IMG/VR virus record: IMGVR_UViG_3300032268_000887
Span: 38,687-102,686 of that record
Origin: a virus
Length of the DNA: 64,000 bases
Strand: one strand, 5' to 3'
The notes beneath the pieces were generated by a model. It saw only the letters and a program-made list of their open reading frames with translations, made no database searches and was not told the origin of the DNA. A program made the position numbers and the translations under genes. Shown here piece after piece: positions 1-64,000 of this stretch; positions within the stretch are counted from its first letter, which is position 1, and each line of letters opens with the position of its first letter.

Positions 1-26
1 TAGGCTTAAAGTCTTGATTGCACCAA

Positions 27-848
27 CTACATTGTTTCACTTAATTCCTTTAGAGAGGCTATCTTAATTACTCCATCCCCAGCCTCGTCACAAGTTTTTC
101 TGACTGGACAATTTTTACAGACCTTAGAATTATTTCTATAGTTTTTGATTGGCAACTGTTTATTTTTCCAAGCACTATGGACTTCGTTCATCCATTCAAA
201 TGTATTATCGATCCACTGTCTATAGTGATCGTTAACTTCAATAGGAAACAACAACAACTCGTGATTGTTTTTGTTTTCATAAATCACAATACCTTTAGAT
301 CTTTTGAGAATTTTCATGTATATAAGAGTTTGTTCTATATGATCTAGTTTAGCCTTGCCAACTTTTTTTCTATATTCAAACGCTTCTTGACTTGTTGTTT
401 TTATTTCTCCAACAATCTCTTCATCATTCCAAACTAGCATACAGTCACCATATCCAAAAATTGGTGGTTGAGAATTTGATACTTTAAACTCTGTTGTATC
501 ATTGTTATCGTCATCTTTAAAAGATTTTGCAATTCCAGAATCAAGCATTACTTTTTGAATTCTGCTATGTGACAAAACCCCATTTCCCATATTGGCTATA
601 CTAGTAGCAGTATTGTTACTTTCAAAAGTTGTGCCCTCAAAAGCAATATACCAATACCTTGGACAAACCCCGTTGCCATCACTATAAGATATTGTTGATG
701 GGGCAAATGTTTTTTTCTTAGTAAATTTTGGAACCTGCCCAATAAGGTACCCATCGTTAATCTTTTCAATCATTCCAGACACATCAAAGTCTGGCTTTGG
801 AATGCTATCTGCTTTAATCATAATTTGCTGTAATAAGTTTTTAGTCAT
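27..848 (-). CDS. Cas4/RecB-like PD-(D/E)XK nuclease
   Basis: Probable DNA exonuclease of the Cas4/RecB type, likely acting in recombination or replication. Counting from the ATG at 848 (273 residues), Cys62 and a C-terminal triplet (Cys244, Cys247, Cys253 in CKNCPVRKTC) fit the four-cysteine iron-sulfur site of Cas4-like enzymes. The nuclease core is visible as GD (Asp135), EIK (Glu148, Lys150) and QxxxY (Gln173, Tyr177). I chose the ATG at 848 because AAAAGAGAG lies just upstream; the frame is open to a TTG at 887 that overlaps the previous stop. It is the last gene of the replication/recombination module. Family membership is clear from motifs; polarity and substrate are inference. Confidence 0.8.
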   Translation of the reverse strand: MTKNLLQQIMIKADSIPKPDFDVSGMIEKINDGYLIGQVPKFTKKKTFAPSTISYSDGNGVCPRYWYIAFEGTTFESNNTATSIANMGNGVLSHSRIQKVMLDSGIAKSFKDDDNNDTTEFKVSNSQPPIFGYGDCMLVWNDEEIVGEIKTTSQEAFEYRKKVGKAKLDHIEQTLIYMKILKRSKGIVIYENKNNHELLLFPIEVNDHYRQWIDNTFEWMNEVHSAWKNKQLPIKNYRNNSKVCKNCPVRKTCDEAGDGVIKIASLKELSETM

Positions 849-883
849 ATCTCTCTTTTCATTAGCATTCAGTATATCAGTTA

Positions 884-1189
884 TCAACGTGCTATGTATT
901 TAAGAGCAGACACTAAATTGTTTACTGACTCTGCTGCAGTGTAGTATATGTTTTTCTTTGCCCTGTTATTTTTATCTACATTAGCCATCCAAGTTGCTTT
1001 TAAAGATAGTTTTGCTGCGATGGCTTGTAATCTAACTATTTCTACAGTTGCCACTGCAATTGGAATGTCTGGCCTAATAATTAATTTAGCAATCATTTCC
1101 AATGAAGTTGTAAGTTCTTCGTCGTCCATATATTCTGCAATTTCTGCTAAACCATTAATGCTTTCAAGCGTTGTTTTTACTGGCTCCAT
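884..1189 (-). CDS. hypothetical helical protein
   Basis: A 101-residue protein that I do not recognise. It looks mostly alpha-helical, with an acidic N-terminal third and a basic segment near residues 70-80, and has no membrane segment or cysteine motif. A good ribosome binding site (AAAAGAGGAAAAG) precedes the ATG. The gene overlaps the oxygenase gene upstream by 26 bases and reaches the nuclease frame downstream, so it is translationally coupled. Its place between RecA/resolvase-type genes and a Cas4-like nuclease suggests an accessory role in recombination, but that is context only. Confidence 0.65.
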   Translation of the reverse strand: MEPVKTTLESINGLAEIAEYMDDEELTTSLEMIAKLIIRPDIPIAVATVEIVRLQAIAAKLSLKATWMANVDKNNRAKKNIYYTAAESVNNLVSALKYIAR

Positions 1190-1844
1190 CTTTTCCTCTT
1201 TTCAGTTTGTCTAGTTGTTCAAAAAATTGTTTTCTATACTCAATCATTCTTGGCATATTATTATGTTTTGCCACAATAAATTCTCTTTCTATTGGAGACA
1301 TTTGTTTTTCTGCATAAGGCTTATGGTCATGTTTATTAGAAAAATGAAACACAATTACTTCACATCTATCGTTTTCTTTTAATGTAACGGGTGCTCTCCA
1401 GTGTATTCTTTCTGCTGCCTCAAAAACTAAAACCTCATTGTTTTTTAAAAAGAACTCTTGTCCTTCTACAACTACAGCCCAATCTATGTTACTTGACATT
1501 TGATAGTCAATGCTTACTTTTGTATAATAATTCTCTGTATCTAAATGTGGCGGAAGCATAGGGGAGTTTCCATTTCCATATTTTCCATAGTAGTCTAAAT
1601 ATTGATAATGAGTTAATTCCAGATCTGGGTCATTAACATATTCTAAAGCAAGATTTTTTAATTTTTCTACAATATTGCCTGGAGCATCGAACTCAATCTG
1701 TACCCTTGACATGCTCTCAATTGTCATAGGGGAGTATCTGCTTACTCCAGGAGTTAGCATTCTATTTGTTTCAACTAGTAGTCTAAGTTCTTCTTCTTCT
1801 TCTCTTGTAAAAAAATTTTTTACAATTCCGCAATTAGTATTCAT
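1164..1844 (-). CDS. 2OG-Fe(II) oxygenase, HWR family
   Basis: A 226-residue member of the 2-oxoglutarate/Fe(II)-dependent dioxygenase superfamily (double-stranded beta-helix fold), related to prolyl hydroxylases. The iron ligands are visible as His100-x-Asp102 (PPHLDTE) and His148 (RIHWRAP), with Arg160 as candidate co-substrate binder. The same HWR motif occurs in the genes at 2135, 3477 and 61606, which form one paralogous family. Such enzymes hydroxylate protein side chains, nucleobases or small molecules; the substrate here is unknown. TATAAT sits six bases before the ATG, so the gene probably has its own leaderless transcript. Confidence 0.8.
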   Translation of the reverse strand: MNTNCGIVKNFFTREEEEELRLLVETNRMLTPGVSRYSPMTIESMSRVQIEFDAPGNIVEKLKNLALEYVNDPDLELTHYQYLDYYGKYGNGNSPMLPPHLDTENYYTKVSIDYQMSSNIDWAVVVEGQEFFLKNNEVLVFEAAERIHWRAPVTLKENDRCEVIVFHFSNKHDHKPYAEKQMSPIEREFIVAKHNNMPRMIEYRKQFFEQLDKLKRGKDGASKNNA

Positions 1845-1850
1845 ATTAAA

Positions 1851-1856
1851 ATTATA
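1851..1856 (-). promoter_or_regulatory. -10 box for leaderless oxygenase gene
   Basis: TATAAT on the minus strand, six bases before the ATG at 1844. Transcription would begin at the start codon itself. The TAA stop of the preceding gene lies inside the hexamer. No convincing -35 box is visible. Confidence 0.6.
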
Positions 1857-2142
1857 CCCTATCTACCAAATCTTCAATAACCGATAGTTCGGCAACTAGC
1901 AATCGTGTTTTTTTAGGCCCATTGCCTAACACTATTATTAGTGCTGGAGATTTATTAATTCCAGATTTAATGGCATCTGTTGTTATTTTTGCCCAAACAT
2001 TTTCATTTAACGTAAAAGATTTTTTTGCTTCCTTTATATCAACCACAAAAGATTTCCAGGTAGCATCTCCTTTTTTATTTCCTCTTCCAGAATTTTTATG
2101 AGGAATAGCATTCATTCTTTTTATTTCATTTTTTTCACTCAT
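1852..2142 (-). CDS. putative Holliday-junction-resolvase-like nuclease
   Basis: A 96-residue protein with an N-terminal KNSGRGNKKGDA segment followed by a VDIKE motif (about residues 34-38). This pattern resembles small phage PD-(D/E)XK proteins annotated as Holliday junction resolvase-like: the Asp of KGDA and the Glu-Lys or Lys-Glu of the second motif would be catalytic. AAAGG precedes the ATG. It lies among RecA, polymerase and Cas4-like genes, which fits a role in resolving recombination or replication intermediates. The assignment rests on motif resemblance and context and should be tested by profile search. Confidence 0.5.
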   Translation of the reverse strand: MSEKNEIKRMNAIPHKNSGRGNKKGDATWKSFVVDIKEAKKSFTLNENVWAKITTDAIKSGINKSPALIIVLGNGPKKTRLLVAELSVIEDLVDRV

Positions 2143-3469
2143 TGCTATACCTTTTTATGGCTTCCTTTAAATCTAAGTTTTCTTTCATTAGATCGACAGA
2201 AAATTTATTTGAAAATCTCATCATGTTTGACTCTATTTTTTGCTTTTCATCTAAAGTTATTGGCAGACTATCCTCTAAAGAAAAATGACAAAACAGCATT
2301 TCTACAAAATCTCCATCTTTAAATTCTATTGGTTTTCTCCAATGAACTTGATGTGTTCCAGAAAAAGCAGCAGCCATGTTATTTCCAAGTTTAATTTCGT
2401 AATCTTCTACTACAATTGCCCACTCAACGTTAGCCCTTAGTTGTACATCTAATGTAACCCTGGGATGCGTAAATGTATTGTCATAGTGTGGAGTTAATAC
2501 TGGAATGTCTGAGTATTCTTTAGAGTATCTTGCAAAAGAGATTTCTTCTAGTTTTACATTTTGCATATGAATAGTTTTCATTTGCATTGCAACTTTATCT
2601 TTTATTGTTTGAGGAAGATCTATAAACCAAACTTTTTGTCCATAAATTTTAACCTTTGTCGTGCCCTCACTAGAGTTTAAATCTATTGTTTTGTAAATTA
2701 GGTCAATCTCATCTTGTGTAAAAATATTGCCGTATCTTCCTTTATGGGTTAGTGGTGATCTTTTTTCAACGCCAGATTCTTTATAGCCTTCTATTTTTAT
2801 TGGAATATCGCTTATTTGTGTTTCTTCTTTTAGCAACTTTTTGCGTTTTTCCATAATTGTATAACTATCGTTGCTAAACTCTCTTTGTTTTTTATGGGTT
2901 AAAAAAACAAACATTAAAACTGTTTCTTGTCCTGGTTTTATTTTTTTATTTTCTCGCCAATGCATCTGGTTAGTCCCGCCAAATAAAATTGCTTGCCCAT
3001 CTTTTAGATCATAATCTTTTCCTTCTACAACAAGATTCCATTTATGATTAGATAATATTTGAAGATCAAAGATAAGTGTTTCTAATGCCCTTGAATCGTA
3101 ATGCGGAAATAGTTTTACTTCCCAGCCAAAGTCAGCAGTATATTTTGTTAAAGAAAGGTTTGCAATTTCTAACTCTTCTCCATAGGCTTCGCTACAGAAT
3201 TGTTGAATTCTTTTATGAATTGATTTAAATGTTGGATCTTCCATTGAAATATTTAAGTTTGCTTGGCCATCCCAATTTTTAAGAACAATTTTATCTTCTG
3301 GAATATTTTTAACTAAATTTTGAATATATAATAATTCATCTGAAGATAAAAAATTGTCAAAAATAAAAGGTGGCAAATCTTCATCATTTACAATTTCATT
3401 TTTTTCTTTTTGTTCTTCTCTTAACTTTTTATATTCTGGCAATTTAGAGTAGTCTGGAAAATTATTCAT
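2135..3469 (-). CDS. tandem-domain 2OG-Fe(II) oxygenase
   Basis: A 444-residue protein with two complete oxygenase domains in one chain. Domain 1 carries His123-x-Asp125 (FPHYDSR) and His170 (QMHWREN); domain 2 carries His328-x-Asp330 (TPHYDNT) and His376 (QVHWRKP). Both keep all iron ligands, so both may be active. Domain 1 is close to the single-domain protein encoded immediately upstream (3477-4145), pointing to local duplication and fusion. I start at the ATG at 3469, exactly six bases after a TATAAT box, not at the GTG at 3484, which would lie upstream of the expected transcript start. Substrate unknown. Confidence 0.8.
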   Translation of the reverse strand: MNNFPDYSKLPEYKKLREEQKEKNEIVNDEDLPPFIFDNFLSSDELLYIQNLVKNIPEDKIVLKNWDGQANLNISMEDPTFKSIHKRIQQFCSEAYGEELEIANLSLTKYTADFGWEVKLFPHYDSRALETLIFDLQILSNHKWNLVVEGKDYDLKDGQAILFGGTNQMHWRENKKIKPGQETVLMFVFLTHKKQREFSNDSYTIMEKRKKLLKEETQISDIPIKIEGYKESGVEKRSPLTHKGRYGNIFTQDEIDLIYKTIDLNSSEGTTKVKIYGQKVWFIDLPQTIKDKVAMQMKTIHMQNVKLEEISFARYSKEYSDIPVLTPHYDNTFTHPRVTLDVQLRANVEWAIVVEDYEIKLGNNMAAAFSGTHQVHWRKPIEFKDGDFVEMLFCHFSLEDSLPITLDEKQKIESNMMRFSNKFSVDLMKENLDLKEAIKRYSNE

Positions 3470-3475
3470 GTTAAT

Positions 3476-3481
3476 ATTATA
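3476..3481 (-). promoter_or_regulatory. -10 box for leaderless tandem oxygenase gene
   Basis: TATAAT on the minus strand, six bases before the ATG at 3469. As at 1851 and 4152, the TAA stop of the upstream gene is embedded in the hexamer. Confidence 0.6.
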
Positions 3482-4145
3482 CACTTTCCCTTAAGGTTTC
3501 GTCACTTAAAATATTGGTCTCTCTTTGAAGAACTTTTTGTCTTTCAAGCATATTAACTGATTGAGTTTCAGATATAGGTTTTGAAATTTTATGCTTAAGC
3601 CAGCAGAACATCATTAGAATTTCTGAGTTATCTTGCAATTTTTTATTTTCTCTCCAGTGCATCTGTTGAGTACCAGAAAATAATAGGGCCTGATTGTCTA
3701 AAAGATTAAATTGTTTGCCTTCAACAATTATTCCCCAATCCTCATTTGTTTGCAATTGAATATCAAAAACAAACATCTCATACGGCCTTGTGTCATAATG
3801 TGGAAATAGTTTAACTTCATATCCGTATTCAGGAGAATACCTGACAATAGAATATTCTGCAACAATCAAGTCTTTATTGCATGCTTCTGATGCTAAGTTT
3901 TGTATTTTTGCAATTACGCTATTTGAAATTTTTATATGATCTAAAACTCCTTGCCCACCCCATTTTTGAATTCTAATTTTTTCTAAAGGAAATTCTTTGG
4001 CTGTTTGCAATATATCTTTTAGTTCTTTATCAGTAAAAATATTATCTACTAATATTGGAATAAAATCTTGATCAGACACATAGTCTTGAGATGTGCGTAA
4101 TTTTTTATACTCAGGAAATTCATCTAGGTTAGGGAAAATACTCAT
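3477..4145 (-). CDS. 2OG-Fe(II) oxygenase, HWR family
   Basis: A 222-residue oxygenase with His116-x-Asp118 (FPHYDTR) and His163 (QMHWREN), very similar in layout to domain 1 of the next gene. The conserved N-terminal LPEYKKLR/FPEYKKLR-type segment shared by the two also argues for recent duplication. Likely a prolyl-hydroxylase-like enzyme acting on an unknown substrate. The start is set by a TATAAT box ending six bases before the ATG; no Shine-Dalgarno sequence is visible, as expected for a leaderless message. Confidence 0.8.
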   Translation of the reverse strand: MSIFPNLDEFPEYKKLRTSQDYVSDQDFIPILVDNIFTDKELKDILQTAKEFPLEKIRIQKWGGQGVLDHIKISNSVIAKIQNLASEACNKDLIVAEYSIVRYSPEYGYEVKLFPHYDTRPYEMFVFDIQLQTNEDWGIIVEGKQFNLLDNQALLFSGTQQMHWRENKKLQDNSEILMMFCWLKHKISKPISETQSVNMLERQKVLQRETNILSDETLRESV

Positions 4146-4151
4146 AATAAT

Positions 4152-4157
4152 ATTATA
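4152..4157 (-). promoter_or_regulatory. -10 box for leaderless oxygenase gene
   Basis: TATAAT on the minus strand, six bases before the ATG at 4145. The TAA stop of the small zinc-protein gene lies within the box. Confidence 0.6.
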
Positions 4158-4332
4158 CCCTACCCCTCTTTGTATAACTTGTTTGCTTAACTAGTGTTAA
4201 TCTTGATAAATGTTTTTTACTGCACATCCACGTACACTCTGTTGTTTCTGGAAAAAGTCTCATAGATGTTACTTCTTCTTTACAGGTCTGACATAAAAAT
4301 TTGCCAGGATATACCGAATACTGTTTATCCAA
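4153..4332 (-). CDS. small zinc-binding protein
   Basis: A 59-residue protein starting at a TTG that overlaps the end of the RecA gene by eight bases. It contains CQTC (Cys14, Cys17), then Cys33 and Cys37 with a following KKH, which looks like a treble-clef or zinc ribbon site. The C-terminus is basic (YTKRGRV). The reading frame is tight and ends inside the next promoter, which supports it being real despite the unusual start. Function unknown; position right after RecA suggests a nucleic-acid role. Confidence 0.65.
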   Translation of the reverse strand: MDKQYSVYPGKFLCQTCKEEVTSMRLFPETTECTWMCSKKHLSRLTLVKQTSYTKRGRV

Positions 4333-5362
4333 ACTCTTTGACCTTACTTAGGATGTCTGCAAACAATTCTTTGTCTTCTCTAACTTTACTGATAAAACCT
4401 TCTCTTCCTTGAACCTTTGTTTCATCTGGAAGAATGTACCAAGCACCAGTCCTGTTTACAATACCCATTAACTCTGCTGTATCTACTAGATCGGCAATTG
4501 TGTCAATTCCTGTTTTGCCCCCTCGAAAATAGAAGTCATACTCTCCAGATTGAAATCCAGGGGATGTCTTTGAAAATTGTAAGTCCCACCTAATTTTTCT
4601 TCCAACCTTTTCTTCTATTAATTTATCACCTACATGGATCTTGCCTTTGATGGCTTGATTATCTGACTCTGAAGAAAATAATTTAATAACACAAGAAGAG
4701 TAGAATTTTGTAGCCTGACCACCAGAAGGTTGTTGGCTAGTATACATAGCATTAATATTATTCCTAGATTGAGAAATTAAAATAAATAAAGTTGGCTTAA
4801 CTTTGTTGTTTGCATAATTGATCATTTTCCATGCGTTACTAAAGTCACGAGACTCTGCCCCAATTTGTTTTGTATTTTCTAATTGCTTTAATTCGCTTGA
4901 ATCTTTTTCAAAATAAATTGCCGGAAGTAAAGAGGTTATTGAGTCTACAACAACTAAATCTACACCCGCATTAATTAGGTTAGTTCCAACATCAACCATT
5001 TCATTAATAGTTCTGGCAGAAGAGTAAATTAATTTTGAAGTATCTACTCCTAAACTTTGTGCCCAATCTTCAGAGTATGACATCTCTGCATCTATCCAAG
5101 CACAAACCTTTCCTTCTTGTTGAGCAAGAGCAATTGTTTGTAAACATAAAGATGACTTGGCACTTGATTTACTGCCCCAAATTAACACTTGGCGACCATA
5201 TGGAAGTCCACCATTTAGTGCTTTGTTAAGTCCATGGCTTGGTGTTGGCTGATACTCTACACGAATGCCTTCTCCGTTTGTTAAATTTTTTCTAATTCTT
5301 GGATCAAGTTGTGCTAATACATCTTCTGTGGTCATTGTCATTTTTATTTTTTCCTTTTCCAT
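4325..5362 (-). CDS. recA: RecA/UvsX-like recombinase
   Basis: A 345-residue RecA-family ATPase for homologous recombination and recombination-dependent replication. The Walker A motif is GSKSSAKS (residues 63-70) and Walker B is VDLVVVDSITS. The loop SGGQATKFYSS and the ordered RecA core follow. There is a short N-terminal leader and little C-terminal domain, as in phage recombinases. It sits three bases after the DNA polymerase gene stop. The ATG at 5362 is used; an ATG seven codons later has a better purine-rich leader, so the exact start is open. Confidence 0.9.
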   Translation of the reverse strand: MEKEKIKMTMTTEDVLAQLDPRIRKNLTNGEGIRVEYQPTPSHGLNKALNGGLPYGRQVLIWGSKSSAKSSLCLQTIALAQQEGKVCAWIDAEMSYSEDWAQSLGVDTSKLIYSSARTINEMVDVGTNLINAGVDLVVVDSITSLLPAIYFEKDSSELKQLENTKQIGAESRDFSNAWKMINYANNKVKPTLFILISQSRNNINAMYTSQQPSGGQATKFYSSCVIKLFSSESDNQAIKGKIHVGDKLIEEKVGRKIRWDLQFSKTSPGFQSGEYDFYFRGGKTGIDTIADLVDTAELMGIVNRTGAWYILPDETKVQGREGFISKVREDKELFADILSKVKEFG

Positions 5363-5365
5363 ATT

Positions 5366-8300
5366 TTAAATAAGTACATCATCTAGTATAACAGTTCCAT
5401 CTTTTGTTTTTCCAAAAACAAAATTATACGAGTTGCCTTCTTTAATATTCATATAGGCCTTAGCAAATGCCGTAGGAAATATAAGCACAGATTTTAATTC
5501 CCTAGATGTATTAGCCAAGGTCATTGAGGCCATTTTTTTACCTTCTTTAGTTGTTCTTGGTTTAAATGCAACAACAAACATTTCTTCATCTTTAAATGGT
5601 AATTGTTTATAACTTAAAAATTTAACAAGAGCACTAGAAGATTGCTTTATTTCATCAATAGGAACTGAAGATATAATCCTATTATCATTAGCAAGAACCA
5701 GGTAAGTGCGACCCGTCTCAATAACTGTTCCTTCTTCATCAAATATACCAACACTCCCAGTTTTGTCCAGAATTTCAACTCGTGACCAACCCTTTCCTCG
5801 CTTAATTGCTTTTACCATACCCATCAAAATAAAAGAACCTTTTTCTTCAAACTCATCAACTTGCTGAATAAAAGCATGGTAATGAGATGGAATATTAATA
5901 TTAAATTCTGGAAGATTTAAATATTCGTATAGATTTTCTTTTATTTGATCATCATTACGAGGGTTGTCTAAAAAGGTTAATGATCCAACAGCATTCATTG
6001 CTGCTAATGCACGACTGTTTACCCCGTTACCTTTAGTAAAAGTAAAATCTTCTACCTCTTTATAAGATTTAAATGGTCTTGCAGCAATATATTTATCTGC
6101 TATCTTGTCCGATATATATTTAATTGCAGTTAGGCCAAATCTAATTCCTTTTCCCTCAATTTGAAAATCTTTGCCAGAGTCATTAATATGTGGAAGTTTA
6201 ACTGGAATTCCCATTCGTTTTGCTTCAATTAAATACTCAGTTCTGTTGTCAGGATTTTTTTCATTTTTTAATAAAGCAAACATAAATTCTAGTGGATAGT
6301 AATACTTTAACCACGCCGTCCAATACGAGAGCGTAGAATAAGCAACCGCATGACTCTTGTTGAACGAATAGCCTGCATGCGCCTCAAAGTCATGCCATAA
6401 ATCACGAGCCTGATTAGGAGTAATATAGGAAGAAGCGCCAGTAATAAAACGTTCTTTATAAATATCGAACTCTTTGGCGTCTTTCTTTTTTCCAATGATC
6501 TTTCTAACTTTATCTGCTTCAGACATGGACATTTGTCCAAGGTGTACGCATGCTTGCATAACTTGTTCCTGGTAAAGAATGCAGCCATAGGTGTCCTCCG
6601 TGTAAGGCTTTAATATCTGATGTAAATATGATACAGCCTGTTTTCCGTGTTTTCTTGCAACGTAGTCTTTTCCAATAGTATTCATTGCTCCTGGTCTAAC
6701 AAGAGCGTTTGATGCTGCTAATTCATTAAGATTTTTTACACCCATCTTAACAATTAAATTGGTGTAGGGCGTTGCTTCACACTGAAAAATTCCTTTAGTG
6801 TGTCCATCTGAAATCATTTCGTACACTTTGGGATCTTCCATGTCTATCTCAAGTGGATTAATTTTAACAAAATGATTTTTTTCAATCATCTTGATAGTAT
6901 CATCTAAAACACTTAAAGTTTTTAGTCCTAGGGCATCGATTTTAATTAGGCCTATTCTTTCTGCTTCTTCCATATCTACCCCGACAACTGGTATGCGATT
7001 TTCTGATCCTGGAGAAGACCTTGTTTCTAGTGGAGCATGTTTAAAAATTGGCTCTTTACTAGTAACAATTCCAGCAGCATGAATTCCGGTGCCTCTAATA
7101 CGGCCACGCAATTGTTCTCCATAAACTTCCACCTCTGGATATTTTTCTCTAAATTCTAACGTAGATTTAGAAGTACAAAAATCATCCCATGTATCTACTG
7201 TTTTTAAAATTTTGTTTACATCTGATAATGGAATATTAAGAACTCTGGCAACATCACGAACAATTCCTTTTCCTGTAAACTCTAAAAATGTTGCAATAGA
7301 GGCTACATGCCTATACTGTCTAACAAGATAATCTTTTACTTCTTCTCTTCTAGAATCTTGAATGTCTGTGTCAATATCTGGGAAATCGTTACGTTCTGGA
7401 TTAATAAATCGAAAGAACAAAAGCCCATGCTCTATTGGATCAATTTCTGTAATTCCAATTAAATAACAAAGTAAAGAGCCAGCAGAAGATCCACGACCTG
7501 GACCAACTCTAATGCCTTCTTTTTTTGCCCAATTAATCATGTTGCTTACAACAAGAAAATAGGGAGCAAATTTTTTATCTCTAATAATTGATAGTTCTTC
7601 ATCAAGTCTTTGTTCGTATATATCATTACCAAGCCAGTTAGAGTTAAGTCTTTTTTCTTCTAGTCCAGCAAAGGCAAGGTTTGCCAACTCTTGATCTGGA
7701 TTTTTATATTGAACTGGCAATAAGTTTAAATGTTCTTTAATATCATAATCTTCTACTTTATTCATAATTTCAAGAGTTGAATCAAACATGTCTGTTCTTG
7801 TAAACATTTGTTTTTGCATTTCTTCTAACATTTCTGTTCCACTTAATAGGTGAATATTAAACTTGTTAAAACTCATTTGTCTATCTTTGCCATACAAATA
7901 ATCAAGTTTTGTCATCATGTCATTATACTTTTTAGATTTTTCGTAAGTAACGTTTTTCTCTAATTTTGCATGAGTATTTAAAATTAACTTTAATTCTTGG
8001 ATTTCTTTTTGACTTTTATCCGAATGATGACAATCTGGAGTAACAACAATTTTTATATTAAATTCATCTGCTAAATCCATTAAATGCATGTTTACTTGCT
8101 GTGGGTTATGTGGCATTATTTCTATATAGTAGTCGTCCTTAAATGTATCTTTAAACCATTTTATAGACTTTTTGGCTTTTGCAAATTCTTCAAGTTCTAC
8201 TGCCTTGGTAACAATTCCACTTAAACATCCCGATGTAACAATAATTCCTTCTTTGTATTTTTCTAATGTTTCAAAATCAAACCTTGGTTTTCTAAAGTAA

Positions 8301-8650
8301 CCCTCAGTCCATGCAATTTCATTAATTTTGTTAAGATTTTCCAAGCCCTGTTTATTCTTGGCTAGAAGAACTATATGGTTGTATACATTATCTAGTGGAT
8401 CTTTTCTTTCTGCCCTGTCTCTTTTATCAAAACGGTCAGCACACATATAGCCTTCTATGCCAAGAATTGGTTTTATACCTTTTTCTTTTGCAATGCGGTA
8501 GAACTCACGATGCCCAGATAGAGTGCCATGATCTGTAATTGCCAGTGCTGGCATACCAAGAGTCACGGCACGTTCTAAATATTCTTCTGGTGTAGCAACA
8601 CCATCCATTAATGAATAGTGCGTATGTACGTGTAGTCCTATATAATTCAC
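5366..8650 (-). CDS. dnaE: DNA polymerase III alpha subunit (DnaE-like)
   Basis: A 1094-residue C-family replicative polymerase. The N-terminal PHP domain keeps its metal-binding motifs (HVHTHYS near residue 7, ITDHG, and DCHHSD near residue 210), so it may retain phosphoesterase or proofreading activity. The polymerase core contains GPGRGSSAGSL followed by the catalytic PDIDTDI, then the fingers and helix-hairpin-helix region and a C-terminal OB-like part. It starts at GTG 8650, three bases after the SSB-like gene. With helicase, primase and SSB alongside, the phage appears to build its own replisome. Confidence 0.93.
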   Translation of the reverse strand: MNYIGLHVHTHYSLMDGVATPEEYLERAVTLGMPALAITDHGTLSGHREFYRIAKEKGIKPILGIEGYMCADRFDKRDRAERKDPLDNVYNHIVLLAKNKQGLENLNKINEIAWTEGYFRKPRFDFETLEKYKEGIIVTSGCLSGIVTKAVELEEFAKAKKSIKWFKDTFKDDYYIEIMPHNPQQVNMHLMDLADEFNIKIVVTPDCHHSDKSQKEIQELKLILNTHAKLEKNVTYEKSKKYNDMMTKLDYLYGKDRQMSFNKFNIHLLSGTEMLEEMQKQMFTRTDMFDSTLEIMNKVEDYDIKEHLNLLPVQYKNPDQELANLAFAGLEEKRLNSNWLGNDIYEQRLDEELSIIRDKKFAPYFLVVSNMINWAKKEGIRVGPGRGSSAGSLLCYLIGITEIDPIEHGLLFFRFINPERNDFPDIDTDIQDSRREEVKDYLVRQYRHVASIATFLEFTGKGIVRDVARVLNIPLSDVNKILKTVDTWDDFCTSKSTLEFREKYPEVEVYGEQLRGRIRGTGIHAAGIVTSKEPIFKHAPLETRSSPGSENRIPVVGVDMEEAERIGLIKIDALGLKTLSVLDDTIKMIEKNHFVKINPLEIDMEDPKVYEMISDGHTKGIFQCEATPYTNLIVKMGVKNLNELAASNALVRPGAMNTIGKDYVARKHGKQAVSYLHQILKPYTEDTYGCILYQEQVMQACVHLGQMSMSEADKVRKIIGKKKDAKEFDIYKERFITGASSYITPNQARDLWHDFEAHAGYSFNKSHAVAYSTLSYWTAWLKYYYPLEFMFALLKNEKNPDNRTEYLIEAKRMGIPVKLPHINDSGKDFQIEGKGIRFGLTAIKYISDKIADKYIAARPFKSYKEVEDFTFTKGNGVNSRALAAMNAVGSLTFLDNPRNDDQIKENLYEYLNLPEFNINIPSHYHAFIQQVDEFEEKGSFILMGMVKAIKRGKGWSRVEILDKTGSVGIFDEEGTVIETGRTYLVLANDNRIISSVPIDEIKQSSSALVKFLSYKQLPFKDEEMFVVAFKPRTTKEGKKMASMTLANTSRELKSVLIFPTAFAKAYMNIKEGNSYNFVFGKTKDGTVILDDVLI

Positions 8651-8653
8651 ATA

Positions 8654-9304
8654 CTACCAATCAGCATTTGTTGCTGAAGTTACTGACGGTGAATCAAAGC
8701 CAAGATAAAAACTTTCTTGCTCTGCATATGGAATACGACGCAAAGCCAGTTCAAGTGGATAAGGCGCTATGCCTTCCCAATTAAATGGTTCTTTATCTGG
8801 AGCAGACGGAATCATGGTATAACTAGTTTCTGTGCTTTGTCCATTACGCTTAAGTTTCCAAGTTAGATTTGAGATGCTTCCTGTTTCTAAAGCAAACTCA
8901 CGAATTGTATTAAATGATGATTGCTTGCTAACACCCATTGACCAAATTGCCACATATGGTGGTTCAATACCATCATCTACTAAAACGTTGCAATAAAAAC
9001 GAAGGCGTGCTCTCCAGCCAGCCTTTGGATCTTTTCTGTGCATTTCTTCTGCCCAGTCACGACCTTCGGCATCCATGGTGTCTACAGCCTTGCGCTTATA
9101 GTCTTTTGGATTAACATGTTCTTTTACAACAAGAGCAAGACCACGATCTGCATTGTAACTTGCAGAATCCTCATCTAGTTCTTCTATAAAACGAATTTTA
9201 ACTGATTGTCCGTCAGCCAACTTAAGCCAACGAACTTTTGGTGAATCTGATTTTGGTTTGTCGAGCAGGGCGTTGATGTTCTTTAGTCCCTTAATAACGC
9301 TCAT
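8654..9304 (-). CDS. putative single-stranded DNA-binding protein
   Basis: A 216-residue protein resembling phage ssDNA-binding proteins of the gp32 type: an N-terminal basic helix, a beta-rich core opening with WLKLADGQSVKIRFIEEL, and an acidic/aromatic C-terminal tail ending NADW. It lies between primase and polymerase genes, the usual place for such a protein. The zinc cysteines of T4 gp32 are missing. A strong site (AAAGGAGAAAAC) precedes the ATG, consistent with high expression. Assignment is by layout and context. Confidence 0.6.
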   Translation of the reverse strand: MSVIKGLKNINALLDKPKSDSPKVRWLKLADGQSVKIRFIEELDEDSASYNADRGLALVVKEHVNPKDYKRKAVDTMDAEGRDWAEEMHRKDPKAGWRARLRFYCNVLVDDGIEPPYVAIWSMGVSKQSSFNTIREFALETGSISNLTWKLKRNGQSTETSYTMIPSAPDKEPFNWEGIAPYPLELALRRIPYAEQESFYLGFDSPSVTSATNADW

Positions 9305-9330
9305 AGTTTTCTCCTTTGTGTTTTGTATAT

Positions 9331-10263
9331 CTAGTTTAGCATAAGCGATATAGATTTGTCAAACTGAAATTCTAGATTCCTGATTGCATTATCATCCATA
9401 TCGCCTATGTCTTTATATTCTGTATTAAGTTGTATTACGGAGACACGAGATTTTAATTTTTCAATTATTCTCTCTTTCATGTTTCCCCCTGCTTCATCGT
9501 TATCTGCAATAACAATAATGTTATTGAAATATTTTTGAAGCAAATCTATTTGTGTGTTTGATACATTGGCCCCTAGGGTAGCAACAGCAGCAAAGCCAAC
9601 CTGATCTAGCCTAATTGCATCAAATGAAGATTCTACTACATAAACCTTTTCTGATGCCTTAACTCTGTAAAGATTAAAAAGTGTTTTTGCTTTTGGAAGT
9701 TTGGGAGTATTTTTAAAATCTTTTCCTTCAATAGACCTTCCAACAAAACCAACTGCCAATCCGTCTGGAGAATGAACTGGAACAGTAACCATATCTTGTT
9801 TTTCTGAATAGCCTAAGTTAAATTTAATAACTGAGTCTTTTGTTATTTTTCTGCTTTCATAATAAGACATAGCCCTTGGTGAAATTAATGCGTGATTATT
9901 TAATCTTTTAATAACTAATTCATCAAAAGCAATATATTCTGGAACATCTACAAGGGCTTTGTTAACAAACTGTTCAATGTTTGTTTCTTTCCCTTTACTT
10001 GCAATAAATCTAATTGTTTCAAAGTAGGTTCTATTTGTAGCATTCATGACTAACTCAACTAAATCTTTAGTTTCTTGACAAGAAAAACAAAAGAATGTTC
10101 CTTTTGTTTTTGACACTTCTCCTGCAGGGGTTCTAAAATTATTGTGATACGGACAAAATATCATAAAGTCATTATCCATTTCTGACTCTATATTAATACC
10201 AGATCCGTCTAGTACTCTTTTTACCTGATCTTCGCTATATAAATCTATTTTATTATTTGCCAC
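9331..10263 (-). CDS. dnaG: DnaG-like DNA primase
   Basis: A 310-residue primase with an N-terminal zinc-binding domain (Cys37, His40, Cys59, Cys62 in FCPYH and FCFSC) and a TOPRIM domain with VVESSFDAI and IVIADNDEAG, which carry the catalytic acidic residues. It lacks a C-terminal helicase-binding domain and is shorter than cellular DnaG, as usual in phages. The GTG start overlaps the helicase gene by 11 bases, so helicase and primase are translationally coupled. Confidence 0.9.
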   Translation of the reverse strand: MANNKIDLYSEDQVKRVLDGSGINIESEMDNDFMIFCPYHNNFRTPAGEVSKTKGTFFCFSCQETKDLVELVMNATNRTYFETIRFIASKGKETNIEQFVNKALVDVPEYIAFDELVIKRLNNHALISPRAMSYYESRKITKDSVIKFNLGYSEKQDMVTVPVHSPDGLAVGFVGRSIEGKDFKNTPKLPKAKTLFNLYRVKASEKVYVVESSFDAIRLDQVGFAAVATLGANVSNTQIDLLQKYFNNIIVIADNDEAGGNMKERIIEKLKSRVSVIQLNTEYKDIGDMDDNAIRNLEFQFDKSISLMLN

Positions 10264-11482
10264 TTAGATCCTCAAAATCTTTATATCGATAGTATCCTTT
10301 ATCAAAGTCTGCTTGAACTAAAAATTCTCCCATAAAACCATTTCTATTTTTTCTAAAAGCACATTCAATAATATCACTATTTGCTGCTCGGCCTAATGCT
10401 AGCACCCAGTCTGCATCATAGGCAATCTGTCTAGACCAAGCGGTTTGGCCCAGTGTAGGCACTGTGTTAAGGTTTGTGACATCATCTGGGGTTGCTGATG
10501 AGATAGCAATGATAGGTACTTCTTCACCAATTGCCATAAGTTTTAATTCTCTTGAAAGGTTTTTCATTCTTACCGTTTCGTTATCAGATTTTTGGTTTGG
10601 AGACATTAGTTGTAGATAATCTACAATAACAAAGTCTGGTCTGTATTGATCAATTTTTCCACGGACAACTGAAGGGTTTACTTCTCCACCACTGTCATTT
10701 GAAATAATGTGAAACTCTGGTTTTCCAACTAGATTTTTTTCATGCCATGACTTTAACATATCTAGTTCAATCTCACCATTGCTTATTTTTCTGTGTGACC
10801 AAACGCCTTGTCCCATAATAGTGTATACACGATTTCTAACTTCTACCTCTGACATTTCTAAACTTATTACTAGTGGAGACTTGCCTTGTTTCCACGCTTG
10901 TACCGCAAAATAAAGAGCAAGCCAAGATTTACCAATTCCTGGATATGCAAGAAAAACGCCAAGTTGTCCTGGCATGATTCCAGATGGCAGGTAATTATCA
11001 AATCCTGGTAAGCCTGTTTTAATTCCAATTGCGCCCAACTCTTTCATCTTTTGAACATTAGTAAAATACGCAAGAGCAGAGTCTAAATCCGTAGCATCAA
11101 TATCTCTAATTGTTGCAACATTCTTTTTTAATTCTGATGTTTTATTAATTAACCCTGTTAGGGCTATGTCTCCATTTCCACCCTGAACATCTGTTGCAGC
11201 AGACCTTAAAATATCTTTTAAACTATCGGTTAAATATTCGGCCTGTAATTCTTCTAAATGATACTTAGTTGCACCAATATTTTCTATTGTTTGAAAATCC
11301 CTAAATTTTTCAACAACCAATGACTCGGGAGGAACTGCATTGTTGGCCTCATAATACTTTCTTATAAATAGCCAAAGGTCTGTATGTGTTTTTAAAAGAT
11401 TTTCAACATTAGCCTGCAAAAGAACATGCATTTGTTTATCTTTAAGAAGTGCCGATATAAGTTTAGATTCTGTGTTATTCAC
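10253..11482 (-). CDS. dnaB: DnaB-like replicative helicase
   Basis: A 409-residue RecA-fold hexameric helicase. A helical N-terminal domain (about residues 1-100) is followed by a linker, Walker A AYPGIGKS (179-186), a conserved SLEMSEVEVRNR segment and Walker B PDFVIVDYLQL. A late arginine segment (RKNRNG) probably supplies the arginine finger. The GTG start overlaps the upstream gene by eight bases. It would unwind DNA ahead of the phage DnaE polymerase and recruit the primase encoded next. Confidence 0.92.
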   Translation of the reverse strand: MNNTESKLISALLKDKQMHVLLQANVENLLKTHTDLWLFIRKYYEANNAVPPESLVVEKFRDFQTIENIGATKYHLEELQAEYLTDSLKDILRSAATDVQGGNGDIALTGLINKTSELKKNVATIRDIDATDLDSALAYFTNVQKMKELGAIGIKTGLPGFDNYLPSGIMPGQLGVFLAYPGIGKSWLALYFAVQAWKQGKSPLVISLEMSEVEVRNRVYTIMGQGVWSHRKISNGEIELDMLKSWHEKNLVGKPEFHIISNDSGGEVNPSVVRGKIDQYRPDFVIVDYLQLMSPNQKSDNETVRMKNLSRELKLMAIGEEVPIIAISSATPDDVTNLNTVPTLGQTAWSRQIAYDADWVLALGRAANSDIIECAFRKNRNGFMGEFLVQADFDKGYYRYKDFEDLSGK

Positions 11483-11783
11483 TTAGCCACTCCTTTGCAA
11501 GTCTTTTTCGTTCTTCACGTTCTTTATCATCTTTAATTTTATTTAATTTTGCTTGAAGTATTTTCTCTGCATTGTATGCAAAGTAATTCCAAGAGGGGGC
11601 TGAAGCAACATCAAAATAGTACTGAAGTAAATCATAGCACTGTCCTATGCCGTAGGATTCTATTAAAGCGTCAGAAGCCCATTGCTCAACATTTAAGTTT
11701 AACGATGCTTTTTGCTCATACTTTGCCGTATGTAACTTACTATACCTACTTAGCAAAGCCATTCGGTCTTTGCGTTCAGCCAC
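11475..11783 (-). CDS. hypothetical protein, possible helicase partner
   Basis: A 102-residue helical protein, rich in Tyr and Lys, ending in a strongly charged helix (KIKDDKEREERKRLAKEWLSE region). I do not recognise a family. It starts at a GTG overlapping the stop of the previous gene (TAGTG) and overlaps the helicase gene downstream, so the three are coupled. The position directly before DnaB would suit a helicase loader or cofactor, but there is no sequence proof. Confidence 0.65.
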   Translation of the reverse strand: MAERKDRMALLSRYSKLHTAKYEQKASLNLNVEQWASDALIESYGIGQCYDLLQYYFDVASAPSWNYFAYNAEKILQAKLNKIKDDKEREERKRLAKEWLSE

Positions 11784-12010
11784 TATACGTCTATTTCTGC
11801 TTTGGCTTCGTTAAGTTTATTGGTTAATTTATCTTCAACAAACTTATAAACTCTTTCAAAAGCCTGATCCGTATTTTCCCCATCACGCCTGCTATCGACT
11901 ACGCCAAGATCAAGCCTTAGTGATTGGAAATTTCCAAGGTTTAGCGTATAGCCAAGTGTTACTGATACTTTGGTTGGTTCATTTATTGCCACAGGATTAT
12001 TGTCTGACAT
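11783..12010 (-). CDS. conserved hypothetical phage protein
   Basis: A 75-residue protein with a beta-strand-rich first half (VSVTLGYTLNLGNFQSL) and a helical, acidic second half. I recall similar short proteins near phage replication genes, but no function is known to me. The ATG has GAAAGGGG upstream. It is coupled to the next gene through a one-base TAGTG overlap. Confidence 0.65.
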   Translation of the reverse strand: MSDNNPVAINEPTKVSVTLGYTLNLGNFQSLRLDLGVVDSRRDGENTDQAFERVYKFVEDKLTNKLNEAKAEIDV

Positions 12011-12032
12011 CTTGTTACCCCTTTCAATTTAA

Positions 12033-12578
12033 CTATCTTATTGATTCGTTCCAAATAGGAATAAATCTTCCATCTTCAGTTTTCGTATATGTAAGTATAC
12101 CATCGCCCATTTTTCTTGTCAACTCTTGTTTTGTGGGAGTCATATTGTTTGTAATTAATCCATCCTTTCTAGGTTGGCCAATATGTATACTTGCAAGTAT
12201 ATCACGTATCTCTTTTACTTGTGATTCAGAGTAGTATGCTCTTATCTGATATCCACGCTTTCCATTTTCAGAACAGCCAAGTGGAGGAGGAATGACTCCT
12301 CGTTTTATTAAACTTGGCATGTATTTTCTATGCCTATTGACAAGTTTAGCGGTCTCTGCTATAGTATATGCCTTTTCTCTATTTTTTTTAAAATCTAAAA
12401 TAAAACAAAGTTCAATTTTATTTTTAACAATATTATAAATAGCAACAGTTCCATCTGATCTATTGTAGTGACGAATTCTAACTAAGTCTTTATTTAAAAA
12501 CCAAACTGAGCCACTACCTTTTATTACAGATGACTGATTGTATTCTTGGCCCTCAATTTTTCCTTTTGCAGTAGCCAT
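12033..12578 (-). CDS. HTH (excisionase/MerR-like) DNA-binding protein
   Basis: A 181-residue protein with a winged-helix-type helix-turn-helix around residues 70-100 (YTIAETAKLVNRHRKYMPSL, then a wing with IPPP), as in excisionase and MerR-like regulators. The first 60 residues look like a small beta domain. GAGGGGCT before the ATG is a good binding site. It stands at the border between tail genes and replication genes, so it may control the replication block. Specific role inferred from motif and place only. Confidence 0.6.
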   Translation of the reverse strand: MATAKGKIEGQEYNQSSVIKGSGSVWFLNKDLVRIRHYNRSDGTVAIYNIVKNKIELCFILDFKKNREKAYTIAETAKLVNRHRKYMPSLIKRGVIPPPLGCSENGKRGYQIRAYYSESQVKEIRDILASIHIGQPRKDGLITNNMTPTKQELTRKMGDGILTYTKTEDGRFIPIWNESIR

Positions 12579-12715
12579 AGCCCCTCACTTGATGTTGACG
12601 GTGGATTATAAAATTTTCTAGTACCACATTTTAAGCAAAATGTTTCTAAGTGCTGTTCTTGACTGTACTGTCGATCAATAAACATTCTATCTTTACATTT
12701 TGGACATTTAATCAT
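12524..12715 (-). CDS. zinc ribbon protein
   Basis: A 63-residue protein with two CxxC pairs, CPKC (residues 4-7) and CLKC (about 27-30), typical of a zinc ribbon that binds nucleic acid or protein. I chose the ATG at 12715 because it overlaps the upstream stop as TAATG; an ATG at 12751 is also in frame but would overlap the upstream gene by 37 bases. The end overlaps the HTH gene by 55 bases, an unusually long overlap. Confidence 0.6.
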   Translation of the reverse strand: MIKCPKCKDRMFIDRQYSQEQHLETFCLKCGTRKFYNPPSTSSEGLWLLQKEKLRAKNTISHL

Positions 12716-13158
12716 TAATTTGGAATGCCTACAATAATAAGATTTACCCATACTGATAAATCTCCAGACGCTCCGAATTTTACGCTCCCCTCTACACGAG
12801 AAGTTGTAATATTTTTTAAAATTATAGATACATTTTTTCCTGCTGGAGTGTTTCCTACGTTAACTGGGGTTGCCGTAACAATTGGAGCATACTTAAAGTT
12901 AGTGCTAAAGTTATAGAAAAAATCTTTTTCTGTTGTTGGCGTTACGGTCGTGTTATTAAAAATTTCAACTCGGCCAGCAACTACTCTTAACTCTGAGGTT
13001 TTTACGTTTGTTTTATCTGATCCAATTGTGTCTACTGTTGCATAATTAGAAGTTGTTGAAGAAACTTCTGACGCAAGATCATTTACGGCTTCGGCCAATT
13101 GGTAGATGTACGTTACATCTAAAGGCTGTCCTCTTTCTGGTAATGGTATTTTTGACAT
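12715..13158 (-). CDS. putative tail-associated structural protein
   Basis: A 147-residue protein with a short helical N-terminus (IYQLAEAVNDLASEVSS) followed by a beta-rich C-terminal domain, similar in style to small fibre or tail-tip proteins that trimerise. It is the last gene of the tail module. TATAAT at 13174-13179 and AAAGGAG before the ATG indicate its own promoter and leader. No specific family recognised. Confidence 0.6.
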   Translation of the reverse strand: MSKIPLPERGQPLDVTYIYQLAEAVNDLASEVSSTTSNYATVDTIGSDKTNVKTSELRVVAGRVEIFNNTTVTPTTEKDFFYNFSTNFKYAPIVTATPVNVGNTPAGKNVSIILKNITTSRVEGSVKFGASGDLSVWVNLIIVGIPN

Positions 13159-13179
13159 TTTTCTCCTTTTACTATTATA

Positions 13180-13734
13180 TCAGGTCAAACTTTTTAAATC
13201 ACTAATTAGATACGTGGCTGCATTAAATGGTCCCTTTAATATGGTCACCTTTTGCACTCTAATTTTAATATGGCTTGGAGCATCAACAGTATATGGATAA
13301 GAGATTGAATAACTTGTTCCTGTAGATTTTCCAACCCAAATCCAGTTACTTAAAACGCTGTCTGTTGTCCATTGAACATAAATATCAAATTCTTTAATTG
13401 ATGCCTGCTCTGCTTGTAATATTTTTTCTTCATCTGTTGGATCAGCAATTAATAAGGAAGGCAGTGTCCATGAAATATTAACTATGTGTGCGCTAGTGTC
13501 AACACTAACATTGTGAGGAATGTTAGTAGTTTCTGGACTACTTGGATTAAAGCCAGTTTCAATAAATGTATTTTGTATTTCTATTTGTTTTATTGGAGAC
13601 CAGTGTGAGAACCTGTTCTTGTCTTCTGATAATATTCGATATCTTAGCGTATAGACTAAGTTTGTATTGTCTCCTAATGTTGGGGGGAGGTCAGATGACT
13701 TTATAATACTTTGTTTAATGCCAGCGTCTGCCAT
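13180..13734 (-). CDS. minor tail protein with FnIII-like domain
   Basis: A 184-residue beta-rich protein. The central part (VNISWTLP, then EFDIYVQWTTDS, then SYSISYPY) reads like a fibronectin type III domain, common at tail tips where such domains may bind carbohydrates. It starts with TAATG overlapping the upstream gene by one base, so it is coupled to the tail protein gene before it. Confidence 0.65.
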   Translation of the reverse strand: MADAGIKQSIIKSSDLPPTLGDNTNLVYTLRYRILSEDKNRFSHWSPIKQIEIQNTFIETGFNPSSPETTNIPHNVSVDTSAHIVNISWTLPSLLIADPTDEEKILQAEQASIKEFDIYVQWTTDSVLSNWIWVGKSTGTSYSISYPYTVDAPSHIKIRVQKVTILKGPFNAATYLISDLKSLT

Positions 13735-14858
13735 TATCCCACACCAATAGAAAATTTAAATTCTACGTAGTTGCTTGTGTTTGAAGATTTAATAATTGTT
13801 GTAGCGTTGTCATTTTGAACAACTGAATACCCCACTAGTCCATAAAGTGGATTTATTGTGTTTAAATTTTCAAGTCTGAGTGCATCTAAGACAACATAAA
13901 AGTCATCAGACTCAGTCCCACCATCAACAACTGACACATAAATATTAATAGTATCAGCAGTGGCCCATGTAAAATTTGATGTGGTGTAAAGTTCCTGCTT
14001 TTGTTTTTTTACAATGCAATATCTGTTATTTACAAAATCTTGTTGTCCAGAACCACTACCGTTAGCAACGGTTGCTTCAAATCTGGAAAATTTAGTTTCA
14101 TCACTACTGCTAACAAACTCAACAATAACTTTAACTGTATCTGGAACTGCTACAGAATCTCCGTCTTTATTTATTACAGAAAATGCTAGGCTTAATTCAT
14201 CTGAAGGAGCATTCTTCGAAAGATCTAAAGATATCCCACTTGTTCTAATGTGTTGAGGGTCACTTCCTACAACTAAATGTCCTCCAGAACTTGTCATTGT
14301 CGAAGAGTCTCCACGTATTGCAATAATGTTATTGTAATATCTGCAACGCTCATACCTTTCTGCCCTGTTTGTATTATAAAAAATTTTGTTGTCTGCATTG
14401 GTTTCAAAAATTTTTGACGTTGTTTCAATTACGTTATCTGATAACGATCCATCTAGGGGCTGCGTAATTCTTTCAATATCTACAGTTGCGCTTGGAGAAA
14501 CGTGTTGCCAATTTTCTGTTTGTGTAAAAGTTAACAAAGTTCTACTATCATAGGCTCCAGCATAAGGGTTTGATCCAGCAGAATAAATACCAATTTCAGA
14601 AATTTCATACCTTTCTTCTGTTGGTAACTCTGCTGTTAACACCAACTTTGACTGTCCATCTTCTACAACATATCCTCTTGAACTTATTGGTATGCGAAAC
14701 ATTTCAAAATCTAAATTTTCTTTTGTAGCGTAATCTGGTGGGCTATCGGATGTATCTAGGGGTTTAGGTCCGCAGCCAAGAGCCATGTATGAAGCATATG
14801 CTGGAGTCTGGCCCAACAAATATTTTGCAATAATGTACTTTCCAGTGTTAGTTATCAT
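13734..14858 (-). CDS. minor tail/baseplate protein
   Basis: A 374-residue protein. The N-terminal part (ITNTGKYIIAKYLLG, then ELPTEERYEISEIGIYSAG) matches the style of phage tail-tip proteins related to tail-fibre attachment domains, where ERYEISEIGI is a recurrent motif. The rest is beta-rich and probably a receptor-facing or scaffold domain. GGGAGAATC precedes the ATG. It lies between large tail genes in one operon. Assignment by motif style and context. Confidence 0.7.
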   Translation of the reverse strand: MITNTGKYIIAKYLLGQTPAYASYMALGCGPKPLDTSDSPPDYATKENLDFEMFRIPISSRGYVVEDGQSKLVLTAELPTEERYEISEIGIYSAGSNPYAGAYDSRTLLTFTQTENWQHVSPSATVDIERITQPLDGSLSDNVIETTSKIFETNADNKIFYNTNRAERYERCRYYNNIIAIRGDSSTMTSSGGHLVVGSDPQHIRTSGISLDLSKNAPSDELSLAFSVINKDGDSVAVPDTVKVIVEFVSSSDETKFSRFEATVANGSGSGQQDFVNNRYCIVKKQKQELYTTSNFTWATADTINIYVSVVDGGTESDDFYVVLDALRLENLNTINPLYGLVGYSVVQNDNATTIIKSSNTSNYVEFKFSIGVG

Positions 14859-15535
14859 GATTCTCCCGCTTCAAGCACTATAGTATACATTGTACCACTT
14901 ATGCTCAATTGCACCTCTATCTGTTCGTCTATATCCAAATTCACTAAATCAATAACAATGTCTTGGCTATCATTTAAATATACATTTTCTCCATTAGGGC
15001 CGTTACCAATAAAAGGTATTTTATTTTCTAGTTTAATACCAAAATTAGAAAAATATTTGTCTGAAGTATTTTGTAGGCTTAATAAGCGCTTTGAAGAAAA
15101 TTCTTGATTTAAAGATGTTAAATTTTTAATCAATTGATTAGGAACGTAATCTCCTGAAATTGTGTCATGTCTGGACATAGACAAAAGTTCTTGTCCTCCA
15201 ATGTCTTCAAACAAAATATCAATTAACGTTATGGCTGGCAGAGTTTCATCATCAAACAAAATTATTTCCGGTGTAGCAGTTTTTACTTTATACGTTGTTG
15301 GTGGGGGTGGTGGTGGGGCTGGTAAATTTATTGGAACCGCAGTAACGGTTGGCACAAAGATAACAGGGTCGGAAGAAAATGGTACTATGTCTACTACTAC
15401 TGTTTTATCTTTTGCTTTAATTGATGTAGTATCTCCTCTTTCTCCCGCTCTATAATTATTCCAGTCCTCACCTCTTGTTACGGCTTTTGTTGTTTTTGAA
15501 ATAAACTTACCTTCTCCCGAATTTTCTCCTGGCAT
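14855..15535 (-). CDS. putative minor tail protein with proline tract
   Basis: A 226-residue protein with a low-complexity proline run (LPAPPPPPPTTYK, about residues 71-83) linking a charged N-terminal part to a C-terminal domain that ends in beta strands. No family recognised. GGAGGTGTAAC precedes the ATG and the end overlaps the next gene by four bases. Position between two tail genes indicates a tail component. The proline tract is a possible hinge. Confidence 0.6.
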   Translation of the reverse strand: MPGENSGEGKFISKTTKAVTRGEDWNNYRAGERGDTTSIKAKDKTVVVDIVPFSSDPVIFVPTVTAVPINLPAPPPPPPTTYKVKTATPEIILFDDETLPAITLIDILFEDIGGQELLSMSRHDTISGDYVPNQLIKNLTSLNQEFSSKRLLSLQNTSDKYFSNFGIKLENKIPFIGNGPNGENVYLNDSQDIVIDLVNLDIDEQIEVQLSISGTMYTIVLEAGES

Positions 15536-15536
15536 G

Positions 15537-18500
15537 TTACACCTCCGCCATATATAGTGTCATGCTTGGGCCACTAACATTTCTTTTATAGTCTATGTTA
15601 TATATAACAAACTGTTTATTTGAGTCTGAAATTAAATCTACCCCATCTTTGTTGTAATCAATTTTAACTATATCCCCTAGTTGAATTATTGGTAATGAGA
15701 ATATTTCTGCGCCAACTAGTTTTTTAGGTTTCATTGATTTTTCAACAATCCACCCCAAAATATTTTCAGCGTCTGACGATGTTTGAATATATGGAGTTTC
15801 TAAAGTAAAACTACTAACCCCATAATTTATTCTACTTTGCTTAATTTGATTGTAATCTTGAATGTTTATTAATTCAGACCTAATTGTTGTATTATCTAAA
15901 TTGTTTGACTCAGAAAAATTTGACTTTTTATTAAAATAATCATCCACAGATAACGTGTATGTTGTGTCTTGTGTAAATGTTATTCCTTGAATTTTTAAAA
16001 AATTTCCTCCAGTTCCATCTAAGGAAAGTACGGAATCTGTTGCATTAAATACTAAAAATTCTGCTCCGTAAGAGTCTGCTTGAAAACCGGAAACAACGTA
16101 TCCTTTTATTGTGCTTGGGGAGGGGGACATTTTTGCATACAACGCTGGATATGCTTTATCATATTTTATATTAAAAGATGCAACTTCTCTAAAAATAGAA
16201 CCAAACTCATCATAATACATGTTGTATCTTGGTGGCTCTAAACTGGATATTCCACTCAAATATGTAGATTGAACAATTCCACTCATTGCATATTTTCTTA
16301 GTGCTGAATTGGCGTTAACCTGGTTTGCTCCAAATACTGAAGATATAGAGTCAGTAACATTAAACACTGTATTCTGAGAATAATTTTCTCCTAAAGCATA
16401 AATATTTTCAAACATGCATTTTGAAGACCCTCTTACAAAAAGAGAAACATTGTTGTATGCTGGCAAGGGTTCAGCGTCGTCAACTATACCAACTAATTTA
16501 TTGTTAATATATAAATAAAATTTTCTTGTTGTTCCGACATTGGAGTACTCAACTGCTAAGTCATATACGGTTGGATTTTCTTCTCCAGATTTTCTATACT
16601 GGCCAGTAAACTTGCCATCATCTACCAAGACATTAGTTAACCCTGACCAAAGTTTTATTGGTATGGCATTTCCAGAACTATCTTTTTTAATTTTATAAAA
16701 AACAATATTTGAAATACTGTTTTCAGATGACCCATCAGAATTAACTTTTAAATATGATTCAACATTTTTTTCTGTTAATGCAACTATTTCAAAGTAATAG
16801 CCATTATTTGTTTCTGGGTTGATCATAAGACCAAGACCGCCAGATCCGCCACCAATGCTTGAATTTTGATTTGGCTGTGTTGTTGGCACTTGATAATATG
16901 CTGAACTGCCTATTGGGGTTTGAAGTCTATCTTCATTACTTCCCTGATTTCCAACAATTCTTATTCTAGTTCCAAAATGTTTATAAGAATTGTTTAATGG
17001 TTTGTATACATAAGATATAAAGTCTATAGGGGTATCTGTAGAGGTAAATGATGGGCCAGACATGACTAAGGCTGAGGACTGCATAGTTCCGCTTTGGGTT
17101 GATTGCAGACTATTAAGTTCTGTCTCTGTTAAATAATTGCTTGCCATAAAATTTCTGACTATGCCAGTTCTTGAAGATTTTTTAGCCAATACGTTATTAA
17201 TTCCAGCAGCCCCTTCTGTAAGATTTAGAGGATACTCAATTGTTGAATTGGTTGTAAACAGATATTCCGATTTCATCGTACATCCACGAAGATATGTATT
17301 TTCAGTCCAATGACTGGATATTCCAGACAAATGTTCGCTAATTAGAGTTCCAAACTGTCCCCTGCCATGTTCAAAAACTGGACCATTTTTTATTTTTGTT
17401 TCGCCATCTATTGTTTCATAATACGGGTTTGCTAAAATTCTAATAAGTCCAGTAGGATATATTTTTCCATTAAAGGGAAGAGATGCCATGTACTCTTGAT
17501 ACTCTTGATTATTTGATATCCAAACATTTCCAGTTCCTGTTACATTAAACTGGACAGCATCATATCTAAGAATTTCCCCATTAGAATAAAAATAACCTTT
17601 GTGTTGAGTTATCCAATAAATATTTTCTCCAAGATCCACAACATTATTAATAATGGATCTATTGACAACTGACGGAACTAATGCTGGTAAATTAGAATTA
17701 ATTGGCATAGCGCTTAGCGCAAGACTTGACTGTTTGGCTACTTGTGAATTTATTGTTTTTAGTACGTCTTGTCCTGATGCTTCCCATAGCAATGATGGTT
17801 TATATATCCAAGTTTTTTCTTTATCAATTAACGTGCTTTGTTTAATCGATCCATAAGATCTTTGTATGTACCTTTGAGTATAATTTATTTTCCCGTCGTT
17901 GTATATTTTTTTATCATTTGAGGATATAGAAATGATGTTAGGCAATTCTGATGATGTTTGTTTGTTTTTAATTTGACCAAGTTTTGCCTGATTGTTGGTG
18001 CCAACTAAAGTAAAAGATGACTCTCTTTCTCCAGCATTTGGCATTATGTAGTTTTTACTCATAACAGTAAAATTATTGTATTCATCAAAAAACATTGCAG
18101 TTTGAGTTGATACGGCCAAGTCATTTAGAACTTGGGCTAAAGTTTGATCTGGAGCAATAAAGAAAAAGGGAATGGTTGGGTCTTTTTCTAGTCCTATTCT
18201 TTTAAATGTATAGTTAGAAAATCCGACTGAGTCTAGTAATGTCGATATTGCAAAACTTAAAGAAACATCTGTCAATAGCATTCTTGGTGCCGTTTGAGAT
18301 TCAAAATAAAAATAAAAATCACGTAATTCAATTGAGACTAAAGAGCCGTCATCGCTTGCTTGTGGAAAATTGTCTGAGTATAATGTTTTTATTGGTACAA
18401 AATAATCAATAGTAAAATCATCATTATATATGTTTTCATAAAAAACAAATTTTATATTTTTATTTAAATAATTTTTTATAATACTGTTTTCATTGTTTTC

Positions 18501-19667
18501 ATTAAAAGATAAGTCTTCATCAAAAATAGATATAGTTCCATTTGAGGCAAGTAGTTGTCCTACTGGCATAGCCCCTTGAGACATATCGGACATTGTCTTT
18601 GTTATTGAAAAATCTAAAACGTTGTTTGAAACATTTATAGCAAGTCTTGGAGATATCTCAATTAAATCAAAGACTGAGTCAAATTTATTCATTGATAAAA
18701 CTACTACTCTTATTCCGTCAATATATTCAAACTCATTATAAAAAAATGTATTATCACTATTAGTTGTCTTTAGTGGGTTAGAAATTTTTGTAACAAATGG
18801 GGTTTCATTGTCAACTGTTTCAGATTTTAAAAACCATTCATTGTTTAAATATGATAATTCTAAATATCCATCTGGACCAATAATATCAGAACCATCTGCT
18901 CTTGTATCATTTTGATTAATACTTAAAATATCTATCCAGTTATTATTCTTTAAAACTTGTATTTTAAATCTATTTGGAACGGTTTTATTTTCATTGCCAT
19001 AAAATGGACTAGAGTTTGTTCCAAGAATATCTTGAAAATTTCCTGGATCTTCTTGTCCTACGTTAGTTTGCATTTTTATTACAATTCTGTTGCAAGGAAC
19101 GCTTTCTTTATAGACTACAAAGGGGCATGAGTCTTCTATATAATTAATGCCATTTACTTTGTTGTTTGCAATTCCCCTCTCAATTCCATCTTCTTTTCTA
19201 TAGGATGTCCAATATTTAAAAATATCATTTCTTGAAGACATGTAGTATCTTGGGGCATTATTTCCAAACATAACATTTGTTGGTATATATTTTTTAGTAA
19301 AAAAAGACATCTTATTAATGCCAGACCTTGGTCTAAAAGGTTTAATACAATCTTCTAGCGAGTAATATAAAGATCTTTTTTGGTCTAAAGATTTAAAAAT
19401 TTGTGGAGTAGCGTCAGTATTATATGTATTTTGTTTTTGTTCATAAGACAATTCGGCATCTGTATAATAGTCTCCGCTATCTTCTAAATCAAAAGTATTT
19501 GGAATATTTCTATAAATGCTAGAATTGTTTTGTGGTCTATATCTATAATTTCCTATCTTTTTTATATTGCCAGGAGTATTCATATTCCATTCAGCAATAA
19601 CAATTGACCTCAAAGAAACATCGCTAGATGTTTTTAAATAATCTACAAGATCGCTATTACTAAACAT
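15537..19667 (-). CDS. large minor tail protein (tail hub/spike)
   Basis: A 1376-residue structural protein, second in size to the tape measure. The first 550 residues, with recurrent aromatic beta patterns, look like baseplate hub domains. Around residues 950-1150 there is a lectin-like stretch (FYLYINNKLVGIVDD, SLFVRGSSKCMF), suggestive of a concanavalin/LamG-type fold. The C-terminal 100 residues (LPIIQLGDIVKIDYNKDGVD) resemble hub proteins that end the tail. It follows the Dit-like gene, the usual place of a Tal/hub protein. Role inferred from size, order and fold hints. Confidence 0.75.
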   Translation of the reverse strand: MFSNSDLVDYLKTSSDVSLRSIVIAEWNMNTPGNIKKIGNYRYRPQNNSSIYRNIPNTFDLEDSGDYYTDAELSYEQKQNTYNTDATPQIFKSLDQKRSLYYSLEDCIKPFRPRSGINKMSFFTKKYIPTNVMFGNNAPRYYMSSRNDIFKYWTSYRKEDGIERGIANNKVNGINYIEDSCPFVVYKESVPCNRIVIKMQTNVGQEDPGNFQDILGTNSSPFYGNENKTVPNRFKIQVLKNNNWIDILSINQNDTRADGSDIIGPDGYLELSYLNNEWFLKSETVDNETPFVTKISNPLKTTNSDNTFFYNEFEYIDGIRVVVLSMNKFDSVFDLIEISPRLAINVSNNVLDFSITKTMSDMSQGAMPVGQLLASNGTISIFDEDLSFNENNENSIIKNYLNKNIKFVFYENIYNDDFTIDYFVPIKTLYSDNFPQASDDGSLVSIELRDFYFYFESQTAPRMLLTDVSLSFAISTLLDSVGFSNYTFKRIGLEKDPTIPFFFIAPDQTLAQVLNDLAVSTQTAMFFDEYNNFTVMSKNYIMPNAGERESSFTLVGTNNQAKLGQIKNKQTSSELPNIISISSNDKKIYNDGKINYTQRYIQRSYGSIKQSTLIDKEKTWIYKPSLLWEASGQDVLKTINSQVAKQSSLALSAMPINSNLPALVPSVVNRSIINNVVDLGENIYWITQHKGYFYSNGEILRYDAVQFNVTGTGNVWISNNQEYQEYMASLPFNGKIYPTGLIRILANPYYETIDGETKIKNGPVFEHGRGQFGTLISEHLSGISSHWTENTYLRGCTMKSEYLFTTNSTIEYPLNLTEGAAGINNVLAKKSSRTGIVRNFMASNYLTETELNSLQSTQSGTMQSSALVMSGPSFTSTDTPIDFISYVYKPLNNSYKHFGTRIRIVGNQGSNEDRLQTPIGSSAYYQVPTTQPNQNSSIGGGSGGLGLMINPETNNGYYFEIVALTEKNVESYLKVNSDGSSENSISNIVFYKIKKDSSGNAIPIKLWSGLTNVLVDDGKFTGQYRKSGEENPTVYDLAVEYSNVGTTRKFYLYINNKLVGIVDDAEPLPAYNNVSLFVRGSSKCMFENIYALGENYSQNTVFNVTDSISSVFGANQVNANSALRKYAMSGIVQSTYLSGISSLEPPRYNMYYDEFGSIFREVASFNIKYDKAYPALYAKMSPSPSTIKGYVVSGFQADSYGAEFLVFNATDSVLSLDGTGGNFLKIQGITFTQDTTYTLSVDDYFNKKSNFSESNNLDNTTIRSELINIQDYNQIKQSRINYGVSSFTLETPYIQTSSDAENILGWIVEKSMKPKKLVGAEIFSLPIIQLGDIVKIDYNKDGVDLISDSNKQFVIYNIDYKRNVSGPSMTLYMAEV

Positions 19668-19668
19668 G

Positions 19669-20271
19669 TTAAACTTCTTCTAGCGTTAAATTAATATTCC
19701 ATAGGTCATGAGTAGTTGATCCTCTTTTTACTACAGAGTAAGAAAAATCTGTAAAATACATTTGAATTATTTGATTGTATTTAGTGTTATCATCATATTT
19801 ATCATATGCCAAATAGACCCAAAAAGGACCTTTATGATTTTCGTACCACTCTAATAATTCTAATCCGCCAGCGCCACCATCAACAGTAAATTCATCGGTA
19901 GTTCCCTTAAGAGATGTTAGGCCTGATGTATCAAATGCTGGGTTATCAGCGTATGCTTTTGATGGTAACATTTGCCAAGATGTTGATAAACTAATCTTAT
20001 CTGCAATGTTATATGCCCTCATATTTCCATTGATCATTCTTTCTCTTTTTTGTATTCTTTCTTGACTAAAGGCTAGTTCAGCCCTATTATGATCCGACAA
20101 AATTAAAAATGTATTCTGTTCATCTGTTGGAACCCCCGCTAAATCTGATCCAATTTCATATCCGTCTGGATAATAAAATCCGCTAGATAAAGTTCCTGAA
20201 TTTTCAGACCAAAGCATTGCTTGCGGAAGTCCATACTTACGTCTACCTGCTAAATATGCTGAGTTAGCCAT
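19669..20271 (-). CDS. distal tail-like minor tail protein
   Basis: A 200-residue protein directly after the tape measure gene, the usual position of a distal tail protein. The sequence is beta-rich with an insertion loop (GTTDEFTVDGGAGG) and a late WVYLAYDKYDD segment. Start and stop abut its neighbours within a few bases, so expression is coupled. No catalytic motif. Assignment mainly from gene order. Confidence 0.65.
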   Translation of the reverse strand: MANSAYLAGRRKYGLPQAMLWSENSGTLSSGFYYPDGYEIGSDLAGVPTDEQNTFLILSDHNRAELAFSQERIQKRERMINGNMRAYNIADKISLSTSWQMLPSKAYADNPAFDTSGLTSLKGTTDEFTVDGGAGGLELLEWYENHKGPFWVYLAYDKYDDNTKYNQIIQMYFTDFSYSVVKRGSTTHDLWNINLTLEEV

Positions 20272-23200
20272 TAGTATGTATTCCCCCTCAATCTTCTAGC
20301 ATCCATTTGTCTAATTTGTGTAATTACTGTTCTTGCAATATCATCTGGACTTGCAGAGGTATCATTTACCCCCACACTTAGACTATAATTATACACTGAA
20401 GTGTTGTTGTTATTTACTGAATTATTATTAATTGCTGTGACTGTAGGAGTTCCTCCAAGAGACAAACTGTCTGGATATTTGGACTCATTTATTCTTTCTA
20501 GTAATGGCCCAAATTTTTGTGAAGCAGCCCTATTCATAACAAACTCTCCTGGGGTAAGCATTGCACGAACGCTGTCCGTCATTCCGGATCCAGAAACTGA
20601 GCCTCCTGATGAATATTTCTTTATAAACCCACCGTACATGTTTCTTTCTCCTGCACGAAAATTTTGATATGCTGCATTATTTTTATATCCTGCCCCTAAT
20701 GCGCTTGCTGTTATGTTTGCGTCTGGGGCCTGTGTGCCAGCCTTTATTGCTGATGAAATTGGCGTACCTACTGTATTAACACTTAATGTTATATTTTTAT
20801 CTTTAATATCGTCCCAAAGTTTTTTAATTGCAGCAACAATACCTTCTCCAATTTTAAATCTATCATTGGTTTTATCTGCTTCAAATGCTGCCGCTTGTAT
20901 AGCCAGTTGTTGATTTTCCCATGCTGTTCTTGCTGTATCAATATTTTTAATTCTTGCATCCAAAGCATCTCTAAGCGGTTGTAACTCATTAACCTGATAA
21001 TTATAGTTTTTATCTTGTAGCGCTGTAATTTCAGCAATTATTGGTAATCTTTTTTGTTCAAGATTATATATTTTTTCTTCAATTTGCGCCCTAGTAAATC
21101 CTCCTGCTGTAAGTGCTGAAATTTCTGATTCTTTTGCTGTCTGTAAAGCATTAGAACTTATCTGTATGGCATTTGCAGCATCGGTAGCACGCATTTCTTG
21201 TGCTGCTCTTGCTGCAGCAGAAATATCTCCACTTGTTAAAGCATCTGCAAGATTTAATCTTCCTCTTTCTTGTTCAGCAATTTCTTGATTAAGACTAGAT
21301 ATTTTTTCAAGTGCTTTTTCTTGTTTATCATATTTTTTATTAATATCATCTGCAGCCTTATTAATTATTGCTAAGTCTTGATTAAGTTTTTCAATTGGTC
21401 TGTCATAATCCATCTCAATGCTGCGTTGCTTAATGTCGATTAATTTTTCGTTAGCATCAATAAGTCCGTTAACTCTATCAATTTCTGGTTGAGCAGCAGC
21501 CCTTGCTTGTTTTTCAAGGAAGTCATAATATTTCATTGCCTTATTCATTTGAATATCAAAGGCTTTTTCTGGGTCAGTGTCTTCTAATAATTTTTGTTCT
21601 GCAGCCACTCTTTCATTATATTTTGCAATTAACTTATCCTGTAACTCAATACTTTTTGCCTGTTGTAGGTCATACATAAATTGTTCATCGCTCATCATTT
21701 CTAAAGAGTCTGCAACAGAAACTCCAGCCTCTCTAAGCCTAATAAAACCTTCTGTCTGCATCTTTATTGCGGTTATTGCTGTATCAGCCTCTGCAGCAAA
21801 ACCACCTAAGCCTGCTTCTTGCATAAGTTGCATAGCCTTTTCTCCAACAGGAGTAAGTTCTACGAATCCCTCTTTAAGTTTTGCAACATTAAGGTATGCT
21901 GCTTGAGTTTTATTGTCTAATCCTTCAATAAAATTAACAAAGTCAAGGTTTGCACCCATGTCATTAAGTTGTTGAATAACACCAGTGAATTTTGTCATAT
22001 CTCCGCCAGACTCTTTAAATATTCTATTAAGTTCTCCTATTCCACCTTCTGCATCAATACCTGCATCCCTTGTCATTTTTAATTTTCTTAAAAGATCGTC
22101 AAGGGTTGTATCTCGATCGCCACCGCCTAAGCCAGCACCGCCTGGTTGATTGCCTGAACTTGTTTTTTCTTTAGGAAGATATTCTTTTGTTGCTTTTGCA
22201 GCACCTTTATCACTTATTTTATATGAATATACTTTTTCTCCTTCTTTGTCTACACCTTCTATTTTTTCTATAGATCCTGCACCTTCTGCAATGAGTTGGC
22301 TTTCTTTTATATCTCTTCCTATACCCGTTAAACCAACTAGTTGATCGTCTATGTTTTGTGCTGCTGCTGCATTGGCTGAAGCCAGATCTGCATACCTTGT
22401 TTCACGAATTGTTACAAATTTAGAAATTGCTTCTTTTTGTATTGAGTCTGGTAAAGCATCAAAATCTTTCCATTGTGACATTAAAAGTTCTAGTGACTTT
22501 TCGTCAAGTCCAGTTCCATTAAGTGCACCATCTTTAAGAGATTGTATAATAATCTTTTTAGATAATTTTTTAGGTAATTTTTCTACAATTGATAGTTTAT
22601 CTGCTAACTTTACTAGTCCATCATATCCAACAGTCTCTATATATGCAGACATATTTACTTCATGACCATCTAATACTTGCAGTGCAGCAAGTGCTTCTCC
22701 AATTTTATCAAAAGTTGCAGGATCAGAGTTTATAATTTGTGTAGATATCTTAACTGCTTTTTCTTTATCTAAATCAAGACCTGTAAAAAAGTCTAGCATT
22801 GCTACAGTTTTTTCTGATCCCTGTTTTCTAATTCCAAGGGCAAGTGTTTGTTGTAACTCTGGCAATTTGCCTGCAAATAAATCTAGCAAGGCATTACTTT
22901 GCTCTGGATTTAAAATTTTATTTTTCAATAACAAAGACATTTGAACTTCAAGTTCTTGGGCTTTTTCTGCTGATCCAAAACCACTTTTTGTTTTTCCACC
23001 ATCAAGTAGGGAAAGACCGCCGGTTAAATCACTTAATTTAGAAAGACGTTTTAATGCATTGCTAGCAAGGCCTTCATACTCTGTACCTTTATATGCATCT
23101 TTTACTGTTGATTTAAGAGAGTCAAAATATGCGTCTTCTCGCATATTTGTATCGTTAAATGGCAAATCAATAGCAAATTGATCTTTAGTCTGAATCCTTG

Positions 23201-26200
23201 TTTTAAATATTTCTATTTCTTTTTGTAGCCTATCGGATAACATGGTATTAATTTTTGAAACATCTGTTGCTTGATTTGTTTCTAAATCTGATATTTGTTG
23301 TTTTATTTGAAGTTGTTTTTCAAGGCTTGCTGTTGTTTCTAATTGCTTGTTTAGTAAATCAATTTGTTTTTGATACATCATGTTGGTCGCATCTGCTTGA
23401 GCCTGTATGATTTCTAAGTTATTTGCACCAACTGCTGCAATTCTTGCTGCTTCATTTCTTCCGGTAGTCGATCCAGACTCTGCTTTTGATAACCTTGTTA
23501 ATTCTTTATCTGTTCGCTTAATAGCCTGAGCAATAATTTGTGTTCTAATTCTTAATGGGTCTTTTGCTAAATCTTCTCCATTTGGACCTATAATTGATCT
23601 AATATTTCCTTTAATTTCAATGCCATATTTTTGATTTCCAAGTTGAATGCCTATTTGTTCTGCTATTCCCTCTGCTTGTTCGGCAGTTAAAACACCATCA
23701 GATACATATGTTGATAGTTGTAATGCAAAGTCTGATGCTGCTTGTTTTGATCCAAACTTTTCCATATTTTCAACAAAACCTTTAACCATGTTTTTGCCAA
23801 GATCGGATTGTAAGAATTTATCTCCAAACATTGAACCTGCTCTTTGAGCATCATTATATGCTCCAAAAGAGCCAGATCTTCTCCTTCTTTCCATTATTTG
23901 CGAAGCACCGACTGCTCCTGTTATTTTTCCAACTTCTTCCATTTTCTGTGCTGTTCCAGATGTTGCTTTTACGAACTCTGCTTGTTTCTTTGCGCTTTGT
24001 TCTAAATTTTTACTTAATAATAAAAATCCCCCAGCAAGTGCTGCTGCAGCGGCTGCTGCTGCGACATATGGGTTCATTAGCATTGGGAGCATTGATGTTA
24101 CAGCAGATGCACCCATTAATCCCATACCCAAATTATTATTGCCAGTCATAAATGCACCCATAGAGGCCATACCTAACGCACCCGCTGCTGGTCCCGCAAC
24201 AGATCCAACTCTTTGTGCACGTTGTGCCCTTTGTTCACGTTTTAGATCTTTAGCACTTTGTGTTGTTGGCTGTGTTAGTTTATCTGTTGCCTCTGTGTTT
24301 GCATTTAATGATGTAATTAACTGTTGAAGTTGTGTGCCAGGAACATTTATATTTGGAGCAATACTGCTCATTGGGGCAACATTGCCCATTTTAAATCCTG
24401 ATCCTGGCGTAGTAACAGAAGGATTCACCCATCCACCATCTGCGCCTAAAGCAAAACTTCCAGGGCCTTTAAATCCAGGCCTAGGAATAACTCTCATAAC
24501 CTTTGACGCATCCAAAAGACGAGTATCTCGCTTACTTCCACCTATTTGTGTTGTATCTTTTGTTTTAGAGTTTCCAGTTGATGGTGTTACTTGACTTGCT
24601 CTTCCTTTATTGTCTATAACGCCTTCTCCCGGAGCCACAGCAATTTTAGGCTTTGTGCCACCTCTCATTGCCTCAAGTAAGGCGTTGTCTTCTCTATCGT
24701 AACGGGCCTGCTGAATTCTACGTATGTCATCTACTATAGTGCTTCCTGTTTTTCCTGCTACAGTAGATGCTGTAGGTTGGTACCCTTGTGCCAAAGATTT
24801 ATCTGAAAAATAAATTCTATTGGCTTTTGATCCACGGCCAAGACTTACTTCTTTTCCATCGTTAGTTTTAATAATAAGACTTTTTGTTGCTGTTGCTCCA
24901 GATTGTCTTTGTCTTGTTTCCACTCTAAAGTCTTTAATAATCCCAGCACGTTTTGCTTGTTCTAAAACTTTAGCGCTAGTCTCAGGAGTAGATCCTAATC
25001 CTCTTCCTAAAGAGTATCCCCCAATTCTGTCATACTGACTTAGCATTTTTTGATATGCTGGAGTAGATTTAATATTGTCAGGAACATTCTTAAAAGCATT
25101 TTCTATAACGGCATCAGTAACTCTTGGAGATCTTCTTATTTGATCCATCATTGCTGAATCAATTGATTGGGCTTGTGCTGAAGTTAATCCTGAAGGTGCC
25201 CACTTATTTGGGCGACTTGTCCATTCTCTTTCAAAATCGATTAAAGACACACCATTCTTTGTTGCCAAACCTTTATTTAGGTTAGGATCAAATGAAAGTG
25301 CTAAGGAGCCATATGCTCTTGCTTCTGGATATTTTCCTGTTGCTTTTAATATATCTCTATATATTTGGGCTTGAAGTTTTTCATTTTTTGTTAGCCTTCC
25401 TTGTGCAATTATGTCATCTATATTTGTTAATCTTCCCCCGCCTACGTGAGTATAGTCATCTCCTGCAGAAACAGTTCCTCCTCCGTACTGTTTAATTTTT
25501 CCAGTAACAAGCGCTTCTACAATTGGTTTATATTTGTCATCTTGTGCAATGCCTGTAGGAATAACAGCCTCTCCTGGCATCAAGAGAGACGGTATAGAAT
25601 CTTTTCCTGGAGTTCCACCAACAACACCAGTTGTACCTGATGCAAATTTCTTTGGAGTTTTTCCACCTTTAATTGCGCCAGGACCCATCATTCCAGGATT
25701 TGCTCTTGCAAAGTTTGTTGCTGCTATTGTTGCATCAATATATGCTTGACGCAATAGTCTGACTGCTGATGCTTCTGCAGAAAAAGATTGTGTTAAACGA
25801 GTGTGTGCCTGATTTAATGATGCTGCTACTGTTGCTGCTTCTAGTTGTTCTGAATTTAAATAACTTGTTTGGTCAGCCAGGACTTTTGTATTGCTTCCTG
25901 CTTTTAAGAAGCCAACTCTCATTGTTACAAATAGTTTAATGATGTTTGCAACACCGTTTGCCAACAAACCAAATGTCATTAATAATACTGGGCCAATTAT
26001 TCCAACAAGTGCTGATGCTACAACAATAAACTTTTTAGTTCCTTCCCCCAGGTTGTCAAATTTATCTAATAATCTTCCTAAAAATTTTACAACTGGAGTT
26101 ATTGCTTCTAAAAATGCCTTACCTATTGGGACAATAGCAAGTTTTAATTTTTCAACAGATTCTTTAAAATCAACCCCTATAGCATTTTCAACTGTTCCTA

Positions 26201-27656
26201 ATTCTCGTTCTGCTAAAATGGCAAGTTCTTCAATAGAGGCATTTGTAAGTTGTAAAACCTTATTAGCCTGTGTTCCCTCTTTAGTAACGTTTTGGAATAA
26301 TGTTGATAGACGTGAAAATTGGAACTTACCAAATAGTTGCTCAATAGCACGAGCACGATTAAGTGGATCTAGTGTATCTAGTGCTTGTGCAAATCCTATT
26401 ACGGTATTTTTAATGTCCCCCTGATTTGCTTCAACAATTCCTTTAATATTAACGCCAAAGCCAGCCAACATTTCACTAGCCTTTTTGCTTGGATTAATTA
26501 ATGATGCTAGGCCAGATTTTAGAGCGTTTGCTCCTTCAGATGCATTAATTCCACCCTCTTTCATAGCGGTCATGAAGAATGCTAAATCTTCAACTGATCC
26601 ACCTAGTTGTTTGACAACTGGGCCTGCTTTAGGAATTGCTTCTGTTAAATCTTCAATAGATAAAATTGTCTGGTTTTCAACTGAGTTAAGAAAATTTATT
26701 TTGTTTGCCAAATCTTCTGATGCTATACCAAAAGCATTTGTAACAGAGATAGTTGTCTCTAAGGCTTGTGCTTGTTCTACTCCGCCAAGGACTGCAAGCC
26801 TTGTGGCTTCTGATACTTGAGCAGTTAAATCAGCCCCCATCTTACCCATTGCTGCTGCAGAGGCTGCCATCTCCATAGTTTGAGTAACGGCAACTCCATA
26901 CTTTGTAAATGATTCAGCAAGTTTTTGAATTTCTCCTAGCGCTTTATTTGTTTCATCAGTAGTTGTAAACATGTCTCCATAAACACGCTTAAACTTAATC
27001 GCTTGTTTTTCAAGATCCATAAATGTCTTTGCAGCAGCGGTACCAAAATAGGCAAGTGGTATTGTAAAGCCAACCATAAGTTGACGTCCTGCCCATTGTG
27101 TATTTTTACCAAAGTTTAAAAGATTAGTAGATCCTTGTTTTAGTAATTGATTTAATAGTGCTTGTTTTTGTGCTGCTAAGGCTGTTTTAGTTGCATAGTC
27201 ATTCATGTCCAAAGTTCTTGGAGTGATTGACATTGCCTTAATAGCACCAGATGCATCACGACCCATTTTGATATATTGAGTCTGCATTTTCTTAACACGC
27301 TCTTCGGCTACCTTGCCAATAGTGTTAAATTCTTGCTTAAATAATTTTCCAAATGTTCTTGTAGATCCGCCTGCATAACGGAAATACTCACGCATTGAAA
27401 GTTTGTTCTTTTCAAGTGAGTGAGTAAATGACTCTGTCGAACTTCTTACTAGCCCCATTTGGGCAGAAAATTTGCCCGTAGCATTAATTGAATTTAAAAG
27501 ATTAGTAGATAGATTTTTTTGCGCTGCAACAGAGGCAGCACTGCCTTTTGATAGAGATGAATGAAAGGCTGCTAGTTGCCTCTGTAAACTTTTTAGTTCT
27601 GCTAAAGCGGCGGATGCATCTATACTTACGCCAATTTTAGCGTTTACATCAGCCAT
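20271..27656 (-). CDS. tail tape measure protein
   Basis: A 2461-residue protein, the longest gene in the window, which sets tail length. Residues about 200-420 contain the TP901-type tape measure core (repeated alanine-rich helices with TMEMAASAAAMGKMG and LEDLTEAIPKAGP-like turns). Hydrophobic stretches occur near 540-575 and 1180-1220 (AAAAAAAALAGGFLLL), possible membrane-inserting segments used in DNA entry. Two GG-rich LMPGEAVIP/LTPGEFVMN motifs lie near residues 695 and 2370. Long coiled-coil helices fill 1900-2250. Residues about 974-996 hold a segment (IRRIQQARYDREDNALLEA) that is also present in a tiny protein at 63635-63787. Confidence 0.95.
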   Translation of the reverse strand: MADVNAKIGVSIDASAALAELKSLQRQLAAFHSSLSKGSAASVAAQKNLSTNLLNSINATGKFSAQMGLVRSSTESFTHSLEKNKLSMREYFRYAGGSTRTFGKLFKQEFNTIGKVAEERVKKMQTQYIKMGRDASGAIKAMSITPRTLDMNDYATKTALAAQKQALLNQLLKQGSTNLLNFGKNTQWAGRQLMVGFTIPLAYFGTAAAKTFMDLEKQAIKFKRVYGDMFTTTDETNKALGEIQKLAESFTKYGVAVTQTMEMAASAAAMGKMGADLTAQVSEATRLAVLGGVEQAQALETTISVTNAFGIASEDLANKINFLNSVENQTILSIEDLTEAIPKAGPVVKQLGGSVEDLAFFMTAMKEGGINASEGANALKSGLASLINPSKKASEMLAGFGVNIKGIVEANQGDIKNTVIGFAQALDTLDPLNRARAIEQLFGKFQFSRLSTLFQNVTKEGTQANKVLQLTNASIEELAILAERELGTVENAIGVDFKESVEKLKLAIVPIGKAFLEAITPVVKFLGRLLDKFDNLGEGTKKFIVVASALVGIIGPVLLMTFGLLANGVANIIKLFVTMRVGFLKAGSNTKVLADQTSYLNSEQLEAATVAASLNQAHTRLTQSFSAEASAVRLLRQAYIDATIAATNFARANPGMMGPGAIKGGKTPKKFASGTTGVVGGTPGKDSIPSLLMPGEAVIPTGIAQDDKYKPIVEALVTGKIKQYGGGTVSAGDDYTHVGGGRLTNIDDIIAQGRLTKNEKLQAQIYRDILKATGKYPEARAYGSLALSFDPNLNKGLATKNGVSLIDFEREWTSRPNKWAPSGLTSAQAQSIDSAMMDQIRRSPRVTDAVIENAFKNVPDNIKSTPAYQKMLSQYDRIGGYSLGRGLGSTPETSAKVLEQAKRAGIIKDFRVETRQRQSGATATKSLIIKTNDGKEVSLGRGSKANRIYFSDKSLAQGYQPTASTVAGKTGSTIVDDIRRIQQARYDREDNALLEAMRGGTKPKIAVAPGEGVIDNKGRASQVTPSTGNSKTKDTTQIGGSKRDTRLLDASKVMRVIPRPGFKGPGSFALGADGGWVNPSVTTPGSGFKMGNVAPMSSIAPNINVPGTQLQQLITSLNANTEATDKLTQPTTQSAKDLKREQRAQRAQRVGSVAGPAAGALGMASMGAFMTGNNNLGMGLMGASAVTSMLPMLMNPYVAAAAAAAALAGGFLLLSKNLEQSAKKQAEFVKATSGTAQKMEEVGKITGAVGASQIMERRRRSGSFGAYNDAQRAGSMFGDKFLQSDLGKNMVKGFVENMEKFGSKQAASDFALQLSTYVSDGVLTAEQAEGIAEQIGIQLGNQKYGIEIKGNIRSIIGPNGEDLAKDPLRIRTQIIAQAIKRTDKELTRLSKAESGSTTGRNEAARIAAVGANNLEIIQAQADATNMMYQKQIDLLNKQLETTASLEKQLQIKQQISDLETNQATDVSKINTMLSDRLQKEIEIFKTRIQTKDQFAIDLPFNDTNMREDAYFDSLKSTVKDAYKGTEYEGLASNALKRLSKLSDLTGGLSLLDGGKTKSGFGSAEKAQELEVQMSLLLKNKILNPEQSNALLDLFAGKLPELQQTLALGIRKQGSEKTVAMLDFFTGLDLDKEKAVKISTQIINSDPATFDKIGEALAALQVLDGHEVNMSAYIETVGYDGLVKLADKLSIVEKLPKKLSKKIIIQSLKDGALNGTGLDEKSLELLMSQWKDFDALPDSIQKEAISKFVTIRETRYADLASANAAAAQNIDDQLVGLTGIGRDIKESQLIAEGAGSIEKIEGVDKEGEKVYSYKISDKGAAKATKEYLPKEKTSSGNQPGGAGLGGGDRDTTLDDLLRKLKMTRDAGIDAEGGIGELNRIFKESGGDMTKFTGVIQQLNDMGANLDFVNFIEGLDNKTQAAYLNVAKLKEGFVELTPVGEKAMQLMQEAGLGGFAAEADTAITAIKMQTEGFIRLREAGVSVADSLEMMSDEQFMYDLQQAKSIELQDKLIAKYNERVAAEQKLLEDTDPEKAFDIQMNKAMKYYDFLEKQARAAAQPEIDRVNGLIDANEKLIDIKQRSIEMDYDRPIEKLNQDLAIINKAADDINKKYDKQEKALEKISSLNQEIAEQERGRLNLADALTSGDISAAARAAQEMRATDAANAIQISSNALQTAKESEISALTAGGFTRAQIEEKIYNLEQKRLPIIAEITALQDKNYNYQVNELQPLRDALDARIKNIDTARTAWENQQLAIQAAAFEADKTNDRFKIGEGIVAAIKKLWDDIKDKNITLSVNTVGTPISSAIKAGTQAPDANITASALGAGYKNNAAYQNFRAGERNMYGGFIKKYSSGGSVSGSGMTDSVRAMLTPGEFVMNRAASQKFGPLLERINESKYPDSLSLGGTPTVTAINNNSVNNNNTSVYNYSLSVGVNDTSASPDDIARTVITQIRQMDARRLRGNTY

Positions 27657-27675
27657 TCATTTACACCCCGTTTAG

Positions 27676-28011
27676 TTATTCGTTATTTGCGAGTACTGTA
27701 TTTAAAAGAGCATTTGCATCTGCTAATTTAATTCCAGAGGCTGCTTCAATAATTTTATAAGTTGTTGGAAGATCTAATATTTCTTCTAACTTATCAATAT
27801 CTTTAGATAATTCAGGACTAAATTGCTCCATAGCAATTTGAGCACATTCTACAAGTAGTGTCATAGATTTATCATTATCTTCGGCTACTGCTGCGACCTG
27901 TTCGAATTTCTTCATAAATGGTCTTAGTAATGAAAGTTTTAGTGGTCTTACACTAATTTTTGTTCCATCCATCAAGACAAGTTCTGTTCCTTCTGATTTT
28001 GCTGTTGGCAT
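27676..28011 (-). CDS. short tail assembly chaperone paralogue (G-like)
   Basis: A 111-residue protein homologous to the N-terminal half of the gene before it: both share a PLK-x-LR-x-FM pattern, a conserved EC-x-I-x-M-x-QF-x-PE-x-SK segment and D-x-PT...AA-GIK. It sits immediately before the tape measure gene, so it should be a chaperone that coats the tape measure during tail assembly. AGGGAAGGAAG precedes the ATG, and TATAAT at 28042-28047 gives it a private promoter. The family assignment is from position and paralogy. Confidence 0.75.
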   Translation of the reverse strand: MPTAKSEGTELVLMDGTKISVRPLKLSLLRPFMKKFEQVAAVAEDNDKSMTLLVECAQIAMEQFSPELSKDIDKLEEILDLPTTYKIIEAASGIKLADANALLNTVLANNE

Positions 28012-28073
28012 ATACTTCCTTCCCTATTTAGGTTGAACTTAATTATATCATAAAACCGTGTTTTTTTTAGACA

Positions 28074-28754
28074 CTAATTTAGATTTTCATAATCTAAACC
28101 CATGCCAATGCCAAACCCTGCTCTCTTGGCTTTATCGCCTGTATAGGTAAGAATGTCAGTATCTTGTCTTCCACCATTAAATACTTTATTTTTTAACTTA
28201 GTCCAGGCATCTTCTTCTTTTGGTTTATTTTTATCTAAATCAATTCCCTGAATAGCAGCAAGGAATTTCCTCTCTTCGTTGTCTACCTCTCTTTTTGATT
28301 GAAGGATGGCCATTAGTTCTGGCATAGATATCGAAGTTTCTAGTTCATTGTAGTCTTTCCATATTCCCAGCAAAAATGCTTCTGACTCTAATTTCACTAA
28401 ATCTAGATCTGCCCAAACTGACTTGTCTTCTATGATGTCTTTTGCTGTAGGCTCTTTTGACTTTTTGCTAATTTTAATACCTGCTGCTACATCTAATATT
28501 TCAAATATTGTTGGCATATCAAAATTATCCTCTACATCTTTTTTATTTTTGGACCACTCAGGATAAAATTGTTTCATACAAATTCTAATGCATTCTGTTA
28601 GAATGTCTGTAGCCTCTTCGTCAGTATTTGTATTTTTTACAGATTGAAAAGTTTCCATAAATTCTCTTAAATATTTAATTTTTAAAGGGCTAATTTCAAT
28701 CTCAAAATCGTCAACAGTATATACATTTTTAATATCATAAACAGTGCTTGCCAT
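28074..28754 (-). CDS. long tail assembly chaperone (GT-like)
   Basis: A 226-residue protein: residues 1-105 are the chaperone domain shared with the next gene, and residues 115-226 are an extra domain ending in AGFGIGMGLDYENLN. That C-terminal ending resembles the long, frameshifted form of tail assembly chaperones in actinobacteriophages (from memory). Here it is encoded in one frame without an evident slippery site. Its start lies six bases after TATAAT, just behind the terminator of the tail tube gene. Confidence 0.75.
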   Translation of the reverse strand: MASTVYDIKNVYTVDDFEIEISPLKIKYLREFMETFQSVKNTNTDEEATDILTECIRICMKQFYPEWSKNKKDVEDNFDMPTIFEILDVAAGIKISKKSKEPTAKDIIEDKSVWADLDLVKLESEAFLLGIWKDYNELETSISMPELMAILQSKREVDNEERKFLAAIQGIDLDKNKPKEEDAWTKLKNKVFNGGRQDTDILTYTGDKAKRAGFGIGMGLDYENLN

Positions 28755-28760
28755 TATTCC

Positions 28761-28766
28761 ATTATA
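28761..28766 (-). promoter_or_regulatory. -10 box for leaderless chaperone gene
   Basis: TATAAT on the minus strand, six bases before the ATG at 28754 and directly after the U-tract of the upstream terminator. Confidence 0.6.
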
Positions 28767-28768
28767 TC

Positions 28769-28801
28769 AAAAAAAAGACCCACCAGTTTGACTAGTGGGC
28801 C
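28769..28801 (-). terminator. Rho-independent terminator after tail tube gene
   Basis: On the minus strand a hairpin with arms GGCCCACTAG and CTGGTGGGTC (five-base loop) is followed by eight T. It would end the abundant tail tube transcript. Confidence 0.85.
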
Positions 28802-28823
28802 CTTCTTTTCTTTATTAAGTTTT

Positions 28824-29468
28824 TTATGAACCTTGAACTGTACGGTCAATAATTTTTCCGTAAGATCCTGTTGCATCTTCTGGTAGAAGACGGAAAGTAA
28901 CATCAAACATTGTTGCTGTGTCACGCTTTGCTGATACTGTAACATTTTCGATAGAAAGTGCACGGTATGCAACATAAACACGCTCAACGCTAGATGAATC
29001 TTCACAATCACCTGTTCCTGGACCTACTGCAATCAAAGCACGCTCTACTGGACATTCACCAATTTCGCCAGAAGCGAGATTAAGTGTGCGTCCTGCAGAT
29101 GATGATTTGGTGCCTGAAAGATCGTCGCCTTGTCCTGCGATTGAGAACAATAGATTTTCTAAAGTTGCCTCTGCAAAAGAAGTAGCAAGTGTTACCTGCA
29201 TACCTTGTTTGTAAAGTTTTGCAACGTCAAGAATTTGGTCTACTTGAACTTCGCCGAAATCAGGTTGGAATGTGATTTCAATACCATTACTTGTATATCC
29301 TACGTTTTCAATTCCGCCAGCGATATTAGCGCTATTAGATAGAGTCGTTTTGTAAGACTCAGTTGTAACGAAAGCAGGGACAGTTCCTGGTGTTAATGTA
29401 CTATCTGCTGTAAACAGTGCAGCAGCGCCAACGATAATATCGCTAGATGTACCTCTTGTATATGCCAT
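28824..29468 (-). CDS. major tail (tube) protein
   Basis: A 214-residue protein, beta-rich with a regular GT/ST-rich N-terminus (TRGTSSDIIVGAAALF) and Glu/Val alternation typical of tail tube subunits. It is encoded between the tail completion gene and the chaperone genes, the standard place. Codon use looks more regular than in its neighbours (many GCA, ACA, GGT), suggesting high expression. AGAGGTGA precedes the ATG, TATAAT is at 29522-29527, and a strong terminator follows. Confidence 0.85.
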   Translation of the reverse strand: MAYTRGTSSDIIVGAAALFTADSTLTPGTVPAFVTTESYKTTLSNSANIAGGIENVGYTSNGIEITFQPDFGEVQVDQILDVAKLYKQGMQVTLATSFAEATLENLLFSIAGQGDDLSGTKSSSAGRTLNLASGEIGECPVERALIAVGPGTGDCEDSSSVERVYVAYRALSIENVTVSAKRDTATMFDVTFRLLPEDATGSYGKIIDRTVQGS

Positions 29469-29537
29469 TTATTCACCTCTTTTTGTGGTTAGTATATGGA
29501 CGATTTGTTTCCTCATCCATAATTATACAGCCTTTTA

Positions 29538-30149
29538 TTATGATTCTTCTTGTGGCCATTGTGGATGTAATGGCCTATCAAACTCAAGAAAGTCTATATT
29601 GTCTTTTAAATGATAATCGTATTCTACTATGTACTTATGAACGCTTCCTCTTTTGTACCCGTCTAATTCAACTAGGTCTCGAGACTCGTCTGCTTGAAAG
29701 ACCCTGATGCTTCTAAAAAATACTTTCATGGGTAACTCTTTTGCAACAAGTCTTGTTTTGTTATCGGTCATCCATTTATTTAAATCTTGAGCAGAGTAGT
29801 CTTCTCGATCTAGGACCGCTAGCATTACATTTCCAATATTGTTGCAACTTTTGATAGATCCATAGACTGTGTATAAAACCTGCTCTCTCTTCCCTATTGG
29901 AAAAGCGCTAGATCTTAGGCGCATCATTCGGTCATAAAATAAAACAGCAGGAATTTCGTCATTTGCCGATGTCTGTAAATTTTGATAAATGTCTGAAATA
30001 TTAACTGCTTGTGCTGCAGGAAAAAATGGAATTATGCCATTAATGGACTCTGCCATATTTATGTCTTCATTATATTTAATAAATTGTTCATGCAAATATT
30101 CATTAATATATGATGCTGGAAAATCAAAGGTTGCTCTTGCGGATGCCAT
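29538..30149 (-). CDS. tail completion/terminator protein
   Basis: A 203-residue protein between connector genes and the tail tube gene, where tail terminator proteins lie. It has mixed alpha/beta character with a central Tyr-Gly-Ser-Ile-Lys strand and an aromatic C-terminus (HPQWPQEES). No recognisable motif fixes the family, so the role is assigned by gene order. It begins four bases after the previous gene's stop. Confidence 0.65.
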   Translation of the reverse strand: MASARATFDFPASYINEYLHEQFIKYNEDINMAESINGIIPFFPAAQAVNISDIYQNLQTSANDEIPAVLFYDRMMRLRSSAFPIGKREQVLYTVYGSIKSCNNIGNVMLAVLDREDYSAQDLNKWMTDNKTRLVAKELPMKVFFRSIRVFQADESRDLVELDGYKRGSVHKYIVEYDYHLKDNIDFLEFDRPLHPQWPQEES

Positions 30150-30153
30150 GTTA

Positions 30154-30831
30154 CTATTCTACCTCAACTTTTGCATTAACCATCCATTTAAATCCTGTTG
30201 CTTTGCCTACTGACCTACCGCCTTTAATTCCTGCTGCAAAGTTCTTTTTGTATATCCTAGGATTGTCTAGGTATTGATAAAGACCTGTTGCAGTTAAAAA
30301 TGATTGAGCAAAATATGTATTCATAAATCCATCAAATACCTTTTCATAGGAACCTTTAACTTCTTTTCCTCCAGGAAAATTATTGACTATTGTTTTTTTA
30401 GTAAACACTGTTACTCCGTCATCTTCAAATACAAGAACATTACTATTTTTTGGCTTTATGACAACCGGAATTCCTTCTTCCATAATTTTTGCTTTATTGT
30501 AAAATGGTTCATAAGATCCAGATTGAATGGATCTAGATTGTCTAAATTTTGAATCAATTGATATTCCTAGACTTGTTACCTTATACTCAATATCAAATAA
30601 TCTTTGCCCTCTATTCCCTGTTTGGTACCATTCATATACGTGGTGCAATGCTTGTGGGTTACCTCTTGCCATAGCGTCTATGTATAATTTTAATCCCTCA
30701 ATAGTTCCCCTTGCAAGATTATCTAAAAATATTTTTTTGCCATCTTCGGCTCCTTCTAAAAACCCAAAAGAGTAGTCAACCATATTGTCTAATTGTTTTT
30801 GAAAAAGTTTAGTATTTAATCTAACTAACAT
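30154..30831 (-). CDS. neck/head-tail joining protein
   Basis: A 225-residue protein in the connector series. It has amphipathic helices near the N-terminus (TKLFQKQLDNMVDYSFGFL) reminiscent of HK97 gp10-like neck proteins. I place the start at ATG 30831, which overlaps the upstream stop as TAATG; a TTG at 30867 would extend it by 12 residues into the upstream gene. The role is inferred from order. Confidence 0.65.
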   Translation of the reverse strand: MLVRLNTKLFQKQLDNMVDYSFGFLEGAEDGKKIFLDNLARGTIEGLKLYIDAMARGNPQALHHVYEWYQTGNRGQRLFDIEYKVTSLGISIDSKFRQSRSIQSGSYEPFYNKAKIMEEGIPVVIKPKNSNVLVFEDDGVTVFTKKTIVNNFPGGKEVKGSYEKVFDGFMNTYFAQSFLTATGLYQYLDNPRIYKKNFAAGIKGGRSVGKATGFKWMVNAKVEVE

Positions 30832-31277
30832 TAATCTACCGACGCTTGGCTTTCGGTACGTCTCCAAACCATCTGATATGACTCTACGTTTCCAAAAGGG
30901 CCGACAAAAGGCTGTATTGTTGCAATTTCATAGATTGTACCTTTTCCAGAACGAATACCAGATGTTTCTTTATATATCATATTTCCATGCATATCTCTTA
31001 CGTTTGTAATCAATATGTCAGTAATTGCATATGGCTTATCAAGAGATGAAATTCTTAGATCTGTTGATGATCTTGCAATTAACTTATTGTTAAGTTGAGA
31101 AATCATTTTTGGATCTAATTCTTCAATATTTTTTCTAGTAGAAGGGGCAGCATTGCAGGCAATTGTTCTATCGACTAGCCATTCTTTTTTTATTTCTCCA
31201 TAACCACCTTGGGTAGATATTGCATAATAAATATCTGCACACATCGGATGTATAAAGTCATTTGGTTCGCATAACAT
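30831..31277 (-). CDS. head closure (connector) protein
   Basis: A 148-residue protein of the connector series, with a beta-rich C-terminal part (GTIYEIATIQPFVGPFGNV) as in head-closure proteins that gate DNA at the neck. It overlaps both neighbours by one base and is thus translationally coupled in the morphogenesis operon. Role assigned by order. Confidence 0.65.
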   Translation of the reverse strand: MLCEPNDFIHPMCADIYYAISTQGGYGEIKKEWLVDRTIACNAAPSTRKNIEELDPKMISQLNNKLIARSSTDLRISSLDKPYAITDILITNVRDMHGNMIYKETSGIRSGKGTIYEIATIQPFVGPFGNVESYQMVWRRTESQASVD

Positions 31278-32185
31278 TAAACTACACCTGGTCTGACAAT
31301 ATTGTTTACGTATTTGTCTAAAATTTTATCAACTATCATGTTTCCAGTACCTTCTAAAATTTTCTTGTTAAACTGAATTTTATATTGATCTGTATCATAT
31401 GAAGTAACATATCTCTTGTAGTAATCTAATTTTCCACATTTTAAATCTTCTATTAATAGAGTAGTAGCATATTTTACGTCTTCGGGAACTGTTTTATATC
31501 CTGTATCTAAAACAAAAATATAGTCATATCCTCTTGGAAAGTCTACGATTCTTCCACTTCCAACAGACCCTAAATCTCCATATGCTGGTGGCAACACAAT
31601 TGACCCTTGTTCAACACGGTTATACTGTGAATCAAAATAGCGTTGTACCCCAGAGTTGTCTGCCGTAATATTAAATGAGTATACGTTGTCATCAGGAGTT
31701 TCAAAATCATAAATTAAAATATTATTTTCATATACTTTTAGAATTTTGTTAAATCTTTTCCAAATATTAAAATAATCAGAGCCTTGCCCTACACCTTGAA
31801 TTATTTCTTTTGAATTATAAAAACCACCCTTAACAACTGTATCTATAATTGATCTAGCAATCATCTCTAACTGTGTGTATTCTGATACTTCAGATGCAGT
31901 TGATCCAAGCGAGTTTGGGTTGACGTATGGTCTTTTTATCTCTACTGTATCTTCTACAACAATATTTTCATCTTCGTCTAATACCTGAAACAAAAAATTT
32001 CTATCTAATAATAAATCTGACTGGGAAAATGTATATGTAACTTGAGAACCTGCTGTAGATGTTACGTTTGAACTTTCTAGCACATGGTCCACTAAATCTT
32101 CAACGTAAATTGTATAACTAGTGCTTGCATCTGGAACATCCCATGTGGTTACTTTAGGGTATGTGGGAACTCTTAATATATCCAT
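31277..32185 (-). CDS. head-tail adaptor protein
   Basis: A 302-residue protein, the first connector after the capsid genes. The first 85 residues form a beta-rich, FnIII-like domain (TTWDVPDASTSYTIYVED). The remainder is alpha-helical with a segment (YATTLLIEDLKCGKLDYYKR) that resembles gp6/gp15-like adaptors binding under the portal. It follows the 96-residue gene by a single base. Confidence 0.7.
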   Translation of the reverse strand: MDILRVPTYPKVTTWDVPDASTSYTIYVEDLVDHVLESSNVTSTAGSQVTYTFSQSDLLLDRNFLFQVLDEDENIVVEDTVEIKRPYVNPNSLGSTASEVSEYTQLEMIARSIIDTVVKGGFYNSKEIIQGVGQGSDYFNIWKRFNKILKVYENNILIYDFETPDDNVYSFNITADNSGVQRYFDSQYNRVEQGSIVLPPAYGDLGSVGSGRIVDFPRGYDYIFVLDTGYKTVPEDVKYATTLLIEDLKCGKLDYYKRYVTSYDTDQYKIQFNKKILEGTGNMIVDKILDKYVNNIVRPGVV

Positions 32186-32186
32186 T

Positions 32187-32477
32187 TTATAGACCGTACT
32201 CCTTTGCTACCTCTTCTGGGCTTGCAATTCTAATTCCTGGCCTTGTAAGCCATTTTTCAGCATTAATTTTTTCTACTATATTGTATCCTTTTAATATTTT
32301 TCCAAAACCTGAAGAGTATATGTTTTTGTTAGAATATATGGCTACGTTGTCTTTTATAGGCTTTTCTTTTTTTTCTTTGATTTCTGAGAATGACTCTGAA
32401 GGTGCAGTAACAATACCAAATACATTATCGCTAATTGGTCCAAGGGATTGTATATTTTTTTGTTTAACATCAGACAT
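32187..32477 (-). CDS. hypothetical protein between capsid and adaptor genes
   Basis: A 96-residue protein: a disordered, Lys/Glu-rich N-terminal third, then a compact domain with NVAIYSNKNIYSSGFGKILKG and a helical end (WLTRPGIRIASPEEVAKEYG). I recall similar small proteins at this place in actinobacteriophages; function unknown. It could be a capsid accessory or decoration protein. It has a clear promoter (32495-32500) and AAGGAGG before the ATG. Confidence 0.65.
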   Translation of the reverse strand: MSDVKQKNIQSLGPISDNVFGIVTAPSESFSEIKEKKEKPIKDNVAIYSNKNIYSSGFGKILKGYNIVEKINAEKWLTRPGIRIASPEEVAKEYGL

Positions 32478-32494
32478 AATATCCTCCTTCTTGT

Positions 32495-32500
32495 ATTATA
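32495..32500 (-). promoter_or_regulatory. -10 box after capsid terminator
   Basis: TATAAT on the minus strand just behind the capsid terminator, followed by AAGGAGG and the ATG at 32477. It restarts transcription of the connector genes. Confidence 0.6.
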
Positions 32501-32513
32501 TCATTATAAATAG

Positions 32514-32548
32514 AAAAGGGGGACAAGAGAATTAACTCTCATCCCCCT
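32514..32548 (-). terminator. Rho-independent terminator after capsid gene
   Basis: On the minus strand GGGGGATGAGAG and CTCTTGTCCCCC form a 12-pair stem (two wobble pairs) with a six-base loop, followed by TTTTC. It lies 16 bases after the capsid stop codon. The short T-run suggests partial read-through. Confidence 0.75.
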
Positions 32549-32563
32549 AAAACTGTTTACAGA

Positions 32564-33709
32564 TTAAGAATCTGAAGCAGCGTCAGCGAACGCAATTGCA
32601 TCCTGCTCTTCCCATTGAATACCAAAGCGAACAAATACTGTATATTCTACAGTGTCTTTCTTTGCCTTGTACTCACGGTTAACAGTGATATCACGTTGGA
32701 AACCCCATACACGGTTTGCTGGGAATGTAAGATCTACATAGCCTGCAGGGTAGTAAGGAACTTCTTGAACCGCAACACCAAGAACACGAGTTGTACGTGC
32801 TCCACCGAATGTTTGGCCCATTCCATCTAGGTAGTCTTGACGGTTTGCTTGAGTGCTTCCTGGTACTTGACCAGCAAAAGCCTCTGCAACAGCATCTGCA
32901 AGAGTACCATTATTCTTAACAATACCTTGGAAAGCATCTGTACCAGCATAGAACTTTAGGTTCTGCTTGATAGCACGATACTTACGTGGCATTGCTAGGA
33001 TGATGTCTTGCATAACGCCTGTTGTCCAAGCATTATCTGCTACGGTCACTTCTGACTCGTGAGCATCTCCATCTGTCTTAACCTTATTAACGAAACCATC
33101 CATAATTGAAAGGAATGATCCTGTTGCACCGTCACCATTAATGGCTAGATCTTCAATATCATTACCAAATGCGTTTGTCATAAGACGAACGATGTGGTCT
33201 TCTAATTGTGCACCTTCGATGTTATCTTCTAGTGCTTCTGCTGCAACTTCCCAATCTAGACGAATCTTCTTGGTTGTAAGTTCTACCTTACTGAATGTTG
33301 CTCCTGCGTTAGTGTAGTCACCAACTGCCTGTGAGGCAGCACGGATTACACGCTCACCAACGTTAACTTTTTCAAGTTCCATGGTGTTAGCCTTCATTGT
33401 TACACGACGACCATCTTGTGCAAGTACTGTTGCATCCCAAACATAGTCAATAAAACGACGTGCTTGTTCTGGACGAAGAATACCGCTTCCGACATCACCT
33501 GAAGGGTTTACTGCGTTTGCGCCTGTTGTTACGCCTGCTAGTGCAACTGGAATATTTCCAAGTTCGCCACCATCGCCGTAATTTCCTGGTACGTTTGTTC
33601 CTGCGTCTGAACCTGATGCGAATGCACCCTGACCTTGGTAAAGGCCTGGAGTTGTTCCGCCAAGTTGTCCGCTTGTACCTGGTTGATTTTTCTTAATTTC
33701 TTCCGACAT
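32564..33709 (-). CDS. major capsid protein (HK97 fold)
   Basis: A 381-residue shell protein. A Gly/Gln-rich N-terminal arm (about residues 1-70) precedes the E-loop and P-domain region (RRVTMKANTMELEKVNVGER, then KIRLDWEVAAEALEDNIEG). The core ends with VEYTVFVRFGIQWEEQDAIA. This order and the flanking protease and connector genes are typical of HK97-type capsids. GGAGGTGTAATA precedes the ATG and a terminator follows, matching a very highly expressed gene. Confidence 0.92.
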   Translation of the reverse strand: MSEEIKKNQPGTSGQLGGTTPGLYQGQGAFASGSDAGTNVPGNYGDGGELGNIPVALAGVTTGANAVNPSGDVGSGILRPEQARRFIDYVWDATVLAQDGRRVTMKANTMELEKVNVGERVIRAASQAVGDYTNAGATFSKVELTTKKIRLDWEVAAEALEDNIEGAQLEDHIVRLMTNAFGNDIEDLAINGDGATGSFLSIMDGFVNKVKTDGDAHESEVTVADNAWTTGVMQDIILAMPRKYRAIKQNLKFYAGTDAFQGIVKNNGTLADAVAEAFAGQVPGSTQANRQDYLDGMGQTFGGARTTRVLGVAVQEVPYYPAGYVDLTFPANRVWGFQRDITVNREYKAKKDTVEYTVFVRFGIQWEEQDAIAFADAASDS

Positions 33710-33729
33710 TATTACACCTCCTAAGTGAT

Positions 33730-34311
33730 TTATCTAAATAGATCGGCTGTTTTGAGGAAACGTCCGCCCCATAGGGATTTCTCAACCATTTCTGGTTGTT
33801 CCTGAACAATCTCACCGAGATCGCCAGATTTTCGGAATGCTGTATCTGCTTCAACAGCATCTACACGCTTTCCAAATTCATTAAACTCGTCTTTTGCTGC
33901 GGTAACATCTTGTGATACTGCATCAATTGACTTTGTAATTGCATTAACCTGCTCTTGTAGAGACTTAACGGTTGCAACTAGATCGCTAAAGGCTGATGTG
34001 AGAGTATTGTTGATTTCTGTAACTGCTTCTGCAATTACTACATCAGACTTAGATACTTCTTCAGTCTTAACTTCAGAAACTACCTCTTCAGACTTAATAA
34101 CTTCTGAAACTGTTGGCTCTTCTGCCTTAGTTACTTCTGCTACCACAGCCTGCTCAGTTGTTAAAATTGTTTCTGCTACAACATCTTCTGATTTTGTAAC
34201 TTCAGCAACTTCAACTACGGCATCTTCTTGTGGAGCGACCTGAACATCTTCAACAGTAGCAATAGATTTCTCAACAATTTCTGTTGCTTCTTTTTTTGTT
34301 GTTTTTGCCAT
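33730..34311 (-). CDS. nested scaffold protein (internal start)
   Basis: An in-frame start at codon 252 of the protease gene (ATG 34311) would give a 193-residue scaffold protein. AAGGAGG lies eight bases upstream (34320-34326), as strong as any binding site in the window and unnecessary inside a coding region. The product has an acidic Val/Glu/Lys stretch and a coiled coil but no protease residues. Phage lambda makes its Nu3 scaffold the same way inside gene C. Seen: the site and frame; inferred: its use. Confidence 0.6.
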   Translation of the reverse strand: MAKTTKKEATEIVEKSIATVEDVQVAPQEDAVVEVAEVTKSEDVVAETILTTEQAVVAEVTKAEEPTVSEVIKSEEVVSEVKTEEVSKSDVVIAEAVTEINNTLTSAFSDLVATVKSLQEQVNAITKSIDAVSQDVTAAKDEFNEFGKRVDAVEADTAFRKSGDLGEIVQEQPEMVEKSLWGGRFLKTADLFR

Positions 34312-35064
34312 AGGATTTTCCTCCTTGTCTATCTTAGAAATACTTGTGCCATTGGCACTTTCAACTAAGAACTTGATCATGCTTGTTTTCTCGTTGTCTG
34401 TTTTTTCAACGAAACCTATATTTTGCATCTGAACACCAGAGGTAGGGCTTAATTCGGATTCGTTTTCTGAAACCATAACAATTCCAGATTCTTTGTCCCA
34501 AAAAACATTTTCAATTATTGTGTCCATGCCTTTTATAATATCTACACCATCTACTTTTTCTACAGAAACAATATTTGCAAATTGATTTGCTGGACTATCA
34601 ACTAATGATAATTCTACTAAATCATAATCTTTAATAACTCTAATTTGTTTTTGTACCTGGTCGTCATATGCTTCGTCCCATTTATTCATTTTTCCACCTA
34701 TTGAAAATCCTGTGTATGTTCCATCTAAAACTTTTTCCCATGCATTCTGTGCACCTTTTGAAATGTATGCAGAAACCAAAACGCCGTTATACATTTTTTC
34801 TGATTTTGTATCATAATATTTATCTTCTTTAAATGAAACCATTTTGCCAACAGCGGATGGTTGATGCATTTCACGAATGTTTCCACGGAATTTTTTAAAT
34901 GCTTTTAGACTTGCTTCTGTTGTAACAATGTCATCTTGTTTATCAACGTTATCTAATGTAGCAAAACCTGAAACTGTGCGTCTTTCTTTATCTACCTTAC
35001 TAAAAGGCATTGAAAGTCGAAGTTGCTCGCCCTCAGTGTTCCACTGGGCCTTAGTTATAATCAT
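33730..35064 (-). CDS. prohead protease with C-terminal scaffold domain
   Basis: A 444-residue capsid maturation protease. Residues 1-190 form an XkdF/S78-like protease: FSKVDKERRTVSGFA strand pair, MHQPSAVGK (candidate catalytic His70) and GFSIGGK (candidate Ser). Residues 240-444 are Val/Glu/Lys-rich and then coiled-coil (SLQEQVNAITKSIDAVSQDV), typical of scaffold. A strong internal binding site and ATG at 34311 would yield the scaffold alone. The start at 35064 follows a TATACT box by ten bases. Confidence 0.88.
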   Translation of the reverse strand: MIITKAQWNTEGEQLRLSMPFSKVDKERRTVSGFATLDNVDKQDDIVTTEASLKAFKKFRGNIREMHQPSAVGKMVSFKEDKYYDTKSEKMYNGVLVSAYISKGAQNAWEKVLDGTYTGFSIGGKMNKWDEAYDDQVQKQIRVIKDYDLVELSLVDSPANQFANIVSVEKVDGVDIIKGMDTIIENVFWDKESGIVMVSENESELSPTSGVQMQNIGFVEKTDNEKTSMIKFLVESANGTSISKIDKEENPMAKTTKKEATEIVEKSIATVEDVQVAPQEDAVVEVAEVTKSEDVVAETILTTEQAVVAEVTKAEEPTVSEVIKSEEVVSEVKTEEVSKSDVVIAEAVTEINNTLTSAFSDLVATVKSLQEQVNAITKSIDAVSQDVTAAKDEFNEFGKRVDAVEADTAFRKSGDLGEIVQEQPEMVEKSLWGGRFLKTADLFR

Positions 35065-35074
35065 CTTACCATAT

Positions 35075-35104
35075 AGTATAGGGCACTTTTTTACAATATC
35101 TCAA
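35075..35104 (-). promoter_or_regulatory. promoter for protease-scaffold-capsid genes
   Basis: On the minus strand TTGAGA (35099-35104), 18 bases, then TATACT (35075-35080). The -10 ends ten bases before the ATG at 35064, leaving almost no leader. Confidence 0.6.
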
Positions 35105-36694
35105 TTATTGAGACGCTCTGCCAGAACCTTTTGGATTCCTGCCAGAAACTGTTGCTACCCCGTCAGATTGATTATTTGTTCTTTCAGAATCTCTTTGTCG
35201 ATCTGCAGTATCGTTTGCTGCGTCTTGTGGTTTTAATTGAAACGGCTCGTCTCCATGGGCTACCTGTGGCAATCCCAATTTTTGCCTTGCCTCATTAGGA
35301 AGCATAACCTGAGTTTTAACATACCTCTCAAGAATTTGAGATTGAGCGATTTCGTCTGTGAGTGTTAACTCATTAAACTTAAATTCTAAGATGTCAGTTT
35401 TTTCACGAATAACTTTATTGATCATTTTTTCTATTTGACGTTGTGCTGGTCTTGCAACCTGCTCTTTAAATGTACGATCTTGTGATAGGGCTGCTGCTAT
35501 TGCTGAAGAATCAGATCCTCCTAATTTTGATAGTGGAACTTGGTGAGCAATTAAAATATCATCACGATTTTGTTTTCTATATTCTTTAAAAGATCCATCC
35601 TGAATTCCATTTTCAATTGGTTCCATTTTAAATTCAACTTTGTTATTATCACTGTCTCCAGGAAGAGGAATATACAGCGTTCTGTGAGACTGTCCTTTTA
35701 AGTTTGTCTGCAAAAATCTAAACATCTTATCTTCAGCATCTGAAGAAAGTTTTGCTCCTTTTAATGTAACAACATATCTTGGAACAGCCTTGTTAGAAAA
35801 ATAATCTATATTGTATTGAGATGCTAACTGATCTCCATGCAGTGAAGATATAGCAGAGATAATATCTGGTACTCCATAAAATGTGTTTAATGGAGAGTAT
35901 TGCTTTAGGTGAATAATTTCATTTGGACGATTGTCTAGTGTAACTGGGTTGTAATTTTTAGCCCCAAAATTTCTAAAATAAACCACTTTATTTGCAATAA
36001 TTTGAACAAAGCCATCACGCATGCGACGCACACGCATTGTTGTTGCAGGAATGTGTCCAACATACCCAATTTCTCCTCTTGTGGTTCTTCCAATTTCTAG
36101 GTAACCATTTCCAGTTGCCTGAACGTCTGTATAAACTTTTTCCATAGTTGTTGTAAATGAATCATCTGTGTTTAAACTTTCCAGCCAGTCTGTAAGTTCA
36201 ATTTTTGACCTTTCAATTCTTTTGCGAGCACGGTCAGTTGCTGTACTGTCTATAGACGATTCTAGTTTTAGCATTGTCCTAGGAGAAATTTCAAATGTAT
36301 ATCCAAGTCCTACAATGTTCTCTACTTTTGCATCGATTGCTGCATGATTAGCAAAAGATGTATCATAATAATTTGCTAACTCATAAACGTTCCATGGCGG
36401 GGTAATAACATCAAACAAACCATAGGCATTTCTATATAAAACTCCTGGATTTATTTCTTTTGATTTTGCGCCATCTAACCCAGAACTAATTGCCTTTGCA
36501 TTTTCTATGTAAGCAGGAGATGCCTCGACTTTTGACATTCTTGCTGCACGTCTTTTAAAGTTATTATCCAAACCAGATAAATTTTTTAGTTCATCCCAAG
36601 TCTTATTAAAGGGATCGCTTTTTTTAAATTCACTATCTGTATCAATTAATTCATCAATGCTTGCCCCAATGTTGTACTGTGTCTCTTCGCTCAT
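35105..36694 (-). CDS. portal protein
   Basis: A 529-residue portal, the dodecameric ring through which DNA is packaged and ejected. Visible features are the N-terminal helical clip (TPPWNVYELANYYDTSFANH), the wing with GNGYLEIGRT, IIHLKQYSPLNTFYGVPDII and the C-terminal crown helix rich in Gln/Asp/Arg. This matches SPP1/HK97-like portal layout. The ATG at 36694 overlaps the upstream stop (TAATG); a GTG at 36712 would add six residues. No terminase gene precedes it, which is unusual. Confidence 0.88.
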   Translation of the reverse strand: MSEETQYNIGASIDELIDTDSEFKKSDPFNKTWDELKNLSGLDNNFKRRAARMSKVEASPAYIENAKAISSGLDGAKSKEINPGVLYRNAYGLFDVITPPWNVYELANYYDTSFANHAAIDAKVENIVGLGYTFEISPRTMLKLESSIDSTATDRARKRIERSKIELTDWLESLNTDDSFTTTMEKVYTDVQATGNGYLEIGRTTRGEIGYVGHIPATTMRVRRMRDGFVQIIANKVVYFRNFGAKNYNPVTLDNRPNEIIHLKQYSPLNTFYGVPDIISAISSLHGDQLASQYNIDYFSNKAVPRYVVTLKGAKLSSDAEDKMFRFLQTNLKGQSHRTLYIPLPGDSDNNKVEFKMEPIENGIQDGSFKEYRKQNRDDILIAHQVPLSKLGGSDSSAIAAALSQDRTFKEQVARPAQRQIEKMINKVIREKTDILEFKFNELTLTDEIAQSQILERYVKTQVMLPNEARQKLGLPQVAHGDEPFQLKPQDAANDTADRQRDSERTNNQSDGVATVSGRNPKGSGRASQ

Positions 36695-37098
36695 TAGTCG
36701 TCTGACCCCCACTTTTTCACTGTTTGCTGCGCTGCGTGCACTGCTCCTAAGTCGTTCATGTTTGGAATTAAGCCTTGGGACATTCTATCTTTTTGTTCTG
36801 AATATTCTTCTTCTGAAATTCTATTTAATCCTGGAACAAAAATACATTCTCCATCTCCTGGATCTCCATAATACTGTGCTGCTTTTTTTAATTCTGATAT
36901 CTTTGATATATCCCCCTTCATAGAAGGAATATTTAAAACAGACCCAGTTCCATCGGTAAACCATTTTCCGGTTGATTGCTTATAAACATAAAGACCCCAG
37001 TCATAATACTTATCAATTACTTTTATACGAGACTCTCCCACTTGGCCTTTCATTTTGGGCCTAGGCTTGCCAACTTTTTTCTTTTTGTCTAAATTCAT
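36694..37098 (-). CDS. hypothetical protein before portal
   Basis: A 134-residue protein with a very basic N-terminus (KKKKVGKPRPKMK), a small beta domain (GLYVYKQSTGKWFTDGTGS) and a helical tail. I do not recognise it; the basic end could bind DNA, as in a small terminase or packaging accessory, but there is no motif proof. The ATG at 37098 is seven bases after TATACT and so suits a leaderless start; an ATG two codons earlier lies too close to the box. Confidence 0.6.
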   Translation of the reverse strand: MNLDKKKKVGKPRPKMKGQVGESRIKVIDKYYDWGLYVYKQSTGKWFTDGTGSVLNIPSMKGDISKISELKKAAQYYGDPGDGECIFVPGLNRISEEEYSEQKDRMSQGLIPNMNDLGAVHAAQQTVKKWGSDD

Positions 37099-37105
37099 AA
37101 CCATC

Positions 37106-37111
37106 AGTATA
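37106..37111 (-). promoter_or_regulatory. -10 box for leaderless pre-portal gene
   Basis: TATACT on the minus strand, seven bases before the ATG at 37098. It probably drives the portal transcript. Confidence 0.55.
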
Positions 37112-37116
37112 CCATA

Positions 37117-40100
37117 TTAGACTGGATTGACAATCTGTGTTTGCCAAGATGTATCTGAATATATCTTTACAGAATCTGCCGTAAATGTTAGATCTTGCTG
37201 GGTATTGCTATCAATTACGATCTTATTTCTGCCAGTGTAATTTTCGTATAAGACTGATGGATTTACTCCGTATAACTCTGATGAGGATAGAACCAAAACT
37301 CCATTCCAGTTATAAGATGTGTACCAATATGTCCAATATAAATCAGAAGACCCACTATTCTTTACCCTAAGCCATGGCCTATAAATTTTGCTTTGAATGT
37401 CTTGTAATGCAGTAGACTGGTAGTTAGTAATATTATTAAAAAGAAAAGGTCCATTTAAATTTATATATCCTAAGAAATTGTCTATATTAATGCTATTTGC
37501 AAAAGAGACTCCAATAACAGACCACTCTTTTGCTTCCAGAACTGGATCTTTTACTAGATTTCCATTAATATAAAATGCAAGACCATTTACTTGCTGTCCA
37601 TTTGATTTATTAACGGCAAACAATTTTCCTCTATCTCCTTGTTCACTGATAGCAGAAACAAAAAATTGAATAGTGTCATTTTTATGCTGCAACTCAAAAA
37701 CCTGTACAGAGCCGTATGGAAATTTATCAAAACCATATCTTAGCCATACCTGTAAAGCACTTATCTTGTAATTATTTGAAAGACTGCTGTTTATTGGGAC
37801 GCTTACTCCTCTATTTGTAAAAGGGCTAAATGATCCTCTTATTTCTATTCCGCTTTTTTTTGTTAAATATAAATATGGGGCACTTTCTTTAAATATAGTA
37901 GTTGGATTTTTAGCCCTATAGTCGTAGTAAATACCAGATTTTTTATATGGGTAAATTGGAACACCAAATCTTGTTCCAATCTTTTTTGCACTATTATAGT
38001 CAAATGCTTGAGAAGCAATTTCTAGTTTTTTTAATTTTATATTCTTATTTTGAGTTCCTTGTATTTTAAAGTCTAAATGTACAACAATTGCTAATGAGTT
38101 AAAATCTACCCCAATTGGAGGATAAATAATTGTGTTATCTGCAACTTCAAAAATTTTATTTTGCCAATTTGAAAAATTAGAAACATTTAAAACTTTATCA
38201 TTATTTAATAAAACAATGTTTCCTGCATCAAAATCATTTAGATTTTTATTGGCTCCCGACTCAATAGATTGAATACTTATATAACTTTTAATCATAGAGG
38301 AAGAAGTGTCGTAATAGTATGTTTTAACAGATTTTTGTCTGACATCTTCATAATCTTCCCACCCAGTAAATAGAGCATTGTCTAATTGGCTATATGATCT
38401 TTGAACGGTATGATCATAGGCAAGTTCTAAGCCTTCATAATCCCACATAGGCGATTGCTCTGTAGAAGAAAGAACTGTTGGGGCTGGATAATCTAAATTA
38501 AATTGTAATAAATCAAGGCCGTAAATTTTTTCTCCACGAGAATTGTTTACGTATGAAGCAAAATATGACAAAGGAATATAGTCTTCCCAATATCCAGCAG
38601 AAGCCGTATCTAGGTAAAATTTTTGATATTTTAATTGAGGAATTAAACTATAAGTAGATGTATGCTCCCTAAAGTCATTTCCCTTGATTATTTTTACCAA
38701 ACCATTTGACTCAAATAGGTCAGAAACCAAACTAATATTGTAGTTACTAAAAATATGAAATTTAAAAAATTTACCTTTAAAATTTTCAAGACCACTGTTA
38801 TTTGCTCCTAAATAAATCTTTAATTTACTTTTATTTCCAAAAAATGTTGATAGGTTGGAGCCAAAAGAATTAACCATTGTTTTCAAATCAAACCCGACTG
38901 GTACATACGTGTCTGCTAAAACTGAAACGCTTTCATTTAAGACTGTTAAGTTTTGATTATATGAAAAATAATATTTTATAACATCATCTTCTAGCGTTGC
39001 CTTAAAGTAGTCCCCGTTATCAATATTGTGAATTTGAAAGATTGTTTGAACATCTTCCAGCGCAGCATCAAATTTTATAACACCGACAATGCCCTGAATG
39101 TCTTCTTTAATTATAGAAAAATTATCAAAATAGGCGTATGTTTTTTTATTATCCCAGTCTTCGTTAGGCCTAAATGTAAAGTAGTTAAAATCATCATCTT
39201 GAATTAAACTGTTATCATCTGCAAATTTTTCATTTGTATAATCATCTAAAAATATTGTTGGCAAATTGTATTTTGGCAAAGACATGGTTTTTTCTGTAAC
39301 AGCAAGGTTATCTCTTGTTCCCTGAGCCCATCTTCCCATATTTGGATATGTATAGTTTGCTGTATACTCTGCAAAAGGATAATCAATGTAGGCTGAGGTT
39401 GCCCCGTAGCCCGCATTCATTGTTTCTGGGGAGACAACTGCCTGTCCATAGACCCATCTTTTTTTTGCTACGAGGTCTGACACTAAATATGAATAAATAG
39501 CAATACAGTCTATTTCATATTGATGATTGTTGTAACAATAAAATCCTAACCAATCTTGCTCTTTGTCAGACTCACTAAACTCTGATGGCAAACTTATAGT
39601 TGACATATCAATATTTAATGAAATAACCTGCTCTCCGTTAATTAACAAAGAAGCGTTGCTAGAAGAAAGTTTTATTTGAACAAGCATTGGCCTATACCAT
39701 TCTCCAACATAGTGAGACTCAAAATGTTTTCCAATAACAAGAGTTATGAACCCATCTTCTACGTATAGTCCGTCGTTTGATCCAATTGGTCCAAAAATTC
39801 TTGATGCCCCGACATTTTCTCCATAGTTAATTCTTATCCACATTTCTGTCGTATATTCTCTATATTTACCAATCTCATTTAAGAAACCAAATCCCGGAAT
39901 AATTAAAGATGGCTTTGAGGTGTCGCTATTTGGAATAATTTTTGTAATACTGTCAGAGCCATATACCATTGGAATACTCGTATTTTTAGCAGTTAACTTA
40001 TTATTGTCTACTAGATAATAGCCATTTTTTATTCCCGAAACATATGAATTTAAATTTACGGCCCCATCTATTCCCGACAGTTCAATGTTGTTTGGAAAAG

Positions 40101-40722
40101 AAGAAACTGTTTTACCTAAAGATGTTGTGTTAAAGTTTTCAGAGCATTGGCCAACAGTAAAACCATTAGTAAAAACTTGGTAGTTATCTGTTGATGGTGC
40201 GCCACCTTCAAATTTTATTTTTATTATTGGCCTAAAAGAAGTGTTTTGGTTTGGAAATATAGAAGTGCTAGAAAGAAATGCCCATTTTTGAGAAGTGCTA
40301 AAAGAATATTCTGTAATTTTTTCAACATTTTCTCCAGAAGAGACATCGGTATATTCAAACCCAATTGATATTGATTTTAAAAATGCGCTTTCTGTGTAAA
40401 AGTAACACCCTGTAGTTAAAGTTGCTAAATCAAAATTTAACTGATTAAGACTAGTTAGATCCGACCCTGTAAATTTAAGTTCTTTTTCTGCACCTACAAA
40501 ATCATCAAATTCTATTAAATTTTTTACACTATTGGAAAATGGTTGATTTAAATCTGAGGTATCACTAGTAACTGTAGAATCAGGAGACGTCCAGAGGCTT
40601 GTCAAGTTTCTTTGTGCTTCCGAAATTAAAGATAAGTAGTCAGCATTATCGTCTAGTGACCAAAGCCCTATTGGGTGCTCTGCAAAAATTTTTTCTGCAT
40701 ATAAATTAGATTTAATAGACAT
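37117..40722 (-). CDS. large LamG/lectin-like structural protein
   Basis: A 1201-residue beta-rich virion protein. The N-terminal LYAEKIFAEHPIGLWSLDDN segment is the usual opening of LamG/concanavalin-type phage proteins. Lectin-like strands recur (EMWIRINYG, MLVQIKLSSSNASLLINGEQ, and ALQVWLRYG near residue 980), suggesting two or three jelly-roll domains. Likely a host-recognition or decoration protein. It lies between the reductase region and the portal. A TAAAAT box precedes the ATG by nine bases. Confidence 0.7.
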   Translation of the reverse strand: MSIKSNLYAEKIFAEHPIGLWSLDDNADYLSLISEAQRNLTSLWTSPDSTVTSDTSDLNQPFSNSVKNLIEFDDFVGAEKELKFTGSDLTSLNQLNFDLATLTTGCYFYTESAFLKSISIGFEYTDVSSGENVEKITEYSFSTSQKWAFLSSTSIFPNQNTSFRPIIKIKFEGGAPSTDNYQVFTNGFTVGQCSENFNTTSLGKTVSSFPNNIELSGIDGAVNLNSYVSGIKNGYYLVDNNKLTAKNTSIPMVYGSDSITKIIPNSDTSKPSLIIPGFGFLNEIGKYREYTTEMWIRINYGENVGASRIFGPIGSNDGLYVEDGFITLVIGKHFESHYVGEWYRPMLVQIKLSSSNASLLINGEQVISLNIDMSTISLPSEFSESDKEQDWLGFYCYNNHQYEIDCIAIYSYLVSDLVAKKRWVYGQAVVSPETMNAGYGATSAYIDYPFAEYTANYTYPNMGRWAQGTRDNLAVTEKTMSLPKYNLPTIFLDDYTNEKFADDNSLIQDDDFNYFTFRPNEDWDNKKTYAYFDNFSIIKEDIQGIVGVIKFDAALEDVQTIFQIHNIDNGDYFKATLEDDVIKYYFSYNQNLTVLNESVSVLADTYVPVGFDLKTMVNSFGSNLSTFFGNKSKLKIYLGANNSGLENFKGKFFKFHIFSNYNISLVSDLFESNGLVKIIKGNDFREHTSTYSLIPQLKYQKFYLDTASAGYWEDYIPLSYFASYVNNSRGEKIYGLDLLQFNLDYPAPTVLSSTEQSPMWDYEGLELAYDHTVQRSYSQLDNALFTGWEDYEDVRQKSVKTYYYDTSSSMIKSYISIQSIESGANKNLNDFDAGNIVLLNNDKVLNVSNFSNWQNKIFEVADNTIIYPPIGVDFNSLAIVVHLDFKIQGTQNKNIKLKKLEIASQAFDYNSAKKIGTRFGVPIYPYKKSGIYYDYRAKNPTTIFKESAPYLYLTKKSGIEIRGSFSPFTNRGVSVPINSSLSNNYKISALQVWLRYGFDKFPYGSVQVFELQHKNDTIQFFVSAISEQGDRGKLFAVNKSNGQQVNGLAFYINGNLVKDPVLEAKEWSVIGVSFANSINIDNFLGYINLNGPFLFNNITNYQSTALQDIQSKIYRPWLRVKNSGSSDLYWTYWYTSYNWNGVLVLSSSELYGVNPSVLYENYTGRNKIVIDSNTQQDLTFTADSVKIYSDTSWQTQIVNPV

Positions 40723-40742
40723 TGTTAGTCTATTTTATCATA

Positions 40743-41342
40743 TTAAAGGTTTTCCCAAAGCGGATTTCCCCAATGAATATCTTCGTATTTTAAACCTAAA
40801 TATGGAGATTCTCCAATTGGAGCATTCCAAAAATCAGACAGGAACATGTCTTTTTCTGTGACCGTTGTAAAGCCTCTCATAAAGTCTTTAGTTTCTGGAA
40901 AAATAATGCAATCTCCAACCTTGAGTTCTTTTGCTATTTTATAATTTTCAAATTTAAATATTCCGCCACCATGGGAATCATTCCATTTGACTATTGATCT
41001 AAATACGTTTTTTGGCCTATCTTCTGAATAAAACATTGTTATTTCTTTTCCTGGAGAATATCTTAAAATATAACTTTTTCCAAGAATGGGACGATTATAT
41101 TCAATTCCTGTTATTTTAGTAACTGCTTCTTTTATAGCAATTGCATATTTTTCAAATATAGATACAACCTCTTTTGGCATATCCCCATAAGTAGTTATAT
41201 CAAAATTTATTCCAGGAATATTAAATAAAGAGTCATGAAGCGGTATATGATCTTCTGGAGTATTAAATTTTACAGAATTGAGAAATTCTTCAATAGTCTT
41301 TAAATCTTCTTTAGTAGCAACATTTATTATTTGGTAACTCAT
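40743..41342 (-). CDS. degenerate 2OG-oxygenase-like protein
   Basis: A 199-residue protein whose core (SIVKWNDSHGGGIFKFENYK, then KVGDCIIFPETKDFMRGFTTV) has the double-stranded beta-helix pattern of 2OG-Fe(II) oxygenases, including the GGxxxF turn and VGDxIxFP strand. The iron ligands appear lost: the HxD place reads YSED and the distal His place reads MRG. It may be an inactive or repurposed cupin-like protein. AAGGAGATAAA precedes the ATG. It follows the ribonucleotide reductase gene. Confidence 0.55.
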   Translation of the reverse strand: MSYQIINVATKEDLKTIEEFLNSVKFNTPEDHIPLHDSLFNIPGINFDITTYGDMPKEVVSIFEKYAIAIKEAVTKITGIEYNRPILGKSYILRYSPGKEITMFYSEDRPKNVFRSIVKWNDSHGGGIFKFENYKIAKELKVGDCIIFPETKDFMRGFTTVTEKDMFLSDFWNAPIGESPYLGLKYEDIHWGNPLWENL

Positions 41343-41351
41343 TTTATCTCC

Positions 41352-43382
41352 TTAGTAAAATTTAATTTCACAGGCATCTGTACTGCAATAAGCCTCGCCT
41401 TGTGCTTCTAGATTTTTTACGCCATCATAAATTGCAGACCAATCAATTTTTCCAATTTTTCCAACATAAGAATTATACTCTTCTTTAGTTATTTGAGTAT
41501 AAGGTTGTTGAGGATATGTTTTATTTCCCATTGGTAAAAATGATACTGCTTTTAATTGCCCCTCGTACATGTGCAAGGCTGGAGCAATAAATTTAGACTC
41601 TGTGTCTTTGTCAAATGAAAGCGTTACAGAGACCCCATTGTCTGACCAATACTTTTGAGCGGTTGCAGCCAAACCAATCTTTTCAAAAAGACTTACATCC
41701 TTTTCAGAACGAGGATGTCCAGATGCTACTGGGAAATATACTACTGAAGTATTTGCTGATACTACGTCATCTTCAATTTTATACCCTGCTGCTTTAAATA
41801 AATGCATCATTGGGTCTGTATTTCCAAACCTTATAGCACGAAGATAAAATTCTCCTCCTGGACCCCAATGAACTCCTGGCGTAGCACCAGAAAGCAATGA
41901 AACAGAGCCTGAAGGCTTGACGGTAGTTACACGAATTGATTCTCTAACGCATAGCCATTCTGAATAACTATGATCATATGAGCGAATCTTTTGATACCCC
42001 TCATCCATCCATTGACGTACTGTTGGCATACCTTTAATGTCTGCAAAAGATGCAATACCAGTTAAAGATGTTCCAATGCGACGATTACGTTGCATAATTC
42101 CATTTGTAGTTTGCCAGTGTGTTGGCATAAGCGTTACAGTTTTGCCATATAGATATGCAAATTTTAATGTACGCAAGAAATCTTCTTTGTCTTCATGTCT
42201 ATTAAGATGAACTTCTACCAATGTACAAAGTTCATAAGATTCTAATGGTTGTTCAGCGCAAGGATTAAAGCCCATAACACGAGAATCTTTTTGATCTGCA
42301 GGATCTGCTAGACGTCCATAATTACGAGCAACATCTAGCCAAATAAATCCTGGCTCTCCGTTATTTGCAATTAAATCAACATAGTCTTCATATTTTGTTC
42401 CAACCTCTGCCGAAATAGAATTATTAGACATCCAGGCCCATCCTGGATTTTCTGAATCAAAAGAATTTCTATCTGGAAAAACCTCTGCATTTTTTAAATT
42501 AATAAAATCTTTATCTTCTGGTAGCCCTAAAGCCAATGTAGCAGAACGACGTACATTTCCAGAAACAACACATGTGCCAATAAGATTTACAATGTCTACT
42601 ATTGCACGAGAGTCAAGCGTTTCTCCTGCTCTACCGCCAATTACCGTATCTATCTTACTATGTAATGCAATAAGTGGTGCGGGACCGCTAGCAACCCCTC
42701 CAAAGCCTTTTATAGGGGATCCTAGAGGACGAATAAGGTCATAGTTAAATTTCTGTATAGCCTGATTAGGACGCAGGTATGAGTTTAAAAGCATTCTTAC
42801 AGAATCTACCCAGCCTTCACGAGTATCTGGAATATCCCACATGTTTTCTGGCTCTGTTGGAGAATAAATAGACATTTCTTTATCTTGTCCTAGGGTGTCA
42901 AATCCCACTCCTATACCCAACATTAATGCGTCCATAACCCAGGCAAACAATGCTCCTGGATCATTTCGATCAATATCACGAGTAGAAACCATTGCACAAT
43001 TTTGAAGGGATGCAGAGTTACGATTTTCCATAGTCATTGGAGTTCCAAAAGCCCAAAGACCACGACCAGGAGGTGTCCATTTTAATGTAAATAGACGGTC
43101 ATATGCTTCTTGAGCAGATTTTTGAGCCTTATAGTCATTCCATGGAAGTCTATTTTCCTTGGCATGATTTTTTTGTACTGAATACATTCCTTCAACTACA
43201 CGCTTGCAAACTTCATACCATCTTTCTTTAGTTCCATCTTCTTTCATTCTAGAATAAGTACGAATAAAAGTGATCTCTCCTAGAGAGTTAGTAGCAGCAT
43301 CCTTAAATCCAAAGGGAGGTTCTGTTTGTTTATAACTCTCTAGGAATTCTGGAGATAATTTAAAAGAAAAAAAGTCTGACAT
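41352..43382 (-). CDS. nrdJ: class II (B12-dependent) ribonucleotide reductase
   Basis: A 676-residue adenosylcobalamin-dependent ribonucleoside triphosphate reductase of the monomeric type, making deoxynucleotides for phage replication. Visible are SLQNCAMVST (active-site cysteine region), GFNPCAEQPLESYELC (thiyl radical cysteine with the NPCxE motif) and the C-terminal redox pair CSTDAC. Length fits the monomeric class (about 700-740). There is no second subunit gene. GGAGGATTACGCTT precedes the ATG, and TATACT at 43424-43429 gives a leader too short for a cobalamin riboswitch. Activity needs host or external B12. Confidence 0.88.
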   Translation of the reverse strand: MSDFFSFKLSPEFLESYKQTEPPFGFKDAATNSLGEITFIRTYSRMKEDGTKERWYEVCKRVVEGMYSVQKNHAKENRLPWNDYKAQKSAQEAYDRLFTLKWTPPGRGLWAFGTPMTMENRNSASLQNCAMVSTRDIDRNDPGALFAWVMDALMLGIGVGFDTLGQDKEMSIYSPTEPENMWDIPDTREGWVDSVRMLLNSYLRPNQAIQKFNYDLIRPLGSPIKGFGGVASGPAPLIALHSKIDTVIGGRAGETLDSRAIVDIVNLIGTCVVSGNVRRSATLALGLPEDKDFINLKNAEVFPDRNSFDSENPGWAWMSNNSISAEVGTKYEDYVDLIANNGEPGFIWLDVARNYGRLADPADQKDSRVMGFNPCAEQPLESYELCTLVEVHLNRHEDKEDFLRTLKFAYLYGKTVTLMPTHWQTTNGIMQRNRRIGTSLTGIASFADIKGMPTVRQWMDEGYQKIRSYDHSYSEWLCVRESIRVTTVKPSGSVSLLSGATPGVHWGPGGEFYLRAIRFGNTDPMMHLFKAAGYKIEDDVVSANTSVVYFPVASGHPRSEKDVSLFEKIGLAATAQKYWSDNGVSVTLSFDKDTESKFIAPALHMYEGQLKAVSFLPMGNKTYPQQPYTQITKEEYNSYVGKIGKIDWSAIYDGVKNLEAQGEAYCSTDACEIKFY

Positions 43383-43501
43383 AAGCGTAATCCTCCAGAT
43401 TTTGTTAAATAATTAATAACGTAAGTATAGCAGAGTTTTTTAAATTATAAAACTGTCTATCAACTAAAGGTATAGAGTTTTATAAAAAGTAAAACTATAA
43501 A

Positions 43502-44146
43502 TTATAATAATGGGATCCATGGGATACCTGGATCATGTATTGCCTTACTTAGTGGAACAATATTAAAAGCAATGGTTATTCTTGGCTTGTCAAATGGCCA
43601 GGTATCTACTCCATGGTGGTAACCATTTAAAGAAAGAAGTATTTTTCCATTTTTGTTTTCATGTGCAAATAAAACATCGTGATCTAATTTATAAACTGTA
43701 GAGTTTGGCTCAGCATCAATTGCGTAATACCCATGAAACTCTGTTGGATCGCTACCGTGATCATCGTAAGCAATTTGTCCTGGTGTAACCACTTTAGGAC
43801 CTTTAGTATAATTAATCCAAGCAGACATGTAGTATTTTTCTTTTGCATAGTCAATTTCGTAATAATCGCAAGCCTCAATTACTAAATTTTTAACTAAAAG
43901 CATTACGTCATGCATTCTTGTATCCATAAAATTTAAAAAATTATAAGATTTTTGAAACGCTTGCATTTTTTCAGCATTATCTTTTTTGTACTCGATTGCG
44001 TCTCCAGTTATTTGATCTGTAGTAGACTTTAAATATTTCCAAGTTTCTTCTATAAAATTTCTTAACCCTGGATCATTTCTGTAAATTTCACCAGTAAAAA
44101 ACTTATGTGGCTTCCCAGTTTTTTCTAACATTGTTTGATTTGACAT
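43502..44146 (-). CDS. 2OG-oxygenase-like protein, tandem copy 3
   Basis: A 214-residue member of a three-gene paralogous array. It keeps the FHGYYAIDAEPNSTVYKL strand, the GYHHG pair and the PRITIAFNIVP strand seen in its two neighbours, and the C-terminal WIPL. The first iron ligand region reads DDHGSD instead of WHEHGG, so ligand geometry may differ. I use the ATG at 44146 with AAAGGAGATAAA just upstream; the frame runs to a GTG at 44197 overlapping the previous gene. This is the most divergent copy. Confidence 0.65.
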   Translation of the reverse strand: MSNQTMLEKTGKPHKFFTGEIYRNDPGLRNFIEETWKYLKSTTDQITGDAIEYKKDNAEKMQAFQKSYNFLNFMDTRMHDVMLLVKNLVIEACDYYEIDYAKEKYYMSAWINYTKGPKVVTPGQIAYDDHGSDPTEFHGYYAIDAEPNSTVYKLDHDVLFAHENKNGKILLSLNGYHHGVDTWPFDKPRITIAFNIVPLSKAIHDPGIPWIPLL

Positions 44147-44178
44147 TTTATCTCCTTTTTTATTATTATTTTTGCTGT

Positions 44179-44841
44179 CTAGGTTAGTGGTATCCACTTA
44201 TGTGGATCAAAATTTAACATGTTTTTTGCTGGAGATATGTCATAGGCAATAGTTATTCTTGGTTTATCTTCAAACCAATCATCTCTTCCATGTGGATGAC
44301 CAGTCTCTGACAGAATAGCCCTATTATTTTTGTTGATATTTTCAAAAATTTTGTCATCTTCTGCATCTATTTTATAAAATGTTGAAGAGGGTTCTGCATT
44401 AACACAGTAGTATCCATGAAACCAAGGAGCGCCCATGCCACCAGAATGATCATGAAAATGATGTGGATTTTTTAATGGATTTACGCCTCCATTATCTTTT
44501 TCTGATTTTATGGTTTTATAATCTAAATTAAACCAACCATGTATAAAATATTGCTCATTTTCAAAGTCTATGTCGTAATAATTGCACGCTTCTTTTGCCA
44601 ATTTGGAAAGTGATTTATACAGATTATGTATGGCTGGATGCGTAAATGTAAAAATATTATAATGATCTATTCCAAAAATTGTAACAGCGCCTGGATTATT
44701 TTTATGCTTTAAAAATAAATCATTGGGGATGCTGCAAATATTATCTTTTACAATTTTTTCGTTTAACTGTGTTAGATATTCAAAAAGACTATCTAAATTA
44801 TTATCAACATATGTATCAAAGAATTGATGTTTTTTTTTCAT
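44179..44841 (-). CDS. 2OG-oxygenase-like protein, tandem copy 2
   Basis: A 220-residue paralogue of its neighbours. Core motifs are HFHDHSGG, APWFHGYYCVNAEPSSTFYK, ETGHPHGRDDW and PRITIAYDISP, followed by C-terminal WIPLT. The HxH and GHxH elements plus the Arg of PRITIA suit iron and co-substrate binding in a phage oxygenase family like 2OG-FeII_Oxy_5. The ATG at 44841 overlaps the upstream stop as ATGA. Function unknown; a protein or glycan hydroxylase is plausible. Confidence 0.68.
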   Translation of the reverse strand: MKKKHQFFDTYVDNNLDSLFEYLTQLNEKIVKDNICSIPNDLFLKHKNNPGAVTIFGIDHYNIFTFTHPAIHNLYKSLSKLAKEACNYYDIDFENEQYFIHGWFNLDYKTIKSEKDNGGVNPLKNPHHFHDHSGGMGAPWFHGYYCVNAEPSSTFYKIDAEDDKIFENINKNNRAILSETGHPHGRDDWFEDKPRITIAYDISPAKNMLNFDPHKWIPLT

Positions 44842-45485
44842 GCTAGAGGAATCCAATGTTGCTCCCAGTCATACATAACCCCTTTAAAAGGAATAACATC
44901 ATACGCAATGGTTATTCTTGGACCAGCCCAATCCCAATCAGCCATAGCATGAGGATGTCCAGTTTCAGAAAGAATAGCCCTATTGTTTTTATTTATATTT
45001 TCAAAATCTTTATCAAATACTTTATAATGAGTTGTTGATGGTTCTGCCTTTACAGAATAATACCCGTGAAACCATGGAGCGCCCGAGCCACCATGCTCGT
45101 GCCAATCAAGTTTTCCAGTATGGCTATAATTAACATTAAACCAGCCTTGTACCCAAAAATCTTCTTTTTCAAAATCAAGATTATAATGTTTGCAAGCCTC
45201 AACAGTCATGTCCCTTACTGATCTAAATAATTTATGAATTGCTGGGTGATAAAATTGAAAAACATTATATTTATTCCACTTGCTTGTAGTTATACTTCCG
45301 GAAGAATCCCAAATAGTTTTTTCGCCTTTGTCATCTTTTAATATTTCGCCATTTTTAATACGTTCAGACTGTGCAATTAAAAAATTTGATAAATTGTCTA
45401 AGTCAGAGTCTAAAGTCCTTTCAAAAAATTTATGAGGGACGTCTTTATTTTGACTAGTACTTTTTAAAGGAACATTTTCGTACAT
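44838..45485 (-). CDS. 2OG-oxygenase-like protein, tandem copy 1
   Basis: A 215-residue protein, first of the three-gene array. Candidate iron ligands are His129/His131 (WHEHGG) and His177 or His179 (TGHPHA), with Arg190 in GPRITIAYD as the likely 2-oxoglutarate binder. The C-terminus reads HWIPLA, matching the WIPL ends of copies 2 and 3. GGAGATTAA precedes the ATG and TATACT lies about 20 bases further up. The array lies directly behind a Hint-domain repeat protein, a possible substrate. Confidence 0.7.
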   Translation of the reverse strand: MYENVPLKSTSQNKDVPHKFFERTLDSDLDNLSNFLIAQSERIKNGEILKDDKGEKTIWDSSGSITTSKWNKYNVFQFYHPAIHKLFRSVRDMTVEACKHYNLDFEKEDFWVQGWFNVNYSHTGKLDWHEHGGSGAPWFHGYYSVKAEPSTTHYKVFDKDFENINKNNRAILSETGHPHAMADWDWAGPRITIAYDVIPFKGVMYDWEQHWIPLA

Positions 45486-45533
45486 TTAATCTCCATTTCT
45501 TTATATAGTATAGCATAAAGAAAATAAGATTTT

Positions 45534-46766
45534 TTACTTATTGTGTACTAAATAGTCTCCAGCAACAAACCAGTCCTGTGGCTCACAGTTAAACTGATAA
45601 ACGGTATGATTTTCATGAATTGTGTCGATAGTAACTATTGGGCATTCAAGTAAAGACCCATCTTCATTTACCTTAATCAATATATCTTCAGTAACAATTG
45701 ATGTTGTAGGAATAATCATGTAAGATCCTTCTCTTTTTATAAACATTGGCTGTGTAGCAGAATATTTCTTTTCTATTTCTCCATTAAAATAAATTACTTG
45801 TCCTTTAACACTTGGAACAATATTAACTACTTCAACTTCAACTAGTCCTTCTGAGGTTAAAGATGAAGATGTAAATCCAGAGTAGTCAAAATCTCCAGAA
45901 CTTTCAAGTGTTGGTATTTCAGAAATACCTAATGAAACTATTGTATCTCCAACATTAACGTCTTTAGCAGGAACTAAACCATTTGGTGTTCTAATTAATG
46001 TGTCCGCTTCAATACATGCACCACCACCCTGTGAAAATCCATATGGAGTGAAACCAAATGGCGTAAAACCAAACGGTGTAAAACCAAATGCTCCGAATGG
46101 TGTAAAGCCAAATGCTCCGAATGGTGTGAATCCAAAAGCACCGAACGGTGCGAATGAGAATGGTGTAAATGAGAATGATGTTACTGATCCTGAATTAGAA
46201 GATGTACCTGAATTACCATTAGCGTTAGTTGCATAAACGTTGTATGTTTGTGCTGTTCCCGCTTCTTGCGCTACAGTAACAGATGTTCCTCCCTGTGTTC
46301 CTCCCTTGCCATCGCTAGATGCCCAGGTGTAAGAAGTAATAGCACTTCCACCAGTTGCTGGTGCTGACCAGGAAACGTCATCATTTGCTGCTGCACCTTG
46401 TGCAGTTGCGCTAGGTGCTGATGGAGTTGCAGGAACTGTTGTTGCAGTTACTGGGCTGCTTGCTGAACTTGCTGCCGATGTTCCATAAGCATTAGTTGCA
46501 GTTACTGTAAATGTATAAGCAGTATCACTTGATAAACCTGTAACCCGAATTGGAGAACTCGAGCCAGAAGCGGTGTAATTTCCTGGGGTTGATAAAACTG
46601 TATAAGAGGTTGCAGCATTTCTTGGGTCTGCAGTGAAGGAAACATCTACAGCACCATCATCATATGGACGAGCAGTTCCAACATTGGATGCAGAATTAAT
46701 TGTTGGTGCATATGGCATTAAAAAGTCATTAGCACCTTGCGATTTACGACCACTTCTTTTACTCAT
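45534..46766 (-). CDS. FnIII + FTPFG-repeat + Hint self-processing protein
   Basis: A 410-residue virion-type protein in three parts. Residues 20-110 and 112-196 are two fibronectin III-like domains. Residues 197-245 are a Phe/Pro/Gly tract built from FTPFG/AFG units. Residues 251-410 are a Hint (intein/hedgehog-like) domain: Cys251 opens CIEADTLI, block VGDTIVSL follows, SATQP stands at the usual block B place, and the chain ends FVAGDYLVHNK with His408-Asn409. Cys and His-Asn are what such domains need for thioester formation and cleavage. There is almost no C-terminal extein, so hedgehog-like release or attachment is likelier than splicing. GGGGAGAAGAG precedes the ATG. Confidence 0.82.
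   Translation of the reverse strand: MSKRSGRKSQGANDFLMPYAPTINSASNVGTARPYDDGAVDVSFTADPRNAATSYTVLSTPGNYTASGSSSPIRVTGLSSDTAYTFTVTATNAYGTSAASSASSPVTATTVPATPSAPSATAQGAAANDDVSWSAPATGGSAITSYTWASSDGKGGTQGGTSVTVAQEAGTAQTYNVYATNANGNSGTSSNSGSVTSFSFTPFSFAPFGAFGFTPFGAFGFTPFGAFGFTPFGFTPFGFTPYGFSQGGGACIEADTLIRTPNGLVPAKDVNVGDTIVSLGISEIPTLESSGDFDYSGFTSSSLTSEGLVEVEVVNIVPSVKGQVIYFNGEIEKKYSATQPMFIKREGSYMIIPTTSIVTEDILIKVNEDGSLLECPIVTIDTIHENHTVYQFNCEPQDWFVAGDYLVHNK
46032..46178 (-). repeat. coding tandem repeat (FTPFG/AFG units)
   Basis: Imperfect 12- and 24-base units inside the Hint protein gene, coding for FGFTPFG and FGAFGFTPFG. Third-position differences between units show selection on the peptide. A similar array lies at 56337-56462. 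Confidence 0.85.
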
Positions 46767-46810
46767 AAACTCTTCTCCCCTTATTTATTAATTTTTTTAC
46801 TGTCTAACAA

Positions 46811-48313
46811 TTACGCTGTAAGATCTCCAAAGGCTACCCAAACGTTTGTATCACGCTTAAATAGTGTTGCAGATGACCACCGTGTACGAAGTTTTAGTCC
46901 AGGAGTAGCATTTACTGTTACTCCGCCTGCGCCAGCAAGAGTAACCTGTCCGACATTTGTTTGAAGAATATCTATGGTTGTTCCTATTGGATATGGGACT
47001 GAAGCGTGTGTTGGAATTGTGATTGTTTTTCCATCTGCATGACTTACCTCAATTAATGAATCTCTTTCGCTAAGAAGTGAAAGTTCATAATTATCTGTTT
47101 TTGGGATAATGTTTGTCCGTGAAGGAACGCCTTCTTTAGTCTGAGTTCCGTCTGTATAAGCAATACCATTTGCTGCAACAGTTACAAGACCTGTAAATGT
47201 AGGGGAAGCAAGTGGTGCCTTTAATGCAATTGAGTTTGCAGTTGTTGCTGCAAAGTTTGCGTCATCACCAAGTGCTGCTGCAAGTTCATCAAGAGTATTT
47301 AGAAGTCCTGGTGCAGACTCAGTTAATATAGCAATTTCTTGCTGCACAAACGCTGTAGTAGCAATCTGTGTTGTATTAGTTGCTGTATTTGCTGTTGGTG
47401 CAGTTGGAGTACCAGTAAGTGCTGGTGAAGCCAATGGTGCCTTAAGGTCAACAGAGGCCTGACTTGCTAATAGGCCAAGATCTGTTGTAAGGTTTGCGAT
47501 ATGAGATTGAGCAATGTTGTTTGCTAATTTAGCATCTGTTACTGCTCCATTTGCAATTTTTGCTGTTTCTACAGAGTCGCTAGCAAGTTTTGCTGCTGTA
47601 ACTGCTGCATTTGCAATCTTTCCTGTCTCTACTGCATCAGAAGCAATCTTTGCTGCTGTTACTGATGCTGATGAAGGAGTTCTTTCATCTGAAAGACGTG
47701 AATCGTTTGTGTAAACAAGGTTTAAGGTATTTGAGATACCATGAACGCTTGTGTTTGCTGATGAGTGACTTGATAGCGAGTTAGAAACTGCAGTAAGGTC
47801 TTCATCATAGACTAGGTTAAAGACGTTTGAAATACCATGAACGCTTGTATTTGCTGCAATGTGATCGTTTACGTCACCGCTAAGTTCTGACAAGGTGTTG
47901 GCATTAGTAGTTACAGTGTTTGACAGAGTAGAAAGATTATTAGCCAAAGCATCATTAGTAACACCTTGCGCTGTTAAAGTATTTTGTATGCTTGCAAAAT
48001 TATTGCTAATTGAATTTGCAAAAGATGGGTCATCGCCAATTGCTGCAGCAAGTTCATTAAAAGTATTTAAAGTGTTTGGTGCTGCGTCAATAATTGCGTC
48101 AATTGCAGAAGATACAGCGGCTGTTACTTCTGCTGAATCCATGACGGTTGATGCGTCTACGAAATATGTTAGGCTTGTGTATGCAGTGCTTCCGTTACCT
48201 ACTTTAAACTTATTGGTATCTGTTTCAAAACCAATTTCTCCTGCGCCCAGTACTGGATTTGCTGCAGTCCATTGTGCTGCTGTACCTCTGCGCTGTTGCA
48301 TTCTAGTTGCCAT
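46811..48313 (-). CDS. tail fibre protein with C-terminal beta module
   Basis: A 500-residue fibre. The N-terminus (MATRMQQRRGTAAQWTAANP) is the standard opening of phage fibre subunits, then come Ala/Ser/Thr/Asn-rich repeat segments (NELAAAIGDD, DELAAALGDD, ALKAPLASP). The last 100 residues (SLIEVSHADGKTITIPT to VWVAFGDLTA) form a compact module also found at the end of the protein encoded at 56696-57316. AGGAGGAAATG precedes the ATG. It is followed by a Hint protein, as is the other module-bearing gene. Confidence 0.8.
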   Translation of the reverse strand: MATRMQQRRGTAAQWTAANPVLGAGEIGFETDTNKFKVGNGSTAYTSLTYFVDASTVMDSAEVTAAVSSAIDAIIDAAPNTLNTFNELAAAIGDDPSFANSISNNFASIQNTLTAQGVTNDALANNLSTLSNTVTTNANTLSELSGDVNDHIAANTSVHGISNVFNLVYDEDLTAVSNSLSSHSSANTSVHGISNTLNLVYTNDSRLSDERTPSSASVTAAKIASDAVETGKIANAAVTAAKLASDSVETAKIANGAVTDAKLANNIAQSHIANLTTDLGLLASQASVDLKAPLASPALTGTPTAPTANTATNTTQIATTAFVQQEIAILTESAPGLLNTLDELAAALGDDANFAATTANSIALKAPLASPTFTGLVTVAANGIAYTDGTQTKEGVPSRTNIIPKTDNYELSLLSERDSLIEVSHADGKTITIPTHASVPYPIGTTIDILQTNVGQVTLAGAGGVTVNATPGLKLRTRWSSATLFKRDTNVWVAFGDLTA

Positions 48314-48360
48314 TTTTCATTTCCTCCTGGGGGTTATGGGTATAATTATAACAGATTATT

Positions 48361-48816
48361 TTAGTTAAAATTATCTATTGCTGTTCCGCCATCATACGTT
48401 AATGTCCAAGATGATGTTGATGGTGACCCTGCATCTTGTGGTGTTCCTTGTGGTGCATTATAGAATCCACTACTTATAAATTGACTGACTATAAAGCCAG
48501 TTCCATCTATTGCTGTATCGTGAATGTGATCTGTTAGTGTTTGTGTGTCATCAATTGATGCAATTGTAATCCAAGAACCATTGTAATAAACGTTGGCTCG
48601 AGATGTTAACGTATCAAACCATAGTTGTCCATTTGTTGGAGAAACGGGGGCAGTTGATGATGCTGGCATTGAGCCAACTGCTGAATCAACATATGCTTTA
48701 GTGGCTGCATGGGTGCTTTCAGTTGGAGTTCCAACTACTACAGCATTTCCAAAACTACCGCCAGCAGTAACAATAAGGCCATTTTTGATCTTAAAGTCTT
48801 TTTCTACTGTTGCCAT
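48361..48816 (-). CDS. short tail fibre protein
   Basis: A 151-residue fibre component. Its start (MATVEKDFKIKNGLIVTAGG) matches that of the next gene (MATVTKDFKVKYGLIVEGAT), so they share an attachment domain. It has THAATKAYVDSAV, a frequent fibre motif, then LWFDTLTSRANVYYNGSW, a small beta domain typical of fibre tips. GGGGGAGATAA precedes the ATG. Confidence 0.75.
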   Translation of the reverse strand: MATVEKDFKIKNGLIVTAGGSFGNAVVVGTPTESTHAATKAYVDSAVGSMPASSTAPVSPTNGQLWFDTLTSRANVYYNGSWITIASIDDTQTLTDHIHDTAIDGTGFIVSQFISSGFYNAPQGTPQDAGSPSTSSWTLTYDGGTAIDNFN

Positions 48817-48845
48817 TTATCTCCCCCGTTTTTAGTTATTTTTTA

Positions 48846-50321
48846 TTACGCTACTAGTGTTCCGACAACTGTTACTGTTGAACTGTTATTAGCAGTTGTT
48901 ACATTGAGTCGGACATCTGCTCCTGAAATACTTGCTGAAATTGTTGATGCTGAACCATTGGTTCCAACAATTGCGTATTCAGTGATTGCAATGTTATCTG
49001 AAGTATCAAGTGTCAAAAGAACCTTTGAGATTTCAGTGTGTGCTCCATAAGCAACCTTTACAAGGTATTCTGCTGAACGGTATGTAGCCTTTGCAAAAGA
49101 ATGTGCTACTTGAATTCCTGCTGTTGGTGCTGATAGTTGTGCTGCAACCTGCTTAGCAACTGTGTTTAACTCAACTGCTGTAAATTTTGGAACAACTGCT
49201 TCAAGAGCAGATACTGCACGAGCATTTGAGAAGTAAAGATTTGAAGTTCCTTCTGACAAATCATCAGTATCAGAATCTCCTACACCGTTTTCAGCAGTGA
49301 TAGTAAGTCCTGAACCTGAGCCTGTTATTGTGATGTTTGAAAGTGTTGCGTTAGTTAAAAGATCTGCTGCTGCAGACTTTGAACGAGCATTTGAGAAGTA
49401 AAGGTTAGAAGCACCTTCTTCAATATCGTCTGTGTCAAGTGCTGCGATTGCATTTGCTGCGGTTCCTGCTGCGTCATATGATGCTGCAGTTGCTGCTTGT
49501 GCACGAGCATTTGAGAAGTAAAGATTAGAAGCACCTTCTGAAACATCATCTGTGTCAAGGCTAGTTACAGAAATTGTATTTCCTGTAATATCAATGTTTG
49601 ACCCTGCAGTTAAAATGTTTTGCTTTAATGCAACTGAGTTAGCAAGTGTTACAGCAAAGTTTGCGTCATCACCAATTGCGTTTGCTAATTCATTAAGAGT
49701 ATTAAGCAAATCTGGTGCTGAATCAACAATTGCTGCTACAGCGTTGGCTGCTGCTTCATCTGCATAATCTTGTGCATCTGATAATGCATTTGCTGCTGCG
49801 CCTGCAAGATCGTATGATCCAGCAAGTGCTGCTTGGGCACGTGCATTTGAGAAGTAAAGGTTTGTTGTACCTTCTGTTAGGTCGTCAGTATCAGAATCTG
49901 CTACACCGTTTTCTGCAGAGATAGTAAGTCCTGAACCTGATCCTGTAATTGTAATGTTTGTTAGAGTTGCACCAGTTAAAAGATCTGCTGTTGCAGACTT
50001 TGAACGTGCATTTGTAAAGTAAAGGTTTGAAGTGCCTTCTGATAAATCATCAGCATCAAAGTTTGAAATGTCTGATACTTGACCAGTTACATCTCCAACA
50101 AGATCTGCTGTTATTACATTTGCAGCAAAGTTTTTGTTGCCATCACGAAGTACAATAGAGTTTGCTACTGATGCTGAGTTTGCTACTCCGCCAACAAGTC
50201 CCTGTATGTAAGTTGTGTCTCCTGCTGATTTTGTAAGAACGTCATTTCCGTTAACGGTTGCTGTAGCACCTTCAACGATTAGACCATATTTAACTTTAAA
50301 ATCTTTTGTTACTGTTGCCAT
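48846..50321 (-). CDS. repeat-rich tail fibre protein
   Basis: A 491-residue fibre. After the shared N-terminal attachment domain it carries five copies of a DTDDLxEGTxNLYFSNAR unit, separated by two near-identical TNITITGSGSGLTI segments and a central LNELANAIGDDANF repeat. The final 75 residues (SAEYLVKVAYGAHTEISKVL on) form a beta module related to that of the next gene. Such repeat shafts and a terminal domain fit a receptor-binding fibre. AGGAGATACAAA precedes the ATG. Confidence 0.8.
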   Translation of the reverse strand: MATVTKDFKVKYGLIVEGATATVNGNDVLTKSAGDTTYIQGLVGGVANSASVANSIVLRDGNKNFAANVITADLVGDVTGQVSDISNFDADDLSEGTSNLYFTNARSKSATADLLTGATLTNITITGSGSGLTISAENGVADSDTDDLTEGTTNLYFSNARAQAALAGSYDLAGAAANALSDAQDYADEAAANAVAAIVDSAPDLLNTLNELANAIGDDANFAVTLANSVALKQNILTAGSNIDITGNTISVTSLDTDDVSEGASNLYFSNARAQAATAASYDAAGTAANAIAALDTDDIEEGASNLYFSNARSKSAAADLLTNATLSNITITGSGSGLTITAENGVGDSDTDDLSEGTSNLYFSNARAVSALEAVVPKFTAVELNTVAKQVAAQLSAPTAGIQVAHSFAKATYRSAEYLVKVAYGAHTEISKVLLTLDTSDNIAITEYAIVGTNGSASTISASISGADVRLNVTTANNSSTVTVVGTLVA

Positions 50322-50336
50322 TTTGTATCTCCTAGG

Positions 50337-50783
50337 TTATGCCTTAAGTCCCATACGTGCGTAACGTACGGTGATCGGGCGGATTGATATGTCGGGATCT
50401 ACTGTTAAATAAACAGTGTTTCCACTTCTAGAGACGCTTATGGTGCCAATATTCCCATCATTGTCTATCGTGCCGTACTCGCTTACGGAAATGTCGCTTC
50501 CATCTACAAGTATTGTCATCTCTGTGGCATAAAATTTATTATCGCCAGCAGAAGTCTTTGAAATTGCTATCAGATATTTAACCATTCGCCATTCAGTTGC
50601 ACTGAAACTGTCTATTGTGGTTAAATTTTCAATACCAGTAATAGTATTGTCATTGTTACCCGCAGACCCTAAACTTGTTGCTTGGGATGCAGTAGTATCA
50701 ATAAGATTTATGTAATCGGCCTGTGTAGGGCGGTCACCTGTTTGAAACAAATTCTTTACATTTGGGATTGATATGATTGCCAT
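50337..50783 (-). CDS. tail-associated protein sharing fibre C-terminal module
   Basis: A 148-residue protein: an N-terminal helical part (RPTQADYINLIDTTASQATS) like fibre attachment regions, then a beta module (MVKYLIAISKT, EMTILVDGSDISVSEYGTID) that aligns by eye with the end of the 491-residue fibre. The start has TATAAT six bases upstream and no Shine-Dalgarno sequence, so it opens the fibre operon with a leaderless message. Confidence 0.65.
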   Translation of the reverse strand: MAIISIPNVKNLFQTGDRPTQADYINLIDTTASQATSLGSAGNNDNTITGIENLTTIDSFSATEWRMVKYLIAISKTSAGDNKFYATEMTILVDGSDISVSEYGTIDNDGNIGTISVSRSGNTVYLTVDPDISIRPITVRYARMGLKA

Positions 50784-50789
50784 GGCATT

Positions 50790-50795
50790 ATTATA
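50790..50795 (-). promoter_or_regulatory. -10 box for leaderless fibre operon
   Basis: TATAAT on the minus strand, six bases before the ATG at 50783. Confidence 0.6.
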
Positions 50796-50806
50796 ACATT
50801 ATTTTA

Positions 50807-51370
50807 TTACAGTTTTTCAATCCAAACCTGATAACCTTTTTGTAAAATTTTAATCTTAAGTTCGTTGTTTTTTAAAAATTTATCAATACCATTTAAAGGT
50901 TTTAAGTCAACATTTCGACTTGGGTGCTCCCATCCGTAATCATCAAAGGCAAGGATTCCTCCTGATTTTAAAAGCGGGAATGCTAAAATTGCATCATTAT
51001 AAACACCTTCTGCCGAATGATCTCCATCTATATATATAAAGTCAAACTTTGCATCAGAAGAAGATAGGTATTCTTTGCTATCTTTTTTGATCTTTATAGA
51101 ATTAGGGAACTGGCTCATTTTTTCATCATACATTGATTCAATTTCATCCCAGTCAAATTCTGTGTGAATTTTTTCTTTTGAGCCTTTCCAAGTATCTATG
51201 TCTGTAAGGCTTGATGCTTTGTCTGTTAATATATTTTTTAGCAGCCACTCAGAGCCATGGCCAAGGTATACCCCAATTTGTAAAAAGTTAACATCTGGAA
51301 GATCTTTATACTTGTTTAAAAATTTTTCAAATGTTGGAATGTTGCTAGAAAACCAATTTGGGTACTTCAT
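50807..51370 (-). CDS. class I SAM-dependent methyltransferase
   Basis: A 187-residue methyltransferase of the Methyltransf_24 style. The SAM-binding loop is VNFLQIGVYLGHGSEWLL, with FDFIYIDGDHSAEGVYNDA as the conserved acidic strand and GGILAFDDYGW as the next strand. GGAGGAATC precedes the ATG, which overlaps the glycosyltransferase gene by 26 bases. With two glycosyltransferases beside it, methylation of a sugar on the virion or cell surface is plausible (inference). Confidence 0.78.
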   Translation of the reverse strand: MKYPNWFSSNIPTFEKFLNKYKDLPDVNFLQIGVYLGHGSEWLLKNILTDKASSLTDIDTWKGSKEKIHTEFDWDEIESMYDEKMSQFPNSIKIKKDSKEYLSSSDAKFDFIYIDGDHSAEGVYNDAILAFPLLKSGGILAFDDYGWEHPSRNVDLKPLNGIDKFLKNNELKIKILQKGYQVWIEKL

Positions 51371-52094
51371 GATTCCTCCAATATTCTAAGGTCTGTTCTT
51401 TTGATGTTGTGTGAATAGAAAATTTACCAGTCTCTTCTGCTGTTTTATCAAATTCTAAATTAATTGAAGACCCATAATCCATTGTGTAAGTAAAAAGTGG
51501 AATAGATAAGGTTTTACAACCATCATATATCAGAATATCTGCTAATGCTGCTCGTGAAGTTGGCAAGACATATTTTCCATCAACAAAGTATTGTTTTAAT
51601 AGAGTCTCCGCCCTGCTTCTTTTAATTAAATAACATGCTGCAGACCAATCTCTTTTTTCTTTCATATGTAAGGATGGATTGACTCTATAGTTATGAATAA
51701 TGCAAAGTTGTAACATGTCATATGGTTTTTTTATTGATTCTACGAAATTAGAAAATTCAAAATTCCAAAAGTCTACAGTTTCTAGACTTAAATCGTCTTC
51801 AGTAATAATTGCATATTCAGAATCTGAAGTTTCTAGCCAATGTTTAATTGTTTCAAGATGCGAGATAGTTGCTCCTAATTCATTTTTTGCTAATTGAAGT
51901 TTATCTTTTTCAAAAACAATTTTATCAAAATCAAAAGTGTCACCATCATAGGCTGGAATAATTTTATAATCTTTTATTTCATACTTTTCAAAATGATTTT
52001 TTATATAGTCTAGCCTGTCTGACTTAGACTCAAGATTAATTACGTATATTGGGGACAACCCCTTTAATTTATTTAAACCAGTATGTTCCAGCAT
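51345..52094 (-). CDS. family 25 glycosyltransferase
   Basis: A 249-residue GT25-type transferase. It opens with IYVINLESKSDRLDYI, the usual first strand, has ELGATISHLETIKHWL and the IITEDDLSLE acidic motif that binds metal and nucleotide sugar. In bacteria such enzymes act in lipopolysaccharide synthesis and in animals on collagen hydroxylysine. The second role is of interest because the phage has a collagen-like protein and many hydroxylase-like genes. The ATG overlaps the upstream gene by 26 bases. Confidence 0.78.
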   Translation of the reverse strand: MLEHTGLNKLKGLSPIYVINLESKSDRLDYIKNHFEKYEIKDYKIIPAYDGDTFDFDKIVFEKDKLQLAKNELGATISHLETIKHWLETSDSEYAIITEDDLSLETVDFWNFEFSNFVESIKKPYDMLQLCIIHNYRVNPSLHMKEKRDWSAACYLIKRSRAETLLKQYFVDGKYVLPTSRAALADILIYDGCKTLSIPLFTYTMDYGSSINLEFDKTAEETGKFSIHTTSKEQTLEYWRNHEVPKLVF

Positions 52095-52782
52095 GGGACA
52101 CCCTCACATATGGCGCAAGATAAATTTTTCCACCACTTTCTTTCCATAGTTTGCAAAATTGATAATCTTCAGATAACAATCTTTCGCTTTCGTCATCAAT
52201 TGTTGTTTGCCAAAAATCATATATTGGGTCCCCAAAAACAATGCTACCAATCTGTGGCTGATCACACCTATATTGTTTGATATCTTTTTTAATTGTTTCA
52301 AGAACATTCCTGGATATTAACATTAAGCCAGTGCCCATGTAATCAACTTCTGCTATGGTATTTGGATTTTCTTTTAACATTTTTCTTTGTTCTTTATTCA
52401 TATTAACATTAAATATTGCAGTGTGCTCATCTAAATTTTCTTTACCATCTAAAACGGCCTTTTTTACTCTTGCCCAATTAATAGCCTTCATTGGTACTGC
52501 TGCGCCAATCAGGTCTACATTTTCATTTATCATTCTTACAACAGCCTGTGCGTCAAAACCTTGATCTGCATCTATAAATAAAAGATAGTCACTCATACTT
52601 CTTAAAAACATTTCTGTCAAAGTATTTCTTGCTCTGGTAATTAAAGACTCATTAGAAAGATCAATAAAATTAAGTTGATGTCCTGCATTAGAAACTGCTT
52701 GGGCCAACTGTAAAACACTTTTCATAAAAGCGCCACTACACATACCGCCATACATTGGCGTTGCCAAAGTAATATGAGCCAT
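52069..52782 (-). CDS. GT-A type glycosyltransferase
   Basis: A 237-residue protein with ITLATPMYGGMCSGAF at the start, SLITRARNTLTEMFL and the metal-binding YLLFIDADQGFD, then YMGTGLMLISRNVLE. This is the layout of a GT-A glycosyltransferase common in phages. AGGAGAACA precedes the ATG. It forms a three-gene block with the GT25 and the methyltransferase, placed within structural genes, so glycosylation of virion proteins is a fair guess. Confidence 0.75.
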   Translation of the reverse strand: MAHITLATPMYGGMCSGAFMKSVLQLAQAVSNAGHQLNFIDLSNESLITRARNTLTEMFLRSMSDYLLFIDADQGFDAQAVVRMINENVDLIGAAVPMKAINWARVKKAVLDGKENLDEHTAIFNVNMNKEQRKMLKENPNTIAEVDYMGTGLMLISRNVLETIKKDIKQYRCDQPQIGSIVFGDPIYDFWQTTIDDESERLLSEDYQFCKLWKESGGKIYLAPYVRVSHAGTYWFK

Positions 52783-52793
52783 TGTTCTCCTAT

Positions 52794-52994
52794 CTATAAA
52801 ATGTAGTTACTATACCCGATTACTTGTAGTGGAATTGGAGGTGGGTTTCCTGGACCAAACCCTTCAACACCAATACTTGTAAAGCGAACTCTAAAAGGTA
52901 ATACTTCATTTATTAAAATAATTCTTGGATAATCTGCTAAATTGATTTTTTTTGCTTTTACAGATGTTTTGCTTTTTAATACTGCAGTGGACAT
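52794..52994 (-). CDS. small conserved structural protein
   Basis: A 66-residue protein: basic N-terminus, then YPRIILINEVLPFRVRFTS and a Pro-rich GFGPGNPPPIPLQVIG. It starts with TAATG overlapping the gene before it. A 32-residue protein at 59585 occupies the same place after another Ig-like gene. Function unknown; the proline run could be a hydroxylation or binding site. Confidence 0.6.
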   Translation of the reverse strand: MSTAVLKSKTSVKAKKINLADYPRIILINEVLPFRVRFTSIGVEGFGPGNPPPIPLQVIGYSNYIL

Positions 52995-53404
52995 TAGTCT
53001 GTGACATCCTCAAGGACAACCAAACTTCCTTGAGCGACAGTCCAAACTTGAGCATTTCCTGCAGAGGACAGTTGTATGTCAAAAATATCTCCGGTTATCA
53101 AAGATACTGATTCTGCTGCTGTTAAAGAAACAGTAAACTCTCCTGGCAAATCATCTGCGTCACGAATTGGTGTTAATGCCATAATTGTTACAGCGTCATC
53201 TGTAATTTTTCCTAAATTTGCAGCAAGATTTGGACGTTTAATTTTCATTGCAATTGTCCAGTCTGCAATAGTCAAGGGACTCTTTGCATCATCGGTTACA
53301 TAAACTTTAAATGCTGAGGTATCCCCTTTTACAAAAGTCCAAACCACTGTTGGTGGTTTTTCTCCAACATCATATTCTTTATTTCTGCTTCTTGTTGTTG
53401 CCAT
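52994..53404 (-). CDS. baseplate-upper-protein-like (BppU-N-like) structural protein
   Basis: A 136-residue beta protein. WTFVKGDTSAFKVYVTDD is the hallmark RGDT/KGDT strand of the Ig-like BppU N-terminal domain, also seen in the genes at 58376 (YYRGDTHQF) and 59683 (IVRGDTCTL). Such domains assemble baseplates. TATAAT lies six bases before the ATG, so a leaderless transcript is likely. Confidence 0.68.
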   Translation of the reverse strand: MATTRSRNKEYDVGEKPPTVVWTFVKGDTSAFKVYVTDDAKSPLTIADWTIAMKIKRPNLAANLGKITDDAVTIMALTPIRDADDLPGEFTVSLTAAESVSLITGDIFDIQLSSAGNAQVWTVAQGSLVVLEDVTD

Positions 53405-53410
53405 GATTTA

Positions 53411-53416
53411 ATTATA
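53411..53416 (-). promoter_or_regulatory. -10 box for leaderless baseplate gene
   Basis: TATAAT on the minus strand, six bases before the ATG at 53404. Confidence 0.6.
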
Positions 53417-53420
53417 ACAC

Positions 53421-53951
53421 TTAAAGTCCGTTTTTAACAGCACCCCAAGTGGCATTTCCTCCTTTGATAGGCGAAACTAATATTTTTCCATCTGTTGCAT
53501 GTGAATATGAAACAACCCCGACAACTCCAGAACCATCTGTTGGGCGAGTATCGGTTAGTCCACCAGAAGCGCCAATATAAAGTTTGTCTCCTTCAGAATA
53601 TGTGGAGGTATTGATATTTTCTAAAACTCCAATTGTTACTACAACTCCTTCTTGCCCATCTAAAATTTGAGCCTTTGTCAAACCAACACATGGGAATGTA
53701 TTAATATCATCAGACTCACATTTTTCAACAGTTGCCTTACCACTAGAGTATCCAGTTATATATACGGGAGTTCCTTTTATTAATGTTGCCCCGCTTATAT
53801 TTTTTACATCAAGAGATAAATAAGGGACCTGTAGGGCAGTAAGTAAGTCATTTACCCTTTCTGCCAATCCCTGCATATCAGAATGAACGTTTACTGGATC
53901 ATCTGACAGCGGATATGGTATTAATTGCGGAGTTGTTGAACCTGATGCCAT
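53421..53951 (-). CDS. putative tail/capsid decoration protein
   Basis: A 176-residue beta-rich protein with VKNISGATLIKGTPVYITGY, VVTIGVLENINT and YSEGDKLYIGASGGLT. This pattern is frequent in phage fibre-attachment and decoration proteins. It opens a minus-strand operon with TATAAT eight bases before the ATG. The lysozyme gene diverges from the same region. Confidence 0.6.
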   Translation of the reverse strand: MASGSTTPQLIPYPLSDDPVNVHSDMQGLAERVNDLLTALQVPYLSLDVKNISGATLIKGTPVYITGYSSGKATVEKCESDDINTFPCVGLTKAQILDGQEGVVVTIGVLENINTSTYSEGDKLYIGASGGLTDTRPTDGSGVVGVVSYSHATDGKILVSPIKGGNATWGAVKNGL

Positions 53952-53959
53952 AATTTTAT

Positions 53960-53965
53960 ATTATA
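53960..53965 (-). promoter_or_regulatory. -10 box for near-leaderless gene
   Basis: TATAAT on the minus strand, eight bases before the ATG at 53951, back to back with the plus-strand lysozyme promoter. Confidence 0.55.
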
Positions 53966-53984
53966 CCACTAAAAGCATTGGGGG

Positions 53985-54014
53985 TTGACAAAAACAGTTT
54001 GAGGTTGCTATAAT
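53985..54014 (+). promoter_or_regulatory. sigma-70-type promoter of lysozyme gene
   Basis: TTGACA (53985-53990), 18 bases, TATAAT (54009-54014): both hexamers are perfect. Transcription would start near 54021, giving a 40-base leader. Confidence 0.8.
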
Positions 54015-54022
54015 TAAGTTAT

Positions 54023-54040
54023 TGACACCGAAAGGTGTTA
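54023..54040 (+). promoter_or_regulatory. 5' leader hairpin with GAAA loop
   Basis: ACACC-GAAA-GGTGT (extendable by a wobble and an A-T pair) lies at the predicted 5' end of the lysozyme message, 11 bases before AGGAGG. It could stabilise the message or time translation. Confidence 0.5.
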
Positions 54041-54060
54041 TTTTACTTATAGGAGGATCT

Positions 54061-54588
54061 ATGAATAAAGAAGATTTTATTACTGGGATTGCCGGAAGTT
54101 TTATTGCTGCTGTGGTTGGTTTAACTGGGGCTAATGCAGATCTAAAAGAAATTGTGCCTGTAGAAACGGCAAATGAAAAGGCTGAGTCAGGAACTCCCTC
54201 CGCAATAAAAACAAAATATGCCAACGTTACGACCTTGTCAGATAAAGAATTAAAGAGTTTGTTAAAGGCGGTTGGCTTTGAAGGACAAGGTTTAAAAATG
54301 GCATGGGCGGTTGCTAAAAAAGAAAGCAATGGCAGACCTTTAGCCTTTAATGGCAACAAAGACACTGGGGACCATTCATTTGGAATATTTCAAATTAATA
54401 TGAATGGAGAGTTAATGGAAAGTAGATTAGAGAAATTTGACCTTAATTCTGTTTCTGATCTTTTTAATCCAGTAACTAATGCGGAGATTGCATTTTATAT
54501 GACAAAAGGTGGAAAAGATTGGTCATCATGGACCTATCTTGATGGGGAAAGAATTAAGCAGTTTTTGGCTAAATATCCAACGGTTTAA
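54061..54588 (+). CDS. lysozyme-like transglycosylase (endolysin or virion enzyme)
   Basis: A 175-residue peptidoglycan-cleaving enzyme. After a hydrophobic N-terminus (residues 7-26, FITGIAGSFIAAVVGLTGAN, ending near an Ala-x-Ala site, so a signal peptide or signal anchor) comes a goose-lysozyme/SLT-like domain: Glu88 in VAKKESNG is the likely catalytic acid, followed by SFGIFQINM (106-114). AGGAGG lies five bases before the ATG; the open frame extends upstream only through the promoter leader. It is alone on the plus strand with its own strong promoter, and converges end to end with an oxygenase gene. Confidence 0.82.
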   Translation: MNKEDFITGIAGSFIAAVVGLTGANADLKEIVPVETANEKAESGTPSAIKTKYANVTTLSDKELKSLLKAVGFEGQGLKMAWAVAKKESNGRPLAFNGNKDTGDHSFGIFQINMNGELMESRLEKFDLNSVSDLFNPVTNAEIAFYMTKGGKDWSSWTYLDGERIKQFLAKYPTV

Positions 54589-55197
54589 CTAAAAATAGCC
54601 GACTAAGCAATATTTTTTTCCAGAAACAACTTCTTCTTCTTTGTGTTGATATTGATTGCTAGATGGAAAAATTAAAACATCTCCCTGCTCTATGCGAAGT
54701 GGCTCATTGCCAAGCCTATCTTTAAAATAAAACTCTCCACCAACATAATCATTGTTAAGGCCAATAATTATTGTATATTTATTTTTAGATCCATCTCTAT
54801 CGATGTTGTTGTGAAAAACATTTGACTCTTTTTGTAAGCATATAGTCCAATCTTTTACTCCCTTAATTTTTAATTCCAAACTATCAACATAATCTTTTAT
54901 AAAATTAAAAGCATAAAAAGTAATTAAACTTTTTAGTTTGCATGTTTCGTAATAGCGTTTTGTTTCTTCTGGATTGTTGTTATTTATAATTTTTTCTAAA
55001 TTATATGTACCAGATTTTAAATAGAAAACTTGTTTGTCTAAAGTAAAATCAGTATCTCTTATATTTGACTTTGAAGAAATCTCCCAAACATTTCCATCTA
55101 TTGCTGCGCTTTCAATACTCTCTAAATTTAATAAAAAATTTGGAACATTATTGTTTTTATATAAAAATATATCGCTATCTAATTGTTTTTTTATCAT
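54589..55197 (-). CDS. prolyl-4-hydroxylase-like 2OG oxygenase
   Basis: A 202-residue protein whose C-terminal half has the P4H pattern: VFHNNIDRDG, TIIIGLNNDYVGGEFYFKD, GDVLIFPSSNQYQHKEEEV, KKYCLVGYF. The distal His is present; the HxD site reads HNN and the usual Arg is Lys, so activity is possible but not certain. It stops one base from the lysozyme stop and starts two bases after a degenerate Hint gene. Of all the oxygenases here it is the most P4H-like. Confidence 0.65.
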   Translation of the reverse strand: MIKKQLDSDIFLYKNNNVPNFLLNLESIESAAIDGNVWEISSKSNIRDTDFTLDKQVFYLKSGTYNLEKIINNNNPEETKRYYETCKLKSLITFYAFNFIKDYVDSLELKIKGVKDWTICLQKESNVFHNNIDRDGSKNKYTIIIGLNNDYVGGEFYFKDRLGNEPLRIEQGDVLIFPSSNQYQHKEEEVVSGKKYCLVGYF

Positions 55198-55198
55198 T

Positions 55199-55828
55199 TT
55201 ATATATTGTTTCCTAACAAGATCATATTTTCTGTTACATAGAAATTTCCATTAGATAAAGACATAGAAAATAATGGCATTTTGTTTGTTGCTAATAAAGC
55301 GGACTTTATTTGTTTGTCAAAAACAAAAAAGTTTTTAGTGTCTGTTTTAATATCTTTTTCTAAAGATATAAAATATTCAGGTTCTGGTTCAATATTAATA
55401 TTTAATTTATTAATATTTAATCTTGAAATCGTTTTTATTTTAACTATATTTTCATCTTTAATTTTACTGTCGTCTTTTCCCTTAGCAACAACATTGACAG
55501 TTAAGAATAACTGACTTTCGTGTACAAGACTAACATTATTATTTGCGTCAATAAGTGGGATAATTCTAGACTTATGTTGGCTATGGTGCCTGATGTCTGT
55601 AATGTGGGATGATGATATTTGCAACTGTTCTGGATTAATTTTTATTGTATTGTTATTAAAATATTTAAAATATGTATCTGCAGAACTATCTAGATCTTCT
55701 CCCAATAAATTAATAGATAAAATTTCATCACCAAACTTTAAATTTTCAATTTCAACTAATTCTCTATTTTTTAAATAAATTTTTGTTCCTATTGGAATAA
55801 ACCCGAACGCTTCATCATTTATTGACAT
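55199..55828 (-). CDS. degenerate Hint-domain protein
   Basis: A 209-residue protein that begins almost directly with a Hint-like block (GFIPIGTKIYLKNRELVEIE, then LKFGDEILSI) and ends FYVTENMILLGNNI. Aligned with the two intact Hint proteins, the first Cys is Phe or Ile and the penultimate His is Asn. No repeat or N-terminal partner domain remains. It is probably unable to self-process. The middle is longer and charged. It lies directly behind the intact Hint gene, suggesting duplication and decay or a helper role. Confidence 0.6.
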   Translation of the reverse strand: MSINDEAFGFIPIGTKIYLKNRELVEIENLKFGDEILSINLLGEDLDSSADTYFKYFNNNTIKINPEQLQISSSHITDIRHHSQHKSRIIPLIDANNNVSLVHESQLFLTVNVVAKGKDDSKIKDENIVKIKTISRLNINKLNINIEPEPEYFISLEKDIKTDTKNFFVFDKQIKSALLATNKMPLFSMSLSNGNFYVTENMILLGNNI

Positions 55829-55838
55829 ATAAAATTTT

Positions 55839-56696
55839 CTACTTATTATGTACTAGATAGTTTCCGGCAACAAACCAGTCTTGTGGTTCGCAACCAAACT
55901 GATAAACTGTTGCATCCTCTGTTAAATAATCAATATTTAAAATTTCTGTTTCTAGCAATTGTCCATCTGGATCAATAGAAATTAAAAAGTCTCCAACTTC
56001 TATGGCACCAGAAGGAATTATTTCATAATAAGTATTTCTTTTAATAAAAAATGGCTGAGATGTAGAAAATAGTGCAGAATTATCTTGATTAAAAAACAGC
56101 AAACTATTTTTTACTGATGGAAGAATGTCTACTATTGTGGTAAGAGTTTTTTCTTGTACCGTTAATGTTGATGATATAAAACCAACATAGTCAAAATCTG
56201 ATCCACCATCTATTCCGGCATTTGGAATTTCGTCAAAAGAGACAGAAACAATTTCATCCCCAACCTGTAAATCTTTTGCCTTTATTTTTCCACTTGAAGT
56301 ATCAATTAATGTATCTTCGTGAACGCAAGACGGTGGAGAAAATGTAAATGGCCCTGGAGTAAAACCAAATGGGGTAAATCCAAATGGGGTAAAACCAAAT
56401 GGGGTAAAACCAAATGCTCCAAACGGAGTAAAACCAAATGCTCCAAACGGAGTAAAACTAAAAGTATAATTTACTAGGTTAACATTTGTTCCAATAGCCT
56501 GAACTTCTCCTGCTGCAATACTTTGAGTTTTAATTGTATTGTTTTGCCCAGCATCTGTTGTATTTTCATTTGTTGTATTATAAACAAAGCCAGCATTGGT
56601 TAAATTTGTCTCTGCAGTAGTTTTTGCAACCCCAACTACGTTTGGGACTGAGTTTTTACGTGATCCCTTATTTCCACGGCCAATATTTTTTGCCAT
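55839..56696 (-). CDS. PASTA + FTPFG-repeat + Hint self-processing protein
   Basis: A 285-residue protein. Residues 17-76 are a PASTA-like domain (VPNVVGVAKTTAETNLTNAG), known elsewhere to bind cell-wall material. Residues 79-120 are FTPFG/AFG repeats. Residues 124-285 are a Hint domain opening CVHEDTLI at Cys124, with VGDEIVSV, then STSQPFFIK, and ending CEPQDWFVAGNYLVHNK (His283-Asn284). The end is nearly identical to that of the protein at 45534. The ATG at 56696 overlaps the upstream stop (TAATG). Confidence 0.82.
   Translation of the reverse strand: MAKNIGRGNKGSRKNSVPNVVGVAKTTAETNLTNAGFVYNTTNENTTDAGQNNTIKTQSIAAGEVQAIGTNVNLVNYTFSFTPFGAFGFTPFGAFGFTPFGFTPFGFTPFGFTPGPFTFSPPSCVHEDTLIDTSSGKIKAKDLQVGDEIVSVSFDEIPNAGIDGGSDFDYVGFISSTLTVQEKTLTTIVDILPSVKNSLLFFNQDNSALFSTSQPFFIKRNTYYEIIPSGAIEVGDFLISIDPDGQLLETEILNIDYLTEDATVYQFGCEPQDWFVAGNYLVHNK
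56337..56462 (-). repeat. coding tandem repeat (FTPFG/AFG units)
   Basis: Array of 12- and 24-base units coding for FGFTPFG and FGAFGFTPFG between the PASTA and Hint parts, similar in peptide to the array at 46032-46178 but differing at silent sites. Confidence 0.85.
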
Positions 56697-57316
56697 TATG
56701 CAACCAAATCTCCCATAGCAACCCAAGTGTTTGCTGCACGTTTTACAATCGTTGCGCTAGACCATTGTGTTCTAATTTTTAATCCAGGGGTGGCATTTAC
56801 TGTTACCCCACCTGCACCAGCAATTGTAACTTGAGATGAAGATGTTTGCAAAATATCAATAGCGGTGCCAACTGGGAAATTAAATGTGGCGTCTGCGGGA
56901 ATTGTTAAGGTTCCGCCAGCAGACATTTCTATCATCTTAAAAGAATCTGATTCCACAATAGTGTAAGAAGATGCTTGTGGATTAAAAGTGTATAGAGGGT
57001 CTACTATTGATAGCCAGGCTGTTCCATCATAAACTTGTAAGTCATTTATAACATTTCCGTTAGCATCTTGTTTTAAAAATACAACAGTTCCATAAATTGG
57101 TGTAGCAATTGCTGCAATTCTTGCTGCTGGGTTTAAAAAGATATTAACATTTTTTGCAACTACGGTAGAGTTTAAAGATACAGTAGAGTCAAATGTTTGT
57201 GCTGCAGTCCAAGTATATGCTGATGCTGTGTTTACTTTTCCCGCAAGTTCATACCACTGATCAGTAGCCTCATCATAAACATATCCTGGTCTTGGCGTTG
57301 AATTAAATGTTGGCAC
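56696..57316 (-). CDS. tail fibre protein with shared C-terminal module
   Basis: A 206-residue fibre. The N-terminus reads TFNSTPRPGYVYDEATDQWY. Then follow a linker and a C-terminal module (KMIEMSAGGTLTIPADATFN to NTWVAMGDLVA) matching the end of the 500-residue fibre at 46811, including AGAGGVTVNATPGLK. It starts at a GTG overlapping the upstream stop (TAGTG) and ends overlapping the Hint gene by one base. Confidence 0.72.
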   Translation of the reverse strand: MPTFNSTPRPGYVYDEATDQWYELAGKVNTASAYTWTAAQTFDSTVSLNSTVVAKNVNIFLNPAARIAAIATPIYGTVVFLKQDANGNVINDLQVYDGTAWLSIVDPLYTFNPQASSYTIVESDSFKMIEMSAGGTLTIPADATFNFPVGTAIDILQTSSSQVTIAGAGGVTVNATPGLKIRTQWSSATIVKRAANTWVAMGDLVA

Positions 57317-57759
57317 TAGATCACCTGAATAAAAGCGGTAGTGTTAGAGTCGTAAACATACATTTCTAATGGAGATGTTCCTTTTTTAACCCATAGTAAA
57401 CCATCAACAAGGCCAGATGCTGGCGTTGTGTTTTGATAAACAGAAGTTGCCGATATAGGACTTCCTGTTACAGATGTTGAAGTGTCTACCCATAAAAATC
57501 CATCTACTGGGGAAGATGGTTCTGTGTTTTGAACATCTGCTGCAGCAGCAGGGGTATTTAAATTATCTATAATTTGTTCTTGCAAATCATTTAGCGTATA
57601 GGCTAACGATGGATTTATTAAAGCAGAGGTGTTTGCATTGTTAATATCATAAGTTGTTGATCCATAATGATATAGCCTTAGTGCTGCTTGTATGTCAGCA
57701 GCATCTTCGTACCCAGGAATTTTACTTGGGTATAAATTTCCAATATTTTCAGAAGCCAT
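57316..57759 (-). CDS. putative tail fibre/baseplate component
   Basis: A 147-residue protein with a helical N-terminal half (YEDAADIQAALRLYHYGS) and two LWV-containing beta units (GFLWVDTSTS, GLLWVKKGTS) typical of fibre connector domains. GGCGGTGAAC precedes the ATG and TATAAT lies at 57777-57782. It starts the fibre-Hint-oxygenase cassette. Confidence 0.65.
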   Translation of the reverse strand: MASENIGNLYPSKIPGYEDAADIQAALRLYHYGSTTYDINNANTSALINPSLAYTLNDLQEQIIDNLNTPAAAADVQNTEPSSPVDGFLWVDTSTSVTGSPISATSVYQNTTPASGLVDGLLWVKKGTSPLEMYVYDSNTTAFIQVI

Positions 57760-57782
57760 AGTTCACCGCCATCATTATTATA

Positions 57783-58376
57783 TCACGATTCCTCTGAAAT
57801 TGGCTCTAAAATAACTGTAATTAAAGTGTGTACCGTAACTGGGGCTGATAGGTTTTGCCAAGTTCCAGAACTTAGTTCGGCTGCTTTAAGAGTTATTACT
57901 AAATTTTCATTACTAGGGCCAGTTATTGCAACAGAAGATATTGATGCTGCAACTGCATTAGAATGTCCTATTGAAAACTTAACTGAAAAATTTTCTTCAG
58001 TTAAAGATGCTCCCGATATTTGAACAATATTTGCAATTGGAATTGTTATGTTTGCGCTGCCGGATGTCCAGTTAGAGACAAGATGATTTGCTGAATAAAT
58101 AGTTGGGTTAATTTTTAAAATTGGAATCCAAGTTTGTTCCCCTAAACTAGAAACGTATTGATATAAGTAGGAATATTCATCTGTTGGAGCATTATTGATA
58201 TATAAATCGTTTAATACTGGATCTTGTCCAATTTCAATTTCATTTGGATTGCCAGTTCCTACAAACACTTGACTACCACGGTCCCCAGTTGCTCCAATAT
58301 CTAATTGAACACTAACTTGTGCTGGTGGGCCTAAAACTGTAATGTCATCGGTATTAACTAAAACCTCTACCGACAT
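57783..58376 (-). CDS. putative baseplate/fibre protein
   Basis: A 197-residue protein with VSVQLDIGATGDRGSQVFVG near the start, a very short collagen-like stretch used as a trimer hinge in fibres, then a NDLYINNAPTDEYSYLYQY unit and a C-terminal beta domain. TAATG couples it to the gene before it. Structural role by style and context. Confidence 0.62.
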   Translation of the reverse strand: MSVEVLVNTDDITVLGPPAQVSVQLDIGATGDRGSQVFVGTGNPNEIEIGQDPVLNDLYINNAPTDEYSYLYQYVSSLGEQTWIPILKINPTIYSANHLVSNWTSGSANITIPIANIVQISGASLTEENFSVKFSIGHSNAVAASISSVAITGPSNENLVITLKAAELSSGTWQNLSAPVTVHTLITVILEPISEES

Positions 58377-58738
58377 TAGATTGCTCCAGTTACGTCATCT
58401 GTTATTGTAATAGTTCCAGTAACTAATGTAATAATATTTGTAGAACTAGAGTTAATTTGAACATCATAAACATATGTTCCTGCTGCCAAAGATCTACCAA
58501 CTGCTGGAAGAATTGTGCAAGTTATGGTATCGTTTGTTGTATTGATTATTGCTTGTGCAGAAGTTTTTGTTCCCGCAACTCCTCGTGCAGTAGCAATTGT
58601 ATAAATTGCGCTGTTTACTCCTCCTGGAGCGTAACTGTCTAACTGAAAAACTGTACCATCGGAATTTTTGGGAGAAAGAACGAATTGATGAGTATCACCA
58701 CGATAGTAATTAAAGTTATATGTTCCTGGAAATGCCAT
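58376..58738 (-). CDS. BppU-N-like baseplate protein
   Basis: A 120-residue Ig-like beta protein. FNYYRGDTHQFVLSPKNSDG is the signature strand shared with the genes at 52994 and 59683. The C-terminus ends in GTITITDDVTGAI, close to the ending of its paralogues. AGGAGACAAAAA precedes the ATG. It lies just after a tRNA gene. Confidence 0.68.
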   Translation of the reverse strand: MAFPGTYNFNYYRGDTHQFVLSPKNSDGTVFQLDSYAPGGVNSAIYTIATARGVAGTKTSAQAIINTTNDTITCTILPAVGRSLAAGTYVYDVQINSSSTNIITLVTGTITITDDVTGAI

Positions 58739-58761
58739 TTTTTGTCTCCTTGTGCTTTAGA

Positions 58762-58832
58762 CTTTGAGTGAAGGAATCGAACCTTCATTATCAGGTTCGG
58801 AACCTGGAGTCCGACCATTAGACGAACTCAAA
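58762..58832 (-). tRNA. tRNA-Arg (anticodon CCG)
   Basis: Minus-strand cloverleaf: acceptor arms TTTGAGT/ACTCAAA pair fully, the T arm is GAAGG-TTCGATT-CCTTC, and the anticodon loop TTCCGAA on a CAGG/CCTG stem gives anticodon CCG for codon CGG. No CCA is encoded. It stands between two structural genes. Confidence 0.88.
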
Positions 58833-58857
58833 TTTTTAAAGCGTTATCATTATACCA

Positions 58858-59580
58858 TTAACAGATAGAAATAGTCATGCTTTTTAAAATCATATCTGAT
58901 GGAAAGTCGGTTCTTATTTGTGGCTTTGCTATACCCCTAAAAGATGCATCCTCTATATATAGGGTTTGATCTATAATAAAATCATAGGTATTTTGATATT
59001 TTAAAGATCCTACAAAATTTACATGCTCTTTGTTATTTTTTGCAAAAAGCGTTCTTACCCAAACGTCAGTATTTGCAGAGTAAGTTGATAGTTCAATGTT
59101 ATAAGAAATTTGTACTTTTGTTCCTGTTTTAAGACCTAAAAAATTAAACCCTTGCGCCTCGTCAATCCATAGCCTTTCGTTATCTTTGGGCAAAAACTCT
59201 TCATTGCTTAACTTTCTTTTAAAATTAAGAGTTACCCAGCCATTATCTCCTTCTGTTATTCCTAAATTTATTTTTTGTGTTTGAGAATTATAGTATTTTG
59301 CCCAACCTGGTTGTTGTCCAGATAAAGATATTCCATCTTTAGGAGTTTTTCCATCTTTGCCTTTTTCTCCCCTTGCCCCCTCTGGTCCTGTAAGTCCAGT
59401 ATCGCCTTTTGGTCCAGCAGGTCCTTGTGCTCCTTGTGGGCCTTGTGGTCCTGGAACTGGAACATATGTTTGTGTGGCAGGAAAAATTTCTGAAGGTATA
59501 TTTTGTTGCGCTTCTATAACTTTTTCAATATATGAATCTTTTGTTGCAAATGGCGTTGGCACGTTTTTACTTATTGCCAT
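58858..59580 (-). CDS. collagen-like tail fibre protein
   Basis: A 240-residue protein. Residues about 45-85 consist of twelve Gly-x-y triplets (GPQGPQGAQGPAGPKGDTG onward, ending GKDGKT). They would form a triple helix linking an N-terminal attachment helix to a C-terminal beta domain with WVTLNFKRKLSNEEFLP. Prolines lie in the x position, the bacterial habit, with Lys in some y positions (GPK, GEK). Likely a trimeric fibre. Confidence 0.8.
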   Translation of the reverse strand: MAISKNVPTPFATKDSYIEKVIEAQQNIPSEIFPATQTYVPVPGPQGPQGAQGPAGPKGDTGLTGPEGARGEKGKDGKTPKDGISLSGQQPGWAKYYNSQTQKINLGITEGDNGWVTLNFKRKLSNEEFLPKDNERLWIDEAQGFNFLGLKTGTKVQISYNIELSTYSANTDVWVRTLFAKNNKEHVNFVGSLKYQNTYDFIIDQTLYIEDASFRGIAKPQIRTDFPSDMILKSMTISIC

Positions 59581-59584
59581 AAGG

Positions 59585-59683
59585 TTACTTCTTTATTTTT
59601 ATTGTTTTGCTTAATCCAGACGCAGTTATACGAATAACATCTGGTAAATTATTTTTAACATTACTAACCTTAACAATAGCCAC
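59585..59683 (-). CDS. very small protein after Ig-like gene
   Basis: A 32-residue frame from a GTG overlapping the previous stop (TAGTG): a basic beta-type peptide with VIRITASGLSKTIKIKK. It has the same place and size class as the 66-residue gene after the Ig-like gene at 52994. Real coding is likely from the tight fit but not certain. Confidence 0.45.
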   Translation of the reverse strand: MAIVKVSNVKNNLPDVIRITASGLSKTIKIKK

Positions 59684-60069
59684 TACAAACTTCCAGAGAC
59701 GTTGCCAACTACAGATATGGTGCCAAGAACGGGAGTCCAAATAGTGTCATTTGTATCATTTAGGGCAACCTGTAGATCAAAACTTAACTCTGCTACAATT
59801 CCACTGTAAGTACTTCCCCAAAATGCTGTAATTTCGGCGGGGGCAGTGATAATAGCGTATCCTTCAAATGATTCAACCTCTAACTCATCTATAATGTCTG
59901 TCTTTTTATCATAGGCACTAGCGGTATATGACCAATCATCAGTATCAATGTATGTAACTTCGTCATTGTTTAAAAAATCAACTCTCAAGGTGCAAGTATC
60001 GCCACGGACAATGGTCCATTTAATATTTGCTGGATCTGATCCAAAAATCTCATTTTCACAAGAAGACAT
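59683..60069 (-). CDS. BppU-N-like baseplate protein
   Basis: A 128-residue Ig-like protein with IKWTIVRGDTCTLRVDFLNN as its signature strand and GTISVVGNVSGSL at the end, matching the paralogues at 52994 and 58376. TATAAT lies six bases before the ATG, so it opens the operon with a leaderless message. Confidence 0.68.
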   Translation of the reverse strand: MSSCENEIFGSDPANIKWTIVRGDTCTLRVDFLNNDEVTYIDTDDWSYTASAYDKKTDIIDELEVESFEGYAIITAPAEITAFWGSTYSGIVAELSFDLQVALNDTNDTIWTPVLGTISVVGNVSGSL

Positions 60070-60075
60070 AATAGG

Positions 60076-60081
60076 ATTATA
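60076..60081 (-). promoter_or_regulatory. -10 box for leaderless baseplate gene
   Basis: TATAAT on the minus strand, six bases before the ATG at 60069. Confidence 0.6.
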
Positions 60082-60264
60082 CCACTAAATATCAAAAAAA
60101 ATATATGAAGGTTTTATAACAATTTGGTAACTTTTAAAAAAGTTGTCTCACTCTTTAAGATTTGGCCCCAGGATATAAAATCTATAGTGTATACTTAAAA
60201 TATATAAAGGGAAAAGAGTACCTTTAAACCTTAGATATTTTTATATATTATATATAGTAAAAAA
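60082..60264. other. AT-rich intergenic region
   Basis: No gene found. It holds a small inverted repeat (AACTTTT-AA-AAAAGTT, 60129-60144) and several AT runs, and separates the holin-like gene from the baseplate operon. It may contain regulatory sites that I cannot define. Confidence 0.5.
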
Positions 60265-60531
60265 TTATTTATCAGTTTTTGATATATGGGTTAACAGAGT
60301 ATCGAACATTTTATCTATTTTAGCGTCCATCTCTTTTCTCATCTCATTTGCTTCTGTCATCCGAACCTCTAACCTTGTGACCTGGTCCTTTAAACTTGTT
60401 CCAGAATTGGGGCGAATTTCGGATCGTATTTCGTCAAAATAATGTTTTGTTAGCCACTTGATACTTCCAGCGACAAATGCTACAATGGTAAAGATGGATA
60501 CAACTAGGGCTGCGGTATCAGTTGTTGACAT
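60265..60531 (-). CDS. single-TM membrane protein, holin candidate
   Basis: An 88-residue protein with one N-terminal membrane helix (about residues 8-27, ALVVSIFTIVAFVAGSIKWL), then a cytoplasmic coiled-coil (LKDQVTRLEVRMTEANEM). This layout is common among phage membrane proteins of the lysis region, and no better holin candidate occurs here, but the lysozyme gene is 6 kb away. TATAAT lies nine bases before the ATG. Confidence 0.6.
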   Translation of the reverse strand: MSTTDTAALVVSIFTIVAFVAGSIKWLTKHYFDEIRSEIRPNSGTSLKDQVTRLEVRMTEANEMRKEMDAKIDKMFDTLLTHISKTDK

Positions 60532-60540
60532 AATAAAGTA

Positions 60541-60546
60541 ATTATA
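60541..60546 (-). promoter_or_regulatory. -10 box before holin-like gene
   Basis: TATAAT on the minus strand, nine bases before the ATG at 60531, in a 40-base divergent gap. Confidence 0.5.
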
Positions 60547-60571
60547 ACATTATTATTAGGAGAAAATTAAA

Positions 60572-61330
60572 ATGAAAGACGCTATATTGGAAACGCTAAG
60601 TAAGTTTCAAAAAATTATAATCTCTCCAGATATTGATGGTTTTATGTCGGCGGAGTTGTTGAGTCGAAAATTCGATTCGGTCGTTGTTGGTACGTATGAT
60701 AAAAATTTATTATGTCTTGCTGACGATGTTAAGCCTGAAGAGTGTCTTTTTTTAGATTGCGATATGAACACAAAAGATTTCGTTTCGGTCGGAAATCATA
60801 TGAGAATTGAAAATGACAATATGGCTGATTCGTCGTTTAATCCAAATCGTTTTTGGAATACGAAAGTATATACCTCTAAGTTTCCTTATGCAACCTGTTT
60901 TTTAATTTCGTCGGCAATAGAGGTTGACCTAGACCTATATGACCTTAAACGCATGGCACATGCTGACTCAACACTAATCAATATGGATAATTACAGCAAC
61001 AACATGCTGAAATGGTCAAGTAGGCTCAGAGAAATAGATGTCAAACCAATTATCGAAAAAACCTTAGATATCTCAGACATTCGAGAAAAGTATCCAACAC
61101 AAGCATTTGCATCAAGAAGGTTTGGCAAAGATAGATATTTAACAACATTAAATGCTGCTCTAGAAAACGAGGGGATAAAGCATAAGCCAATAACCCATAC
61201 TAAGAAATACCTATCCGATAAAGTAGGAATAAACACCCTTATGAGGTATATGGACGATATAATATCTTATGCAGAAATATATTCAGGCGAGTATAGTGTG
61301 ACGTATAACCAGGAGATGGAATGGAGATAA
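60572..61330 (+). CDS. DHH-like phosphoesterase
   Basis: A 252-residue protein with ISPDIDGFMSAELL near residues 17-30, LFLDCDM near 60-65 and VGNHM near 73-77. These fit motifs I to III of the DHH family (DxDG, DxD, DHH), though the third reads NHM. DHH proteins hydrolyse nucleotides, short RNA or ssDNA. AGGAGAAAATTAAA precedes the ATG. The stop is coupled to a tiny membrane peptide gene (TAATG). It opens the only plus-strand block besides lysozyme. Confidence 0.55.
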   Translation: MKDAILETLSKFQKIIISPDIDGFMSAELLSRKFDSVVVGTYDKNLLCLADDVKPEECLFLDCDMNTKDFVSVGNHMRIENDNMADSSFNPNRFWNTKVYTSKFPYATCFLISSAIEVDLDLYDLKRMAHADSTLINMDNYSNNMLKWSSRLREIDVKPIIEKTLDISDIREKYPTQAFASRRFGKDRYLTTLNAALENEGIKHKPITHTKKYLSDKVGINTLMRYMDDIISYAEIYSGEYSVTYNQEMEWR

Positions 61331-61395
61331 TGGCAATAGGTTTGATAATGTTTGTTATTGCGCTTATGGCTGTTATTAAGAAGTATGTCCGATGA
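61330..61395 (+). CDS. 21-residue membrane peptide
   Basis: A tiny frame starting with TAATG coupled to the previous gene: MAIGLIMFVIALMAVIKKYVR. Sixteen hydrophobic residues and a basic end make a plausible single membrane helix. It overlaps the next start by 11 bases. Its size makes the call tentative. Confidence 0.45.
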   Translation: MAIGLIMFVIALMAVIKKYVR

Positions 61396-61585
61396 TGTTA
61401 AGCCTTGGGATTTGCTTAATCCTAATCAGCCAAGAAGCCAAGAGGATCTTGTTAATTCCCGCTTAAAAATATGCAGAGGTTGTGAATTCTTTAGACCTAA
61501 AACCGAAACCTGTCGCAAGTGTGGATGTTTTATGAAATTAAAGACTATGCTAGAAAATGCTAAATGTCCAATTGATAAATGGTAA
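61385..61585 (+). CDS. zinc ribbon protein (DUF6171-like)
   Basis: A 66-residue protein with cysteines in CRGCEFF, CRKCGCFMKLK and a final CPIDKW. I recall this CxxC...CxxCxCFM...CP-x-x-KW pattern from small phage and bacterial proteins of unknown function (DUF6171-like). I start at the ATG at 61385, since the upstream part of the frame overlaps the membrane peptide and reads unlike a protein start. It is followed by an oxygenase with its own promoter. Confidence 0.68.
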   Translation: MSDDVKPWDLLNPNQPRSQEDLVNSRLKICRGCEFFRPKTETCRKCGCFMKLKTMLENAKCPIDKW

Positions 61586-61593
61586 AAGGATGT

Positions 61594-61599
61594 TATAAT
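61594..61599 (+). promoter_or_regulatory. -10 box for leaderless oxygenase gene
   Basis: TATAAT on the plus strand, six bases before the ATG at 61606. It is the plus-strand example of the pattern seen before all HWR-family oxygenase genes. Confidence 0.6.
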
Positions 61600-61605
61600 A
61601 ACTAG

Positions 61606-62343
61606 ATGAGTGTTAAAAGAATAGAACCTTTTCAAATAGATAAATTTTTTACACAAGAAGATATTGACCTTGTTTATAAAAACGTAGATGAGCACATGGC
61701 TAGAGGCCTTGAAAAGACTGGCGATAAGTACAGCGAGATGTTTAGATTTCCTAATAATGGTTTTATAACCTTATACATGGGTTGGGATCAAAAAACATTA
61801 GATCTTATTAGAAATAAAGCCGAAGAATTAGGTATGGGCAAAGTACCTTACGAAAATACTATTTTGATTTTTGCTAGATACACTGCTGACAGTGGTGGTC
61901 AGCCTAATTTATCTCCACATGCAGATGTTGTCACCAACAAAACCATGTACACATGTACAATAAGGTTGAACTCTAGCAAGCAATGGGATATTTACGTAAA
62001 AGATGAAAAATTTGAAATGGGAGAGCATGGTTCTGCTGTATGGTTTACTGGAAATCAAGATGTTCACTGGAGACCAGATTTAGAGTTTGCCCCAGATGAG
62101 TATTATGATATCTTGTTGTGTCAGGCTTGGTCAGATGTTGATAATGAGTTGTATCCAGAAGACCACAAAGAAAAGATGCTTGCTCAAGAAAAAGAATATT
62201 GCGACAAATATAGAGATCAACTACAAATAGCATTTAGTATGGAAAAGCCTAACCAAACCGATTGTGTAGGAATTAGTGAAGGTCAAACCACTGATGATGC
62301 CTACAATATGGCTCAAACAAATAGAGAAAATCCTTTACTTTAA
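61606..62343 (+). CDS. 2OG-Fe(II) oxygenase, HWR family
   Basis: A 245-residue oxygenase with His105-x-Asp107 (LSPHADVV) and His154 (QDVHWRPD). It belongs to the same HWR family as the three genes at 1.2-4.1 kb but lies 57 kb away and on the other strand, so the family has spread within the genome. The C-terminal 50 residues are acidic and polar. Its 3' end overlaps a convergent small gene by nine bases. Confidence 0.8.
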   Translation: MSVKRIEPFQIDKFFTQEDIDLVYKNVDEHMARGLEKTGDKYSEMFRFPNNGFITLYMGWDQKTLDLIRNKAEELGMGKVPYENTILIFARYTADSGGQPNLSPHADVVTNKTMYTCTIRLNSSKQWDIYVKDEKFEMGEHGSAVWFTGNQDVHWRPDLEFAPDEYYDILLCQAWSDVDNELYPEDHKEKMLAQEKEYCDKYRDQLQIAFSMEKPNQTDCVGISEGQTTDDAYNMAQTNRENPLL

Positions 62344-62511
62344 AGAGTGATCTGTTTCAGATTTACAAGTACAGCCATCGCAACAAAATTCTTGAAAAAT
62401 CTTTAACGCCAAACCATCATTTATAACAGATTCGTTATCTTGTAATCTTGCTATAGTAGGTTCATATCCTTTAGGGGTTTGTCTACTCCAGGAATCGGGA
62501 TACTCGCTCAT
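62335..62511 (-). CDS. small Cys-rich protein
   Basis: A 58-residue protein with CCDGCTC near residues 47-53, a compact cluster that could bind metal, and an acidic/polar N-terminus. Start and upstream stop overlap as ATGA. It converges with the oxygenase gene. No family known to me. Confidence 0.6.
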   Translation of the reverse strand: MSEYPDSWSRQTPKGYEPTIARLQDNESVINDGLALKIFQEFCCDGCTCKSETDHSLK

Positions 62512-62606
62512 TGACCAAATACCTCGAAAAATAATGCTGCCAAACCAATTATGATTATTGATACAATAACTTGTAATGCAATTACTCTCATCAAGAATCT
62601 TTTCAT
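62508..62606 (-). CDS. 32-residue membrane protein
   Basis: A short protein with a basic start (MKRFLMR) and one long hydrophobic helix (VIALQVIVSIIIIGLAALFF). It overlaps the next gene by four bases (ATGA) and lies one base from the previous stop. Reads as a single-pass inner membrane peptide, role unknown. Confidence 0.5.
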   Translation of the reverse strand: MKRFLMRVIALQVIVSIIIIGLAALFFEVFGQ

Positions 62607-62607
62607 G

Positions 62608-62760
62608 TTAGATTCCGTTATCTTCCATATACTTTAATCTTTCCATAAGAGTATTATACTCTGGATCTTCAAACATTTGTTTAATAGCGTCTGTAACTTT
62701 TTGACTTGGCATTCCGTCGTCATCTGCCATTGAGGCTTCTAGGTTGTCTAGGATAGCCAT
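62608..62760 (-). CDS. small helical acidic protein
   Basis: A 50-residue acidic protein (MADDDGMPSQK, then AIKQMFEDPEYNTLMERLKY) with amphipathic helices. It starts as TAATG with the zinc-ribbon gene upstream. Possibly a host-takeover protein, judged only from size and location. Confidence 0.55.
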   Translation of the reverse strand: MAILDNLEASMADDDGMPSQKVTDAIKQMFEDPEYNTLMERLKYMEDNGI

Positions 62761-62900
62761 TACTTGCAACTACCGCAATAATTATATACTCTTAAGTTTT
62801 CTTTGGTTACCCATAATGTTTTACCACAGTCAAAGCAGGTCTTCATAGAGTATTGTTTTTCTCTACGGTCCCGCCGAATTTCTATTCCTAGTAAATGCAT
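62760..62900 (-). CDS. small zinc ribbon protein
   Basis: A 46-residue protein with CFDC (residues 22-25) and CGSC near the end (42-45), a minimal zinc ribbon. The N-terminus is basic (EIRRDRREKQYSMK). Coupled to the next gene by a one-base overlap. It could bind nucleic acid or RNA polymerase; nothing proves either. Confidence 0.6.
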   Translation of the reverse strand: MHLLGIEIRRDRREKQYSMKTCFDCGKTLWVTKENLRVYNYCGSCK

Positions 62901-62923
62901 GTATATATATTAGCACACCCTGG

Positions 62924-63082
62924 CTAAATTGTCCACCAGGTGTTATTGTTAAAGAAGAATCCAACTTTTTCTCTGTACGCTGCATACCCCGCATTAATCG
63001 TATTCCAGTCAGGATCGTGTGTTGTCAAACCACAGTATCCGCATAGGCCATGCCCTACATAGGTATAAGCGTGTTGGCACAT
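62924..63082 (-). CDS. small Cys/His protein
   Basis: A 52-residue protein with Cys2-x-His4, His11 and CGYC (Cys14, Cys17), then an aromatic C-terminus (FFFNNNTWWTI). A zinc site is plausible. TATAAT lies six bases before the ATG, so this gene opens the small-gene operon with a leaderless message. Confidence 0.6.
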   Translation of the reverse strand: MCQHAYTYVGHGLCGYCGLTTHDPDWNTINAGYAAYREKVGFFFNNNTWWTI

Positions 63083-63088
63083 ATCTTT

Positions 63089-63094
63089 ATTATA
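63089..63094 (-). promoter_or_regulatory. -10 box for leaderless small-gene operon
   Basis: TATAAT on the minus strand, six bases before the ATG at 63082. Confidence 0.6.
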
Positions 63095-63131
63095 CCCCCT
63101 AGAAATCTGAAAAAATTTTTATTTTGACAAA

Positions 63132-63152
63132 ATCTGAATATTTTGTTCAGAT
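63132..63152. promoter_or_regulatory. operator-like inverted repeat
   Basis: ATCTGAA-N7-TTCAGAT, with a further AATCTGAA half-site at 63104, in the 136-base gap before the promoter at 63089. It could be a repressor site for the small-gene operon. No gene is visible in this gap. Confidence 0.4.
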
Positions 63153-63218
63153 GTACGATGCACTATTTAAAAAATAAAAACTATAAAATATAGTGAGCAC
63201 ATAAAGGGGGGAAACCCT

Positions 63219-63320
63219 CTATGTTTTCTCTATGTAATGCGCCCTATCATAGTTAGCAAGTGTCCCACCGCTTTCGAGATGGGCTTGCCTGCGTAATTGT
63301 TCAGCAGAATACTCAGACAC
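63219..63320 (-). CDS. 33-residue hypothetical protein
   Basis: A frame from a GTG with AAGGGCG upstream, overlapping the previous stop: polar and charged (EYSAEQLRRQAHLESGGT, then ANYDRAHYIEKT). Helical, no known family. The tight overlap supports it. Confidence 0.5.
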   Translation of the reverse strand: MSEYSAEQLRRQAHLESGGTLANYDRAHYIEKT

Positions 63321-63498
63321 TCTTGCGCCCTTGTATCCAACCTGAATGAATACCGATTAGCGGTGCGTTAATGTTAACCGCTGTTCCTAATGGTAATGCG
63401 TCAGCATATCTCTCGATAAAATCTAACACGCTGTCCTTGTTTTCAAACGGCATCTCTTTTACTGTACCGCTTACTGATGTTAGTTCTACTGGTATCAC
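63313..63498 (-). CDS. hypothetical 61-residue protein
   Basis: A small alpha/beta protein with FENKDSVLDFIERYADALPL in the middle. GTG start with AGGAGAGACAA upstream and a GTGA overlap with the membrane gene before it. Not recognised. Confidence 0.55.
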   Translation of the reverse strand: MIPVELTSVSGTVKEMPFENKDSVLDFIERYADALPLGTAVNINAPLIGIHSGWIQGRKSV

Positions 63499-63632
63499 TT
63501 GTCTCTCCTAATCAATTTAATTGAATAAATGAACGCAATAGTGCCAACCAACAACCATGTTGGTATCTCTACTGCTAAGGCAATGCTCTCGGCATATAAA
63601 CCAAAACCATCTAAGTCTAAAAATAGTTCCAT
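63495..63632 (-). CDS. 45-residue single-TM protein
   Basis: Acidic N-terminus (MELFLDLDGFGLYAESI), one membrane helix (about residues 27-41, WLLVGTIAFIYSIKL) and basic end (IRRDK), so an N-out, C-in topology is expected. GAGGAGG precedes the ATG. It is coupled to the next gene by four bases. Function unknown. Confidence 0.55.
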   Translation of the reverse strand: MELFLDLDGFGLYAESIALAVEIPTWLLVGTIAFIYSIKLIRRDK

Positions 63633-63634
63633 AA

Positions 63635-63787
63635 TTATTTAACCTCCTCTAAATTGTATTGAGCAGAAAGATAAGCGTTAGCCTGACTTAGTGCGTCAAG
63701 TAAAGACTTATCCTCTCTATCATAGCGAGCCTGTTGGGCTTTTCTAATATCCGAGATAAGGGGATTGTTAGGGTTATTGTTTATCAT
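63635..63787 (-). CDS. 50-residue protein sharing a tape-measure segment
   Basis: A 50-residue helical protein. Residues 14-32 (IRKAQQARYDREDKSLLDA) match tape measure residues about 974-992 (IRRIQQARYDREDNALLEA) at 13 of 19 places, while many codons differ. AAGGAG precedes the ATG. It is the first gene behind the promoter at 63951-63979. It may bind the same partner as the tape measure segment; no family is known to me. Confidence 0.6.
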   Translation of the reverse strand: MINNNPNNPLISDIRKAQQARYDREDKSLLDALSQANAYLSAQYNLEEVK

Positions 63788-63865
63788 TTGTAGTTCTCCT
63801 TTCAAGAGACTTTCTTTCTATACCTGCAATTCTAGCAGGGGGGTCTGACAATTTAGGGGGGTTAT

Positions 63866-63912
63866 TTGCTAGGCTCACTGTGATTTGTCTCACATTTACT
63901 TGCTAGGCTCAC
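63866..63912. repeat. direct repeat TTGCTAGGCTCAC
   Basis: Two identical 13-base copies (63866-63878 and 63900-63912), 21 bases apart, within the 5' leader of the small-gene transcript. They could be regulator binding sites. The stretch 63788-63950 holds no gene. Confidence 0.6.
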
Positions 63913-63950
63913 GCCCCTAAATAATTCTATATTTAATTTTCTATAATGGA

Positions 63951-63979
63951 ATTATAGCAGGGATAAGCCCAAAAGTCAA
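63951..63979 (-). promoter_or_regulatory. strong promoter for small-gene block
   Basis: On the minus strand TTGACT (63974-63979), 17 bases, TATAAT (63951-63956). The predicted start near 63944 leaves a leader of about 155 bases. Confidence 0.75.
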
Positions 63980-64000
63980 CACGACACGCCGTTAATAACA

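Follow-up and report, generated by a model that had tools for sequence, protein, structure and literature searches.

Why should a phage carry oxygenase genes directly behind those for a tail fibre and an aromatic repeat protein with a Hint domain, and on what would the enzymes act? This question is raised by two loci in a window of 64,000 nucleotides from a virus record (IMG/VR IMGVR_UViG_3300032268_000887). The initial annotation had described two loci with the same gene order, and this was borne out gene by gene, coordinates included; all cassette genes of both loci lie on the minus strand. In the first locus, a long fibre gene (fibre 1, 46811-48313) with an Mtd_N N-terminus (Pfam, E 2.1e-15; PHROG tail fiber, 1.8e-36) is followed by FTPFG-Hint protein 1 (410 aa, 45534-46766) and three genes, oxyA3 (215 aa, 44838-45485), oxyA2 (225 aa, 44179-44856, start TTG or later) and oxyA1 (231 aa, 43502-44197, start GTG or later). 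Going downstream, neighbouring genes are first separated by 44 and 48 bp and then overlap twice by 19 bp. In the second locus, a short fibre gene (fibre 2, 56696-57316; PHROG minor tail protein, 3.6e-16) precedes FTPFG-Hint protein 2 (285 aa from ATG, 55839-56696; the ORF list gives a TTG start at 56726), a degenerate Hint-like gene that lacks both Cys1 and a terminal His-Asn (55199-55828) and a P4H-like 2OG oxygenase gene (54589-55197).

The two loci had also been read as a duplicated cassette, and this held only in part. The C-terminal modules of the fibres (about 46814-47083 and about 56699-56968) share 46% identity over 148 aa (E 2e-33), and the two FTPFG-Hint proteins are paralogues whose Hint parts are 51% identical. 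Their N-termini differ, with fn3 and PKD-like domains (the latter below cut-off) in protein 1 and a PASTA domain in protein 2. The P4H-like protein of the second locus showed zero BLAST similarity to oxyA3. Since the oxygenases of the two loci are unrelated in sequence by BLAST, duplication of the whole cassette was rejected, and only the fibre end and the repeat-Hint gene appear to have been duplicated.

Structure prediction for FTPFG-Hint protein 1 (AF2, mean pLDDT 87.3, pTM 0.49) gave a pair of fn3 domains, followed by a disordered FTPFG tract and a Hint domain. The fn3-like pair (residues 20-181; 46224-46709) was recognized by Pfam (fn3, 3.3e-7) and matched tandem fn3 structures, including 6tpv (VIA Z 14.7, rmsd 3.7). 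The aromatic tract (residues 198-244; 46035-46175) is predicted to be disordered, with pLDDT below 50 across residues 211-247, and Hint domain 1 runs from Cys251 to Lys410 (45537-46016), ending in His408-Asn409-Lys410. Protein 2 has its Pfam PASTA domain at 56472-56648, its tract at 56340-56462 and Hint domain 2, from Cys124 (ATG numbering) to a terminal HNK, at 55842-56327. The tract units follow F[T/S/A]PF[G/S], with additional aromatic variants. Adjacent units differ at pS 0.52 and pN 0.05, that is, the peptide is kept while the DNA diverges, with the F.PF frame fixed by how units were chosen. Across all tract genes, the types FTPFG, FSPFGVFG, FYHG and NFYNFYN could be distinguished, in which aromatic residues are foremost. 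FG-nucleoporins also carry disordered Phe-Gly-rich repeats, and the likeness to the phage tract, predicted to be disordered as well, may be taken as an analogy from a different setting.

Among the 50 Foldseek matches listed for the full adhesin 1, only fn3 or other muscle and receptor chains were present; the Hint fold subsequently came out with VIA-align. The best match to Hint domain 1 (model range 246-410) was 6y75 (BIL; Z 17.5, rmsd 2.0, 136 residues), followed by 2lwy (BIL; Z 17.4) and 1at0 (hedgehog; Z 17.2). Sequence searches with the Hint domain gave no NCBIfam match, a single unrelated PDB match (E 0.23) and, for Hint1 by tblastn, no match in GenBank phage records. In the predicted structure, which has the fold of the Hint superfamily, Cys251 is residue 1. 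The initial annotation had named Cys251, Cys124 and the His-Asn ends as catalytic residues, and their positions in the sequence are correct. In an alignment of 76 Hint domains, both window copies included, residue 1 was Cys or Ser in 75 and Cys in both window copies, so that the model and the alignment together speak for a Hint fold whose residue 1 is a nucleophile.

The block-B motif of the Hint superfamily is T/S-x-x-H. Its His is replaced by Gln in both window copies (SATQ and STSQ). Two coherent active-site sets could be identified: Cys1 with a C-terminal His-Asn (23 of 26 Cys1 members), and Ser1 with the block-B His (49 of 49), the latter carrying Asp where the former has its C-terminal Asn. 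A Hint domain that never cleaves, acting instead as a structural cap or as an intramolecular chaperone that holds a sticky aromatic tract in solution while assembly proceeds, would fit the 20 of 26 Cys1 members, those of the window among them, that lack the block-B His (6 have it), the absence of the C-terminal Asn (and of His-Asn) from all 49 Ser1 members and the presence of the Hint-like gene without a nucleophile. However, the near-universal Cys or Ser at residue 1 is difficult to account for in a pure cap, and 18 of 92 tract proteins have no Hint domain at all, ending at a stop codon within 25 aa of the tract (12 of the 18 in Arg), while 74 of the 92 have a Hint domain after it. We consider the cap unlikely. 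Compared with the Hint-less relatives, it looks as if removal of the Hint domain made the tract the C-terminus. The idea that the Hint domain is degenerate in most relatives was rejected, because the alignment shows a conserved Ser1/His set. An iterated HMM of the degenerate Hint-like gene matched 15 ORFs, spread over 14 of 98 loci. Two of these loci belong to the window itself, and two of the ORFs encode FTPFG-Hint proteins; the homologue in L042 matched Pfam Hint at 0.0016, below the cut-off of that family.

Hint domains are also known in polymorphic-toxin-like proteins, and in polymorphic toxins with a HINT pre-toxin domain the toxin domain follows the Hint. A secreted protein of this kind, whose Hint domain releases a C-terminal toxin, is very improbable here: in the window copies a single Lys, and no C-terminal domain, follows His-Asn, and the Hint-less relatives end at the tract, so this candidate was rejected. 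Identity as an intein was likewise rejected, as the single Lys leaves no C-extein to ligate. In the excerpted text of PMC7765530, A-type BIL domains are described as having a Hint fold, Cys1 and a terminal His-Asn and as occurring in variable, non-conserved proteins. The window copies share this fold, Cys1 and the C-terminal His-Asn (both end in HNK), and the best structural matches of Hint domain 1 are the BIL structures; in contrast, they follow an aromatic repeat tract, belong to a phage protein and have oxygenase genes beside them, the block-B His among the phage domains is often Gln, and the larger sister set has Ser1 and Asp replacing Asn. Hedgehog (Hog), according to the same excerpts (PMC7765530), has a C-terminal Hint domain that cuts itself off, the acyl group being passed to a nucleophile. 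The phage domain is similarly C-terminal and close in structure (1at0, above), whereas its partner domains are different; because it aligns to the last residue of the protein, it has no sterol-recognition region, unlike Hedgehog.

The oxygenase side of the cassette was characterized in the same way. The oxyA2 and oxyA3 proteins are 36% and 30% identical, respectively, to oxyA1, a divergent homologue in the trio that matched phrog_2696 (unknown function; 6.4e-10) and phrog_81 (2OG-Fe(II) oxygenase; 0.0077). The AF2 model of oxyA3 (pLDDT 93.8) has the 2OG-oxygenase fold, a double-stranded beta-helix, with VIA Z of 16.2 to 3bvc and 13.3 to both PHD2 and the P. putida P4H; oxyA1 and oxyA2 may be placed in this fold by homology. 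In the oxyA alignment (n=88), the candidates for the metal triad and the 2OG-binding Arg, H129, H131, H179 and R190, are conserved in 86, 87, 87 and 87 sequences, respectively, H129 being absent from the window oxyA1. Against Pfam and NCBIfam, nothing in the trio exceeded the cut-off (one chance-level Pfam match, E 0.13), a PDB sequence search with oxyA gave no match, tblastn with oxyA3 and two other oxyA proteins gave none in 50,697 GenBank phage records, and no oxyA relatives were found in 25 pattern-seeded stretches of bacterial genomes. The P4H-like protein of the second locus passed the PF13640 cut-off narrowly (28.2 bits against 27; E 3.7e-6). The metal motif of 2OG-Fe(II) oxygenases is HxD...H; this protein has HNN with the distal His retained, and its nearest kin have HDD or HND. 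Because the motif is damaged, the first assumption, that the second cassette encodes a normal, active P4H, is not supported.

It had been suggested that relatives be searched for co-occurrence, since its absence would have counted against the initial reading; the FTPFG tract, Hint end and downstream oxygenases were found together in many metagenomic phage contigs. Tract ORFs were selected with a composition rule of our own, and duplicates were removed on the basis of shared 5-mers. The counts exclude L001-L003, which represent the window's own genome, and refer to tract genes (some loci have two; for example, L155 has two FYN genes and one oxyA). As the full set of 94 includes loci found through oxyA, only the 36 FTPFG genes found by DNA pattern alone are unbiased for oxyA presence. 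Among these 36 deduplicated genes, each with at least 3.5 kb of downstream DNA, 22 had oxyA within 3.5 kb downstream and 28 had oxyA (3.5 kb) or a P4H-type gene (6.5 kb); oxyA was found within 3.5 kb upstream in 0 of 17 of the pattern-found set. The eight genes with no nearby oxygenase of either HMM were the alanine-rich L015, L028 and L090 as well as L039, L051, L052, L056 and L083. No significant difference could be observed between alanine-rich and other tracts in having oxyA nearby (1/5 and 21/31; p 0.064). Viewed from the oxygenase, 69 oxyA-found loci (from the best 80 of 461 oxyA matches, not deduplicated) had sufficient DNA upstream, and in 64 of them a tract gene lay on the same strand within 3.5 kb upstream. 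Of 16 whole records, 14 had their first oxyA within 6.5 kb downstream of an exact FTPFG match, where uniform placement expects 2.2; positions were taken from among the matches listed, and for G050 a nearer inexact tract present in L109 was ignored. In the set that includes oxyA-found loci, oxyA followed 47 of 62 tract genes with a Hint domain and 15 of 18 without. P4H-type genes lay within 6.5 kb downstream of 43 of 70 tract genes and upstream of 1 of 25 in the set of 94. Taken together, the arrangement is one of fn3 or PASTA domains, an aromatic tract and usually a predicted Hint domain, with a fibre gene directly upstream and genes assigned to the 2OG-oxygenase family downstream in the same direction.

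It should be noted that a single broad group of phages may account for all loci, in which case their common gene order inflates these counts. Mere hitchhiking, in which the genes adjoin only through the conserved tail-gene order of such a group, would agree with the same type of fibre end module immediately before 77 of 83 tract genes and with the genes for RNR and a protein of about 1,240 aa that recur downstream of the cassettes. It is harder to reconcile with the variation in tract chemistry, N-terminal domains, Hint type and oxygenase number while the order from tract to oxygenase is kept, even where P4H-type genes stand instead of oxyA, as in the second window cassette and in L005 (an FFPPFFP tract with Hint, then five PF13640 genes within 5.3 kb, all above cut-off). 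On balance, hitchhiking alone is improbable.

The oxygenases might also act elsewhere than on the tract, as metabolic or host-takeover genes that merely share a late operon, for example by draining 2-oxoglutarate or by modifying nucleotides, lipids, other fibres or the collagen-like protein encoded at 58858-59580 in the window. Such enzymes are numerous in tailed phages: in the sections of PMC3037559 consulted, cyanophages are reported to have 2OG-Fe(II) oxygenases in 14 of 16 genomes, often several each, read as one part of 2OG modulation. They belong to the same superfamily as the cassette oxygenases, whereas no link to a fibre tract was found in those sections. Further PF13640 genes also occur elsewhere in these records (in that of the window, in five places, four of them outside the cassette), and some oxyA genes have no tract nearby (G024 (L180), L126, L127, L150 and L151). 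Nevertheless, in the larger deduplicated set oxyA lay downstream within 3.5 kb and never within that distance upstream (0/47) or on the opposite strand downstream (0/80), the number of oxyA genes tracks tract type, and collagen-like ORFs were present in just 11 of 178 loci, which are short stretches; collagen as a general substrate was therefore rejected. We regard action elsewhere as rather unlikely.

The relation to tract type could be specified further. At least two oxyA genes stood behind 36 of 43 proline-tract genes having any oxyA and behind none of 16 FYHG/FYN genes, which had one trio-type enzyme; all FYHG and FYN genes came from the oxyA search and represent few lineages. In a quick oxyA tree with long branches, 32 of 33 rows of the oxyA2-type clade (SH-aLRT 93; not starred) came from proline-bearing tracts and one was unlabelled, and the oxyA3 type also accompanied FYHG and FYN tracts. 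Proline had been proposed as the general target of the oxygenases. Since the same family follows FYHG and FYN tracts, in which proline makes up at most 2%, proline cannot be the sole target.

On the basis of these results, we propose phage-encoded hydroxylation and Hint-mediated trimming of an aromatic tail adhesin, for which we see about even chances. The tract-Hint protein would belong to the virion and be displayed at the fibre or next to it, and the downstream oxygenases would hydroxylate tract residues during infection, the oxyA3 type acting on something common to all tract types and the oxyA2 and oxyA1 types and the P4H-type enzymes on proline units (T/S-P-F). The Hint domain would then break the bond after the tract through its residue-1 Cys or Ser, leaving the tract as the C-terminus; alternatively, an amine or hydroxyl group might take over the acyl intermediate, fixing the tract to something. 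The exposed aromatic tail would adhere to the surface of the host, probably an actinobacterium, or insert into it. A bolder and more doubtful version, which we offer tentatively, is a RiPP-like maturation line on a virion protein, with the repeat tail as core, matched 2OG oxygenases for Pro, His or Asn units between Phe/Tyr and the Hint domain as a self-removing follower that perhaps fastens the tail covalently, tail chemistry and enzymes being swapped jointly, as a module by which actinobacterial phages adhere to their hosts.

Virus-encoded collagen hydroxylation is known from chloroviruses (vCPH) and Mimivirus. The proposal resembles vCPH in that a virus-encoded 2OG oxygenase would modify a repetitive protein of its own virus, and 5c5t matched oxyA3 with Z 12.2; it differs in that the proposed substrate is a Hint-linked aromatic tract rather than Gly-X-Y and in that no Pfam or NCBIfam model matches the oxyA trio above its cut-off. 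No description of a cassette of aromatic tract, Hint domain and oxygenase was found in titles and the opening lines of abstracts of the open-access PMC literature. If the proposal is correct, tailed phages use enzymes of their own to produce adhesive tails that are modified after translation and trim themselves. Many phage 2OG oxygenases are unexplained, and some of them would then have a concrete substrate; Hint domains would gain a new role, and pairs of aromatic tract and oxygenase could mark adhesion specificity in uncultured phages. It could be tested in any isolate, in which +16 Da steps on the Phe-rich tail and a new C-terminus just before the conserved Cys or Ser would be expected. The phages with this cassette were encountered here only in metagenomes. 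In bacterial genomes, the FTPFG pattern occurred in one 3.2-kb contig of a Chitinophagaceae MAG. This contig carries genes for a fibre, a tract-Hint protein, RNR and a seemingly DUF6065-like protein, all of which are also present in this phage group.

The initial annotation had described two loci in which a fibre gene is followed by an FTPFG-repeat Hint gene and oxygenase-like genes; both were present where it had placed them, and this observation as a whole was confirmed. In the first locus, the genes for the fibre, the FTPFG-Hint1 protein (45534-46766, minus strand) and the oxygenase-like trio oxyA3, oxyA2 and oxyA1 were spaced by 44 and 48 bp, with two 19-bp overlaps, an arrangement as in one operon. 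The second cassette had the order fibre, FTPFG-Hint, a Hint-like gene that has lost its nucleophile (55199-55828) and a P4H-like gene (54589-55197). Motif alignment of the P4H-like protein showed HNN in place of the HDD or HND of its nearest kin, and two further relatives (L020 and L064) were without the motif's His. We therefore do not regard this protein as a typical active prolyl hydroxylase; it may be inactive or have a changed metal site. Convergent with this gene, an SLT_3 lysozyme/transglycosylase-like gene (4e-15; 54022-54588, plus strand) was located amid minus-strand genes. A collagen-like gene near the second cassette (58858-59580, minus strand; Gly-X-Y repeats; PF01391, 2e-5, under its cut-off) possibly encodes another oxygenase substrate. 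Between the two cassettes (50807-52782, minus strand) lay genes for a methyltransferase (PF13578, 1.3e-17), a family-25 glycosyltransferase (PF01755, 2.3e-12) and a second glycosyltransferase-like protein, with relatives in 19, 19 and 21 of 178 loci, respectively. Family 25 includes collagen galactosyltransferases, so that glycosylation following hydroxylation is conceivable in this system.

Structures were predicted with AlphaFold2 for FTPFG-Hint1 (aligned with 63 other rows) and oxyA3 (87 other rows). The FTPFG-Hint1 model contained two beta-sandwich domains corresponding to tandem fn3 (for example, 6tpv; Z 14.7, rmsd 3.7), a tract mostly at pLDDT below 50, and a confident C-terminal domain resembling BIL domains, inteins and hedgehog (Z about 17), in which Cys251 matched residue 1 of Hint domains. 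The oxyA3 model (pLDDT 93.8) was closest to two uncharacterised bacterial structures, 3bvc and 2rg4 (Z 16), followed by PHD2, the P. putida P4H and the chlorovirus collagen hydroxylase (Z 12-13). Since oxyA1 and oxyA2 are homologues of oxyA3, the whole trio is predicted to be of 2OG-oxygenase fold. No trio member matched Pfam or NCBIfam above cut-off; oxyA1 matched a PHROGs family of unknown function and, weakly, 2OG oxygenases (0.0077). Residues H129, H131, H179 and R190 were each conserved in 86-87 of 88 rows, and oxyA1 of the window has Asp at the H129 position.

The FTPFGFTPFG DNA pattern matched 93 IMG/VR stretches, and a search of IMG/VR with the oxygenase family gave 461 relatives, of which the best 80 were used onward. 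No match to Hint1 or to three oxyA proteins was found by tblastn among 50,697 GenBank phage records, and when 84,980 prokaryote species genomes were searched with pattern seeding, no oxyA relative turned up; thus, the system seems to belong to phages known mainly from metagenomes. The 96 tract ORFs found by pattern were reduced to 53 by deduplication, 36 of them with at least 3.5 kb downstream. Of these 36, 22 had an oxyA gene within 3.5 kb downstream, 21 had a P4H-type gene in the first 6.5 kb downstream (or in what the stretch covered of it), and 28 had either; upstream, no oxyA gene occurred within 3.5 kb (0/17). Conversely, 64 of 69 loci found through oxyA (from the best 80 of 461) and having at least 3.5 kb of upstream DNA carried a tract gene there. 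In 14 of 16 whole records with listed positions, an exact FTPFG hit had the first oxyA gene within 6.5 kb downstream (2.2 expected under uniform placement), and in 77 of 83 cases the fibre end module immediately preceded the tract gene. It should be noted that these counts were deduplicated by protein and ignore phage kinship; conserved gene order within one phage group can explain part of the association. Eight of the 36 tract genes had neither enzyme nearby, three of them alanine-rich (L015, L028 and L090); the lower frequency of oxyA with alanine-rich tracts (1/5 versus 21/31) was not significant (p 0.064).

In several loci, DUF6065-like genes (L037:4421-6652, E 0.0016 and 0.031, under cut-off; L129:6470-7191, no hit; and similar), by eye in one to three copies, separate the tract gene from oxyA; they possibly encode further modifying or assembly proteins. 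In L180 (G024:C1:50500-62500), two oxyA genes occurred together with DUF6065-like and P4H-like-looking genes. Upstream of them lay genes for a Pro-rich protein of 694 aa and for a protein whose N-terminus is signal-like; no aromatic tract was found in this locus, which is possibly a variant with another substrate. In L150, oxyA adjoins RNR-like and WhiB-like genes (named by eye), with no tract nearby.

The 94 deduplicated tracts included FTPFG, FSPFGVFG, FFGVFG, AFGAFG, FYHG/SHYAG and NFYNFYN types, with proline at or below 2% in the last two. Judged from composition, the tract is primarily aromatic. The earlier interpretation was partly supported: the Hint end is real, and the predicted target is widened from proline alone to the aromatic tract. 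Tract genes were compared where 6.5 kb or more of downstream DNA was available: the FYHG/FYN genes, 16 in number, each had exactly one oxyA, whereas 36 of the 43 proline-tract genes with any oxyA had two or more (10 further ones had none; Fisher p 2e-9 for one versus more, inflated by shared ancestry). All FYHG/FYN genes were reached via the oxyA search, so that oxyA number is informative and presence is not. A quickly built oxygenase tree, in which branches were long, had an oxyA2-type clade of 33 rows with 32 proline-tract members, one unlabelled and no FYHG/FYN member, and FYHG/FYN enzymes grouped with the oxyA3 type. In L005, an FFPPFFP tract with Hint had five PF13640 genes in the 5.3 kb behind it. 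On the basis of these results, we propose that the oxygenases would split into two jobs, one common and one proline-linked. Tract hydroxylation appears likely.

Among deduplicated genes with the stop in view, the tract was followed by Hint (74/92) or by a stop codon within 25 aa (18/92) and by nothing else, as would be expected of a tract meant to form the C-terminus, with Hint as a follower that can be removed; Arg was the last residue in 12 of the 18 Hint-less proteins. Of 76 Hint domains, 75 had Cys (26) or Ser (49) at residue 1. His-Asn was present in 23 of the 26 Cys1 domains; all 49 Ser1 domains had the block-B His, and 48 of them had Asp replacing Asn. The conservation of two hardly mixing sets of active-site residues speaks against decay and for activity at the N-terminal junction, and the Hint end probably trims the protein. 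The block-B His was absent from both window copies, which counts against activity there.

All components are members of known superfamilies. In the parts of the sources consulted, phage Hint domains occur as inteins, within enzymes such as terminase or ribonucleotide reductase (PMC3556154, PMC5259590, PMC5526547), and cyanophage 2OG oxygenases are interpreted as modulators of 2OG (PMC3037559). No description of their combination, in which enzyme number tracks tract type and the end may remove itself, was found in searches of the open-access PMC literature. The mechanism that we infer has roughly an even chance of being correct.

The record (102,686 bases; window 38687-102686) encodes a PhageMin_Tail tape measure, a portal protein and a DNA polymerase, and looks like a siphovirus-type tailed phage. 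A WhiB gene was found in it (E 2.1e-11) and in 8 others of 22 records tested, and among 14 control genomes Corynebacterium alone gave a match; thus, an actinobacterial host is likely. A tRNA-Arg (CCG) lies among the structural genes (58762-58832, minus strand). Four more PF13640 matches occur in the record outside the window, at G000:C1:4864-5166 and 5621-5875 (plus strand), and 10446-10706 and 14949-15200 (minus strand).

What the first reader, a model, noticed from the sequence alone, without database searches (positions are those of the whole stretch)
45534..46766. Hint domain with no C-terminal extein on a FnIII/repeat protein
The chain ends one residue after His408-Asn409, so protein splicing would have almost nothing to join. 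Cys251 and the His-Asn pair are intact. The simplest reading is hedgehog-like or BIL-type processing: a thioester at Cys251 that is cleaved or transferred to another nucleophile, leaving the Phe/Pro/Gly tract at the new C-terminus.
Basis: partly seen in the sequence, partly recalled or inferred. Interest (0 to 1): 0.65.

Follow-up and report, generated by a model that had tools for sequence, protein, structure and literature searches.

The report
Self-cleaving-type domain ending phage tail proteins
An uncultured tailed phage carries two tail-region proteins that end in a Hint domain (the fold that lets inteins and Hedgehog proteins cut themselves), and the same head, Phe/Pro-rich tract and terminal Hint layout recurs in over a hundred environmental phage contigs, usually next to genes for prolyl-hydroxylase-like enzymes, which suggests an unstudied way of finishing phage tail proteins after they are made.

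Summary
The ORF is on the minus strand (46766 to 45534). Residues 251-409 form a Hint domain with Cys251 and His408-Asn409, and the chain stops after Lys410. At least 121 IMG/VR loci encode relatives. In 35 representatives below 80% identity, Cys1 and the His of His-Asn are invariant, Asn is kept in 32, Gln replaces the block-B His in 30, and a Phe/Pro-rich tract always precedes Cys1. [quoted passage not shown] The Hint gene usually sits at the head of a cluster of 2OG-Fe(II) oxygenase genes; one of the two families is closest to prolyl 4-hydroxylases. The best reading is a BIL-type terminal domain that makes a thioester at Cys251, resolved by cleavage or transfer, on a tail protein whose Pro-rich tract is probably hydroxylated. 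Chemistry, cleavage and hydroxylation are inferred; only sequence, predicted fold, selection and gene order are shown. It is a new variant of a known kind.

The parts
45534..46766 (-). Hint-terminated Fn3 protein, 410 aa (P0001)
46437..46709 (-). First Fn3-like domain (about residues 20-110)
   Evidence: Pfam fn3 E 3e-7 above cut-off; AF2 pLDDT mostly over 90
46176..46433 (-). Second Ig/Fn3-like domain (about residues 112-197)
   Evidence: PKD_6 just under cut-off; AF2 and Foldseek tandem FnIII matches
46017..46175 (-). Phe/Pro/Gly-rich repeat tract (residues 198-250, TPFGF/TPFGAFGF), predicted disordered
   Evidence: AF2 pLDDT below 50 for 204-247; present in all 35 representatives; DNA tandem repeats
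45540..46016 (-). Hint domain (residues 251-409)
   Evidence: profile match to 2LWY; Pfam Hint_2/Intein_splicing on members; pLDDT about 95
46014..46016 (-). Cys251, block A nucleophile
   Evidence: 35/35 representatives
45750..45752 (-). Gln339 at the block-B catalytic His position (SATQP for TxxHP)
   Evidence: alignment to 2LWY; Q 30, H 4, E 1 of 35
45540..45545 (-). His408-Asn409, block G
   Evidence: His 35/35, Asn 32/35
45537..45539 (-). Lys410, the whole C-terminal extein
   Evidence: sequence; not a splicing nucleophile
44838..45485 (-). First of three tandem 2OG-Fe(II)-oxygenase-like genes (family B) directly downstream
   Evidence: AF2 pTM 0.85; Foldseek PDB matches to prolyl/proline hydroxylases and other 2OG oxygenases
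44179..44856 (-). Second family-B gene
43502..44197 (-). Third family-B gene
   Evidence: weak PHROG 2OG oxygenase match
40743..41342 (-). Family-A-like 2OG oxygenase gene
   Evidence: profile E 5.5e-30
55839..56696 (-). Second Hint-terminated protein: PASTA head, same tract, Hint, VHNK end (P0002; ATG at 56696, longer TTG ORF to 56726)
55199..55828 (-). Possible stand-alone degenerate Hint-like protein, no Cys1, ends LLGNNI
   Evidence: hhalign only 34% probability: inconclusive
54589..55197 (-). 2OG-FeII_Oxy_3 gene in the second cluster
   Evidence: Pfam above cut-off

Best explanation
This is a phage tail-region protein (two Fn3/Ig-like heads, a disordered Phe/Pro/Gly tract) finished by a C-terminal Hint domain that works like an A-type bacterial intein-like (BIL) domain with no real C-extein. 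The Hint domain most likely converts the Ala250-Cys251 peptide bond into a thioester. Water or an amine nucleophile then resolves it, releasing the roughly 160-residue Hint domain and leaving the head plus tract, free or attached to a partner, with the tract at its new C-terminus. Asn409 cyclisation could only shed Lys410, so it is accessory. The neighbouring 2OG-Fe(II) oxygenases probably hydroxylate prolines of the tract. Shown: sequence, predicted fold, conservation, purifying selection, gene order. Inferred: the chemistry, its timing, the nucleophile, the hydroxylation and the role in the virion.
For: Hint identity: profile best match 2LWY BIL E 6e-6, then inteins; Pfam Hint_2 in 19 and Intein_splicing in 14 of 27 members. 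AF2 gives a confident all-beta domain over 250-410. Foldseek BFVD matches phage proteins annotated Hint. Catalytic ends conserved: Cys1 35/35, His 35/35, Asn 32/35; the first alignment-based scan used block-F patterns without Cys1 or His-Asn, so those residues were not selected for in it. dN/dS 0.07-0.30. Asn is lost in one clade but Cys1 kept. Variable heads on one tract+Hint end: 11 head-type changes on a 34-tip tree. 2OG gene at +1 in 21/33 representatives, 11.9 expected by random placement within each locus, P 9e-5; upstream 4/81 against 86/201 over +1 to +7. Family A best PDB match prolyl 4-hydroxylase 3ITQ E 1e-10. Tract type and 2OG family co-vary 8/8 against 0/19.
Against: Gln replaces the block-B His in most members, which in classical Hint domains promotes the N-S acyl shift; some inteins lacking it still splice (PMC7664689). 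Active-site geometry was not measured (no coordinates). No Hint structure appears in the top 50 of the PDB fold search, which the Fn3 heads dominate. The tract/enzyme co-variation rests on only 2-4 independent contrasts. No proteomics exists for these uncultured phages.
Confidence: 0.5

Rival explanations
1. The Hint domain no longer reacts; it is kept as a folded C-terminal cap, oligomerisation or partner-binding domain of a tail protein.
For: Block-B His replaced by Gln in 30/35 and by Glu in one; block-F Asp position not conserved; some copies lose Asn; stand-alone Hint copies without His-Asn persist beside Hint-tailed genes.
Against: Cys1 (first residue) and His-Asn (last residues) have no evident structural reason to be invariant at 40% median identity; the block-B position is almost always Gln or His, so it is still constrained.
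Confidence: 0.22
2. The Hint domain is a removable intramolecular chaperone: it helps the repetitive tail protein fold or assemble, then cuts itself off by hydrolysis, as the unrelated S74 domain does on tail fibres.
For: Always C-terminal on repetitive tail-region proteins with interchangeable heads; S74 autopeptidase precedent on low-complexity tail fibres (PMC7824862).
Against: No evidence of trimerisation or assembly role; Hint domains are not known as chaperones (own knowledge).
Confidence: 0.15
3. Only the C-terminal step works, or the domain splices in trans: Asn cyclisation or BIL-type ligation joins the head to a partner's N-terminus.
For: His-Asn conserved 32/35 and Lys after Asn in most; BIL domain trans-splicing without nucleophilic side chains is cited in PMC7664689.
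Against: C-extein is one residue; Asn is lost in a clade that keeps Cys1.
Confidence: 0.08
4. A decaying selfish intein that happens to sit at the end of the gene.
For: Intein-like fold.
Against: No homing endonuclease, no C-extein, fixed terminal position in 35 divergent representatives, dN/dS 0.07-0.30.
Confidence: 0.03

Closest known systems
A-type bacterial intein-like (BIL) domains, e.g. the BIL domain of PDB 2LWY
   Same: Hint fold by profile, Cys1, terminal His-Asn, no Cys/Ser/Thr at +1, attached to variable proteins
   Different: Block-B His replaced by Gln in most, a C-extein of 1 to about 9 residues, phage tail-region context, obligatory Phe/Pro-rich tract before Cys1, 2OG-oxygenase neighbours
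Hedgehog (Hog) autoprocessing domain
   Same: C-terminal Hint with nothing to splice; thioester at Cys1 expected
   Different: No sterol-recognition region; His-Asn retained; block-B His mostly Gln
Hint domains of phage NCTB and Yersinia phage fHe-Yen9-02 tail proteins
   Same: C-terminal Hint ending 3-12 residues after His-Asn, beside tail fibre genes
   Different: Collagen-like heads, block-B His present (EQHP, HEHP), under 30% identity, no Phe/Pro tract
Polymorphic-toxin HINT domains (PT-HINT)
   Same: Hint used as autoprotease in a larger protein; weak Pfam PT-HINT matches in 6 of 27 members
   Different: No toxin or any other domain after the Hint
S74 intramolecular chaperone of phage tail fibres
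   Same: C-terminal self-releasing domain on tail proteins
   Different: Unrelated fold and chemistry (Ser/Lys)

Membership tests
A-type BIL domain | Hint fold | tested here: met
   profile to 2LWY E 6e-6, inteins follow; Pfam Hint_2/Intein_splicing; confident AF2 domain
A-type BIL domain | Cys at position 1 and C-terminal His-Asn | tested here: met
   Cys 35/35, His 35/35, Asn 32/35
A-type BIL domain | Block-B Thr-x-x-His motif | tested here: not met
   SATQ here; Q 30, H 4, E 1 of 35. Known active inteins can also lack this His (PMC7664689)
A-type BIL domain | No Cys/Ser/Thr at +1 | tested here: met
   Lys in most representatives; Leu, Val or Tyr in the others
A-type BIL domain | Autocleavage | not testable with these tools
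   needs protein
Hedgehog Hog domain | Sterol-recognition region after Hint | tested here: not met
   chain ends at Lys410
Splicing intein (class 1) | C-extein with Cys/Ser/Thr at +1 | tested here: not met
   C-extein is one Lys; no extein in other frames
Splicing intein (class 3) | No Cys/Ser at position 1, with a WCT motif instead | tested here: not met
   Cys1 invariant; Cys394 is C, M, T, A or L across members
2OG-Fe(II) oxygenases (neighbours, family A) | 2OG-FeII_Oxy profile | tested here: met
   Pfam 2OG-FeII_Oxy_3 in 11/11 members; 3ITQ E 1e-10
2OG-Fe(II) oxygenases (neighbours, family B) | Double-stranded beta-helix fold and 2OG-oxygenase profile | tested here: inconclusive
   fold matches many 2OG oxygenases at E 4e-6 to 6e-4, TM up to 0.65; no Pfam or NCBIfam match; iron ligands not assigned

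The most novel reading that the evidence does not exclude
These phages run a tail-protein finishing line: 2OG oxygenases (and in some loci glycosyltransferases) decorate the Pro-rich tract, and the Hint domain then uses its Cys thioester to attach the decorated head covalently to another virion or host-surface molecule, a phage counterpart of Hedgehog lipidation, with Gln standing in for the block-B His.
Probability: 0.12. Interest if true: 0.9.

Novelty: new variant of a known kind. Interest (0 to 1): 0.6.

Why it matters
Hint domains are known from inteins, Hedgehog proteins and bacterial toxins. Here is a large, fast-diverging phage family in which Hint is always the last domain of tail-region proteins, always behind a Phe/Pro-rich tract, with Gln at a catalytic position and hydroxylase genes alongside. 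If active, it would be a post-translational maturation route for phage tails, give a substrate to some of the many 2OG oxygenases found in aquatic phage genomes, and offer a natural SxxQ variant for studying thioester chemistry. Simple expression tests would decide it.

Tried and rejected
Hidden C-extein by frameshift or readthrough: the other frames stop soon. Cellular relatives: a scan of 84,980 species genomes gave only a short match in a DNA polymerase intein. Cultured relatives: none by tblastn of P0001's Hint or of two other members (one partial match, E 0.03), and only remote NCTB (E 4e-4) and fHe-Yen9-02 (E 2) with P0002. PDB fold search on the full-length model: swamped by Fn3 hits, so it could not test the Hint fold directly. 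Stand-alone protein 55199-55828 as a Hint: only 34% hhalign probability, left open, while L113/L128 stand-alone copies are clear (E 4e-21). Literature: no paper found on terminal Hint domains of phage tail proteins; the papers on phage inteins that were read concern terminase and RNR. Decaying intein rejected on dN/dS.

Full report
What is there. The ORF lies on the minus strand, 46766 to 45534, 410 aa. Two Fn3/Ig-like domains are followed by a Phe/Pro/Gly repeat tract and a Hint domain that starts at Cys251 and ends at His408-Asn409; one Lys follows, then the stop. Pfam sees fn3 above its cut-off and, weakly, Intein_splicing and Hint_2. AlphaFold2 on a 28-row alignment gives high confidence for both heads and for residues 250-410, and disorder for 204-247. 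No C-extein is hidden in other frames.

Is it Hint? A 27-member profile finds as its best solved structure the bacterial intein-like domain 2LWY (E 6e-6), then several inteins. Members match Pfam Hint_2 (19/27) and Intein_splicing (14/27). Fold comparison with viral proteins gives phage proteins annotated Hint; three unnamed hits have lengths equal to three phage NCTB proteins annotated as intein-domain proteins (identification by length is inference). The PDB fold search was dominated by the Fn3 heads and did not list Hint, so positioning of catalytic residues was not measured.

The family. A second copy in the same window (55839-56696) has a PASTA head, the same tract and a 51%-identical Hint. 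Scans of IMG/VR found 6, 52 and then at least 121 loci; cellular genomes and cultured phages gave no close relative. Heads vary (Fn3, PASTA, Thr-rich, Pro-rich and others), but the last stretch before Cys1 is always Phe/Pro-rich (40-93% F+P in 35 representatives): TPFGF, FFPPFFP, FAPPGF, FFPHFPPH.

Catalytic residues. In 35 representatives under 80% identity (median pairwise 40%): Cys1 35, His 35, Asn 32, block-B Gln 30, His 4, Glu 1. The first alignment-based scan used block-F patterns only, so Cys1 and His-Asn were not pre-selected there; the later scan did use a Cys1 pattern as one of two alternatives. On the Hint tree the block-B residue changes four times, Asn twice. The clade without Asn (L085, L113, L128) keeps Cys1. 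dN/dS in 13 pairs is 0.07-0.30. So the domain is maintained, and the N-terminal reaction is the part most consistently kept. Gln at block B is the chief doubt; some inteins lacking this His still splice (PMC7664689).

Neighbourhood. Directly downstream of P0001 lie three tandem genes of one family (B) that Pfam and NCBIfam do not know. Its predicted fold (pTM 0.85) matches 2OG-Fe(II) oxygenases, including Pseudomonas prolyl-4-hydroxylase. In most other loci the neighbours are family A: Pfam 2OG-FeII_Oxy_3 11/11, best PDB match prolyl 4-hydroxylase 3ITQ E 1e-10. Among 33 representatives the next gene is 2OG in 21, against 11.9 expected by random placement within each locus (P 9e-5); upstream positions 4/81, positions +1 to +7 86/201. 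The Hint gene thus marks the upstream edge of a 2OG cluster. Loci with TPFGF tracts carry family B (8/8, PASTA-headed copies left out), loci with FFPP, APPGF or HFPPH tracts never do (0/19; Fisher 4.5e-7), but only 2-4 phylogenetically independent contrasts exist, all concordant, so this is suggestive only. GlcNAc-type glycosyltransferases (PF11397) follow the Hint gene or its 2OG gene in some loci, and a GT25 gene lies at 51345-52094 in the window. 2OG genes are common in aquatic phages anyway (PMC12774648), so linkage is not proof of substrate.

Mechanism. The anatomy fits a thioester at Ala250-Cys251, resolved by water or another nucleophile, with Asn409 cyclisation accessory. Steps shown: sequence, predicted fold, conservation, selection, gene order. 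Steps inferred: all chemistry, hydroxylation of the tract, and role in the virion. The best alternative is an unreactive structural cap.

Host and phage. The record is a 102,686-base IMG/VR virus with tape measure, portal and head protease genes. The portal is 47% identical to Streptomyces phages, a hint of an actinobacterial host, not proof.

Verdict. Observation confirmed; interpretation partly supported; new variant of the Hint/BIL kind. Searches found no description of this architecture, but family members are already deposited under names such as Fibronectin type III, PASTA or Hint domain protein.

Noticed in passing
window 55839-56726 (-): Second Hint-terminated protein with a PASTA head; in further records two Hint genes also lie about 9-11 kb apart.
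   Followed up: yes
window 55199-55828 (-); L113:4472-4999; L128:2281-2775; L061:6483-6944: Stand-alone Hint-like genes directly after Hint-tailed genes; clear in L113/L128 (hhalign E 4e-21) with Cys kept and His-Asn lost, uncertain in the window.
   Followed up: partly
window 51345-52094, 50807-51370 (-): GT25 glycosyltransferase and a methyltransferase between tail-fibre genes; GT25 also contains procollagen galactosyltransferases (own knowledge).
   Followed up: partly
L134:4495-5679, L125:5241-6152, L141:3968-5158: GlcNAc-type glycosyltransferase (PF11397; shown for L134 and L125, look-alike in L141) next to the Hint gene or its 2OG gene; that family includes the Skp1 hydroxyproline GlcNAc-transferase (own knowledge).
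   Followed up: partly
contigs 3300009159_000062 (L019/L023) and 3300042366_000810 (L085/L113): Fn3- and PASTA-headed Hint domains of one phage cluster as close relatives: head swapping or gene conversion.
   Followed up: partly
L032:7962-8666 and similar genes in L031, L042, L106: DUF6065 (PF19541) genes recur inside the 2OG clusters, function unknown (Pfam match run only for L032; others by sequence look).
   Followed up: no
window 54589-55197 (-): The 2OG gene of the second cluster seems to have Asn where the first iron-binding His of HxD is expected; possibly degenerate.
   Followed up: no
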